Origin: Watersipora subatra
Lineage: Eukaryota > Bryozoa > Gymnolaemata > Cheilostomatida > Watersiporidae
NCBI RefSeq assembly: GCF_963576615.1
Contig: NC_088710.1
Coordinates: forward strand, 20,579,114 to 20,643,113
DNA: 64,000 nucleotides
Direction of reading: 5' to 3'
Under the pieces are notes generated by a model. The model was given only the letters and a program-made list of their open reading frames with translations. It was not told the origin of the DNA and did not search any database. Below are positions 1 to 64,000 of the stretch, one piece after another. A program made the position numbers and the translations under genes. Each line of letters starts with the position of its first letter. The first letter of the stretch is position 1.

Positions 1-192
1 TTTATTATATTTATGGGTTTATTATATCTATGGTAAATCATTACAAACTAGATAAGTATTTGTTACCTTGTGAGTGTAGATGGTGAATTAGAATGATTAA
101 TAACACATTTTTCCATAGTAATACCCTGTTTTTTTTGGTGGTTTTTTCAGAGGTTTGGAATGAATTACTTTGTATTTGGTTATTTTATCTAG

Positions 193-795
193 GAAAAATT
201 GATTTGAGATACAAGAGAGTTGACATACGACCTGTCGTGGAACGCATTAACGCATTAAGCTCATATGTCGAGGTATGATTGTATGTTTATCATAGACCTT
301 TCTGTCTCAGTTATATTTACTTTGTATTCGCTAGGAAGCCAAGTTTGTGCCGACATTAGCAATGTTCAAAAGCATGCTCCGTCTGGCAGGCTGCACCCAC
401 TTTGATCACCTCAAGCTTATTCTTGAGGAGATCAACAGGTGCAGTCTCAGGCCTGACGGAGAGCTCTGCGACATTCTTGCAAAAAAGTTGGAGACAGGAA
501 AATCGAAACTGGTAACGCAGGTGAGCATCATAAGCAACTACTGTTATAATCTTACACTAAGTTATGGGGAGATTGATTATTGTCTTGTAGGAAATCGAAT
601 TTGTTTTCTTTTGCAATATTAAAGCATGTTTGTAACTCTTTCTCGTGTTTTTTTCCATCCCCGTTTTATTAAACTTTAATATTTTGACAGGAAATCAACG
701 AAAATGAGAAGCCACGGTTAGCAATTGATGGTGAAGCCATGAGAAGTTATAGTATATTCTATAAAGATTGGTTGCAAGCTAGTGGTGTGGCCTAG
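193..795 (+). CDS. C-terminal exons of an unidentified gene (partial)
   Basis: Three exons join in phase: 193-272, 335-520 and 691-795, ending in TAG at 793-795. Each intron has a clear acceptor (ctag, ctag, acag) and GT donor (gtatg, gtgag). The 5' part lies outside the window. The last 122 or so residues look alpha-helical and hydrophilic, with stretches such as FKSMLRLAGCTHFDHLKLIL and LRPDGELCDILAKKLE. They resemble the end of a helical-repeat protein of the pentatricopeptide type, but I do not recognise the family and no function is assigned. The regular splice signals, the even length of exon 335-520 (62 codons) and a downstream AATAAA at about 1499 support a real gene. Alternative: a lineage-specific protein. 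Confidence 0.6.
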
Positions 796-1525
796 CAATA
801 TCATGTGTAGTGGCCCGTTTAGGCCTTTGTGTGTGGATGTGTTGAACAGTCTGCTCTGTGTCCGGCAGCGGTTTGCTCAGTCTTTCACAATCATGCATAG
901 CGAATTACCTGGTCGTATTTTAGTGGCTGTTTAAGGCTGTGGTCACTCTGTAGCTTAGCCAAAACTTCCCCAGTGCATAACTCAGCTGCGCTGGTCAGAA
1001 CTAAAGTTTAGTGGTGAATGTTACAGCTACTTCTCATGATTCCATATATTCCATTGAAATCACGATTGAATTATTTATGCCAAAATGATGTGAATATTGC
1101 ACTTGCCAATAATATGCTGCCCAATCAAACGCAAGCTTCACTGTAGCTGACCAATAAGAGTCCAGTATGCCCAAAACCATTCAATTGCAAAGTTCTATAC
1201 TTCAGTTGCTTCAAAGACAATGTGTTGCTTCTGATTTCGGAAGCTTTGCTTCAGCTTTTGTGTGACCACAGTTTACATCAACACAGGGTGAACAGAATCA
1301 GTGAACATGGAGATTTGTTTCTAATATTGCTGAAATGGCGAATTACCAAAAGAGTTAAAAGATGTAAGAAGGTCGATAGTCTTTATGTATCTATATTGTT
1401 TTTTGTCCAGTGACAAAACTAACAAATACTATTCATACATATCTTCACTGGTTGATTTTGTTTCATCGTTCTAATATTTAAATCTATTTTTGTAAAACAA
1501 TAAAGCAGTTATGAAGATGACAACT
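796..1525 (+). other. Putative 3' UTR of the first gene with poly(A) signal
   Basis: Non-coding sequence follows the stop codon at 793-795. The first good AATAAA on this strand is at about 1499-1504, which would make a UTR of about 720 nt. No conserved element is visible. The extent is inferred from the signal alone. Confidence 0.4.
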
Positions 1526-4500
1526 ATGTGTGTACTATTACTGATTACATACTAGCTAGCCTCTGCATCTACTAGCAGTTCATTTTGATTTTCGTTTGCA
1601 GAATAACTCCTATATCTTATATAATGGATATGACATATTTTCATTCATTGGACACAATTTGTTCAACAATTCCGAATGATAAAAATTCCTGGCAGAAATA
1701 TAATCGTAACAGCGCGGGTACCAAGCCTCACAGTACCCCATAAGCTACAGGAGCTATAATAACATTTGCTACAAATACTCAACGGGGAAGGATAATAAAA
1801 AAGACAACCAAATGGCTCAAACAGAAATTGAACCAATAGATGGTTTTGGTTTAGTAATGAATACCTGACAGTAAACGGAACAAGCTTGAAGTGAATAACA
1901 AGAGCTCATAGGATGCTGAATGGTCTAGAATGTGATCTTCCCTGGCTGACAGGTGATCGACTAACTGAAGTTTGGCGAGGTGGTAATACAAATACATTCA
2001 TTATTCTATTTCCATAGAGGTTAGCAGATTGAGCCTACTTTTTACCATCGTTATAACTCACAAATTTTATCTACAAACCCATAAACTACTATTATAAATC
2101 CCATGTTACCACCGCATAAGTAATAGGTTTAAAATTTTCATTTTAAACCAGAGGCCGTTGGAGCGCATTTACAGCATAATATACTGTCAGATATATTGTT
2201 GTGGTACTAAAAGGTACTAGTCTAGTGCTAGTAGCAAGCCAATGTTAGTAATGATGACATTAGACGATGTACATCAGAGTACTGGGTTATTTGCCATCTC
2301 TTATAGATTGACTTCGGTGGAAATCCTCAAAATTCAATTGGCTATTATAACAATTCCAATATGTAACATTTAGTGCACTCTTCACCTAGTTGTGATGAAA
2401 GAGTAAAGAGCTCAGAAGAATAAATGATAATGACATAATAAATGAAAAGGTGCAAAAGCACTATCTCCAATCTATTTTCGTCCGACTTTGTTAAAAATAC
2501 TTATAGAAAATTGCATAATGCAATATGAAGCGACAGACGTGAGTATGCAAAAAATACTTGACAAGTATCATAACTTTCATTACACTGTACAAACATAAAA
2601 ATTTCAGCAAAATTGCCAAAGCACCAAAAGCATTACAGCTCATGCATTAAAATACAAATACATGTATGACGATTGCATATAAGTGAAAAATGTTTATGAA
2701 AGCTGACTGGAGGCTTTTTAAATATTTTTAGGATCTATTGGTAGCTTGACCACTCAGCAGGAGACAGCAGGCGACCGTGCACATTACTAGTAGTCTGAGC
2801 GAGCTTTTCCCCTAAAATATTAGATAAGAACTTTCGATAAGCATGTTAACCTTGAAATCAATGAAGGAAGAACTGGAAAGGCTCATATGACTTTCCAATT
2901 CATGTTAAGGAAAGTTGGCAGCCATTTCATAGATGAGTGTAAAGAATACAAGCTTGGAAAGGGTCTCTAGCGCAGCTAGGAGGCACAAGGACATGTATGC
3001 ATTATAAACTGAAGCCATGTGTTATCATTCTCCCATTAAAACAAGAAAACTACCAGCTGTGAAATGAGGTACATGTAGTATTAGTTATGTGTTAATGTAC
3101 TTTCAAAAGATAAAAACTGCAGAAAAATAAGAGATAGTGGCAAATTTACAACATTTATTTAATATATTATTATATATTATTATTATATTATTTATTTAAT
3201 ATAGAAGTCATGAGTTTAACATCTATAAATGTGTAAATATAAAAATAGAAGACTTGTAATACAAAGACAATGGAGATGAAAGTCTAATAGTATAATTTGG
3301 GAGTTGTCCCATCACGTATTTAGATAAGTGTACGTTATATGTATATTAGTACATTTGGCAAATGCGCGACGAGAGAAAGATCGTAAGGAGGAACAAATAT
3401 GTGCATAATCAACTCATTCGCTACCAAATAAGTTTATTTACTGAGACAATTACAGTATTGGTAAAACCTAATATTTACGTATAAATCGTCATAACTTATG
3501 AACCACATGGTCTATAAAAAATATTTTAATACCAAATTAATTATCATAAAATTTGACACCAGCACTTGCCAATAAAAAATACCACAATGAACGAACGCTT
3601 TTATTCATTCTCGAAAAGACTGTACGTCCGAGTCGGATGATTTATCAATATTATTACAGTTTCCCGCATTATTATTACTGATAACATATGACTCATAACT
3701 CTTAGTAGTATTATAGTTCAATAAAAGTCCATAGACCTAAATTTAGTAAAAATTTGGATCTGTAATGCGTGTAGCATGACTGGTCATTGCTAACAATAAA
3801 TTACGATAAAAAATAAGTTTTTGAGAAGCGAAACTACGCTCAGGATGGGCCATATTTTTTATTGACTCAACGCACGCAGATAATTGTTTCCTTCCGTTGA
3901 AGTATAGATGCGATAAAGTAATTTAGCGGTGCAGTGATTAGAGAGCCGGACTGTAAATCAGAGTACCGAAGTTCAATATCCATGTGAGGTAATTTTATTC
4001 CTAACACTCCGGAGAGATGTGGCTCAAACAGACACGCGTGGCTCCGGACGGACAGACACTGCTCTTATTATAGACTAGCTGAATGCCCGGCATTGCCGGA
4101 GTAATAGAAAATTCTTTGCACAGAAAATTTATTTTTACTTAATATATAACAACAGTTACCATTCCAACTTTCAAACTAAATGTCTTGAGAAAAATGTTTT
4201 GTGCCGCTCAGATGAATTAAAAGAAAAAATAAAACGACTGTGAAGGTGTTGAAATGTGAAATAATTAGCAAGTAATAGCTAAATAAACTCTGTTTTGCTA
4301 TGATTACAATAAAAAAACGATTTGATAATGATACAATTAATATGAAATGAGAAAACAAAATAAAAATCATGAATATATTGAATTCATAATAGCAATTAGT
4401 GCTTAGAAGTGGGTATAAAAAAGGTTACTGTTTCAGCAGGAGCTATCCATCAAAACTTTGAATATGACGATACTGGTACTTCTCAATACTGGTACAAACG

Positions 4501-5144
4501 TAAAAATAAGATATCGGACTGTTTCTGTATGATAATTTGTCTGACCAAATGCCAAAAAAAAATGAAAGGCAATTCTTACTCAAGATAATACGATTGTCCA
4601 CGCGAAAAGCATTTAGCCTTTACAGATTTAGCTATCGAAACCTAGGAACAACTGTAAATAGAATATTTAAAATTTAAACGGCACATTTGAACTTTATAAA
4701 TTAAATAGATAGGTAGGCTAAAGAGTAGTAGTGAAAAAGCTTTTCAAAAGTTTTGAAACATTGCAGTTTCCTGGGTGAAGAATAGAGGAAATAATAAAAG
4801 TTAAGAAACAAGAAAAAAAAAGAAATAATAAGCTTTAAGAAATAATAAAAAATCATATGCTAAATCGAACTTGTAAGTTTGAGTAAGCTACGCTGTATAT
4901 CTCTACCCCACCTCTACCCCTGAGCCAGCGCATCGCCAAACCCCATATACGTCTTTAAGACAAATCAACAAAAACCTTTTTATGAATTATTATTACTTAT
5001 TTAGCTTTTTTATTTATAATTCAGTTTTTGTAATTCATTTGTTTTAAAGCTATATGTCTTTATCAGTCATATTTATCCATAAGTTACTGCAGGTTTTGAA
5101 TTGTGAAACAAATAAAACTTAATTCTCATACAAATATTTCCTCA
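1526..5144. other. Gene-free, AT-rich spacer
   Basis: I see no supportable exon here on either strand. It holds short AT-rich runs (about 3145-3205), a tRNA-derived SINE-like element (annotated separately) and otherwise unstructured sequence. Small open frames are short and lack splice or family signals. Confidence 0.5.
3924..4078 (+). mobile_element. tRNA-derived SINE-like element
   Basis: An A-box-like segment (GGTGCAGTGATTAGAG) is followed by a B-box-like GAAGTTCAATATCC, the spacing expected of a degenerate tRNA head. The 3' part contains GGCTCCGGACGGACAGACA and then CTCTTATTATAG. The same tail occurs in reverse at 26494-26692 and in diverged form near 57660-57705, so this is a dispersed family. 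It runs directly into GCCCGGCATTGCC, a motif that also begins the elements at 16261 and 50343. Confidence 0.55.
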
Positions 5145-5963
5145 ACGTGGCAGGTTTTGACATGCGAAGCAGATCTCAGAATGTATTAATCCATACCTGC
5201 CACGTACAGCTTTTATCATTTTTGCTAGGTAAACCAGATATGCTGATTCCTATTTTGTACTCAAAATAGAGATTGGTACACTAACTTTCAAAGCCATGAA
5301 GGTTTTTTTAAACATTTCAATATCTGTCTCGAAAACAACACAATCGGCACAACAAGCCCCGCCCATAAATATGTGACGCACGCTAGCTTTTAAGGAACGG
5401 AAGTTAGGGATGTTTAGTCCAATTTTGAATGATAGATATGGGTGTCTTAAAACCCATTATTATCTGAATTCAGCCTTCAAAATCATCTCAGTCTTTTATG
5501 AAAGGTAGATAAACTATTTAAAATTGCTCATAGCTTGTTACAGGATGTTTAATAGGCTGAACGCCGAGAAATATAAGTTCAAAAAAGCGTGATTTTATCA
5601 AAAAGCTAGCGTTGTTATTACGCTTTTTTGAGCTCATTTTTAAATATGCAATGTTAAATAGCTTATCTACCTTTCAGAAAAGACTGAGATCATTTTGAAG
5701 GCTGAATTTAGACAATATTGGGTTTTAAGACACCCATCTCTATCAATCTAAATCGGAATAAACATTCCAAATTTCCATTCCTAAAAAGCTAGCGTATATT
5801 ACATGTTTATGGACGGAGCTTGTTTTCGAGACCGATATTAAAACGCTGTAAAAGGCCTTCATTACTCTGAAAGTTAGTGGACCAACCTTATTTTGAGTAC
5901 AAAACCGGAATCAGTGTGTCTGATTTACCTAGAAGATTCGATAAAAGCCGATGTTTGTGGCAG
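5145..5963. mobile_element. Long foldback (inverted-repeat) element
   Basis: The left arm (about 5197-5590) is repeated in reverse complement as the right arm (about 5620-5963), separated by only about 30 nt. Matching landmarks include CTGCCAC at the outer ends, TTTTGTACTCAAAATA, TCTCGAAAACAA, GGGTGTCTTAAAACCCA and the inner GTTCAAAAAAGCGT against ACGCTTTTTTGAGC. Arms differ by scattered substitutions and small gaps. The left end also has a perfect 11-bp inverted pair, ACGTGGCAGGT (5145) and ACCTGCCACGT (5195). No transposase frame is present, so this is a foldback or MITE-like element, or an inverted duplication of one. Confidence 0.75.
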
Positions 5964-7299
5964 TTATGGTTTAATCTTGTATGAAGAGGTTAGATTGAAC
6001 TCACTGTAGGTCAACTCAAACCTATTACCAATCAACATACTATTACCCTCTGGCAAGCTTATGCTGTTGCTTAGAATGACCTCTACAAAATTGCTGTCAC
6101 AGCCAGCTACCGAGCACTCATGCATAGCACAGCTGACCTCATGACCTCACAGGGCATTTCAAAGCAAACTGATCACTTACAGGCCTGCGGAGATGCGAGG
6201 GCTGGATTCTTGGCCGAATCATAGTCAGGAGAATGGAAGAGAGCGTATGCTAAAATAGACTATCATAGTTATAGGGTAGTAGCTATAAGTAGTGTCCATT
6301 GCATAGCAGCTGCATATCACTCATCATAATTATTTACAACTAGGATGTCTTCGAAACTTGACCACCGCTACTGTTAGTCACTGCGTAGTGATGTAGGGAA
6401 ATGGGCCAGTTTACTTTGAATGTTCAGATCTATAGGAAATGTGGAATGCAAAAAGGCCATTTTTAGAGTCAATATAGAAACTTGATGGCTAACTCAACCC
6501 AAAGTTTGGAGTGCAGTTATCTGCTAGAAGGCTCCATGATTCTCACATAAAGCCAGTGTTAATATTGAACACAGAACTATCACAGCCTTAAATCCATCTG
6601 TAAGACCTGTGAGCAGCCATATTTATTAGCTAGAGTCCACGATTGCTGCAGAATTCTAGTCCTGAGCGCTGCACTATTACCATTGTAAATCAGATAGGGT
6701 GAGTGCTGCACTACCAATTTATTAACATGTACCACTGCTTCCGCAAGTCGGATTTGGCACTCTAACGACGCTTGGTCTAATAGGTCAATTTGTCCAAAGA
6801 CATTTCGTCTACAACCAATTCATCAAATATACCATTAAATCCAATAATTTTTCCTCTAATTTAACTTGTCTATACTGAATACAAGACCCATATGCAAGTC
6901 TTTGTATTTATATCCTCGCCTTTGTTTCAATTTTAGACTAACCACCATTAGACCAAATGGTATATTGGATGAATCGATTTTGGACTAAATGTTTTTGGAC
7001 TAGTTGTCTATTACACCAATTTGACTTAGAGCACTCAATATTAGAGCAATCGTACCAAACCTGTTGATATCAAAATAAACCATTTTAGACATGACACAAG
7101 ATACCTTTCCAAACACTATCTCATAATAGTATTGATATTTCTTACATTTTACGTACATGTACACATGTACAACATGCGTACATGTACACATGTACATCTA
7201 CAACATGTGTACATGTACGTGTACAACTCAATGCACTCTGTTCGCCCATTTAGTATGAAATAGCATACGGCCCCAGCTTTAACCAACTACATGTAGGTC
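5964..7299. other. Intergenic spacer with a short ACATGTAC-rich patch
   Basis: No gene is supported. At about 7145-7225 there is a palindromic, ACATGTAC-rich simple repeat. I searched the minus strand here for a fourth NIPSNAP exon encoding the usual C-terminal tail and found none that I could support. Confidence 0.4.
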
Positions 7300-9463
7300 T
7301 CACACAAGTTTTATTTGCAAAGGTGTAACTGGTAAGTCAAAGATGACAGTCGGAGCACTTTCAGACCTACCATTTCTACCGATATTCTTGCCCAGTTCCT
7401 CTCTCCAGACGCCGAGAGCTGTGAGATCTGCCTCTTTTATAAACTCTTGCAGACTTTCTGACATGGTAGCCATCGAGGACTCGGAAGGAAAGCTGAAGGT
7501 GTAGAGATGGTAGACACCTGGAGAGCACACAAAATCAAATGATGGATTGATTTTGTATGCTTGCTAAGCTGGTAAGAAAACTGCTCCATAGTTACAAAAT
7601 TTGAGACATTTCATATTATGAAAGTTAGTACCTCAATGTGTAGAAAATGTAACGAGTTTACAAAATACATCATCTATAAGGATGTGTTACATAATTAAAA
7701 GCTCTTTCAGCTGCTTTCTATGAAGAACACACTTAGAAGGCCTGAAATAATTCAGGATGTTGTTCTGTCTTCAGATTCGCCGCCTGAGAAAACTTGGCTG
7801 CGTAGTTTCACTTCGTCTCCCCCACTTTCACACTTTATGTGTGTATGTAGTTTCACTTCGTCTCCCCCGCTTGCACACTTTATGTGTGATAGGTTTTCAG
7901 TATAATTCCAAAGTTTTACGTCAATTGGACCACTAATTCTCAAGATTTTGGCATAATATTGACTGTATTTTACACTTACTGAGAAATTACAAATGGCTGC
8001 TGACAGAACATTAGTTCCTAATGGCACACTGATTGAAGATCAGTAGTCAAAATGTTAAATAAGGATTTCTGTATTGTCATGGGTTGACTAAACACTCAAT
8101 CTTATGGAATGATATGTAAGGCTTGAAAGACGATTACCTTAGTTACTTTAAAAAGAGAAAAACCAGCAAATCGTGAAATTAAGCTAGTGAGTTGTTTTAT
8201 CACCAATAAATTGACATGACAGAGATGAGCTCTGTTTTACAATCATGTGACTTTTTGCCTTTCACATATTTTAATTCTGTCACCTTCAGCCCATGATTAC
8301 GATTTTCAGATGCATAATTTATTGCACTAATTAGCATTAATGTATTTTATTTATTTATAGTTATACATTAACAATTGCAATGCTATTGTTATTATTTCGG
8401 CTCATTGTGTTTGACATGGTTACTCATTGGTTGAGAAGTCAATCAATGAGCAAGCTCTTTATTTCAATTCCTCAACTCCTCAGTAGACTTGAGAAGGAGC
8501 AAACAAGGAGTGGCTTATTCATTACTCCTCCAAAGGCATCATTCTTCTCTTCATTCAGAATTTCACAAATAGTAAGTTTAAGTACGTAGTAAGTCTCAAC
8601 AAGTTTTGACTCAACATACCTCCAGGAGCGACCGCAGTTTGAACAACACTCCATGGAAAAAGTCTCATGGTTACATTTTCCTGCTTCTCCAGCAACTTCA
8701 ACATTGGTGCTGCCGCATCGTTCCAACCCGGATCACCTGCTAGACTCTTTCTAATGGCAGCCCTTTGTGCATAGGTTTCTATATAAAACACAGAGTATAT
8801 ATACTCTATATCAAATGATTCCTCAGAAGATTTGCTATCCTTTATAAACATTTATTTTTAAAAAAGACTATCCTAGCAGTCTTTGGGGCGCGTGAAACCA
8901 GTTTTTTGGAGTAAGATTTGGAGTCAATCTCTGAAGCCAATTCCTCAGTGAAAATGGTATTATTGTTAAAGGTTCTATTCTCATTAGAAAGATTTGATTC
9001 TCAGCTTTCTAATGATGTGCAATATGCATGGCTTATACAGATTATGCAATAAGTAAAGTCTATTCAAAGTTTCTCCAATTATTGCTAAATGGACTAGGCA
9101 ACAAAGAAAGGGGTGTTAATACTTTTGGTCACGACTGTATACTCCGGATAAAACCAGGAAACTGTCATCACCTATTCGAAAGGCATTGTAGCATTGATCT
9201 GTAAAATATAGGCATAACCTACCATATTCCCAGATGTGAACAGACTCTCCAATACCGCCTATCTCAGCAAAAAAATAACCGAGGCCTGGTGAATGACTGT
9301 AACGAATAGGCAAAGCCTCCTTACATTCCTTAACTAAAGGTTTCGTGTTGGAAATCTTGAAAGAGTACACCCTTAGTTCATAGAGCTTATCAGCATATCG
9401 CCTTGCAGCACTCGAGAATTGTCGAATTGATGATTGCATCATCATTAGCAGCACCTGCAACAT
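7300..9463 (-). CDS. NIPSNAP3-like protein, three exons, short C-terminus
   Basis: Exons on the minus strand are 9463-9223, 8778-8620 and 7517-7300, joining in phase to 618 nt (205 aa). The start at 9463 is the first ATG after an in-frame TGA. The N-terminus is basic and hydroxylated (SSIRQFSSAARRYA), like a mitochondrial import signal. The first NIPSNAP domain is recognisable from LYELRVYSFK, HIWEYETYAQRAAIRKSLAG and LLEKQENVTMRLFPW; a second begins at GGVYHLYTFSF. NIPSNAP proteins are mitochondrial and have been linked to mitophagy and membrane trafficking. The human NIPSNAP3 proteins are near 247 aa; here the second domain ends early in LPVTPLQIKLV and stop, and the usual LWW motif and tail are missing. 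An AATAAA at 7310-7315 lies just before the stop. It may be a divergent paralogue, a decaying gene, or a gene whose last exon I missed. Confidence 0.8.
7795..7892. repeat. Two-copy 50-bp tandem repeat
   Basis: The segment AGTTTCACTTCGTCTCCCCC, followed by a CACACTTTATGTGTG hairpin, occurs twice in tandem inside the intron between NIPSNAP-like exons 2 and 3. Confidence 0.7.
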
Positions 9464-12137
9464 TTCTGACGCTTTAACTCAACCTGCATGTTTGATTGAA
9501 ATGGTTGATCGTAGCACAACAAATACGCAAGATTTGCCTATAATATGACAGAACAGTCTGATAATGTTTCCCAGTGATGTGAGAGGATGCTAGAACTGCT
9601 CTCACTCGCAATAACCCACAACACCAGTAACACTTTGAACCATGCAGCGTAAGGTGGAGTTAACATGGCTTACTTGACTGTAAAACAATGCTGTTAGAGC
9701 TAGTTTATCGAAATCAGCAATCAAAATTATTCAAAACGAGAATCATGGTAAACTAGCAGTTTTGATGTCTTTTTTATATGTTTATATTCCATTCCTAGCA
9801 TGATGAACCTGCCACAGACACTCTAGCTATTAGCTATCTTTCCTACCTACTTGTTGTTAGAAGTACCTACCTCCAGACAAAGCTTTGCTGTAAGATGCTT
9901 GGTTCAAATGCATAATTTTGTTTTGTGGTTTTTGTATTCTATAAGCCTGCTGCTAAATTCGCCTGTAGTCTTATGCCAAGGTTCAGGATTTAGGGCAGTT
10001 AGCAAAACTGTATTACTTCTAGGATAATGCTGGCTAAAAATAGCAAAATTTATGCAAATTCATTACAATACCAAATCAAAAATGATATTAGAGTAATTTT
10101 TCAAATCTTTTTCAAATCGTGTTTTAAATCTATTCTCACTAATGGTACTCGGTTTTCGGTTTTTGAAAGGATTGTAATAGTTTGATAAAATTAACTATGC
10201 ATGCACAAGCCATACTCTACCATACTTGTTACAACTATAATTTTGCAGAATATGGATTGGTGCAGCCCTCTTTGCCTGCTATTATTGTGTTAGCCGCATA
10301 CAGCCACACATTGCATCCAGTTTATTAGTTCTAAGCTGTCTTGTGCTTACTTGGTGTATAGCAATGTAGCTAGCTGGCAATGAGAGTACAAATAGTTTTC
10401 TTTTTAAGGAAAAGGCTAGTCAAGTCGCAAATAGTCAGAGTTGAACACTTCCGTATGACTGGTGCTAGGCCTAACTTGTATAACAGTCACAAACTGCAGC
10501 TAAACTATTTCATATAGCTTACAGAGCTTATAAAGTTATAGTTGTCTCTCCTTAGAAAAGTAGCACTATAATACCAGCAAACTACAAAAGACTAATCCTG
10601 TAATAGGTTTATGTACCCTCAAAATGACGAATTTATGTGGTAGAATTTACACCAATATGTTTAAAATGGAAAGTACTTAATATTGCAAAATACTTTCTAT
10701 GGCCGAGAATCAACATAGATTAGATTAATGTCTGCGTTAGATTGGAGCTATTATTTACATTATTCTATTTTTATTAAGATTTTGCAGAGCTCCTTAAATT
10801 TTTAAAACTTCATTGAACAAAGCTTTTATTACGCACATACATGCTGTACCTGTTCACTAAACTACAATAAAATAGGTAGAGACAAATGCAAAGATAGATT
10901 GGTTTTCTTGAACCAAACTTGAAATTATTTTTGTTTAGTTAGTTAGTGTTCAGCTCAAATAATTTGGACCTAGTTGACAAGATCATCAATGCAGAACTGG
11001 CTCATTTAAATCGAATTTAGGCCTGACTAATGTAGATCAGACTACAGGCCAGACTACATAGAACACATAGACAGGCTGGATGACTTGTATCAAATGCAAA
11101 CTTGATTGATGTGGGAGGGTTAGGGTTACGAGTACTTTTTTAAAATAAGCTGTGAGCTTGTAGGATGAAGTCTTAACAAACAAGTGAAAAAAAAATTGTT
11201 CGCTCAATCAATTATACTTTTTACAAGAAATTGGTCCAGTCAAATTTGTACACCTAAATTAATGCTATAGTTTGTCCCCTTATGAACCGTATGTATACTG
11301 ACAGTCATCGATAATGTGATGGTTTATTCGAAGATAAAACAATTAGTTTATATGTTCTATTTTGTTCATTGATGAATCAACCATTACAAGAAATTGAAGC
11401 CATATTTGTGCAAAACGATTAGTGAGGGCTGACAAAAAACTCAATGTTCAGCGTATATACATACGCACTCAAAGCAGATGATTGATTGAAAATAAACATG
11501 TTAAATGATAAAACGATTACGGTATACAGATAATCTGAGAATGAGTGAGAGAAATTATGTTCAATCATGTTAGTACCAATCATTTGCAACATAGGAGTTG
11601 ACAATAATAATCAAAATCTACTAAATCAAGAGAGACTTCCGACGAGTGTTGTACGACATTAGGTGTTTTTTCAGAACAAGCAAACAGCTTGAGAGTGTAA
11701 AAAACATGAACCTTTTAGGTACATAGTGTCTCTCGTAAAAAGCCAAAAAAATAAAGGCAACAAAAGATCCTCAAAACCTTGTTCTTGCAATAATGAGCTT
11801 TTTTACAAAGTTGACAGCTTCCCTTCCCTTTTGCCAAAACAAATCGCATCAGTGCAGGATGCTTCATACAATCTGCTATCTATGAAGGAAACCTCTCTAG
11901 CATCTCACAGAAATTCCAAGATTTGTCTTGGTAGTACTGATGCCAAAAGTAGCATCAGTAAATAAGCAGTTCACAGCACCACTAAAGGAAAGTATTGAGC
12001 ACAAGGAAGGCATCAAACACAAATTGCAGCTCTGTTTCAGTATCCCTTGAAGAGTTTTGCAGACCCATTGCGGGACTGTCTCATTTTAGGGCTGTGTTCC
12101 AATGTTTGTTGATGTTCACACCAATTTTGCATTAGTA
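9464..12137. other. Gene-free spacer upstream of the NIPSNAP-like gene
   Basis: This would include the promoter of the minus-strand NIPSNAP-like gene, but no TATA box or other recognisable element stands out. One small open frame at 11726-11965 is listed separately. Confidence 0.4.
11726..11965 (+). CDS. Possible orphan exon or gene fragment, unrecognised
   Basis: This 79-codon open frame follows an acceptor-like CCTTTTAG and ends in TAA. Its start codon is GTG, so if real it is an internal or last exon. The product is Lys- and Ser-rich with CSCNNE near residue 18. Composition is less AT-rich than its surroundings and looks protein-like, but I see no family match and no partner exons. It could equally be chance or a transposon remnant. 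Confidence 0.18.
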   Translation: MSLVKSQKNKGNKRSSKPCSCNNELFYKVDSFPSLLPKQIASVQDASYNLLSMKETSLASHRNSKICLGSTDAKSSISK

Positions 12138-12149
12138 GTTTGAAATCAT

Positions 12150-12354
12150 ACCTGCCAACTCTCACGCATTGGGCGTGAGACTCACGCATTGGGCGTGAGA
12201 CTCACGCAATCACCTCAAAGAAAAAATGAGAATGCGTGAGAATTGCGTGAGATTTTTGCCCCAATTTCCACAATTTTACACATACTATCATTGATACATC
12301 AATTGCCCCAAAACCAAATCTCACGCATTGCCCCACTCTTGGGTTGGCAGGTCT
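12150..12354. mobile_element. 205-bp inverted-repeat element with 12-bp target duplication
   Basis: The element starts ACCTGCCAAC and ends in the reverse complement GTTGGCAGGT plus CT. It is bracketed by a perfect 12-bp direct repeat GTTTGAAATCAT (12138-12149 and 12355-12366). Inside are two tandem copies of CTCACGCATTGGGCGTGAGA and further CTCACGCA/TGCGTGAG inverted copies. There is no coding capacity. The superfamily is uncertain; a 12-bp duplication is long for most DNA transposons. Confidence 0.8.
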
Positions 12355-12366
12355 GTTTGAAATCAT

Positions 12367-13539
12367 ATGCGAATTTACATTGCAACCAACATACATGGCA
12401 CACGATAAGTGCATTAACTATTAAAATTGAATATCAAAATAAAAACATCATTCAACACGCGTGTCTAGCAGGGGTCTAGCAAAAGCAAAACCGTCATTGG
12501 TCAGTAGGTATCTGAGCTTGAACGCTTTGCGTAGTAAACGATGTTAACAAATCAGTATATTATTTCATTCAGATAATATAGGGCGAAATGCATGCATCGT
12601 TGCAACAAACTAAAATGAAAAAATAGTAAAGTGCCCGAGATAGTATACTGTATTAATAGGGCGCGCGCTTTAGAACAAAAATGCGGCATTGCGGAGTTTT
12701 TTTTCCAGCTCATACTACAAGCGTGTTTTTAGCACATGATACAAAGTGCGACAGTCAGTTCTCTTATTCGTCCTTTCATGTTAAAACCCAGCCCTCTGAA
12801 GACCTGATAGCTTATTGGTTAGGTTTTAGCATGTTACGCCAATTGGCTTAGCGCTTAACTGTTTCTTGCGGAGCTACCCAAAATGGTAGCGATGTATAAA
12901 CAAAAATGATATTGGGTGGTAAATATTTCGGATACAACTTCTTTTGCATTGCTGTCATAAACAAAATCGCTAGTTTTACTGATTAAAATGTAAGCAATTA
13001 TTTCTTGATGATGGTGCTTTATATTCAATAATTGTAGCCAGCATAACGTTCAATCGTTACTGTGCAACTATGTGTTGACTGTTTTTCTTGCGAAATGTAT
13101 GCATCAGAATTCGTAGAGCCTTGAAAACCAGTTATACGTGAATTGCTTGTTTCGAATTCGCATGGTCGTACATTTAGAAGCTCAATGTCATTTTTTAAAT
13201 AAATTTGTTTTAATTTGTACAAACGACTCAAGGTTGATGTCGCTGAAAGTACTGAGTAATCTTCAGCAAATAATGTTTCAGATCTTTTTGGAACTCACAA
13301 TCCTTTCAACTACACATATAGTTTTGTGATCAGTTTTTTTAAATTTAGGTAGCATTTTGTTGTTATCAATAAATATTTGTTTTGAAGGTCTACAAACACA
13401 CTTGACAGTTATTAAACTATTTGATGATTTATTATTCTTCTACATCACTGTGGAATGTAAACAAAGTTTTGAAGAAAGCTCGTTAAAGTGGGCTGGGACA
13501 ACTCTCATTTTTGGCGTGTCTATGATACGTTTATGCAAC
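12367..13539. other. Gene-free spacer
   Basis: No exon, RNA gene or clear repeat is supported on either strand. The open frames here are short and overlap one another on both strands. Confidence 0.4.
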
Positions 13540-13870
13540 CAGCCCACTTGTGCTCTGCTGACACCAATGATATACAGTGGTGGCTGTATATCATTGCTGA
13601 CACCAACAGAGTGCGCTGAAACCAACGCTTCCTAAAATACAACCTGCTTGAACCAACAGGAGGGATCTAAAATTAACTTACTTGGGCTCTGCTGACATTA
13701 ACAGAGTGCGCTGAAACCAACACTTCCTAACATACCACCTGCTTGAACCAACAGGAGGGAGCTGAAACCAACTCATTTGTGCTTTGCTGAAACCAACAAA
13801 GTGCGCTGAAACCAACGCTTTTTAAAATACCACCTGCTGGAACCAACAGGAGGGAACTCAACTTTTTTGT
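13540..13870. repeat. Tandem repeat of roughly 95-110 bp, about three copies
   Basis: GTGCGCTGAAACCAAC recurs at about 13611, 13706 and 13800, each followed by CCTGCTTGAACCAACAGG or a close variant. Short internal inverted pairs (CCTG with CAGG) recur in each unit. A perfect 13-bp stem with a 6-nt loop (13565-13596, CAATGATATACAG and its complement) sits at the left edge. Confidence 0.75.
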
Positions 13871-14680
13871 AGCAACAATAATTCCTGAGTTATTTAATTA
13901 TTGCTGCAATCTTGTCTGAGCTTGATGCTATTTGTTTAATAATGATCAGAAGTAATATTTCTCCAACGGATAAACAATTTTGTTATAGTAATAATATTAT
14001 GTGTTTCTTTCAAAAGCCAAACACAAGCTGCCCTGTCTAACAAATTACGGCAGTATTTATATTGTATAAGCGGGCGGGTTAGAGCTTAACAATTATAGGT
14101 CAAACTGACCAATTACATCGCTTTGCTGACTGCCAACTTTGTAAGTTTTTCACAGTCGCAACAATTAAAAATTATTGCGTGACAACTAGCCATTCTGATA
14201 CAACTAATTAGGCTCCAACAAAAGTCCGTGTAAAATTACATATAATGTGTAAGGAGTTCATTTCCGATGGATTGATAAAAAGACAAGGCGACTGAGCTGT
14301 TATATATAAACTAAGGACTTGTAGGACAGAGGTTGGCCTAAAAAATGAGACAGATACCTTTAACCGAGATGTTTGAGCCATTTGTTTTTTACTATATTAT
14401 GTAATTTGTATTTACCTTTTTTTCAGTCTCAGCTTTTAATGACAAGTTTTTTATGATTCTCATTTTAGAACTTATATTCAGCTATTAAGGGGATTGATAA
14501 AAACGTCATTGTAGCTGGCTGTGATAATGCATTTCTATGGGCTATGAAGTCATTTCTAAATGTCAGCATTAAGAGAAAATGTTACTTCTTTCTTAATAGT
14601 ATTATACCAGTGTGAGATCCTCCAGAATAATCTGAAAACCTGAGCAACGGTCTCTAGAGGGAACGTTCTCACCCCCTACA

Positions 14681-17600
14681 ATGGATGTAGAAGCGCTAAC
14701 AAGCAGCATCAAACAACTTGTAATCAGCTCAGGAAAGTTTATGCAAGAATCAAACACCTTTGAACAAGCGGAGGAACGTATTATGCACTTGGAAGAAAAT
14801 GATGATCAATTTCACAAGTTAGTGCATTTGTGATGTAATTCTAAAGAATTAATTATCACTTTCTAATGAAGTGAAGGCTTTAGGGGTTGTAGCTACTACT
14901 AGAGATTGTAGCTATTACTAGGGGTTGTAGCTACTACTAGGGGCTGTAGCTACTACTAGGGGTTGTAGCTACTATTAGGGGTTGTAGCTACTACTAAGGA
15001 TTGTAGCTACTACTAGGGGTTGTAGCTATTACTAGGAGTTGTAGCTACTACTAGGGGTTTTAGCTACTACTAGGGGTTGTAGCTACTACTAGGGGTTGTA
15101 GCTATTACTAGGGATTGTAGCTACTATTAGGGGTCGTAGCTACTACTAGGGGTTGTAGCTACTACTAGGGGTTTTAGCTACTACTAGGGTTGTAGCTACT
15201 ACTAGGGGTTGTAGCTATTACTAGGAGTTGTAGCTACTACTAGGGGTTGTAGCTACTACTAAGGATTGTAGCTACTACTAGGGGTAGTAGCAACTACTAG
15301 GGTTGTAGCTACTACTAGGGGTTGTAGCTATTACTAGGAGTTGTAGCTACTACTAGGGGTTGTAGCTACTACTAAGGATTGTAGCTACTACTAGGGGTAG
15401 TAGCAACTACTAGGGTTGTAGCTACTACTAAGGGTTGTAGCTATTACTAGGAGTTGTAGCTACTACTAGGGGTTGTAGCTACTACTAAGGATTGTAGCTA
15501 CTACTAGGGGTAGTAGCAACTACTAGGGTTGTAGCTACTACTAGGGGTTGTAGCTATTACTAGGAGTTGTAGCTACTACTAGGGGTTGTAGCTACTACTA
15601 AGGATTGTAGCTACTACTAGGGGTTGTAGCTACTACTAGCTTTTATTTTCATTTGTTTGCATAGCTTAGTATTATCAGAAGTGAACAGGCTAGTAATGAA
15701 CAAAATTGCATTTTAAACATTAGTACAAGCTTATTTGCATATTAAAAATGTTATAAGAATTACATCAGAGAATGATTTGCCCATTTTGTAGTTGAAATCT
15801 TATGCAGTGCTATTGATTATGATGTTTAGGTATGAGCTAGTAAAGTTGTTAAAGCAGGAGATTGAAGACTGCGTTGGACCAATTGTGGATGAGGAGCTCA
15901 GTCGCTGTAATGAAGGCGGTCATGAGAACTCATTTGACCCTGACACTCTGGTATCTCGAATCACGGACAAAGTTACAAAGTCTCACGAGTTAGTATTTCA
16001 CCTGGACAATTTTTTTGTATTTTTGTTTTGTATTTGTGCTGCATTCTGCTCCATACTTTTTTGCAAATCTTAGTTGATTTATGGTTTTAACAGGTTTAAT
16101 GAACTTCATCGAGATATCACTAAGGCAGTCCACAAGTCTGTTGAAAAATTGGTACATAATTTTGATGAGCATTTTCGAGGAATCTCTGAAGATGATTCCC
16201 CTCCTGGCACACCTAAGCAACGAGATCCTTTGCAACTGAGGTAAACACCAGTATACCATAACTAGCTGTGCTACCCGGCGTTGCCCGGGTGTTAAAAATC
16301 AGCTTGTAAACAATGAGAGATAATGAGAGTTGCCTGCCACTTCCTATTAACTTGACACATGGCCAATTAAAAATTTGAGTAAGCTTACTAATAAGAGCTA
16401 CCGCTTCTCATGATGTTACGCCATCACTTTGCGCTATGACGGAAAGCGGTAGCATATTTGCACCAATGTAGCGACATATATCGCCTAATCAATCCATCCA
16501 TTGGACTGCTTAGGCATCGGACTGGCGAATTAGAGGGTCCGAGATCAAATCTTTTGCGATACAGATTCTTTCTTCCAAGCTATTAATTCACAGCTATGGC
16601 TGGATATACTGGAGGACAGATGACAGACAACAAACAACATTTTGAGATATATATATGTATATATGAATTAGCTATAATTATCTCCGGTAGTCATGTTATA
16701 GTTTGTCTGTTTTGCTGGTGGTCTGCGTCCTTGGTGGTCTATATTGTAGGTTCCTCATATTGAGGGTTATATACATGTATGTCATCAGTTGTTTTCATAT
16801 AGTGTTTATACCATAGGTGATCTTTATTGCTTGTGGCCCATATTTAAAGAGGTCAATATTGTAGGTAGAACATATCACGTTTGTACATTTTATGATAGTC
16901 CATATTACAAGTAGTACTTATGGTAGCTGGTTCATATCGCGACTGGCTCATATCACTGCTGGTTCTTATCGCGGCTGGCTCATATCACTGATGGTTCATA
17001 TCACGGCTGGTTCATATCATGGCTGGTTCGTGTCGCAGCTAGTTCATATTGCAGCTGGATCATATCGTTGCTTGTTCCTATACAACTAGATAATGACACT
17101 GCTGAATCATATCACTGCTGGATCATATCACAGCTAGATCGTATCGTATGCGGTCAATCGCAAGTTCTCATTTTATTCATCATAGTTCAACTATGTCTTG
17201 CCAGAATATTCTGTGAAGATTTATTCCTTGTTTATCCAGTGATGAAGAATCTAATTTGAGTGGCTCGTACAACCATGAAGGTTTTCTGTTTGTACCTTTG
17301 CAACAGCTACAAAAGTACATCGAGCAGCTAGACAAGAAGAACAACATCCAGGTAATAACCTACGGTATATCCTGCATTTGTACTAAAACTTAAGAAAGCA
17401 ACATCAGACTGACTTGAACTTTGAACTTGTCTCTTTGAACTTACTTCCACATACACCATAAATATTAATTAGCTACACTTAAACATTTGTACATCTAGAT
17501 GGTATATACTAATTACATACTTGGTACAAACTTCAAACGGAAACATGTGATCTAACTTATATATATATACAAAATATTCTTGTACAAACCTTATGAACAA

Positions 17601-20600
17601 GAATGTCTTTGTCACACAAAAATATGTGACAAACACATTTTTGTGCGCTAAAATTATCTCCCCCTATTCTTACATGATTTGCTAATGAGTGTATTGAATT
17701 TTATTTTTATCAAGTGAGACAATTGCGAAAAATACATAAAAATCATTGAAGAAAGCTCCAAGCGCACAATAGCTTGGTTAATTAAGCTGCATAGCCCAGT
17801 TGGCAGGCAGTGAGCAGGCTGGGGCAGGCTGAGGCTCTCACGGATGAAAAATCACTGCAATTTTAAGGAAAAAGTAAAAAGGCAGACTACTCCAGTGTCG
17901 ACAGGAAGTACACTTCAAAACCGTCCTAAATAGATCAGCATTTTTTATTCATCAGATGTCAGCAGGTAGCAGATTCCTTGCTTCTGAGGCTTGGTATGAA
18001 AGCTGGCGATGTCCAGATTTTTTCATGCCTTCATACAGTATACCAATTTAGAATGAACTAAAGCATTATACATCAAAATATGAATCGACATGAGCATAAA
18101 TTTTGATGCATGAGAAATAATCTGCATAATCAAGTTTTACAAAGTATGATTTCATACCAGCACAGCTCACTTCCATTTTTCTATTTATCTTTGATGCTGG
18201 TTATAAATTTTTACAAACCTTTACTGCAATACCTCCGTTTCTAACAGTACTCATCTGATTTGGATATAGTCAAAACTCCCATTAATATTTGCTTAACGAC
18301 CCACTTAACTTTTTGGATGTCTCGACTAATATGAATATTTACTGTGGCTTAGTAATAACATTTGTTGTTATAGGGATATCCGAGCTTAATTGAAATGGTA
18401 TTACATAGCAACATACTGCTTTATTCAAAAACCAATACATTTATTAAAATTTCGCCCCTTCAAAAGTGTCCTTAAAGATTCGTCTTATTTTTAATTTGTG
18501 AAACTTGCTGTCTCTTCAGACTCGACGGGCAGCTTTGAAATCGCTGACCCACATGTCTCTGAATGATGTTTTGGCAAATGATGAAAGTTACCAGAGAGTT
18601 TGGCCGTATCTGGAGAGAGGAATTGTGGATGCGTTGAGTGAGGATGAAGATCAGATTCTACAGGTGATGATAACTCTTAATTGTAGCTTAATATTTCATA
18701 ATGCATAGACCACAAAATGGTTTGGAGGCATCATAGAAATGCAGATGTAAACCACAACTACAGGTCTCTGTAATTCTAGTATTATTTGTAGCAGCAAAAA
18801 GCGTTGACTTTCTGTCTGACTTTCTGAAGGTGGTTAATAGTAAGCTTGCTATCGGTTGAATTTCCAGAAAATTGCATTTCGAAGGAAAGACATCCCCAAT
18901 AGCCAGTGCCCTAATCTATATTATATTAAAACTTAACAATTTAAATTATGTATGAAATCATGTTAGGATACTCCCAAAATATGCAACATGGATTTTCTAT
19001 TTTAAAAATAAGATTCTTTTGTTTATCTATTTTAGTCGATTTGAATTACATTAAAAATCTAGAGTTCTTCATAAACTCTACTTTAGTGATTGGAACTTTG
19101 GAATCTAGCCATTTAGAAGGCCAAGATGCTGTTTTTTGTTCTTTTGACCTGGTTTATTTTGGTTTTTTTTCACAGCAATATACTATTATAATTTTTAATG
19201 TTTCGGATATCAGTTTGTTTCTTTAATAAAATATTGCCACAGAGTTTAGCCGCATAAGATACGCCTGACATCTGATTAAATTAAAAATAACAAACGAAAT
19301 GAGATATTCTAGTACATTTTAAATCCAAACATTGCAGGATGGCTTTATGTTAGTTTTTTGCAATTAAAACTGCCAGCTGCTAGTTTCAAAGAGCGAAATC
19401 TTTTGTTTGCAGAAAAAGGCACTCTCCTTTATTAGTCGAGGTTTTTCATCAAGCCAAGGGAATCATCGAGAGTTGTATGGGACACTCACCGCCTTCCTTT
19501 ATGAGTACTTTGCTGACAACACTCGACAGCGTGTTATGAAGGTGAAAAATGGACTGGATGCCACCAGGCAGGAACTATCCACAGTACTACAAGCTGTGAG
19601 TGAAATTCAAATCTATTGACTAACTAAACTTTTATATTATTTTGGTGTCATCAGGCTACCCTTGTCACATGTCACACTTTCTGATGTCAGGTTACGTGTC
19701 ATACCTTTGTAATGAATCATCTACTGTGACCTTGTATGAAGTCATTCTCGTCTCTCCATCGCTCATGTAACATGACTTGCTCTTATTGACGCTTTATATA
19801 ATGTTTACCTGTCAAGTTATGTCGCAACTGCCTATTGTCAACCTGTCTAATAATGTCACAACTGCCAACTGGCACCCTTTTTAATGTCAACTTTCTTGCG
19901 CCTGTCTAGTGCTAGATTGTTTCATGGCACACCGACTAAGGCCAGCTTGTCTTGTGTCACTCTGTAGAGTGTAGAGTGTCATCTTGTTTTATGGAAACTG
20001 TCTACTGTGACACTACTTAGTTTCATGATGTCTTGTCAGGTGTCAGGCTGGTCAATGTCACACTAAATCATCCCATCAATACTGAAGTTTGTCATAGCTT
20101 GAGGCATGCAAACTTACACCCATTAGCTAAACAGAATATTTAATGAACGCTATGAAAAGAAAAAAGACAACAAAAAACAACAAGTCCTTCAATAAAATTT
20201 CAAATGGTTTTAGAGCTGCTTTGAAGCAGTACTCGCTGGACTCTCTGAAATAGATTTGTTCTGATTTATTTTGCTTCCATGTTTTCCATGACTATCCACC
20301 TTTTCTTCATTAACAAACTCATCTGTTAACTCGGGCTCTGCACCTCGAATAACCATGCTACTGCGCATATGGGCCTTTATTGCACCTTACTTTTTCTATC
20401 ATTTGGTTATGCTGTGATTTAGCGTAAAAACAAACAAACAAAGTTGCACTTTTAGATTTTAAAACTATGAAAAAATTAACTTGTTTGTGCTACTTCAGTT
20501 TTTAGCAATGTTCTCTCGCAAGCTGCAGACGATTGTTTTGTAGAACTCGTCAACTTCCAAAATCATCATTGACAAGGCTGCCAGCCTTCTGGTTGTTAAT

Positions 20601-23045
20601 ACTTTCTACTAAAGCTGATTTGCTGTGTAGTAATGAGAAATGAAAAATGAAAACCTAGTTAAATAAATTTGTAACTTTCACATGATTTTAATTGCATAGT
20701 TTTTTTTATGAGACAAATGCCAGCAGTTATATATATAGTTATATATATATACACTATATAGATTACTCCAATATGTGTATCAGTATTTTTCAGTCTATTA
20801 GAAGCCCATTTCAGTCATTTTCTTTGTTAAAGCTTATAGCCAGGGTAGACAGGCTGGCTCTATATCGCTTTTCTGCATATAACTAAATTTACACAGGCTA
20901 TCTTCCTGTTAAACACAATGCCTGCAAATCCAAATGTATTTGTTTCTCCACGTGTTCACAATTCATTTCGTTGTTATCTCTTGGTTCAAGCTGAGCTTAA
21001 ATATTGAAACGAATAAAAAGCCAGTTAAATAATTATAATCCAGCATCAGCCATTAAATCATGTAGTATTGATAAATTATTACGCATAAACTCTATTTACA
21101 TTATAGTCCATTGCAATGTTAAACCAATACAATGGGGTTGGCTAACTTCTTAAACCATCTTTATGGTAAGTCCATGATCATTGCCTCAAGATGTACAGCA
21201 AACAATGCAGTCTGACTGCAATGGAGGATAGCTCTGAAAATAGACTAGCAAGAGATTTGAGGTTATGTAGGATTTGGGTTTATCAAAAAAAGCAGACAAC
21301 TCTGACAGTAAACTTGCAGGCAATGTTAGATTAGGATTCGTGCGGAAGACAACTCTGAAAATAGCTGGAAGACGCGCTTCCATATTTTTTTGCTGCTAAT
21401 CCGTAGCTTAATTTCTTTGTAACAAGAGCTCAGGTGCAAAGTCTGCTCCTTTTGATTTGATAAGTATGTTTAATTCATTTGTAACCCGGTGGGTTATTGG
21501 CATATATTTTCTTCTCTAACGATCAACCTCAGTGATTTGCTTCAAAATATAGGTATATGATAGCCTTTTCTCTACACTCACAATCAATCATGCAGATTGT
21601 TAATATAATGAGCTACTACACTTGTCCTACTGCTGACCTTGAGAGTTATTCCTCTTGTTTTCTATCTTATCAGCAACTTCTCTCTTTTCCTTTGGACATG
21701 TTTAGATGTGATAGAACCTTAGGAAGAGAGCTGACTCTAACCGCTGGATGGCTGACCTAATTAGAAGTTATTAATATGTTTAAAAAGCATCAAATAACCT
21801 CAAAAACTATCTCTGCTGACTATTATGTCATAACAACAAACAACAGCAGCTTCGACAGCAGATTAATGTAAAGACAAGCTAAATGATAGCTACCACTATT
21901 ATTCAGTTTATAATTAAAATTGAAGCATAAATGATTATCGTTACTATTTTTCTTTACAATCATTAGCCATTTTGAACGATAGCATTCGTAATTGATGAAT
22001 GAGAAATAGTTCATATATATTTGATTTGTCGAAATGAGTGGTTCCCATCGGACAGGTTGCAATTTTCATTGAACTATCATAGCCGAGTTATCCAATAAGA
22101 GACTGTATCTCATTTTATATCAAAGTTATAGCCAAGTTATCAAATAAGAAACTGTATTTCATCTAATATCAAAGTTATAACCAAGTTATCCAATAAGAAA
22201 CTGTATCTCATCTTATATTAAAGTTATAACCAAGTTATCCAATAAGAAACTGTATTTCATCTTATATTATATTAAAGTCATAGCTGAGTTATCAAATACA
22301 AAACTGTGTCTCATCTTATGTCAAGGTTAAACCTCTAATTTGTTAACAGAATTGATAAGAGTATAGTCAATATGACAGCTATCAACCAATCCGAACCAAG
22401 TAATAAGTAAATATCTGTCTCTACTTATATTGTATTGCATTTCTTACTAGCCACTTGCCGTCATATTTGTGTTTCATCACCATTTTAGCTCTCATTTCCA
22501 CTTGCATATTTAATAAACAACAGAATAATATTAGCAGACTATGTTTGTTTCAAGCGTGTTGCTCTATTTTGCTCTCCGTAGTTCCGACTGATGAATGACT
22601 TTCAAAAGCACATTCCCAACTACTGGGTGCGCTACCAGACACGCTTTCTGAATGACGTACTAGAAAAGACGGTGATGCTGGTATCTGTTGGTGGAAGAGG
22701 AGGGATGGAAATACAACCTTTCCTTAATGTCACTCCTGTACATCTGCTAGCACTTGTGGACCCAATAGCGGAGTGGTTCACCAGATGGACAGTGAGTTGC
22801 CCTTTACCTATTACATAATTGTTTTTGTTAGAAAATTGTGTTTAGAGCTATTACACTGGGCTGACATTGCGAAAGGTTCAAAGTAATTGCGTGATGTCCA
22901 TGTTGTGGTGTTTGCCATCATGGTTATTTTAGTTTCAAAAACTTAAAAATGGAGTGTAGACGTTTGCGTTTAGTTATACATGTTGTAAATGCAACTGTTG
23001 ATGCAATAATAGTCTGCAACTATCGTTTCAAAAATGTTCGTCCCT

Positions 23046-23106
<61 letters not shown>

Positions 23107-26100
23107 AGAGACTCACTGATTATTGCAGTGGTATAAAGGCGATAATAACGCTCTACTTGGCTAAGAGATTGATTTTTGATTACCGTGGCTGCTGTAAGTC
23201 AGTGTCGTATAGGGACACTGCTGTAAGTATGCTAGGCTTAGGAAAGACATGACGCATATGCACGCGACCATGACATCCGTATTATTGAAACTGGAAATGT
23301 ATAGCTTGGTGAAACGTTTCCAACGCAGAACCAATGCGAGCCATACAGGTATCAGACAATGTCTCTGCTGAATAATAATTGTTTTATATTGTATGTTAAA
23401 AATATATGTACAAACAGTTACCAATTTTGTTTTAGGCAAACAAGTAAAGATAGAATCATAGATAGTTAAAGAGAGATTTGTAATCATGATATTGCATGTT
23501 GCAAAAACATTGCTCTTATAATGACAAAACCATAACTATTGGCAGCTTGTTGTGTTCCATTCCTGGCCGTATTGTTCAGCCCAACTAAAAATGCCAGCCT
23601 ATTCTCATGCACAATACTGTGCAAATGGTTGCTCTACTAGAAAAAAAAACCACCAGAGAAAAAAACTAAGGAACGCCCATGTATCAGCACAAAAACTCTA
23701 AATTTTGCGCGTGTATGACTTGTTTCATAAAAATGCATTTCACAAAATGTACAAGAAGAAGCTCATATGTCTGGGTATTAATACAGCTTGTGGAGTTGAC
23801 CGCTTTACCTACCATGCATACAAATTTAATATAAATTCTAGTAGCTAACAAAAAACAGTCTTTGTGATGTTCCGCATAAACATTGCGTGAAACCTATTGC
23901 TATACACATAGTTAAGATAAGCTTCAAAACTACATGAAGGAAAGACACCCCTTTACGGGCGTATGTGAACAACAACCATAAAAACGTAAATAGCCCGTGA
24001 CATGCATAGATTCTAATTTGTCCCAAATAAGCCAGGCGTTGAATTCAGCTATTAATCATGATGATCTCCCATTATCTGTAGTGATAGTGTCAGGTGTTCA
24101 TACTAAATGATTGATACCACTTTCACAGCATGGCTCCTACAGTCGTCTGCCCCTGTTTGAGGTCATGAAGCGACAGCATGGGTTCTTGGAGAGTCTCGTG
24201 AAAAGTATCCTCGAGTTTGTAGAGTCTCGACGTGTACCCTTTGACCTCATCAGTGAGGCATCGGAGAGCGTGGCAAGTCAGCGAGGAACAGTTGGTACGT
24301 GTTAAGGTCATTGATCACTCGTAGGCTTTGTGAGACCAAATAGGTTGGGTGTAGAATATTTATTCTGTTTTATTTTTCATTTCAAAACTACATTACTTGA
24401 TATGCATGGAATCACTTTATGGTACTGCATAAACATAGTCCATACCAGGGAACCGTGAGAAGACAACTCCGCTAGTTTAAATAGGTATTGTATACTACAA
24501 AGCTTGGCTTGAAGGAGATTTTATAGGCTAACTTGTACAAAGTGACAGCACTTATATACATGGGATAAAAGTAGCTTGGTAGTTAGTTATATGTCGTCTG
24601 CTTGTTTAACAGGATCCCACCAGCAGAGATTCACCTACACTGGTCTAGAGCTGGAGTACTTCTACTTTGTACATGCCATCAACATTGTGGGCCGTATTCT
24701 TATCTATAAACAGGGTCTCGAACTGTTTCCTGTTAAAATCGAAGGCTACAAAGGTGAGCTTCTAACATCAAGCAGTGACATTCTATCAACCTACAGTGTT
24801 CATGTTAATATCTAATATATAATGACTCCTTCATGCTAATATTCTGCATGTCGGAATCAAGATAGCTTTGGGAGTTTCGAAAAAGATGAATTTTGTGTTT
24901 TCCTTTCACCATGAATACTGTAAAACATCTAAATGAACGCCACCTCTATTTGACCACCACTATTTGACCACCACTATTTGACCACCACTACACTACTACA
25001 GGAGAAGAGTTGAAAAATAGAGCGTCACCCTTTAATTGAACGCCACCTCCATATGACCACCTCTATGACATTCTTTGATCTGTACAAACCCATAGTGGCA
25101 AGTGATCAGTAGAAGTGTCCACAAAATCGTATTAATAAGGACTTGGTTACATCAATAACAATTCTTTAGTTGTTTATGCTTGTATTGAAGTCCGTTTTTC
25201 AACGCCAAAGCTTTTCGGTTTTTGTCATTAAAACTTTGAAGACAGCACCGTAAAAATAATTAATAACTGTATCAGATTGGTAGCGGTTCCTTGTTTAACG
25301 CAATCTTGATACATCAAAATATAGGAAAAACGGTTCACATTTACGATGGTATATGGAACGACTAGTTTTAGGCTTAAAGTTTGTCATTATTCGTGCGAAA
25401 TGCAACGTTTGAAAGATTTGCTCAGCCAAAAAAATGGTTTGGACACTAATATCGACTAGTTCAGCAGTGCAGAAGAGTAGTTGAAATCAAAAGACATTGT
25501 GGAAGGTATTGAACAGCCAGAAGAAGATAAAATCGTTTCAAAGGAAAGCAACAATCAGAACGCAACTGTCCGAGCAAATGATGCAAATATTTTTGTTTAA
25601 AAATGTTAACTTTTGTTTTTGCATGTATTGTAAGTATGGTTTGTTTATGTCACTTGTTCTTAAATATTTGTTTGTAGCATTTAATAGATTATTATATAAC
25701 TTTTAAATTTGTAGATTTATAGCATAATATTTGGTAGCATCATTGCGTTTATATAAAGCTTATGATGGATCGGCGCTCATAGCTCCTCTTCTATTGCACA
25801 TGAAAAGCTAGTTTTAGCTCCAAACTGTAGAAAACATATCGATAAGTGCCATGAGTTTTTTTATAGAACATTGTTAAATACAGTTATGAAATATAAATAT
25901 GCCTTCAAATTTAGACTGGAAGAAAAAGTTGAAAGCAATAAATTACAAATCAAGGCCACAGGCTATAATATCATTGCTGGTTAATTGCAAGCAATAGATA
26001 TCAACTGGTAGAGATATTTGTCGGACACCCAATGCATATTTATTTAGAGATCTACAAGAATTTGGAGGTAAGTTAGCAGATTTTTTGCATCTAAAAGAGT

Positions 26101-29100
26101 TAATGTCACTCTGCCCGAAAGAGAGTGCAAAATATAGGCAACATTTGCTTCACCCGTAAAAGGGTTAAATTTATCTTCCCAAAATTCTGATGAGCTATTT
26201 GAAAAATACAACGCTAGCCTTTATTTGAACGCCACTTCCATTTGACCGTTACTGAAGGGGTAGGGTTTAAAAATAGAATGCCATGGCATTCAAATAAAGA
26301 TTTTATGGTAATTGCTATGAAGTTGGTTTCTGAGGGTGTACACGTTTGTTTTAGATGAGATCACTATTACAAAGTTGATATGTGCCATATGTGAACTGGT
26401 AACCAACCCTGCTGGCCACGCTAGCAACTTTGTAACTGGTGAGTCTTATAGCTACTTTCATGTGCTTGTTCATCTCAAGAATCTTTACTATAATAAGATC
26501 CATGGATAAGATCCATCCATAAGATAATAAGTCTGTCTGTCCGAAGCCATGCTAAGAGCTTTAGAAAAAAGATTGCCTAGCATGGGAATTGAACCTGACG
26601 CATCAGAAAAAAGATCGCCTTACATGGGAATTGAACTCGGATATTCCTTTAAGCAGCTAGGCACACTACTAACTGCACCACCCGACCACCTTTTCACATT
26701 TAGGAATAGTTGTACGCATAGTTATTACACTGGATAATCTATCACTGCGCACTGTACTGCCAGCGTACTAGTTTCTATAATATATTTTCATGAATGACGT
26801 TAAGAAGGGAACTTTATGGAGATTATGTCTTTAGAAAATATGTGTTATTCGCTGACTATTTTGCTGTGTCACATGACCAGCTTTCTTTGAAAATTTTTTT
26901 TAGTTGTTTAAAGTTTGATAATACAGCTAATAGCTGAAGACAGAAGACATCTATGCGAAGACAGCTAAGCATAAAGACTTAGCTAATCACATGCATCTAT
27001 AGATATACTTAGAGCTTGGCAGATACGAATTTATTTACTATCTACTAACATTTTGCAGTTAGCATGTATTCGTAGAAGTATTTAGTGGAGCACACTTGTT
27101 CATAAATGTACTTTGTACTTAACACTACTACAGCTAGTACTGTAGTAGTGTACTGCTGGTGTACTACTAGTACTGTAGTAGTGTATAGCTAGTGCTGTAG
27201 TAGTGTACTGCTAGTGTACTACTAGTACACTAGCAAAAATTCATGAATTCGTTCGCGAAATTCGTTATGATTACCAATGGAGCGACTGACATAACATCGC
27301 AGCCAAGCCACATAGACGGAAGAGAACAACTCCCTTTCAGTGCAGCTGATGCATCAGGTGCAGTGCGTCTTGTGACAAGTTGTTGTTTTGCTCGCCACGC
27401 TCGCTGGAGGACAACTCCACAAAAACAACAGTTTGTCAAGACAGGCTAACCTGATACACACACAGAGTGTAGGTAAGGTGATGTGTAGGTACAGAGGTAG
27501 AGGTTATGAGGGTGTGTAGTAACTTCAACTTAAACTAGGCAAAGGTTAAACTTACTGAGCTTACATATTTTTTATTACATTTTTTTACAGTTCCTTTTAG
27601 ATTTTTGCTAGCCTCTTCAATTTTACTGGGGAAGCTGATGTTTCAAGAACAGTCGAGTATTATATGGTGGCAATTATATCAAGTATAGAGTTGAATAGTC
27701 GCTAGATTTTTGCGTCATATTTTGAAAATTTTAGGAGATCGTTAAGAGAAGCTTGACCGCATATTTTGGTTTTCTAAAGCTCAAACTTGTGGTTTCAGGT
27801 GGATTCGAACCTTCGATAGTTGCTACGGAGATACTGAAAAAGCTCTGCTACTCCGAGTGTACCTACAAAGTGTGTTTGTGCAAGGATGATGTCACCAACA
27901 CTATGTTGATGCCTATAGCTCATTGGCTAGACAGCAGCATCCCTGTACGTGTTAACAATATTCGCTTAGTTTATGTAGGCCTACAAGTGCACTTGCTATT
28001 GTGGTAATATAACTGCAGGGGAGGACAAACCTCTTGTGTTATTTATTCAAGGAGGGATCACTAGCAGGGGAGGCAACTTTGCGAAACATAGCGGACATTC
28101 TCTCAGTAATGGCCTCGAAGAGTGTTGGCAGACGACATCTTCTGTATGGAGAGAGAGGTGACACTTTTTCACGCAGCAGGTTAGTAAATACTTCCTTTTG
28201 TAGAAAAGTTTTGAATACCTGCTATGGTATAGATGAATTCTTGTGATACTGTTATTGTAATCTACTGTTATTGTAATCTAACTATAAAAAACTTACAAGT
28301 TGGTTTTTTCAGTTTGATTACTGGCACTCTGTTCTGAGATTGGAGGAAAATAATTATCATCATACGAGGTTCACTTACTCTAATGTTTGGTTTGTACATC
28401 AAAACCGTCAAACATTGGAGCAAATATTCATATAACAATAAGTAATAGTTTGTTCATTTTACATGTTAGAAATGATGATAAATACTTCAAATAGTATTGA
28501 GGCAAATACACAGTGTACAATTATACGTGATGTACAATTATACGCGATGTACAATTATACGCGATGTACAATTATACGCGATGTACAATTATACGCGATG
28601 TACAATTATACGCGATGTACAATTATACGCGATGTACAATTATACGTGATGTACAATTATACGCGATGTACAATTATACGCGATGTACAATTATACGCGA
28701 TGTACAATTATACGCGATGTACAATTGTACACAATGTACAATTATACACAATGTACAATTATGTAAAAAACTAAGTTATATGGAAAACTAAACTAATAAA
28801 ATAATAATCAGGTTATTTCACCTTACAGACATGAGAAGGGAAGTGTAGGTTTGACATTGTTGAAGTTCTGTAGTAGCATGACTTCCTCTAAGTGCTTCTC
28901 AAATAGCGGGTGCCGACATCCACCCCATTCGTCAAGGGGTGAATGTGAGCACCCCGCTATTTGTCAAGCATTCAATTAGAGTATTTGTTACCAATTTGTC
29001 TTCCTTTCGTTTAATTTGTTTTACTTTAAAGTTCTATTGTTTCAATAAACTTCAGATGTCATGTGTTGAAAATCACTTCGTACCTTCAGTCGAATATTTG

Positions 29101-32100
29101 CTAAAATCGCTTGTCAAAGACTTTGAACATAGAGGTGATCATAAACTGATGTTTGTTTGTGCCACTGTTTGTACTACAAGTATACTGTTTCAGCTCTGTA
29201 CCTGTATCTATGGCTATTGAGCCGTAAGTATTTAGGCAAACACACGCTGCTAATACCTGTATATTATTTTCTTATTAAGGCCTCACCGCTTGTATACATA
29301 TTTTTGTTCTATGTTTTCCTTCCTATCACTATTCTTTGCTCTTCACACTCATCAGATGTTACACTTACAGGATTCACCTACAGTCCTCTTACATGTATGT
29401 AATCATTGAAATCTCTCATCTTACTACTCTGTCTGCATTTCGACTAAGTGAGCAATGTCATATTATGATGGTGGATACTAGACCAAGTTAATATTCATCT
29501 AACCTATTAGGATGACAGATAGGTCAAGTTGGTTGTTCTCTCTCATTTTAGCAATGCATATAAGTCAAGTTGACATGTTTCTGCCACAATATTACTGTAT
29601 ATTTGCCAAGATGGTACTTATATATACTGGTATAAGTGAAGTTTGCAATTTTCTACTACCGTATATAAGCACTAGGCATAAATCAACTTGGTACTCTTTT
29701 TGTGATAGCTTGGTGTGTGAGTGCGTGCACGCATGGGATCATGCGTGATCATGCGCCCGCATGTGCATGCGCTCGTGTGTTAAATTGGCACCTCTAGTCA
29801 TAATAGTCTTGTATATAACTCAAATTGTTACTCGCTAGAATAGATATAGGTCAAGTTGATACTCTTCAGCCATTTAGGCATTTGATATAGGTTACTTTAA
29901 CACTCCTCTCTCATATTAGCAATATAGATGTGTGAAATTGGTACTTTTTAGTTATGTTAGCGATGGATATATGTCTAGGTGGCACTCAATCAGGCTAGCA
30001 TTGTATAAAAAGTCATGCTGGTTCCCTTCTGTCGTATCAGCATTGTTTATAGATGAAATTAGTATTTCTTTGACATATTTGCAGTGTATATAGCAATCAT
30101 ACATAGCTCAAGTAGATACTACTCTGTGGTATCAGCACAGTATATAGGTCAAGTTAGTACTCCCCTGTGGTATCAGCACAGTAGATCAGTTAAGTTGGAA
30201 CTCCTCTATTGTATTAGCACAGAATATATGTCAAGTTACTACTCCTTTATTGTATTATCAGTGTTTATAGGGCAAGTCAGTTCTTCGCTGCTGTATAAGC
30301 ACTGTACATAGGTTGAGTTTGATCTCCTCTGTTTTATCAATACTGCATATAGTTCAAGTTGGTACTCTTCTATTGCATTAGTACAATGTGTGAGCAAGCT
30401 GGTACTTCCACACCATATAAGTTCTGTATATACCGTACTTTTCGGACTAATAGCCGCTACTTTTTTCTGATGGTTTGAGCCATGTGGCTTATATAAGGGT
30501 GCGGCTAATCTGTGGCTTTTTCATTCACCGCTAGGGCGCATTAACAAGAATCTCCTGTTAGTGCGTTTCTAGCGGTGAAAGAAAATACGAAACAATGCCT
30601 AACGGTACTGTTCTGTTAGGCACTAGGTTAAAAAGTGTCGGTTAATACGAAACAGTGCCATTAGGCACTGTTCCATTTTAAACAGCAAAGTTGCTGCCGC
30701 GTTAAAAAGCACCATCCTGAGTTCTGCGGCCTATACAATGGTTTGGCCTATGTATTGTTTTAATATCGTTTTTGGAAAATAAAGCAGATGCGGCTTATAT
30801 AGGGGTGCGGTTTATAGTCCGAAAAATACTGTAGGGCGAGTTGAGATTCCATCAGTTTTGATGCAAGCATAGCTAGTTATTCAGGCTATGTTTGCATTCC
30901 TCTAACATAACTTGTAACAAATTTTACTATACTGATCATGGTTCCAAACTATTAAATATAACTGGTCTTAGTCAATACCTGATCTTCGAAGGTAGGTTCA
31001 CCTAATATGGCTCATTGTAAGTTTATTAAAGACTGGCGTAAATATAGCCAAAAAAGAAGTTGAATATTTGAGTATTTTCAGGTCATCTGCTGCTCACTGT
31101 CTGACCGACTTCTGTAAGAAAGCTCTGAAGAATGCTTTACCAGCTGCTCATGGACAAGTATCTCGGTTGGTATCGGGTAGCTATCTCTTTCTCTGTAGAC
31201 AACTTTACAACAACGGAGAAGGACTACAGGCTATATACGGTTACGATTTGCACACTGTGCTCAGTGAGACTTGGAGAGAGGTTAGTACCTACATGTAGTT
31301 ATTAGTATTGCGCGGTTTAGGGGGCTGCCTGTCTTACAATATCACCATCGGTGGTTTTTGTGTTCTTGTAATTTTATTGGTGCTTTCAATTAGCTATTCT
31401 ATGTAGGAGTGTATGTATGCAGTTGATCATATCATGCTGTATGGCTGGGTTGTAGGCTTTCTGACCAGCAGAAGTGTGTGATTTTTTGTTAACCGTATGA
31501 AGGAGCAAAAGCAAATGTTAGTCGAAGACTTGTGTATATGCGTTTATATTGTTCTTCCATATCATATTATTAATATCTGCATATTGTTCTTCTCTTATTT
31601 AATATTAATCTCACGACCAAAGACGAGCGAAGCGTGTGTTTGGGAGCTTTGTGATAAATGCATATGCGCACACAACTCCTAAAAGTTATTCATCAACGCT
31701 GTACCCAAACCCTTGTACCGAAATCTCATCAAAAAATTTAACCATTTTTGTGTAGAGTCGTTTAAGTATAATAACGATACAAAAAACATATAAACCTAGT
31801 TAAATATGTTACCAAGTCTTTGAAAAGTGTAGACAATATCCTAAAACCTACCCATCTGATCAGATAATACATAACTAGACAGATTAATTTGGCCTGAAAT
31901 CGCCATTTAAACCTGATAAGCCTTTTTTAATCAAAATTAAGACTGGCCAACAAAATGCCCATAAAGCCGTGTGACAGATGGTAGAACCATAAAGCCGCGC
32001 GCATTTCACGAGAAAAACGTGCATATTTCACCAGTCTATGGCATTGTCCAATTACCGAAGGTTTCTGTAATTAACGTAGAAGTACTGAAAAGTAATCGTT

Positions 32101-35100
32101 TCTTTTTGCCGATTTTAAAGATAATTCTGACATTTTGGACACTTATAATGAGTACTTTGGTATTCCAACCGATGTCCAAAGCAGTGAAAGTAAAGGAAAT
32201 GATGATATTTTTCTAACGATTCTTATAAGATTATTACAATATTTAATAATAAGAATAATTATTTGATTTTATAAGATTATTATAAGATTTAATTATAAAA
32301 ATAATCATTCGAATTTATAAGATCGAAGCATATAGTGACCGACGGTGTGCAATATATTACTGTTATTGTTTTTCTACAGATTTTGTTGATGATACTACGG
32401 CTGTGCCCAATATCGCGGTACTGCCAAGCCGTTTTTAATATCTACAAAATTAAGTAATAGGCTTACATTTTCTTATAGATATACAGCTATTTCTATGACA
32501 ACCAACTAAAATCTGTTTAGATTTTTAAATTTAGCATAATTTTTTGCATATAAATACAAAAATCTAGATAAATATCACAACTTCTTGATATTGGTTGCTA
32601 TGACGTTTTGAAATGTAAACAAAATTGTGCATTGGTTTTGGTTTCTCAAACTTTAACACCAGTTTTCTCAGAACTATGTTTTCGCACTAATGGTAAACAT
32701 GCATTCAGTTTATTGACCATAAAATCTGCTGTAATTAAGCTGGAATCAATATTTTTTGCAAAATAACTGAGAATTTTCTCCCTCTGCTAGTGTAAATAAC
32801 TCTAAATCTCACACACCCGACTTAACCATGGTTTTTGTGATCATGACCCATTTCTTCACTTCGGTTACAGATCGCTGTCAAAACCATTCTACATTCAGCA
32901 CAACCAACTTTCAAACTGTGTATATTACACAGCAGCTTGCCATTTCACTTCTAATATTGCATTTCTCCTATTGCAAGGGAGAGATATAAACATAATTATA
33001 ATCTTTTCCTTTCATTATTGCTGTTTGTTGTACATAATAACACCCAGTACATTACAGCTACCATCGCAGCTACCATTGCAGTTCTCCTATTGCACTGCAG
33101 TGCCATTTGACTGCTAATATTGCATTTCTCAACCATCAGTACCCTTTCTTTTTTCCATTATCACTTTGGTCGTGGGCTGTATGACAGGGGAATTTCTAGT
33201 ATATTATTCTTCTATTATATATAAATAGCATGTATATGTTATTCTATTATATATTATTAATATATATTATTTTTCTATTGTATACAATTTTTATATATGC
33301 CTATATTGCTTCTATATACCGGTATATTATTTTTCTATTATGTATTATTTACTTATATGTATTTATATTATATATTGTTTCTATGTATTATTTACTTATA
33401 TGTATTTATATTATATATTGTTTCTATGTATTATTTTTTCATTGTATATTATTTTTATACGTGTTATTGTTCTATTGTTTATTGTCCATGTATATGTATT
33501 GTTCATATATATTACTTTTCTATTATCTAGTATTTTAACATTATATATTATTTTTCTAATTGAATTTTATTTTTGCATGCTCTAATATTTTTCCATAATA
33601 TATTTTTTCCATTATATATTATTCTTCTATTATATACTATTTGTATATTTTATATATACCATATATGTATATACTGAATGTCAAGCGATCACAGTTATTG
33701 TAACTTGGTTTAGAGTGGCACGTTTCATAAATTGCTTAACACAAACATACAAAAGTTCTAAACACTAAAAATTAGACACCATAAATATTGAAAGACCGAT
33801 TTAACTATAAATCTTTTGACTCTCACCATTGAAACGCACAATCAAAGATTGTTATATGTTTATATAAACATGTGACATGTTATTGTAGGCATCCAAAGCA
33901 TTGAACGGTGTTAGGGAAAAACAGTCAGCTGCTAGTAAGGAAATGTACGTACTTAACAGGAAGTTCTTTCTGCTCCTATTCTTATATGATGCTACTATGG
34001 TTGTTTGTAGACATCTACTTACGACTCTGAACTAAGATAATTGGCAGCATTCAACACTTATCAATCATTGTTTGCATGTTCATGCTGCTGTATTCACGGT
34101 GGTGTGGTAGAATACAAACCAAATGTATTTGAAGCAGTAAGGGAAATTTGATTTAGGAAAATTTAGTGGAAATTTTATTTTTAAATTAAAATTTAATTTA
34201 TTATTTTAGCTCTACTTATACAGTTTCAATATAGTATATTCTTGTTATTTCATATAGGTGTAGTCTTGCGTGTATATCTCCTGTGTTGATTATCAGTGAC
34301 TATAGTCTCTTTTGTACAAAATATCTGTTGGGAAATAATCACACATAAAAATAAAATAAAAATTTTTTTAAAATAAGTTTTATTAAGTTTTTTAAACTTA
34401 ATTATAAATTAAAAAGGATATTTAGTCAATTCAGTGTTTAATTTTTACAACTTATTGTCAGAATATCCTGGGAGGAGGAGTTGAAAGACAACCTTTTGAG
34501 TTATGCGACAACTCCAAAGGGTGTGCTGCTAATGCAACAGTCAACAGCTATGTACGCTTGCATAGAGCATCTCTGTAAACGCCATCGCAACAAGATTCAA
34601 GTCAGCTCTCTGGAGAAGTTTGGCTATGGCAGCGTCATCACCCAGATAGCTGGTACAGCTTGTGGGATGCTGGAGTTTGAAAAACAGGGTGAGTGCTAAA
34701 TGGGTGATTTGGAAGCTTTTTTGTATGTTAAGATTGCAGTAGGTTTACAAATTTACACTGATTGTCAGATCTCATGCCTTTCTAGCATGGATTGTGGCAA
34801 GATTAACCTGTGGTTGCTTTAATACCAATATTGTTTTGATTTAAAAATGGTTGGTTGCTGTATTGGCTAATCTGTTACTTACACATAAACTAAGACTCAG
34901 CTATGACTCAGCTATGACCCAGCTATGACTCAACTATGACTCAACTATGACTCAGCTATGACTCAGCTATGACTCAACTATAACTCAGCTATGACTTAGC
35001 TATGACTCAGCTATTACTCAGCTATGACTCAGCTATAACTCAGCTATGACTCAGCTATGACTCAGCTATGACTCAACTATAACTCAGCTATGACTCAGCT

Positions 35101-38100
35101 ATGACTTAGCTATGACTCAGCTATTACTCAGCTATGACTCAGCTATAACTCAGCTATGACTCAGCTATGACTCAACTATGACTCAACTATAACTCAGCTA
35201 TGACTCAACTATAACTCGGCTATGACGCAACTATGACTCAGCTGTAACTCAGCTATGACTCACCTATGACTCAGCTGTGACCCAGCTATGACTCAGCTAT
35301 AACTCAACTATGACTCAGCTATGACTCAGCTAAAATTAATTAGATGCAAATCCGAACAAATTGAGTTTTTTTAATAAAATTTGCTCACAACCTGTTCTAG
35401 GAGTATAAAATCTGTGCAATGTGATGTTAACCCAACTTTGTTTGATGAACAATTAAAAAAAGTTATAAAACCGCGTTTCGTAGCGATTGCCCGACTGTGA
35501 AAACCCATAATCAATTCAAACAACTTTCTGTCCATCAAACTGCTATGAGACAATAAGTTACCAGTTAGTATTTTTAGCCATGAAAGTCTGGTTAGAATAT
35601 AGACTCAGCTCTAGACTTTGGCAAATAGATATAGTAAGGTTAACAACTGTTGACCATTAATTTTGTTCTCAGTAATAATTATTTTCGTATAAACCAGAAT
35701 CAGTTGAATACATATTGTACAGAGTTAAATTTGACATACTTTAATATACATGTACATGTATGTAATTAGTTAAATATACTTAATATATGCTTAACCTAAT
35801 ATATACTTAAATAGATGATGTTATATGGCATGTAGATATATGATGTGATTTGCATGTGGATTGTCTAATGCACCCTTTATCTGTTTCCTGCAAATCTTCA
35901 ACAATTAAAGCAGTTGGTGTACTGTGAAATGTAGCATCCAATGAGCTAGGTGTTTGATTCCATTATAGGTCTTGTGAACCTGTTATGCCAGGAGGCGTGG
36001 GACAGCATTGAGCCCGGAGAAGACTTAGAAATTCCTTTTCAGCCCAAGGTCTGGGCAGTTGATGCTATTGATAAGTCTGCCCACAAGGTATGTCCAATCA
36101 TATGAACAAGTTATAATTACTTAATAGGTAAGTGCAATCATATATACATTTCACACACATACTCAAGGTAAATTACAGTTCTAATCAATGGATTGGAATT
36201 CACACCAAATATGGATTTGTACAATCATGGATCTCCTTGTAATTAACTTAATGTATGGATTTTCCAAAATGCGATGTCAATTTTCTAAGATGTGATGTGA
36301 AATTAGAGCAAAGATTTGCCTCACTACTCCAAGAAGCTTTGAACTTATGATGTTAAAAGCTTCTTGAAGCATTGCAGTTATTGTAAGTAAAAATAAAATT
36401 AAAAAACATCACAAATATAGAAAATAAAATGATACAAGAATTTATAAATTAAGTTAGTTTAAACTTCATTCAGTTAGAGAGTTAAATTTGTTGCATATCT
36501 CTATTACCACAATATACCTCTTTGTCCACAATATACTCTCTTTGTCCACAATATACTCTCTTTGCCGACAATGTACTCTCTTTGTCCACAATATACTCTC
36601 TTTGTCCACAATATACCTCTTTGTCCACAATGTACTCTCTTTGTCCACAATATACTCTCTTTGTCCACAATATACCTCTTTGTCCACAATATACTCTCTT
36701 TGCCGACAATGTACTCTCTTTGCCGACAATGTACTATCTTTGCCAACAATGTACTACCTTTGTCCACAATGTACTATCTTTGCCTACAATGTGCTATCTT
36801 TGTTCACAATATACTCTCTTTGCTGACAATGTACTATCTTTGCCCACAATGTACTCTCTTTGCCGACAATGTACTGTCTTTGTCCACAATATACGCTTTT
36901 TGCCGACAATGTGCTATCTTTGCCCACAATGTACTATCTTTGTCTACAATGTGCTATCTTTCTCCACAATATGCTATATTTGCCCACAACATACTATCTT
37001 TGTCCACAATTTACTATTTTTGCCCACAATTTACTATATTTGTCCACGATGTATTATCTTTGCTCACAATCTACTATCTTTAGTCACAATGTACTATCTC
37101 TGTCCACGGTGTACTAGTAAGAATGTCTGCTCTATTATTTGTGGCAACTCAAGTTGTTTTTTAGCCTTTAGTCAATCTTATACACATCCTCTCCAACTTC
37201 ACCTCTGTATTTGAACTGCTTGGAGGCGAGAAACTGCCTGTGAACCCTCAGTACACCTTCCGAGACCGACCGTCATCACTCATCGTATGTTTACAATATC
37301 TCAACCAGTTCAGTTTTTTTAACACTTGTCATCACTTGACTACCTTGTTGTATTTGTTGCAAGTTGTCATCTGTGTCATGCCTAAACAACCCTAGGGCAA
37401 TGACAACTTCTTGTGCAAAACTATCAGATTTTTTGGTTTTATCAAATATTCAAGTACATACATGTATACCACATGTACCAAGGTAGAGATTTGCTATCAC
37501 TGTACAGATGTAAGACTTTATTTTTTCATTGGTTCATTATGTTTCAAGTTATGCATCGAATCATATACAGTGTTTATATATCGTGTATAGATATTAATTT
37601 GTTTCAGCGTTGTCTTTGTAATTAGAAACCCATAGTAATTATCTAGTTGTTTTTCACCCCCTGGTAGAAAACATCGAAATTTTATATACGTACTTTACAT
37701 ATTAAAAATTAATAACCAAGTGGCATATTAACCTTAGTAACTATAGTTACCTATAGTAACTTTATTGTATTTAGTGGTTATGATTTGCAATAAAATGTAA
37801 CATTACAATGTACTACGTGCAGTACGTATGGTAGGGGACTCTTACCTTCGAGGCAGACGTATAATATAAACTTAGTACTTAACTTAAATGTATTTAGCTT
37901 ACTAAACACACGCTTAGAGGTAAGTTTTAGTATGTATTTTACTAAACTAAAATTTAATTTTGTCATCATCTTTAATACTTATTTCCAGTTTCATTTTCAA
38001 TATAACATTTAATGAATATGCTGAACTGAGAGAGAGCGAGCATCAGATCTCTTTCAGGCAATGCGAGATGGATTTCAGCGAATAGCATATTCCCATTTTC

Positions 38101-41100
38101 ATTATTTCAACGAATATAGCATACTGCCCGTCAATTTTGAATTCCGAGAGACATTTTTGTTGATGTCATATGGCGAAAAAAATGCCATATTTATGGGACA
38201 AAAAAATAGCGTGTTCCACATTGTAAGACGAAAAAAAAATGATTACGGGGACATTGTAACCAGGGAGTGCACTGTACTTAGCTTGGTTGAAAACTTCTCT
38301 TAAAAGCTATTACAGGTTCAATATTTTAAATTATATTTCAATAAAAACATGGCAATAAAAAAGTGAAATAACTAACCCCCAGCTACTCAGCAATTACAAG
38401 TTCAACGTATTCTGCTTAAAACATTTAAGCAACACTTTTCGCATAGTTTCTACTGTAAAATTTGGCATGACACATTAGAAAGTCCAAGAGGTCTGGGAAC
38501 AGAATTTATCCATTCGCGAGTAGAAAACGTGGAGGGGTCCAAAAATTCACAAACATTGATTAAATACTTTATCCTCCATCTCCTCAAAGCATGGCATTCT
38601 GAAAGACACATTTGACCACCTTATAACAGGAAGTTAAGAGATAAATAATAAGCTTTGACCTCTTGACCTCTAGTGTCTTGTGACAACTCATGACACATAT
38701 TATATGTTTTTGGTACAGTGTGGCAGCCATGTACAGAGTGACAGCCATGTACACATGGCAGCCATGTACAGTGTGACAGCCATGTACACATGGCAGCCAT
38801 GTACAGTGTGACAGCCATGTACACATGGTAGCCATGTACAGTGTGACAGCCATGTACACATGGCAGCCATGTACAGTGTGACAGCCATGTACACATGACA
38901 GTCATGAGTTGTGGCACTAACAGTTTCAACTTACCTACTATTGTCTGCCATCTTTTTTATTGCTTGGTATCACCTGTCATAGCTTGTCAACAATGTCGTT
39001 TTAAAATGCCTGTCATTGCTATTATTTCAGCCAGCATATAGCCAATGCTTTGAAAGTTATTGCCTCTCTTAGTCATGATATTGGCTCATTTTCGGTTGCT
39101 AGCCCTGCTCTAGCGTTTGTCATCTTCTACATTGCCTGCAATGTTTTTTGCATTAGTCCGACATGTCGGTTAATTTCTCTTCTAATAATGTTTGCAGTGA
39201 GCTAACAAAGTTAAGAACCAGTTTCCCATTTACAGACAACTTTTCGTTTGTTTCTTATGTATAGCAAGTGACGATATCTAATGTATAGCAAGTGACGATA
39301 TCTAATGTATAGCAAGTGACGTTATCTAATGTATAGCAAGTGACGATATCTAATGTATAGTAAGTGACAATATCTAATGTATAGCAAGTAACGATATCTA
39401 ATGTATAGCAAATGACGATATCTTATGTATAGCAAATGACGATATCTAATGTATAGCAAGTGACGATATCTTATGTATAGCAAGTGACGATGTCTTATTT
39501 ATAGCAAGTGACAATGTCTAATGTATAGCAAGTGACGATATCTAATGTATTGCGTATTTATTTGCCTTAAAAGGGCTAGTCACATCAAATTATAGCAGAT
39601 TTTATCAGAAAGTAAAAACATTTTTCTACCATTTTAGCTTTTTTGCTGCTTTAGCTGATCTGACTGCCTTATGTTTCAAGATAGAAACTGACAAATAATG
39701 ATCGCAGATAGAATGTTCAGACAAAAGACGTGCTCAGACTAACCTAAAAATGATGTCAACAGTCGTGCTTCATGTTGATAAATGATAAATATGCGGTTTC
39801 ATCAGCATTCGGTACTCATATGTTTAAACGGCATTTTGAGAAAAATATTGGGACAAATTCTAACCAACTATCTTTAAATCATCTGCAACATCTATAGTAA
39901 TGCATCTGAGGCTATATTTGAAGTTTTATTCCAACAATCATGAGCAACTACAAAATAAAAATATGTCAATATTTTTATTTTTTTAATTTGTCATAGGCCT
40001 ATTAACTATTTCGTATAGTTAATAGGTCTATAGTGTCAATAGAGACTTGCGAAGCACTCCATCTTGAACACTATAGCCGATGTCATAACGAGAGGGACAA
40101 ACAGGAAACACGACTACTGATGTCATTTTTGGGAACGTATTTTTCTTCTGAGTGTTTTAACCGCGATCAAATTTTGTCAATTTTTATCTTGAAACATCCT
40201 GACTGTCGGATGAACTGAAACAATAAAGAAAAGCTAAAATGGTAGAAAAATGTTTTTACTTTCTTAGAAAATCCACTAGAATTTGATGCAACCAGCCCTT
40301 TATTTTTGCTTAAGTCTTGTTCGCCCGAGTTACTGGTTACTTACAATAAATCTATGATACCAATGAAAATGTTTGACTAAATCAAAAAATTTCGTATATA
40401 TCACACGTCTTTTGCATCTAAATGGTGACGAATGTGAACTAGCTTTTTAAAAGGTTTCGGCTAGTAAGCCTTATTATTTCAATTTGCTGAAGAGGCTAAT
40501 CCTGGCCAAAATTATGTTTCAAGCAGTAAATTCTTCTCTCTGTAGTTATTTTGCTCTTGCAAACAGCAACCCAAGTAAACCAAGTGTTAACACAGCCCGT
40601 GTTCCAACAATGCTATCCAACATTCCGATGTTACAACTGTTATACCCCCAATTCTTTTTATGGTTCGTAGGAACTTCTTGACAGGATAGCTATTATAAAC
40701 ACTAACAAGGATGAAGATAAAATGCATTTCCTGTTCAATGTTGAGCAGTCACACGTGTTTGGCCTGCGTCTGCTCAATGCACTCACCGCGTGTTTAGACA
40801 CACTGCTCCTCCTTGACAGCCAGTTCAAGGTGCTTGACACTCTCATAAGCAGTCAGACAACAGATGAAAAGTGAGTTGAATGTATTAATCGTGAGAGAAT
40901 AAATACTTTAAATATGTATTACCATAACTAATGTGTATGTGCCTTTATCTCTTCTTATTTAGTGCCGGTGGCCCTTTGATTATTGATGCGATCAGTGTGG
41001 AGAGGAGCCATATTCTAGCCCGAGCTCTTATTATAGGTGGGCCATCTGAAAGGGTGCTTCCTTCGCACTCCCTAAATGATGTAAGTTATATTTTTGCTCG

Positions 41101-44100
41101 GAAAGCGAATAGACGAGTTTTAGGAAGTAGAATCCTTAATTTTTTTCTTTTTTGCCACAATATACTATCTTTGGCCACATTATACTATCTTTGCCTACAA
41201 CGTGCTATCTTTGCCCATAATGTACTATCTTTGCCTACAATGTACTATCTTTGCCCACAATGTACTATCTTTGTTTACAATGAACTATCTTTGCCGACAA
41301 TATACTATATTTGCCCATAATATACCATCTTTGCCCACAATATACTATCTTTGCCTCCAATGTATTATATTTGCCCACATGTACTATCTTTGTCCACAAT
41401 GTACTACTAAGAATGCCTGCTCCATTATTTGTAGCTACTCAAGTTGCTGTTTTTTTAGCCTCTAGTGAACCTTATACACATCTCCTCCTCTTTAAAAATC
41501 AACAGTTTTAAATTTGTTTTAAATTGTGCCACTTTTTGAAAGTGGCATAATTTAAAACCAACTCTCTAAAAGTGTTTGTGTTTGTAAGTTAGTTATTTAT
41601 TTCTAATAAACTAATCAACGGCACCAGTTTTAGTACAATATGAAATTTTCCATAGTAGTCCAATGAAGGGGTGAACAATAAATTCTATATATTAAAGGCT
41701 CACTCAGGCGGACTGGAGTTACCCCTCATCACATCTGCCACCCCACAGAAAGAGTACCTGCTTAACATTGCCAGCAAATCGTCAATGAAACAAGGTGCGT
41801 CCATTGTCAACCTTTCAAGCACCAAAATATAAACTCCATTTAGATCAGTTTGATTCATAGAGACTGGGTTGAGCTGATGGAAATTCTTCTCAAATATATT
41901 TTTAGTCTCGCTTGGAAAGACTAAATTGTTTAGACATGAAGCTCCAAAATTTACTTTGCTGCCAATAAAAAATAGTTTGAAGACATGATGGAGTGGGGGA
42001 GGCAACTTTAGTTCAAATAGAATCTCATTAGCATTCAATTGGATATCTCCTAGCTGACGTGTAGCAAAATACCCTGTCACAGAACTGCATTAGGTGTATT
42101 TTATGTGTTTGTATGTGGCTGTCAGTAGTGACAATATGCCGGTCATGTGAAGTAAAAGCACTTTATTTTTAACTCAGTGTAAATACCAAAATAATTTGAA
42201 TTAAATGCAAGTACTCAAGAGCAGCAAAGGCATTATGGGTAATGCACATATGTGAAAAAGTGTTGCTGCCAAAGACCTGAGATTTTTATATTTTCTTTAA
42301 TTGAAAATATAGGTTAGAGTCAGAAAATAAAATTTGTCAAATTACTTAATTAAAAATATTACAGCTAGAAAAAGGTAGTCGTTTAAACAGCTTAAAACAA
42401 AAGTGTTTCTGTCTATGTGTATATGATTCATATTAACAATTATAGATAATAGTTAAACAAAATGTTTTTACTGATACTGTGTGCAAAAGCTGAGTCAACG
42501 GAAGTGTGAACTCAAATCAACAGACAGAATCAAAATCTCTCAAACCCATCAATTTAACAATCACTGCTGTTTGGAGACTAAGGCTTCTGCTTATTTGAAG
42601 AAAACGTCCAGGATTTCAACAATTTTAATCTAGTTCACAGTCTAACCAGACTTAGACAATACACTACTCTTAAACTACAAAGGATAAGATCACAGTCTAT
42701 CCAAACTTAGACAATACACTACTCTTAAACTACAAAGGATAAGATCACAGTCTATCCAGACTTAGACAATACACTACTCCGAAACTACAAAGGTTCACAG
42801 TCTATCCAGACTTAGACAATACACTACTCTTAAACTACCTTGAATGAGATTGTAAAGTTTTGTGAATTTGAGAAGACAACATTTGTAAAATCTGACACAG
42901 TTGCTGATTTAAACATTATGAAGTGTGTCTGTGTGTCATTCCTGCTTCCATTTCTCACCAGAGTTAGATTAAACAGTAATCTTCAATTTTGTTTTAATAT
43001 TTAAAAATCTGATCAATACTTGCTGGGTGAGCAAGAAGTACAAAATATTGGGAGCCTCTGACAAAAGTGTAATGCACATTCTACCTAACTTTTCTATATT
43101 TGAGTCACCAGTTTACTGGTCTTAATATTGATGTACATGTAAATTCATTCAGGAAGTTCATACAGGAAGTTCATACTCTCATACAAGCTCATCTCTCACG
43201 CAGGGTTACAGTTGGGCTCTGCAATCGTAACTCATACCTACACATATGTTTCGAAAATCCATTTACAATTGTGTTTATAATGTCTACCTGCTGTCTGTAT
43301 GTATGTACTTATGATGTCTATTAGCTGTTTGTAAGTATGTACTTACTTATGACGTCTATCAGCTGTTTGTATACATGTATGTACATACTTATGAGGTTTA
43401 ATAGCTGTTTGTAATTATGTACTTAGGATGTCTATTACCTATTTGTATGTACAGTATGTACTTACTTATGAGGTTTAATAGCTGTTTGTAATTATGTACT
43501 TATGATGTCTATTACCTATTTGTATGTACAGTATGTACTTACTTATGATGTCTTTTAGCTGTTTGTATGTATGTACTTGCTTATAGGGTCTACTAGCTTT
43601 TTTATGTATATATGTACGTACTTATAGGGTCTACTAGCTGTTTGCAAGTATGTACGTACTTATGATGTCTATTAGCTGTGTGTAAGTATGTACTTACTTA
43701 TAAGGTCTACTGGTTGTTTGTAAATATGTATGTACTTATTAATGAGGTTTACTCACTAGCTGTTTGTAGGTACATGTAGGTATTTAGCAATGAGATTCAA
43801 ACGAGATTATATCAAAAAATTTCAGTACATCTTCTATTTGCTTGTAATTATTATCTGTTGGAAATCAGTTTCAGGTATCCCCTAAGCTATATCATTTATT
43901 TCTCTCATATTTTGGAGTAGGGAGTATGGTTCTCAATAAGTGCGATATGCTATATAATATAACTGTATGATATGCTATATAATATAACTGTATAATATGC
44001 TATATAATATAACTGTATGATTTGCTATATAATATAACTGTATGATTTGCTATATAATATAACTGTATGATATACTATATAATATAACTGTATGGTATGC

Positions 44101-47100
44101 TATATAATATAACTGTATGATATGCTATATAATATAACTGTATGATATGCTATATAATATAACTGTATGATATGCTATATAATATAACTGTATGATATGC
44201 TATATAATATAACTGTATGATATGCTATATGATATAACTGTATGATATACTATATAATATAACTGTATGATATGCTATATAATATAACTGTATGATTGTA
44301 CTGCAGTGCGTGGAAAAGCATCAGGTAATTTGTTGCGTTTTGCTACAACTTAGCGTGGTTGGGTGCATCCGCTACCTGCACAACTACTGCTTTCCTTACC
44401 TCCCACCAGTGAGAGCTGTTCTAAGTACACCTGTGTTCATTGCATGGTTTAATGGTTGATTATAAACAGCATGTATATGATGTAAGAGTAATATTGTTTG
44501 CTGTACAAACAAACCACAGATGGATACACTAAGAGTGGATGTTATAAATTACTAACTGACGATGTGTGACGCCTAACTTGTTTCTTGCTCTCTCATTGTT
44601 TATCATGAACATAAAATTGATAGTTTTTGCTTATACATGTATGTTAGGTAGGCACTTGTAGGACACTGTTACGCAGCTCTCGCCATAGTCCAGAGCTTTC
44701 CAACTACGGGTGCTTGCACCCCTAAGAGATGCGGGCAATTGTTCACAGCGCTGCACAGTCAAATGTGAAAACGAAGGTGTCTTTGTCGTCACAACGACTT
44801 ATCTATGTGAACCCTGATTGTCATCTCTTCTGTGTATCAAAAATATATATAATAATGCCATCAACCCTAAAAATAATCTGCGCATTTCACTTACACACAA
44901 GGAACCACATTCTGATCAGATAATAGAGATCATCAGGTGTGCCAATAAAGCTGAGAGGATAAGTACGTGCACAATAATTCTAAGGTTGTGGAAGGTGAAA
45001 GACTAGCGTAGATTGTACCATATCATGTAGCCAATCCATGAGTTTCGGGTGTGAATTATAAGTCTGTACAGTAGGCAATCCTACAATGTAAATAATCCGT
45101 TACAGGAACGTTTACGTTATAAGGATTTTGCGTTGTACGAACAGTAAAATACATGTAAATTGCCTAATCCGTTCCAAGTTCTTTCTAAACTCATCCTTTT
45201 GGCAATATAAAAATAACTGTAATGTTATTAGTTTGCATCGAGAACTAGTCTCCTTTTTTGATCAATTTTGTTGTTTTATAGACTATGATGGCGGTAATTT
45301 TACAATAAGTTGTATTATAAGCGCATATTTGACGCCCATTTACAACGATTTTTTTATTTTTTTTAGACAGCTAAGTCTATTCTACAAACTAAAATTAATA
45401 ACAAAAATTTTATACGTCTACAATAAAGCAAGATAAAATATATTTCTGGTATAAAAAGAGTGGTGTCTACCTGTTCGTCATCTACCTGTACCTGTACCTT
45501 GGGGTCAAGGTTAGGATAAAAGATAACTTTCGGCGATACTCTAAATTCCGTGACCTTCAGATTGATCGACCGACACTGTAACACCTGCACCAATCGATCG
45601 TATTTATTAACAATTGCGCAGTTACTTATTCTCTTTTTTGTCGATGCATCTGACGATCTATCACGACAAACTAAATGTTATTGGAGTTGTATATACAGCA
45701 CTACATAAACATCATTTTTCTCACAAGTGCGGTGAGATATGTTACCATTCAAATTGAATTTGAGAAGTTTCCCTTCTTGACACTTTACGTTATATGGAAT
45801 TTTTTACTTAGTCTGAATCTGGAATTTAAGTTATAGAAGGTATATGTTTAGTATCGTCTACTATTATTGTAGATGGTGAACGATTAGCTCAGTTGGTAGT
45901 GTTGCCGGGCAGTAAAGCTGAATGTCATGGGTTTGAATCGTGTATTTTGCAATATTCTCTTTCAACATCCAATAGCAATTTCTAACAGACGAATAGACAT
46001 GGTTCTTACTATAGTAAAGATTATAGTAACAATCGCCAGCAAACACCAGCCATATTTGTTGGGAAGGTCTATACTAGTATTTTAGTCGGTACAACTTACC
46101 GGCGCAGAAAGCCATATGTTTAAAACATATCCTCTAGCTCGTAACAGGCTTCTGTAAGCTTTTCATGCAGTTCATTAAAACTATTTGTAATCGGAAGGTC
46201 TGCGGAGTAGAAGATCCATGAAGCAGGCCAGTAGAAGAAAGGAGCTGTAGGTTTGGAACAAATTTATACAAGCTGTGTAATGGTTTATTGCAACTCTGAG
46301 CCATTTTTCTGTTTTTCAAAATGGATGTAATGCATTAGTTGTAATGCATATATAATACATTTGTAGTAATGCGACTGTATTACTGTTGCAATAATGCAAA
46401 TTTAGTATAGTTGCGATAACGCAAATCTAATGCAAATGTAATGCAAATGTAATGCATTAAGATCGGTTCATCAAAATAGCTAAAGCCAATAGGCAGATAT
46501 GCCATTTCTGTGAAAAAATGAAGTTAAACATCAGCTGCCACAAAACAAAAGGCAAAAGATGTAACTGCAATGTGATTTCGCATTTGTTTTACAGAGACAG
46601 AATTAAGTCGCTTTCTTGTGGAAAGCAAGTCAACTAAACTGGATGCAGCTTGGCTGGAAAAGTGTAAAACAGTCTTTTGTAAAACTATTGAGAACAAACC
46701 AGATGCCACCAAGGGCAACAGTAAGTATTGTCATTGGACCTACACGTTGGTAAAACACTCTCAGCTGCTGGCCTGTGTTATTATCAACCTAGTATATGTT
46801 TAATTAGCTCATTCAAGGTGCCTGTTCATGTTTGCTGTTTTAACAGTTCCTATTGTTATAAGATAAAATGATATTTCGTCCACTGATTCATTTACATACA
46901 TGAATGTGTTGAGAGACACTGTAGATAAAAGGAAATTTAAAAACATACTCATTTGCGCATAACTTAATTATGAAAAACGCAGTGATTAATCACAGAATTT
47001 TTGAAAGATTTTAAAGTTAAGCTTTGTATTAGTGGACTTTCTTATTGAATGAGCAAATAATTTTACAGTAAGTTTTTCATAGCTGTTTCTTTATCTTCTA

Positions 47101-50100
47101 TTGCCGTCCGAGAAAGTAGAATTGTCTTCCCTTGTTAGCTGATTAGCTTGGACAAGTCGACGCTCTGCGACTAAACCTCTTGTGACATCATCAGGTCTTG
47201 GTGATATATTGATAGTGATTTATTGTAGTGATTCAATTATCTATATTTATTTCTTTTCATAGCTCTGCAGGATGTGCTGGAGAGAACAGTGGCTGTTAAG
47301 TCTACAATCAGTGCAGAGGCCATCTTCACTGCTTCTGTTTCAGGTCATTTTAGTGTACAACATTATTGGTATTTCCATTTCAACTCTGCCTTTTTGGCTT
47401 CAGCTTACTTTGCCATTCTATCAGTACATAACTTTATTGCATTTCACTCTATTATATCATTTCTCCTTCCCTTGATAACTCTATGGCATTTCATTCTATC
47501 GTATCATTTCTCCTTCTCTTGATAACTCTATTAAATCTGTACTTAGTCCTTCTTTTACTCCGTCACTACCTCTTTGTGATTTTAGAACTAATTCTACTTC
47601 TCCACTCTGTTTTCCATTCACCTTTTCAACTTGTTTTGAAATTGCTTCACCCTATAATCCTTTTACTTCCTTACTCTATCACTTGATAGCAATATTGTAG
47701 CAATATTTTACCACTCTATTATTTTATCTCTCTATGATTTTTTCATTCTATTATTTTGTCACTCTATTATTTTGTCACTTTATTACATTGCCACTCTAAT
47801 ATTTTATCGTTCCATTATTTCGTTACTCTATTATATCACTACTGTATTACCCGCACTAAGAGAATTACATTTTTGGTTCCTTGTTTGTTGGAGTTACCTA
47901 TACATACTAGTTAATCTGTATATATATAAATTATAGTTTGTTTTAACTTAATTCTGATGACCTAATTACTACAATACTGGCTATCATGATACCTTTATGG
48001 TTTAATATGAACCATGTAGAATTCATAGAGTTATAATGCAACTCCCCAACATATCTCTAAGTTTTCTGCCATTATGAACAGTTATAATTGAGACCCTTCG
48101 ATAGATCTAACGTGTAAGCAGCTTTTTAGTATGTTATCACTGTGAGTTGTCTACACAACCGGATAAGGTTTAACAAGTTAACAATTACAGATTCAGAGAG
48201 TGGTTTCAAGTCATTCAAGTTAACAACCCTGCAAGAGCTCGGGGTGAAGAAAGCCATACAATACGGGGTTCACCTGAAGCAGCTCGCTTCCACTAGCGAA
48301 TCACAGGAGAATCTCACCAAACTCCTTCGTCATGCTGGATTCTTTCTCAAACAGCAGCAACGTCAGGTCAGCGAAATAAAAACTGTTTTAGTACTTTACA
48401 ATGACTTTGCAATTGTAAGTTTGAAGGTTGGCTTGGTGAGCTCACACCAGCTAACGTATGTATGTATGTACGTACATACATATGTACATATATATGTACG
48501 TACATATGTACGTATGTACATATGTATGTATGTACATATGTCTGTACGTAGATATGTACATACGTACATACATACATATGTACATACGTACATATGTATG
48601 TACGTATGTACATATGTACATATGTATGTACATATTTACTACTCTAGTACATCTAATTATACATCCAATATATTATCCTATCAGAGCATCTGTACAAGAC
48701 TTTGTAATTTGCACATTTGATCGTTGCTTTCATCTATCGACAAGCTGCCAAAGAAAGCTCTGATCAGATGCATTGTATAAATCAAAAACTAACTTTTGGA
48801 ATTTTCAAAGTTTTTCAACCGGGTATTCTCATAATCAACGTTGTTTGATCTCATTTTTTGCAACACATTCGCTTCCTTGTAGGTTGGCAGCAATCTCCGT
48901 TCTCTCAATCACATTTACGTGGGTTTTGATTGGTTCGCTGCTACCATCTTTCTCATGATGAGGGGCAGCTACGATCGGTCTTGGAAGTTTCTTCAGTCTT
49001 TTTCGAATCTGGCATCATCAGCCTACTTGTGGATGGCAAGGATGCACAGGTCTATTCACCTACCAGCCAGTCTTGCCTCCAGCAGTATTTCTCCAATCCT
49101 TTTCTCATCGTGCCACTGCGTCGAGCTATTGCTGCAGGTGGAGTTGCCACTAGTCTACCACGCCTTCCGTATGTCTGGCTTTACAGCCGCTCAGGTTTGT
49201 CTGCTCACGTCTCTTTCATTCTGGTACGAGTTTACATGATTTAACCATGGCAATTTAGCATGGTCCTTTTTTGAGCAGTTTTAATAGATTGAGTATCAAT
49301 CATAAGATTAATATAGACATTTAGATTTAAATTCGTCAACTAGGCCTCATATAATATCTACTTTTGCAAAAAGATGTATACATAAATTTAATTAAACAAC
49401 AGAAAAAATACATACTAATTTTGTGTAAAATTGGTAATTATAAAATTTTAAACCATTGGCAAACTGAACGAGCAGTATTCTGGATGGAATGTTTTGTTTT
49501 TTGTTTTTGTCATTAGAATTCTAACGTGTCTTGTCATGAACATAATTTTCTCCAAAGACAAGGAGTAATTTTCTGTAGCTAATGAATAAATATCTCTTAG
49601 ATATTTTACAATAATGATAATTACATTGTGACAAACATCAATTATAAATCCATTTGCCATGAAACCAAACTTGTAAACACCAGCTGGAGCTCCTTGTTCA
49701 TATATGACGAGAGTTCCAGGAGAAATCTACCGTCATTAGCTATGCAGACGGGAAGAGTTGCACTCAGATATCGTTTGCTTTTTCAAATTTGAACAAATTT
49801 TGCTGCTTAAACATATACTGAACAAGCTGGTGAAATACGGAGATAAAAAACTGCATCAAAATATAGATTCTACAGTCTTCAAATATTTCTAAATTGAATA
49901 CTTAAATTGTTTTCTGTAAATTTTAACTTTTTACAAAGGTATTTATAACACGCGCTCACTCATCAGTATGAGTATTTATTATAAGTTGCATGAACACAAT
50001 GCAATCAATTTACAAGCAGATAATCATTTTTACTAGTAATTTATATATGACTTGGTAGTATTACCAAATAGTGCTTCTTAAACAAAACAGCTAACACAAA

Positions 50101-52006
50101 TGTGTTAAACTATCTCGTTATTCCCCAAACACTGCTTGCTATTACTATTGGATAAGTAACCTAAAATCACCTTCAGTTAGCTCTTTCTTTGGCAACGGGC
50201 GTAGACTATCAGTCTAGCTTCGCAACGTGCCTATCTTAATGTTTTAGACTCAAAAACTTAGCTATCTTTTGAACCTTAAACAAGAACATGTACAAAAAGA
50301 CTCATAGAAGTAGAATCAAAATGATACGCTTTGCATTCTAACACTAGCTGTGCCTCCCAGCGTTGCCCGGGTATTAAAAATCACCCTATAAACGATGAGA
50401 AGTGATGAGATTTGCCTACCACTTGCTGGCAGGCAACCCTCCAGCAAATGGCAGGCCATTGCCAAGTGGCCTGGCACATTGCCAATGGAAAATTTCACTA
50501 AGCTAGTTAATAAGCGCTAGGTTTCTATTTTCTAATGCCGTTAGGCCATGACAATTCTCAGCATTGTTGTCCAGCAATGCTACTAATCGTTATAGCTGGA
50601 CATACCTGGACAGAAAACAGACATACTTTAATAAATATATATATACATATATATATATAGATAAATTATGATTGTCTAGGTCTCTAGGATATACTAAATA
50701 TGTTGTTTTTTGGGGCTGTCTAATCTCAAATTGTAGCATATCAAATCTCAAATTATATTATAACTGCTCCATCAACTATAATAATTAGTATTACTATTAG
50801 TGTCCGAGAAAAAGGCTCCTCTATTTCCCCTTTTCACTTCTTAGTTGAAGACAAACTCTTCTAACCACACGACCTTCTGACCTGCCTGTTTATTTATAGA
50901 TTTGTATTGCATACCATTAATGCTAGTTACTATCATAAAGAATGATGAAAAAAGCTGTGACTCGCTACTTGTGTGGTATGTCACAGATCTGTCAGTTATG
51001 GATACGACAGTGTTTCTGGAACTACCTTGACTGGAGTGAGATCTGCCACTATGTAACCATGTGTATGCTGCTAGGAATAGACTATCAGGTCTACATGTGT
51101 GTCGCTATTCTTCGACATCTTCAGAATGATATTCTTCATCACCAGCAGCAGCAGGACCTTGTTATCTTTCTCAGGGTATGACATCACTTCCTGTCTACTT
51201 GTTTATACTTGTGTTAGCAATTGTTCCTAGGGGACAATTGCTGGCGCATTCTTGGAGAATCAGATGTACGTTTAAATGGCTGGTTCGCAGGAACCAGGAG
51301 TTTTGGTATAAATTATTTTGGTGACCTGGCGAAAAGCATGGAGAATATGGGTGTAAAGTTTAGACAAAATTGGCTGAAAAATGCGAAAACTCATGCTTTA
51401 AGCAATTTCAACTCATTCAAAAATCACATCTCATTCTTTGCAGTTGTCTCAGTTTTATCAGTTAGTAGTTGTTGGTTAGTTAGTTCACTAGTCTAGTTGT
51501 TCTCTGTTTAGCGGTTTGTTGGTGAGATTTTCCTTGATAAATAGTCTGGTAACTTGAGTAATTTACTCATTATTTATTTATTAATAAACAACAGCATTCA
51601 GGCTAGCTAATGGGCATGTGTTGAATTGATAGAGAATTGATTTTGTCTATTTGGGATAATTTATTTAACCGATTCATTGGAGTTGGGTTAAAAAATTGAT
51701 AAATTGTAGTCGTTTTGCTTAAATACCAAATTGAATATATTCTTAAATGACCTATGATGCAAAAGAATTGTGAATTGACTTGTTAATTTATTGATGAAAA
51801 TTGAATCATTTTCTAAAGCCTAAAAACATCTCCATCAATTTGTAAAGAGTGTACAACAGTTGCCAACCAGCCATGTAATATTCTTTGAACAGGAGCAGCC
51901 AATTACCGGGTTCAAGGTTGGCAAGCATTTAGAATACATGCAGAAGTTGGAAGCCAAATATCGTAAGACTGTTTTACCAGACATGCTGCATCTATCCAAG
52001 CCATGA
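14681..52006 (+). CDS. TBC1D32: TBC1D32 (broad-minded/BROMI), complete, 26 coding exons
   Basis: Exons: 14681-14817, 15830-15988, 16094-16240, 17240-17351, 18520-18663, 19413-19595, 22582-22791, 24129-24294, 24613-24753, 26355-26438, 27799-27944, 28052-28179, 31082-31280, 33889-33944, 34462-34688, 35969-36087, 37165-37284, 40671-40870, 40963-41080, 41698-41794, 46595-46720, 47263-47343, 48191-48366, 48883-49194, 50987-51175, 51893-52006. All introns are GT-AG and every junction keeps phase, giving 1296 aa against 1257 in human. The family call rests on the C-terminal third (exons 24-26), with [26 protein letters not shown] and the TBC-like block [14 protein letters not shown]. The N-terminal two-thirds is helical, as expected of the armadillo-like part. 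TBC1D32 works with CDK20/CCRK in cilium assembly and Hedgehog signalling. Exon 14 (56 nt) and exon 20 (weak acceptor) are the least certain; exon 20 is supported by exact phase agreement with exons 19 and 21. The start at 14681 is the first ATG of exon 1; a non-coding 5' exon cannot be excluded. Confidence 0.93.
14881..15639. repeat. 19-20 bp minisatellite with 113-bp higher-order repeat (TBC1D32 intron 1)
   Basis: About 39 copies of units close to GGGGTTGTAGCTACTACTA. From about 15260 a larger block repeats: the marker AAGGATTGTAG begins near 15261, 15374, 15487 and 15600, a constant 113-bp step. This is higher-order structure from recent amplification of a six-unit block. Confidence 0.95.
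16261..16660 (+). mobile_element. SINE-like element beginning CTAGCTGTGCTACCCGG
   Basis: It begins ACTAGCTGTGCTACCCGGCG and ends near GGCTGGATATACTGGAGGAC, followed by a short TA-rich tail. A shorter relative lies at 50343-50660, sharing both ends but lacking most of the middle. The middle of this copy has a degenerate tRNA-like stretch with GAGATCAAATC in a B-box position. It lies in TBC1D32 intron 3. Confidence 0.6.
16896..17135. repeat. Degenerate 15-16 bp minisatellite (TBC1D32 intron 3)
   Basis: About 15 degenerate units related to GGCTGGTTCATATCAC lie just upstream of exon 4. The array is free of stops in one frame, which explains a spurious open frame here. Confidence 0.85.
22076..22330. 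repeat. 49-bp tandem repeat, about five copies (TBC1D32 intron 6)
   Basis: The unit contains AGCCAAGTTATCCAATAAGA and CTGTATCTCATCTTATATC; copies differ by a few substitutions and one copy has a TATAT insertion. Confidence 0.9.
23039..23112 (-). tRNA. tRNA-Asn (GUU)
   Basis: This 74-nt gene in TBC1D32 intron 7 lies antisense to the host. It has the acceptor pair GTCTCTG/CAGGGAC, the D-arm GGCGCAATCGGTTAGCGC, the anticodon arm TTCGG-CTGTTAA-CCGAA with GTT at the anticodon, and the T-arm GGTGG-TTCAAGC-CCACC. It closely matches standard animal tRNA-Asn. A TTTTT terminator follows within about 5 nt on the minus strand, so it is probably functional rather than a SINE head. Confidence 0.97.
24916..26310. 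mobile_element. Non-autonomous DNA transposon, 1.4 kb (TBC1D32 intron 9)
   Basis: The left end TACTGTAAAACATCTAAATG and the right end (reverse complement TACCATAAAATCTTTATTTG) form diverged terminal inverted repeats, both continuing into GAACGCC or GAATGCC and further GACCACC-type motifs. The interior has no convincing transposase; one 69-codon open frame at 25497-25706 is Lys-rich and unrecognised. The boundaries are inferred from the inverted ends and TA flanks. Confidence 0.6.
26494..26692 (-). mobile_element. tRNA-derived SINE-like element (TBC1D32 intron 10)
   Basis: Read on the minus strand, it begins GGTCGGGTGGTGCAGTTAGT (A-box region), has GAGTTCAATTCCCATG (B-box region), and ends with GGCTTCGGACAGACAGAC then TTATTATCTTATGG. 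This is the same architecture as the element at 3924-4078. The B-box region is partly duplicated (CATGGGAATTGAAC occurs twice on the plus strand). Confidence 0.7.
27120..27235. repeat. Palindromic tandem repeat (TBC1D32 intron 10)
   Basis: Alternating copies of TACTGTAGTAGTGTA and GCTAGTGTACTACTAG form several short inverted pairs and could fold into alternative hairpins. Confidence 0.8.
28513..28764. repeat. 17-bp minisatellite (TBC1D32 intron 12)
   Basis: About 15 copies of ATGTACAATTATACGCG. Because 17 is not a multiple of 3 and the unit lacks stops, all three forward frames stay open. Confidence 0.95.
29440..30880. repeat. Old, degenerate ~40-55 bp satellite (TBC1D32 intron 12)
   Basis: More than twenty spaced occurrences of ATAGGTCAAGTTGGTACTCC-like cores lie between about 29470 and 30410. 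The array resumes at 30834 after an inserted MITE. High divergence between copies indicates age. Confidence 0.75.
30431..30833. mobile_element. TA-flanked MITE, copy 1, inside a satellite array
   Basis: Its ends are CCGTACTTTTCGGACTAATA and, in reverse complement, CAGTATTTTTCGGACTATAA, both bounded by TA. The Tc1/mariner-pogo type of target duplication is inferred from that. The interior contains paired CCGCTAGGGCGCATTAA and TTTCACCGCTAG-type blocks and has no coding capacity. A second copy in opposite orientation lies at 54442-54827. Confidence 0.85.
33190..33660. repeat. AT-rich degenerate repeat (TBC1D32 intron 13)
   Basis: Degenerate units around TATATTATTTTTCTATTATA, with a perfect two-copy stretch containing TATTTACTTATATGTATTTA. 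Open frames here are Tyr/Ile/Leu-rich artefacts of the repeat. Confidence 0.85.
34892..35332. repeat. 11-bp minisatellite (TBC1D32 intron 15)
   Basis: About 40 copies of ATGACTCAGCT with AACT and ACT variants, beginning about 200 nt after the exon 15 donor. Confidence 0.95.
36511..37115. repeat. 19-20 bp minisatellite abutting TBC1D32 exon 17
   Basis: About 30 copies of units like TTTGTCCACAATATACTCTC end about 50 nt before the exon 17 acceptor at 37163-37164. The array is stop-free in several frames on both strands, giving a false 230-codon open frame. A shorter related array lies at 41153-41405, together with a copied piece of exon 17. Confidence 0.95.
38706..38897. repeat. ~36-bp minisatellite (TBC1D32 intron 17)
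   Basis: About five copies alternate CAGCCATGTACAGTGTGA with CAGCCATGTACACATGG; the unit is itself two half-repeats. Confidence 0.9.
39260..39552. repeat. 24-bp minisatellite (TBC1D32 intron 17)
   Basis: About 12 copies of a unit containing AATGTATAGCAAGTGACGAT, with few differences between copies, ending next to the inverted-repeat element at 39570. Confidence 0.95.
39570..40301. mobile_element. DNA transposon remnant with ~75-bp inverted ends (TBC1D32 intron 17)
   Basis: The left end AAAGGGCTAGTCACATCAAA is mirrored by the right end (reverse complement AAAGGGCTGGTTGCATCAAA). Similarity continues for about 75 bp through GAAAGTAAAAACATTTTTCT and ACCATTTTAGCTTTT. The interior has no clear transposase. 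A segment at about 40138-40200 (TTTTAACCGCGATCAAATTT) recurs in two orientations at 55440-55700. Confidence 0.8.
41153..41405. repeat. 20-bp minisatellite, second copy (TBC1D32 intron 19)
   Basis: About 12 units like TTTGCCCACAATGTACTATC, the same family as 36511-37115, leading into the exon 17 copy at 41459. Confidence 0.95.
41406..41539 (+). pseudogene. TBC1D32: Partial duplicate of TBC1D32 exon 17 with intact acceptor (decoy exon)
   Basis: The sequence from 41398 to about 41487 repeats 37109-37196: the intron end, the branch and pyrimidine region, the acceptor TTTTTTTAG and the first codons of exon 17 (PLVNLIHI). Homology stops after about 27-30 coding bases. Spliced from exon 19, which ends in phase 0, it would read in frame for 26 codons to TGA at 41537-41539. 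The three differences in the first eight codons are all synonymous. It may be a dead copy or a stop-containing alternative exon. Confidence 0.8.
42634..42838. repeat. 55-bp tandem repeat, about 3.5 copies (TBC1D32 intron 20)
   Basis: The unit includes CACAGTCTATCCAGACTTAG and ACAATACACTACTCTTAAAC; copies are nearly identical and one is shortened. Confidence 0.95.
43265..43775. repeat. ~40-bp degenerate minisatellite (TBC1D32 intron 20)
   Basis: Units combine TATGTACTTACTTATGATGT with CTATTAGCTGTTTGTA; spacing varies and a two-copy block is repeated near 43400 and 43480. Confidence 0.85.
43946..44296. repeat. 25-bp minisatellite (TBC1D32 intron 20)
   Basis: About 14 copies of a unit containing GATATGCTATATAATATAAC then TGTAT; very low divergence between copies. 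Confidence 0.95.
45069..45440 (+). mobile_element. DNA-transposon remnant related to 57357-58119
   Basis: After TA it begins CAGTAGGCAATCCTACAATG, and then shares TAATCCGTT, ACGTTTACGTTATA, ACATGTAAATTG and CCTAATCCGTT with the reverse complement of about 57990-58119. A second shared block (GGTAATTTTACAATAAG, GCGCATA) lies near 45290-45330. The right end is not clear. Confidence 0.55.
45876..46040 (+). mobile_element. tRNA-derived SINE-like element (TBC1D32 intron 20)
   Basis: TTAGCTCAGTTGGTAGTGTT matches a tRNA A-box and D-loop; ATGGGTTTGAATCGTGT matches a B-box. The anticodon arm does not pair, so this is a SINE head or tRNA pseudogene, not a tRNA gene. Confidence 0.65.
47690..47850. repeat. 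Degenerate CACTCTATTATTTTGT repeat (TBC1D32 intron 22)
   Basis: About nine loose copies of CACTCTATTATTTTGT; related ACTCTATT-rich sequence extends back to about 47440. Confidence 0.7.
48452..48640. repeat. GTAC/TATG simple repeat (TBC1D32 intron 23)
   Basis: A nearly self-complementary alternation of GTATGTAC and ATATGTAC, open in many frames on both strands; it causes several spurious Tyr/Val/His-rich open frames. Confidence 0.95.
48883..52006 (+). other. TBC1D32: C-terminal TBC-like domain of TBC1D32 (exons 24-26)
   Basis: The domain runs through exons 24 (104 codons), 25 (63) and 26 (37 plus stop). Exon 25 carries the TBC-like helix pattern [12 protein letters not shown], then [21 protein letters not shown] do not see the arginine-finger (IxxDxxR) or glutamine-finger (YxQ) motifs of active Rab GAPs in these exons. 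That fits a non-catalytic scaffold, though the arginine motif would need an alignment to exclude. A second open frame overlaps exon 24 at 48930 but does not match the family. Confidence 0.8.
50343..50665 (+). mobile_element. SINE-like element, shorter relative of 16261-16660 (TBC1D32 intron 24)
   Basis: It starts CACTAGCTGTGCCTCCCAGC, then GTTGCCCGGGTATTAAAAAT, and ends TAGCTGGACATACCTGGACA before a TA dinucleotide tail. The middle carries a short tandem duplication (TTGCCAAGTGG, ATTGCCAATGG). Confidence 0.6.
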
Positions 52007-52285
52007 GTCTCATCAACTGAACACCGGACTTGTTCTTTTACTACATTATATTATATATATTACTTTTATATATTTAGATTGACACAGAATTTATTTTCTT
52101 TTTATTACATTGTTGTTTTTTAACCCGATCTCACTTGATGTCCGATATTTACACCAGTAGGTAATTGTGTTGCTTGATAGCTTGCTAACTCTTACTTGTT
52201 CTCTGCAGAATGTAAGAATCAAGCATGACAGACTGTAGCCTAAATCATTTGCCATTAAAATAAAACAATAAATTTTAAGCATTTT
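52007..52285 (+). other. TBC1D32: TBC1D32 3' UTR with poly(A) signals
   Basis: Two AATAAA hexamers follow the stop codon, at 52259-52264 and 52267-52272, giving a 3' UTR of about 280 nt. Confidence 0.65.
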
Positions 52286-52823
52286 ACAAACTGTGATAAG
52301 GGCTTTAAAGATGATCGCTAGTTGGAGATTGAGCTCAACGCAAGTTTTAAAGCGAACTGAGTTCTAGTGGACTTCTGACATCACACAAAACTAGTAAATA
52401 GTAAAATGTGCCAATGATAAATATTGCATCGGTTTTACCACATCTTCTATAGTTAGTTATAGCATTAGATGGGTGCAATGTTACTGCTATGCTATTCCAG
52501 GGGTTCATCCTTCAACTCGACTGTTTTTTGGTATGTCCAACTAAGAACCAGCTCATTGGACTGTACTAAAACGTTTGTTCGGTTAATGTTAATCAAACAT
52601 CATATCAAAATTATCAAGACAATCAAATCAGGTGCATTTAGATTGGAATGTAAGCTCACATCAAAAAAGAACACAACTTCTCAGTTCTATCAAGATACAC
52701 TTGAGCACTTTTGTCAGTTTACATTTGTACACATCTCCCAGATCACATTTATACAAATCTAAACGCCCATGTCTTATGCATCACATCACAACTGTGCACA
52801 TCACTTAGATGAAACGTATGCAT

Positions 52824-52993
52824 TCTGTCAGACCACACCTGTGCACATCTGTCAGACCACGCCTATGCACATCTGTCAGACTACGCCTGTGCACATCTGT
52901 CAGACCACGCCTGTGCACATCTGTCGGACCACGCCTGTGCACATCTGTCAGACCACACTTGTGCACATCTGTCAGACCACCCTTGTGCACATA
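52824..52993. repeat. 24-bp minisatellite between TBC1D32 and UBE3B
   Basis: About seven copies of a unit containing TGTCAGACCACGCCTGTGCA. It lies in the 1.3 kb between the two convergent stop codons. Confidence 0.95.
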
Positions 52994-53346
52994 ACAAAAT
53001 ACTGCCCCCACATTTATAAATGGTGCTCCGTGATGATAAGATAGTATTTGAACATTTTATAGAAGCATCTTTCCATATTGTGTATGTTTTCAATGTCTTA
53101 TAATCAAGGCACTAACATCTTCATGCCATCAATCAACTGCTGATCACAAGTATATTTGTATCATATCATCATCAATAATATCCGGAAACATGTATACGAA
53201 TATAAATGAATATTGGAAACCAGCCAATGCTTCAATTTGCACAAAAAGATAAACAATCATTGAATAAAGTTAATAAATTGGTACATTAATAAATACAATT
53301 TTTCTATTATTAGATAAAAATGCAGAGCTGAGCAACCAGGCTAACT

Positions 53347-56300
53347 CTATGATAGTTCGAATCCTGTGTTATTAAGAATGCTGTAACGCAACTTGTCTCG
53401 GAGAATTCGTTTTTTACTATAATTTGGCAGCTTAAGCAGGTTGAAGCAGGTTGAGGAAGTTGGTAGACGTCCTGCAGGCTCATTCTTCCTGATACTGAAG
53501 AATCCTTTTAAGACACTTCCTATGGTGTCCCCTGTGTCCTACAATAACAATGCTAGGTTTGCTACTTCTTAGCAACAAACATCAACAGCCATTAAATTCA
53601 ACTACAGGAATAAAACATATGGTATCGAGGTTGTTCATATTTGATGAAGGATGGCAGTTACCTGGTCATCAGAGACTTCTACACAGCGGATGGAGAACGG
53701 AGGCTCAAGTTGGCCAAATCCAAGAAGAGGAGGCTTAGAGCATGACGTTATAAACTGGAACAACAATACACCTGACAGTGTAGTACAGTGTAGCATAAGG
53801 AGACATCTGTATGCCTGCGGGGACTAGCAACACAGCTACGACTTATAATATTTTTAACTATACCTGGGCACATTGAGAATTAGTAGAACATATTCCTGTA
53901 CATATCAAATACCACATCGCAGTTACCCGCAAACTCTGAATCAGTACATCTATATGTACATCCCATGCATATCTGGCAGACCAAATTTCTGTACAACTAT
54001 CAGACTATACCTGCATATATCTGTTAGACTAGTGTATATTATGCAGGTCACTGACCTTAAGAAACTGGCCCCTCTCTTTTTCATTGAAATCCTTCTGAAG
54101 AATATCCCAAAGCCAGTTGACCACTCTGTGGTTATTGTGGAAACCACCATAATACTGGGTATGTTTCCTGTGAGATAACGACGTTAAGATTAGGCCATGA
54201 CTGCAGACAGATAGGTAAAAGTACATCAAATAAAACACAGCAGTAATGAATCCGCAAGTCGCCAAGATTATCGGCCAGTGAAAAATCTTGTGTTTTCTAG
54301 ACGAAAGCAACATAAATAAAACTAACCATATCCTGTCTCTGTCTGACTGTCAGCATTATCAGTATATCTAATTTCAGAGATAGTGTAATGTCTTTGACAA
54401 CACAAAACATTTAGTAACAATACAGAATAAAAGCAGCTATGTAACCGTACTTTTTCGGACTATTAACCGCACCCCTATATAAGCCACATCTGCTTTATTT
54501 TCCAAAAACCGATAATAAAACAATATATAGGCCGCACCTTTGTGTAGGCCACAGCACTCAGGACGGTGCTTTTTAACGCGGCACCAACTTTGCTGTTTAA
54601 AACAGACGCTTATTAACCGACGCTTTTTAACCTAGTGCCTAATGGAATAGTACCGTTAGGCATTGTTTCATATTTTGTTTCACCGTTGGAGGCGCACTAA
54701 CCAGAGATTCTGATTAATGCGCCCTAGCGGTGAAAGAAAAAGCCACAGAATAGCTGCACCCTTATATAAGCCGCATGGCTCAAATCATCAGAAAAAAGTA
54801 GCGGCTAATAGTCCGAAAAGTACAGTAAGTGCTCAAATGTTGTTTTGATCTAGTCAGCTTCCCTTTGAAGGCAGTACAACATCCTACTTCAGGCTTCTTT
54901 ATAAATCTTGCCCAGCCAGTCTGAGCGCAGGATAGACACACCCTTCTAGTCAGTGGTGCTTTAGTTATAATCATACCACATTATGACTAACATTCTTACA
55001 GAAAAATCCTACCTGGAGTAGTGTTGAAGGCTGCCGCAGTACCTAGAGTGGTAATGAAGGCTGCCAAAGTGCAATAGAGAAAAGTTGAAATGATCTTACC
55101 TCAGATCCGCGAGGTCGATATCGATAGTGTCACCCGAGATGAGTTTCTGCACTTCTGGTGTAGAGAACATTTGCAGCCATTCGTAACTGACGATTGACCC
55201 AAACCCTCGAATAAAAGCCTTTGTCTGTTCTCGAATCCGTGTGTGCATCTTGAACCGCGCCATGTAATGCACATAACTGATTCTGAAATTAAAGAAAACT
55301 GGCTTCAGAACCCAGTCTTAAGTATTTTGGCTAAACAATCAAATTTCTACTTTCGATTGCCAAAATATAAAATTTTTTCAAGATCTGAAGCAAAACTTGA
55401 GCAAATATTTGAGTCTACATTTTAAAAATGAACTAAAATGATTTCTCAAGATTAAAATCAACAGAACTTGATTGCGATTAAATATGTTCAGAAAAATATA
55501 TGCCAAGATGACATCACTAGCTTCGGTCTGCCTGTCTCTGTCGTTATTGATATCAGCTATTGCATTCAAGTTGAAGCGTTGACATCTCTCATTCTGTCGG
55601 TCTCTTTGCCGAAGTGCAATTATAGACATAGTAATCGCACTTCTGCTTGAATCTGACCGTTTTAACCGCGATCAAGTTTTTTCAATTTTAATCAATAAAC
55701 ATCCTTGCAGTCAGATCACCTCAAACATAAAAAACAAATGCAAATGATAGAAAATTACCGACACTTTCAGAAAAAAACTACTAAGCTTTTGTGTCAGTTT
55801 ATCTTTAAGTCATTTCCAACCTAAAATGCTGGAAGTTTCTCAGTGTAGTAAAGTTTGCCGGTGAACGAAAAAAGGTTGAAGGCGAAAACTGAAACTTACT
55901 TATTGGCATTCGTAACAGAGATGGCTCGTCCTCCAGGTTTCAGTTCATAATTTTGCAATTTCCCCATAACATTCTCATCATAGGAGAAATTTAGCTCGAG
56001 CTCCTCTATATCTCCATCATAGTGCTACAACAGGACTATATCTCTATCATAGTGCTACAACAGGGCTATATCTCCATCATAGTGCTACAACAGGGCTTTA
56101 TCTCCATCATAGTGCTACAACAGGGCTATATCTCCATCATAGTGCTACAACAGGGCTATATCTCCATCATAGTGCTACAACAGGGCTATATATCCATCAT
56201 AGTGCTACAACAGGGCTATATCTCCATCATAGTGCTACAACAGGGCTATATCTCCATCATAGTGCTACAACAGGGCTTTATATCCATCATAGTGCTACAA

Positions 56301-59300
56301 CAGGGCTTTATATCCATCATAGTGCTACAACAGGGCTATATACCGTATCCATCATAGTGCTACAACAGGGCTATATCTCCATCATAGTGCTACAACAGGG
56401 CTATATCTCCATCATAGTACTATAACAGGGCTATATCTCCATCATAGTGCTACAACAGGGCTTTATATCCATCATAGTGCTACAACAGGGCTTTATATCC
56501 ATCATAGTGCTACAACAGGGCTATATACCGTATCCATCATAGTGCTACAACAGGGCTATATATCCATCATAGTGCTACAACAGGGCTATATCTCCAACAT
56601 AGTGCTACAACAGGGCTATATCTCCATCATAGTGCTACAACAGGGCTATATATCCATCATAGTGCTACAACAGGGCTATATATCCATCATAGTGCTACAA
56701 CAGGGCTATATCTCCATCATAGTGCTAACACAGGGCTATATCTCCATCATAGTGCTACAAAAGGGCTATATCTCCATCACAGTGCTACAACAGGGCATCA
56801 CATGTGCAGTGCTACCAGTGAATGTCAATGTAACAAATGGCAGACCAAAAACAATTGCAGGAATAAAATTTGTACAGTTAAATTTTACCTAAAGATATAA
56901 TGATAGTTATGCTAGCAAATATTGAGAGTTTAAGGTCTTGTCATCTTCCACTGCGAGTCAGTGACTGCTGCCATTTTTAGACTTGAAAGCATATTGTATT
57001 TATTCGCATGTGACACAGAACAGATAAGAAGGCTTTCCTTAAGAATGCTTAATATCCCTGACAACTGAATAGCATGATAAGGTTTGAATCAATGATAGAG
57101 AATGACACATAGCCTGATGATGGCACAAGCCAATAAGCAGACTGTTACTGAATGATAAAACTAATAATACTAAATAATAACGATAAACCATAAAAAGAAT
57201 AATATTGATGTTGAAATTTTGAAAGTGGTTCAAAAACGTAAATGATAGTTTCCTTGGGGCACTTGGTTAAGTTTAGTGGAGCATATGAAAGATAGGCAGA
57301 CTCTGTTTGTCTACTGCATCTTGTAATGGAATGTCACTTTTCAGAGATTAAATGTACAGTAAACACTCCTGTAACACCAACCTCCTTTAACATACAGTAA
57401 GTTCCACTTAATGTAAAGAATCTATGTAAAGTTTTTGCTTCGTATTACATAAACAATTCATTAAAGTGTCAAGTCAGAGCAAGTTCTCAAATTTGATTTG
57501 AATAACACGAGTCCCATAGTTGGCCTTAAAACATTTTTTCTCTTTTGGCACGCACGCTTGGGAAAGAAAACGATGCATATACTAGCACCCTGGCAGTCTA
57601 ATGAGCTGCGTGTCAAGAGTTGGAGACTCATCGAAAGCAGTGTTTTATGCTAATCTCTAACACCGGCTACGGACGGGCAGACAGATACCGTTGTTACTAG
57701 GGTAAATATATATTCTTGATTTTCTTTATTTTAGACATAAATTTTGTTTGCAGCATAGACCTTGCTGTCTAGAAAAAAGTGAACGAAACTGATTTAAATT
57801 GACATTAATGGTATGCGCTTAATGTAAAATCACCATAATCATAAACCCTAAATCAAGTGAAAGTAAGAAGAAACAAGAGAAAAAGTTGTCTTTACAAACC
57901 AATAATACTGAAGCTACTGTAAGTCCTTAAAATAAAAAGTTTAGTTTTTTTCTATTTGACGTGCCAAAGGGGTGAGTTTGAGACGATCTTGAAACGGATT
58001 AGACAATTTACATGTACTTTACAGTATAAAATGTATTTTACGTATGTTCGTATAACATGCATGTAAAATCAGTATAACGTTAACGCTCTCGAAACGGATT
58101 ATTGTAAGAGCGTCTACTGTAAACATCTAAATACTAATTAGGTCAAATTACGCTAAGGGTATGATGAGAGTCAGTACGATTACTGTACACAGACAGCTGC
58201 AACCTTCCTGAACTAACTGAAAGGAGTAATTTGCTTTTAAATGCTGTGAAACAGTGAGTAAGATCTGACCTTGACATAGGCGAGGTTCTTGTAAAGTTCT
58301 GGGTCAAGAGAAGGCAATTCATCAAGATAACTGTACATGGAGTTTTTGGTGTTGTCTAACACTTGTGTAAGGAAAAATGGTGCAAATGGAACATCTACAA
58401 CGATTCCCTACAATTAGGAATGCATTGTTATGATACCAGCAGAAGGTGATATCAAAGCATATATAAATTGAACATTGACTAAAAAGGATATTCCTATAGC
58501 CATTGTAGCATATTATAATAATTATACAGTCATACTTCGACTTACGAGCCTAATGCGTTCCAAGACTGAGCTCGTATGTCAATTTACTCGCATGTTGGTG
58601 CAATTTATTTATATATAGAACAATTAAATATATATTGATTGGTTTCCATACTCTAGAAAATGCAAATAAAACACTCAAAACAAGATATTGTAACAGAAAG
58701 AACATGCTGGTTATTGTCCTAACATACCACATGCTTTCAAAAAGCAACAAATAAAAAATAATGCAAGGAAATGTGATAAATTAAAATGTAAAATTAAATA
58801 CATACAATAGCAGCCAACGCTAGCATTTGCCAGAGAGGGAGATATAAGTTATCCTTCATTACAACAGTTGACTTTGATAAATTTGGATTTTATCAAAGTC
58901 TTGAAAGACAAACTTAGAAGCAAATCTAGAAGCAAACTTTCATTTTTAACTTAACGTAATTAAAATTTCTTCGGCGCTTGTAGTTTGAAGTTTCCCGCTG
59001 GTTAGCTACTTTTTCCTTTGTTTCGCTTTAACGACTAGCCGGCCGTTTTAAGATGAACCTATTTAAGGACGTTTGCCTTTGTCGCCCTTTCAACATGTTG
59101 CGATTAGGACGAACACAGGTGTCGTCACAAAGGTTTAATGCATGACCACTAGCCAACTTGTCCGAATGTCTATTTTTATAGTTTTGATAGATAGCACCGG
59201 CCTTTTCAAAAAGCGTCGTTTCAGTTACGCTGTCACCGGCCAATTGTTTATCTTTTATCCAATGCTTGAGCGTTCTCTCCATCAGCGGTCGTGAAGATCG

Positions 59301-61513
59301 CTGCGCGGTTTAGAAACTATGATTAGTCCTTTTGCGAGCTAAACGCCCTGAATATAATCCTTCTGTTTGATAATTGTGGATGTATTTCCGCCATATTGCT
59401 GAGCTACACTGTAGCTCAATCACACATACACATTTCGCATATTTTTCAATAATTTTCCGTTTAATATCAATTGTTATCATTTGCTTTTTCTTTGCATTAT
59501 TTTTCATTTTACTGGCAAACTTTCGGTCTACGCGCAGTACTTTTAATTCACATAATTCAGCACTGAAAAGCGCGCACAAAAACACAGTACAAAAGTATAA
59601 CCTGAGCAGTTGAAAAATACAGATTGATGCTGTTGTCATAAAACACCTCCGGCATACTTGGCAACTGACTCACGTGCTCGTATCTCAAACATGACTCGTA
59701 TGTTAGTGCTAAAACTTGCTTACAAGCTGGCTCGTATCTCAAGTTTCTCGTACGTTGGAGCACTCGCAAGTTGAAGTATTACTGTATATCCATATGTTAA
59801 TGCAGCCTATTGAAGAGAGGACAACTCTCAACTTAACATTTCTTAATTACCGCAGTGTATGTCTTATATGTACATAGTGTACAATGCTTAAACTTCACCA
59901 AGTCCAAGTTAGTCACCTATCACCACCTCTGAACCAACTCATTGCTGAACCTATATTTCTGTTCACCTGTCTATTAGGTAAAATAACAATAAATACATAT
60001 TTTTGTTTAATAATATTATTGCTAAACTATATTAAACTTATAAACTATTATAACTTTGTTAACTCAGTTTATCATATTTAATTTTTGTTGCATAGTGTTA
60101 TATAATGCATTTGTTTTAATGTTATTCGTAATTACCTGCAATATTTATTAAAGAGTAATCATAGGCAGTTGGATTGCAAGACGAATTACTGTACAGCTGA
60201 ACCTTCACTTATGAAAGAATCTTCTGCATACAAAATTTTCAAGTTGAAAAACATTGAGAAATATTGCTTCGACTCACATGTCTCTAGATACGAAAGTTCG
60301 ATGAAACAAATGAAAGAAATGGGCCATACTTTGGCCCATTTCTAACAGATATTACCTACAAAAACATAGTGATGCATAGGAGCCTGTTGATAATGAAGAC
60401 ACTTGAAGAGTTTTTGTCTTGTTTTTGCTAATCAGTAATGTTAGAAACTTTGGCACTTCCGACCTGTATGCACTCAACAATGAAAGGTTTAAAAGAATAA
60501 GTAATATTGGTTATATAAAGTAAGTTTAATTTAAAGGTTACAGACGGCCATAACAAAAAATTGTACAATGACCTTGATGGGACTCGAACCCACAATCTTC
60601 TGATTCGTAGTCAGACGCCTTATCCATTGGGCCACAAGGCCAGGTGCCAAGCATAGAAAATATTCGGTTTGAGAAGTAATTATGTTATTGATGTTTGTGT
60701 TTTGGTCTTTGAACGCTGTGCAGTTCAGCCAATCAGAATAGAGCGAAAAAACACACTGAGGATTTAAATTATACGGGAGATTATGTCGGGGTTTTGTGCG
60801 GGCTCGGAATGGATCTAGGCGGTTATATAGTAAAATGAGTTTCTTACGTACAGTTTTCTTTTTACAAAACACCTTCCAAAACGAATTAATTTCCTTGATA
60901 GAGGTTCCACTGTACATTTTCACAGGCATATTTTTCCTATATGCGACGGTTTCAAATGGAAAGCAGCAAAAGGTAAGTGTTCCTATGTGCAGCAACAGTA
61001 AATTACAGCTTATTTCAGCTGGATAAAATTAAGCTATGAGCACCTCGTAAATGAGTAGGAAAGTACTTAGTTTTGACAAAATATAAATATATGTCTCATT
61101 TCTGTAAACGGAAGTAGTCTCACCTCATATACAGCCTTGCCAAGGATCCTACCAACAAACTCGAACAGTTGAAGGTGATTTTCTTGCACAGAGGACGTTG
61201 GTGATGGATAGAGCTTTTGCTCGGCTGTAGCCTAAAAAAGGAGGCACTGTATCATCATACAGAGTGCTGAGACAGTATACACTAACCTGTGACATAATAC
61301 ATCGACCTCAGATAGAACTTATAGCTTCTCTGTACAAGTAAAGCCCAGCATTAAAGATACAAGTGACTATCTGAAGCAGCATATACTGTACATAAAGTGA
61401 CAGCTCAGCCGTACCATGAACAGGTTGAGTCCAGGATCAAAGACTTTCTTAATGGTTTCTTCAAGGAACTCTTTGAAGACTCCATCTTGGTCAATACCTG
61501 CCTCATCCAAGCC
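53347..61513 (-). CDS. UBE3B: UBE3B, HECT-type E3 ubiquitin ligase, last eight exons (partial)
   Basis: Minus-strand exons are 61513-61415, 61231-61124, 58407-58270, 56024-55900, 55282-55100, 54167-54056, 53754-53662 and 53538-53347. All join in phase into 350 codons including the stop. They begin [19 protein letters not shown] and end TGFELS, and match the C-terminal third of UBE3B, whose human form is about 1070 aa. Landmarks in order: [78 protein letters not shown] and [15 protein letters not shown], where C is the catalytic cysteine that carries ubiquitin. UBE3B rather than UBE3C is indicated by [11 protein letters not shown] and YYGGFH. The protein transfers ubiquitin from an E2 to substrates; human loss causes Kaufman oculocerebrofacial syndrome. 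The upstream exons must lie beyond the window, past a retroelement. Confidence 0.96.
54442..54827. mobile_element. TA-flanked MITE, copy 2 (UBE3B intron)
   Basis: This is the opposite orientation of the element at 30431-30833. Its ends are ACCGTACTTTTTCGGACTAT and, in reverse complement, CTGTACTTTTCGGACTATTA. Shared internal blocks include TATATAAGCCACATCTGCTT and AGGACGGTGCTTTTTAACGC. Confidence 0.85.
55440..55700. mobile_element. Small foldback element (UBE3B intron)
   Basis: GATTAAAATCAACAGAACTT, then GATTGCGATTAAA (55450-55482), is mirrored by TTTAACCGCGATCAAGTTTT, then TTCAATTTTAATC (55661-55693). Both arms match part of the element at 39570-40301. Confidence 0.6.
56012..56805. repeat. 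30-bp minisatellite that repeats a UBE3B splice acceptor
   Basis: About 26 copies of a 30-bp unit; on the minus strand each reads CCCTGTTGTAG then CACTATGATGGAGATATA. That is a pyrimidine-rich AG acceptor plus the first 18 bases of the exon at 56024-55900 (HYDGDI). The exon-proximal copy is the real acceptor. Two blocks containing 33-bp variants (TATACCGTATCCATCATAG) recur about 184 bp apart. Continuing through any other copy reads HYDGDIALL and then TAG. Confidence 0.95.
57357..58119. mobile_element. TA-flanked DNA transposon remnant (UBE3B intron)
   Basis: Its ends are CAGTAAACACTCCTG and, in reverse complement, CAGTAGACGCTCTTAC, both bounded by TA. It is related to 45069-45440. The interior has no transposase and carries a SINE-like insertion at about 57585-57705. 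Confidence 0.65.
57585..57705 (+). mobile_element. SINE-like element nested in a DNA transposon
   Basis: A tRNA-like head (GGCAGTCTAATGAGCTGCGT, GAGTTGGAGACTC) is followed by the tail CGGCTACGGACGGGCAGACA, as in the elements at 3924 and 26494. Its position within 57357-58119 implies later insertion. Confidence 0.55.
58527..59784 (-). mobile_element. pogo/Tigger-like DNA transposon, internally deleted (UBE3B intron)
   Basis: The left end CAGTCATACTTCGACTTACG and the right end (reverse complement CAGTAATACTTCAACTTGCG) are flanked by TA. Inverted-repeat similarity extends inward with repeated CTCGTATGT and CTCGTATCTCAA motifs. The 1258-bp element carries a minus-strand transposase remnant (separate entry) but has no room for the DDE catalytic domain. 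Confidence 0.85.
59028..59639 (-). pseudogene. pogo/Tigger-like transposase remnant (DNA-binding part only)
   Basis: A single minus-strand frame is broken by one in-frame stop at 59310-59312. Before it, [20 protein letters not shown] matches the first helix-turn-helix of pogo/CENP-B-type transposases. After it, [20 protein letters not shown] matches their second DNA-binding (CENPB) domain. The frame ends [16 protein letters not shown], resembling the transposase C-terminal tail. The whole DDE domain is missing, so it cannot have been an autonomous source. Confidence 0.75.
60194..60912. mobile_element. Possible TA-flanked element enclosing a tRNA gene
   Basis: CAGCTGAACCTTCACTTATG on the left and, in reverse complement, CAGTGGAACCTCTATCAAGG on the right are TA-flanked and agree at about 9 of the first 12 positions. 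They may be the two ends of one element or single ends of two. The tRNA-Arg gene lies between them. Confidence 0.35.
60569..60641 (-). tRNA. tRNA-Arg (ACG)
   Basis: This 73-nt gene has acceptor GGCCTTG/CAAGGTC (one G-T pair) and discriminator A. The anticodon arm is TCTGA-CTACGAA-TCAGA with anticodon ACG, and the T-arm is GTGGG-TTCGAGT-CCCAT. A T-run (TTTTTT) follows about 9 nt downstream on the minus strand. It lies in a UBE3B intron on the same strand as UBE3B. A long open frame through it is an artefact. Confidence 0.96.
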
Positions 61514-61579
61514 CTGTAATAAGAGAAAGCTGCTATAGTCTCACACAAAAATTAGTGCCTTATGTAATATATATATACA

Positions 61580-61700
61580 GTGGACACTGCCATACAACAT
61601 TAACTTGTTCTAGTGTTGGGATCGTAAGGCAAAAATGACGTATGAAGGGATATCGGAACCTATAGCAATTAATGCTAATTCCCCGGTAAAATTACTAAAA
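61580..61700. mobile_element. TIR-like fragment of a pogo-type element
   Basis: TACAGTGGACACTGCCATAC, followed by a segment with GGATCGTAAGGCAAAAATGA, resembles one terminal region of the TA-flanked elements nearby. No matching right end was found. Confidence 0.35.
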
Positions 61701-61754
61701 GTTTATATACATTATATATTAAAAATTAGTGACAAAATAGTATAGTAAGATTAG

Positions 61755-61870
61755 ATTGTAATAGTATATTGTGGGTAGAGCTAAGCTTGTTTGACAACTG
61801 TCAATAATAAGAATTGTGGGTAGAGCTAAGCTTGTTTGACAACTATCAATAATATAAATTGTAGGTGGTG
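61755..61870. repeat. ~54-bp tandem repeat, two copies
   Basis: GTGGGTAGAGCTAAGCTTGT followed by TTGACAAC and TCAATAATA occurs twice, with a partial third copy (GTAGGTGG) downstream. It lies upstream of the most 5' UBE3B exon in the window. Confidence 0.9.
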
Positions 61871-61989
61871 TAATATTCTTTAAGTAATATTGTACCAGTT
61901 TATGTGTTATCAAGATTCAACTGTATCCTCTGCTCTCTAGCATAAAACTGAATAATATGGTCAAAGCTGTAGGGTTAAACGCAAGCATA

Positions 61990-62460
61990 GTCAAGGCTAA
62001 TGTGAGTATAATAGCTCTATAAACATAAATGTGGGAAAGTCAGTGTTTATACAAACATTGCGTAGTATGCTATTGCTATGAGAAAATAATATCATCAATG
62101 TCAACATACAACATCCCTTTTCATCTTTAATTGAATTCAGTGCACCAGTATTGAATATGCATATACCTCTGAGTGTTACACAAGCTAGGATACAGCCAAT
62201 GGCTACCACAGGCACCAAGGAGAAGGCACCAAGCAATGCCAGCCCCACAGCACAGCCACAAGCCAAATCGAAACCCAAAACTCAATGACGCAATGCTCAA
62301 GCTACCAAGAAACACCCAGCTTGATGCACAGTTCACCCAGAATTCCAAAACTACCTCATACTGAGACTGCTTATATGTATATATTTGCTCAATGATAACA
62401 ACTTGTATTACTATGACGGGCTAATACAACAGACTAATACGAATACCCAGATTTTCTCTT
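61990..62460 (-). mobile_element. Possible 3' LTR region of the Ty3/Gypsy element
   Basis: On the minus strand, a purine tract (AAAAAAAAGAAAACAAAAAG, about 62457-62480) follows the pol stop codon, as expected of a plus-strand primer. Then comes a sequence with a TATA-like AAATATATACATATAAGC and a GT-rich segment. The LTR ends could not be fixed and the 5' LTR is outside the window. Confidence 0.25.
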
Positions 62461-62588
62461 CTTTTTGTTTTCTTTTTTTTAAACTTTTTATTTCTACACC
62501 ACACCACTATCCCTACAAAAATAATATGACTAGCACTACTTTCTATTCCTACTCAACTAAATTCACACAAAAGGACACTACTGGCTAA

Positions 62589-64000
62589 TCAATGACTAAT
62601 AGGATTTCCATACCGCACAGGCATATTCCGCACCCTCGGTGGCCTGATTGGCGTATCAAACTTAGCACTCTGACCTTCTTCTGGTGCTGCTGGGTTGCTA
62701 CTTTTATCTGGTATATTAACTGCATTATCAGCAGTACCTACACCACTCGAAGCTAAACTCGAATCAACTGAAGAACCATTGTTAGAAACACCTAGACTAC
62801 CCCGCTGAACAAATCGTTTAACTTCAGAAACATTTCTACGCATTCTTTTTCCCTCGGAGCTCTCTACCACCACCTCTGAACCATGCTTTCCTACAACCTT
62901 TTGTTCCAGTGGATGAAATGTAGAACTAAGCTTGTCAGTCTTGGCCTGCCTTACCAAAACTTTATCTCCTATAATTATGTCATCCTGTGACCGACCTTCA
63001 TCTGTAAGAGTCCTACTTTTCTCCTGAGCCAGTGCTTGATGATCCCGCAGTTCACCATCCAGAGATTCCTGTCTCTCAAGGCAGGGTAACTTTGCCCTCA
63101 TTGGTCTTCCCCTCATTAGTTCACCTGGAGCTACACCAGTCACTGTATGAGGTGTGGAACGATATGCTAACAGAAACCTTCTAAGCTCAGCTTTGTAGTC
63201 CTTACCGAACATATGTGCTATTTTGAGACTTTTTAACAGGCTCCTGTTCTGCCTTTCCACCTCTCCATCAGCAGCAGGCCACATAGGGGTAGTTGATAAC
63301 CAATAAATACCATAACTTTGCAAAAACTCTTGGAACTTGCTGCTGACAAATTGTGGACCATTATCAGTCCTGACACTTGAAGGAACACCCCATCGACATA
63401 TTATGGAATCAAGAGCTGCCGTGATTTTATCTGATTGAGTAGACTTCAAAAAACACACATCAAAGTAACGACTGTAGTAATCAACTACTACAAACACACT
63501 TTCTCCATTAGGCAGAGGTCCCAAAATGTCACAGGCTATATGCTCACCATAAACGATCTGGCATTTTAGTAGATACCATAGGAGGAGGTTTTGAAGGTGC
63601 ACTAACCACTTGGCACTCATGGCACTCTCGACATTTAACTTCTGCCTCTTTGTCCATTCCTGGCCACCATAACTTGGATTGAAGTAGATGTTTAGTCTTT
63701 TCTATTCCTTGGTGACCTTCGTGTGCCAACTCCACAACCTTTGCTCGCAGCACCACTGGCATGACTATATTGTTGCCTCTGATGACAACGCCTTCAACAT
63801 CACTCAACTTCGTGTACACTGACCTGTAAGCTGGTAAACAAGTAGACCACCTTCCATCTAACAAAGCATCTCTCACTAGTTTCATCTCAGAACAGTCAAT
63901 AGATGCCTTCTTGACCTCGTCAAATGACATTGCTTTAGGAACTGACAATCTAGCTACAGTATGTACATATTCATCAGCAACATTAGCCACATTCCTGATG
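62589..64000 (-). pseudogene. Ty3/Gypsy retrotransposon integrase region, frameshifted, partial
   Basis: Read right to left, the upstream frame (64000 to about 63545) holds the integrase zinc finger: HEGHQG, then KLWWPGMD, then CRECHEC. An extra T near 63550 shifts the frame, and the downstream frame resumes at EHIACDILGPLPNG. Catalytic residues are visible: D in CDILG, D in VRTDNGPQF and E in GEVERQN, with 35 residues between the last two (DD35E). A basic C-terminal tail follows to a stop at 62589. Reverse transcriptase, protease and gag would lie beyond 64000. The element is in the same orientation as UBE3B and lies between its known exons and its missing upstream part. Confidence 0.9.

Follow-up and report, generated by a model that had tools for sequence, protein, structure and literature searches.

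The end of an intron in a UBE3B-like gene, together with the start of the following exon, is repeated in tandem about 26 times, and the resulting array runs directly into that exon. We consider it very likely that this minisatellite was seeded by a 30-bp tandem duplication across the UBE3B acceptor and then grew to about 26 copies, of which the innermost is the working one. The array lies on the minus strand of the 64-kb stretch of DNA that was analysed here, which we will call the window.

Gene context of the array

Minus-strand reading frames form a run of HECT-domain exons, eight of which we joined by hand for protein comparison. The best PDB match of the joined product is UBE3C (6k2c, E 1.3e-85), indicating a HECT domain of the UBE3B/UBE3C type and bearing out the gene assignment made in a first-pass annotation of this DNA; the choice of UBE3B over UBE3C as the gene name is our assumption from the human proteins. 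A genome-wide search with the Pfam HECT profile gave 64 matches, four of them on exons of this gene in the window, namely on the exon at 56024-55900 (E 5.3e-4) and on three other stretches. The junction discussed here connects an upstream exon (58270..58407, GIVVDVPF...YKNLAYVK, with donor AAG/GTCAGA after 58270), placed by homology to UBE3C, with a 125-nt exon (55900..56024) that begins HYDGDIEE, is followed by a GTAAGT donor and is supported both by UBE3C homology and by Pfam HECT. Between them lies a phase 0 intron of 2245 nt (56025..58269) with the array at its end, all on the minus strand. Since the protein joined from 58270 to 56024 aligns without gaps to UBE3C (6k2c) across the junction, matching FLKSYEDDVEELGLNFT, it is very probable that the true acceptor (56024) is that of the innermost copy, the exon/intron boundary being placed by homology. 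The exon adjoining the array edge is intact, that is, open over its whole length, with its donor and its ungapped HECT alignment, and it opens with the last repeat copy, which makes up its first 19 nt. A tRNA-Arg (acg) found by Rfam at 60569-60641 on the minus strand sits inside another intron of the gene as read.

Repeat structure

TRF places the array at 56006-56796 on the minus strand, with a period of 30 bp, 26.0 copies, 93% matches and a score of 1338, in agreement with the roughly 26-fold multiplication of acceptor and exon start noted in the first-pass annotation. Each unit comprises 11 nt of intron end (CCCTGTTGTAG) and 19 nt of exon start (CACTATGATGGAGATATAG), so that the arrangement proposed there holds but the exon part is one base longer than the 18 given. 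The unit consensus, cut at the splice point, is CACTATGATGGAGATATAGCCCTGTTGTAG. Allowing up to 3 mismatches, it has 24 matches between 56006 and 56795, every one on the minus strand and inside the array, and none in 100 dinucleotide-preserving shuffles. In the rest of the window, a BLAST search with the unit (E up to 10) returned 10-bp matches only, while the array stretch is found in its own genome (784 Mb, 239 contigs) only once, in the window and with 100% identity, by a search that skips very common words. A search of this genome for COX1 gave no match.

When cut at the acceptor, the units are 30 bp long except for two of 35 bp (56325..56359 and 56510-56544, both minus strand), which have a CGGTA insertion in common. 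These twins lie 185 nt apart among neighbouring units that are also alike, pointing to the duplication of a whole block. The copy number is taken from one assembly, and such an apparent duplicated block is also what one might see if it were an assembly product, with a few copies expanded or many collapsed; in the amphioxus draft, the excerpts of PMC3087553 mention one globin array of a similar kind that was misassembled. We find this highly improbable, however, as single differences occur at several places along the array, as in true minisatellites, and the sequence lies within a 76-Mb contig.

The innermost upstream unit (56025..56054, minus strand), which supplies the 30 nt preceding the true acceptor, departs from the consensus with GATAG for GATGG and TCCTG for CCCTG. 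In a reading by eye of the 30-bp units, 23 in number, six of the nine once-only substitutions fall in the two outermost units and the innermost one, albeit in small numbers. A special RNA fold of the array was considered and rejected: its folding energy of -250.7 compares with a shuffle mean of -257.4 (sd 7.3, z +0.92), and 17 of 20 shuffles were at least as stable.

Probable origin from the exon junction

How could such an array arise? We propose that a 30-bp stretch astride the acceptor, made of 11 nt from the intron end and 19 nt from the exon start, was tandemly duplicated and would then have expanded to about 26 copies through slippage or unequal exchange. The innermost copy, beside the intact exon and its donor, would be the working acceptor and would be retained by selection as the sole source of the protein. 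The upstream copies, now within the intron, may be mostly ignored, or may give early-stop transcripts that are then destroyed.

The direction of growth is a deduction, and it follows from the content of the unit: because its exon part is conserved, ancestral coding sequence that aligns to UBE3C, the array probably derives from the junction rather than the junction from the array. An origin from the junction, as the first-pass annotation had also supposed, is thus well supported by the sequence. In the opposite course, a minisatellite within the intron would have reached the exon edge by accident, and the start of the exon would have taken on the repeat sequence afterwards by conversion. This gains something from the density of minisatellites in this genome, but the exon start matches UBE3C residue by residue, which makes the exon-to-array direction simpler, and we hold chance abutment to be very unlikely.

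Minisatellites are indeed common here. Under one rule (period 8 or more, copies 5 or more, score 100 or more) the window contains 17 arrays, and 20 stretches of 10 kb together contain 27; these stretches were picked by hand without gene models and include four that lie no more than about 0.2 Mb away from the window and one that is all tandem repeat. In the repeat-filled stretch (L011, 1-10000, contig C3, near 60.0 Mb), TRF covers all 10 kb at a GC of 0.266, perhaps as part of a large satellite. When 23 hand-picked TRF arrays are seeded at random, 0.12 seeds are expected to straddle one of 15 exon edges of the UBE3B-like gene, some of these edges being approximate, and one or more does so in 11% of trials; counting other genes too would raise the chance of a junction-straddling seed. 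Since the genome is so rich in minisatellites, no special process is needed for a junction-seeded array, and we would expect similar arrays elsewhere in it. The flanks of 25 arrays in the window, inspected by eye with the exon boundaries left unmapped in the BROMI-like gene described below, showed no other junction-crossing array.

Consequences of upstream acceptor use

We listed 27 acceptors, defined as a TAG before the repeated exon start and including a degenerate one at 56811. Every one of the 26 upstream acceptors runs into a stop after seven to nine codons, and the innermost leads into the open exon, so the earlier view that the last copy alone gives the full exon stands. The nine codons followed by TAG that had been described for each upstream copy apply to 23 of the 26; the outermost (56811) reads eight codons and the two 35-bp units seven. 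In 24 of the 26, the stop is the acceptor TAG of the next copy, which is in frame because of the phase 0 intron and a unit length of ten codons; in the two 35-bp units it is an earlier TAG. Since all 26 meet stops, use of an upstream acceptor should cost transcripts rather than yield odd proteins. Transcripts with early stops are generally degraded, and this is the fate that we would expect for wrongly spliced products.

It might then be asked whether the array is a copy-number-dependent brake, with upstream acceptors leading to stop and decay and the repeat number setting UBE3B output. The early stops from all 26 upstream acceptors speak for such a brake. Against it, the acceptor half of the unit has no clear extra conservation (5/253 substitutions versus 17/437 in the exon half, 13 of the 17 at two positions, with the two 35-bp units left out). 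Related arrays in amphioxus, known as mirages, are moreover said in the excerpts of PMC3087553 and PMC3902484 to leave splicing undisturbed. The further evidence on the brake comes from the acceptors themselves and is given below; taken together, we regard it as unlikely, and the tuning of UBE3B output by array length or copy number, advanced in the first-pass annotation, is unsupported.

Acceptor choice and the branch point

On simple measures the true site looks weak, which counts against the innermost copy as the working acceptor. It has 9 pyrimidines out of 20 at positions -23 to -4, whereas the gene's seven other acceptors have 11-14; it has no perfect yUnAy motif 15-45 nt upstream, while five of those seven have one and two do not; and an additional AG lies 11 nt ahead of it. 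The correct choice thus does not look evident from the sequence by itself. In an acceptor matrix built from the seven other sites, the true site ranks 7th of the 152 AGs and second of the 27 in the array. The outermost clear copy, 56784, outscores it (7.02 versus 5.68), as a brake would favour, but the true site lies above the other 25 array acceptors, which speaks against one; this matrix is very small, and real sites left out one at a time score anywhere from -1.2 to 13.5. Acceptor strength was accordingly set aside as the reason for the choice, the matrix being too small to settle it.

Only one of the 27 listed acceptors, 56784, is preceded at 15-45 nt by a perfect yUnAy motif (TTCAC at 34 nt and TTGAC at 40 nt), again in favour of a brake; the motif is imperfect in 25 others, the true one included, and poor in one. 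However, a perfect motif also precedes 52 of the 73 non-array AGs of the same intron, which leaves little weight to that of 56784. Both motifs lie in the flank just upstream of the array (56797..56830, minus strand), which also holds the degenerate acceptor-like copy at 56811. Branch points usually lie further upstream than 11 nt from the intron end and, because the unit holds only 11 nt of intron, the branch point was presumably not copied with it. The ancestral one would then remain beside the outermost copy, likely within 56797..56830, with which the perfect motifs there agree. This would put it some 760 nt away from the real exon and leave the true acceptor dependent on a branch point composed of copied exon letters.

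The spliceosome prefers the first AG past the branch point, according to the excerpts of PMC7317903, a preference that would also work in favour of a brake. Given this preference, use of 56024 would therefore imply that the branch point lies in the last unit and that the nearby AG is skipped. We infer that 56024 is likely selected from the exon side, by way of the nearby donor and of GAGGAGCTCGAG, a purine-rich stretch present after the true copy only. A bolder reading is that the array has split the ancestral acceptor, with the old branch point and pyrimidine tract left beside the outermost copy and the old exon beside the innermost. Each extra unit would add 30 nt between the two, a makeshift branch point of exon letters would serve the true site, and array length would set how often outer acceptors win, a splicing dial on UBE3B. 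We give this little credence, comparable to that of the brake; if true, many genes in this minisatellite-dense genome could bear such dials.

With its about 26 near-identical 3' splice sites, the array provides a natural test of the first AG past the branch point against the AG nearest the exon's donor. If the intron is spliced cleanly, exon-side signals must decide, neighbouring copies being almost identical; if not, copy number would affect gene output.

Additional features of the window

A Pfam scan of ten frames, at 15792-48717 on the plus strand and 9119-9478 on the minus strand, gave matches to broad-minded (BROMI) domains in seven, one of them under the curated cut-off and with many minisatellites between these matches; of the remaining frames, one has a NIPSNAP match and two have no Pfam match. 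Two arrays about 4.6 kb apart in the BROMI-like gene (36507-37116 and 41151-41406, plus strand) have a common 20-bp unit. Their best alignment covers 340 bp at 81% and extends about 80 bp beyond both array ends into the acceptor-like TTTTTTAG, and from 36507-37116 it also reaches a possible exon start; judging from the alignment, the pair looks like a duplicated array plus acceptor. At 34890-35332 (plus strand) there are about 40 copies of CTATGACTCAG, a unit with the look of a branch point ahead of a CAG acceptor. An open frame of 370 codons at 62589-63701 (minus strand) looks like that of a retrotransposon integrase. Rfam reports only two tRNAs in the window, the tRNA-Arg mentioned above and a tRNA-Asn (gtt) at 23039-23112 on the minus strand.

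Relation to known systems

A literature search for UBE3B with minisatellite found no paper, and comparison must be made with other systems. In NAGNAG acceptors, sites three bases apart yield protein variants. As in these and other tandem acceptors, several sites here compete for one exon; unlike in NAGNAG, the copies are 30 nt apart and all upstream ones lead to stops. The gain of introns when the DNA around AG/GT proto-splice sites is tandemly duplicated (Rogers 1989 and subsequent studies, as cited in the excerpts of PMC3087553) likewise involves a tandem duplication around a splice signal, but the UBE3B-like array lengthens an existing intron and creates no new intron position.

The closest parallel is with the mirages, minisatellite-like duplications of exon/intron boundaries that were named in amphioxus Adh3 and, in the excerpts used here, are also described in globins (BflGb6, BflGb9) and troponin C, with the PGBD5 repeats likened to them (PMC3087553, PMC3902484). 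Both there and here a tandem repeat unit crosses an exon/intron boundary (11 nt of intron and 19 nt of exon in our case) and an intact exon stands at the array edge; in BflGb6, too, the 3' end of the intron is repeated together with the exon start. The published unit sizes (Adh3 10-72 bp, globins 150-160 bp, PGBD5 60 and 108 bp) bracket our 30 bp. The same excerpts report somatic instability of the Adh3 mirage (PMC3087553, PMC3902484) and edge units of a globin mirage that escape homogenisation (PMC3087553). Repeated AG/GT signals could, it is noted there, act as cryptic sites, and yet the Adh3 data and globin RT-PCR suggest that regular splicing is not interfered with (PMC3087553). The differences are that other genes are involved, that BflGb6 has 6 and 3 units in two haplotypes versus about 26 copies here, that the UBE3B-like unit has just 11 nt of intron, and that our array is known from DNA alone. 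On its sequence, the UBE3B-like array is a further case of a kind of structure already described in the amphioxus mirages, and its interest lies in its clean design and not in a new class of structure.
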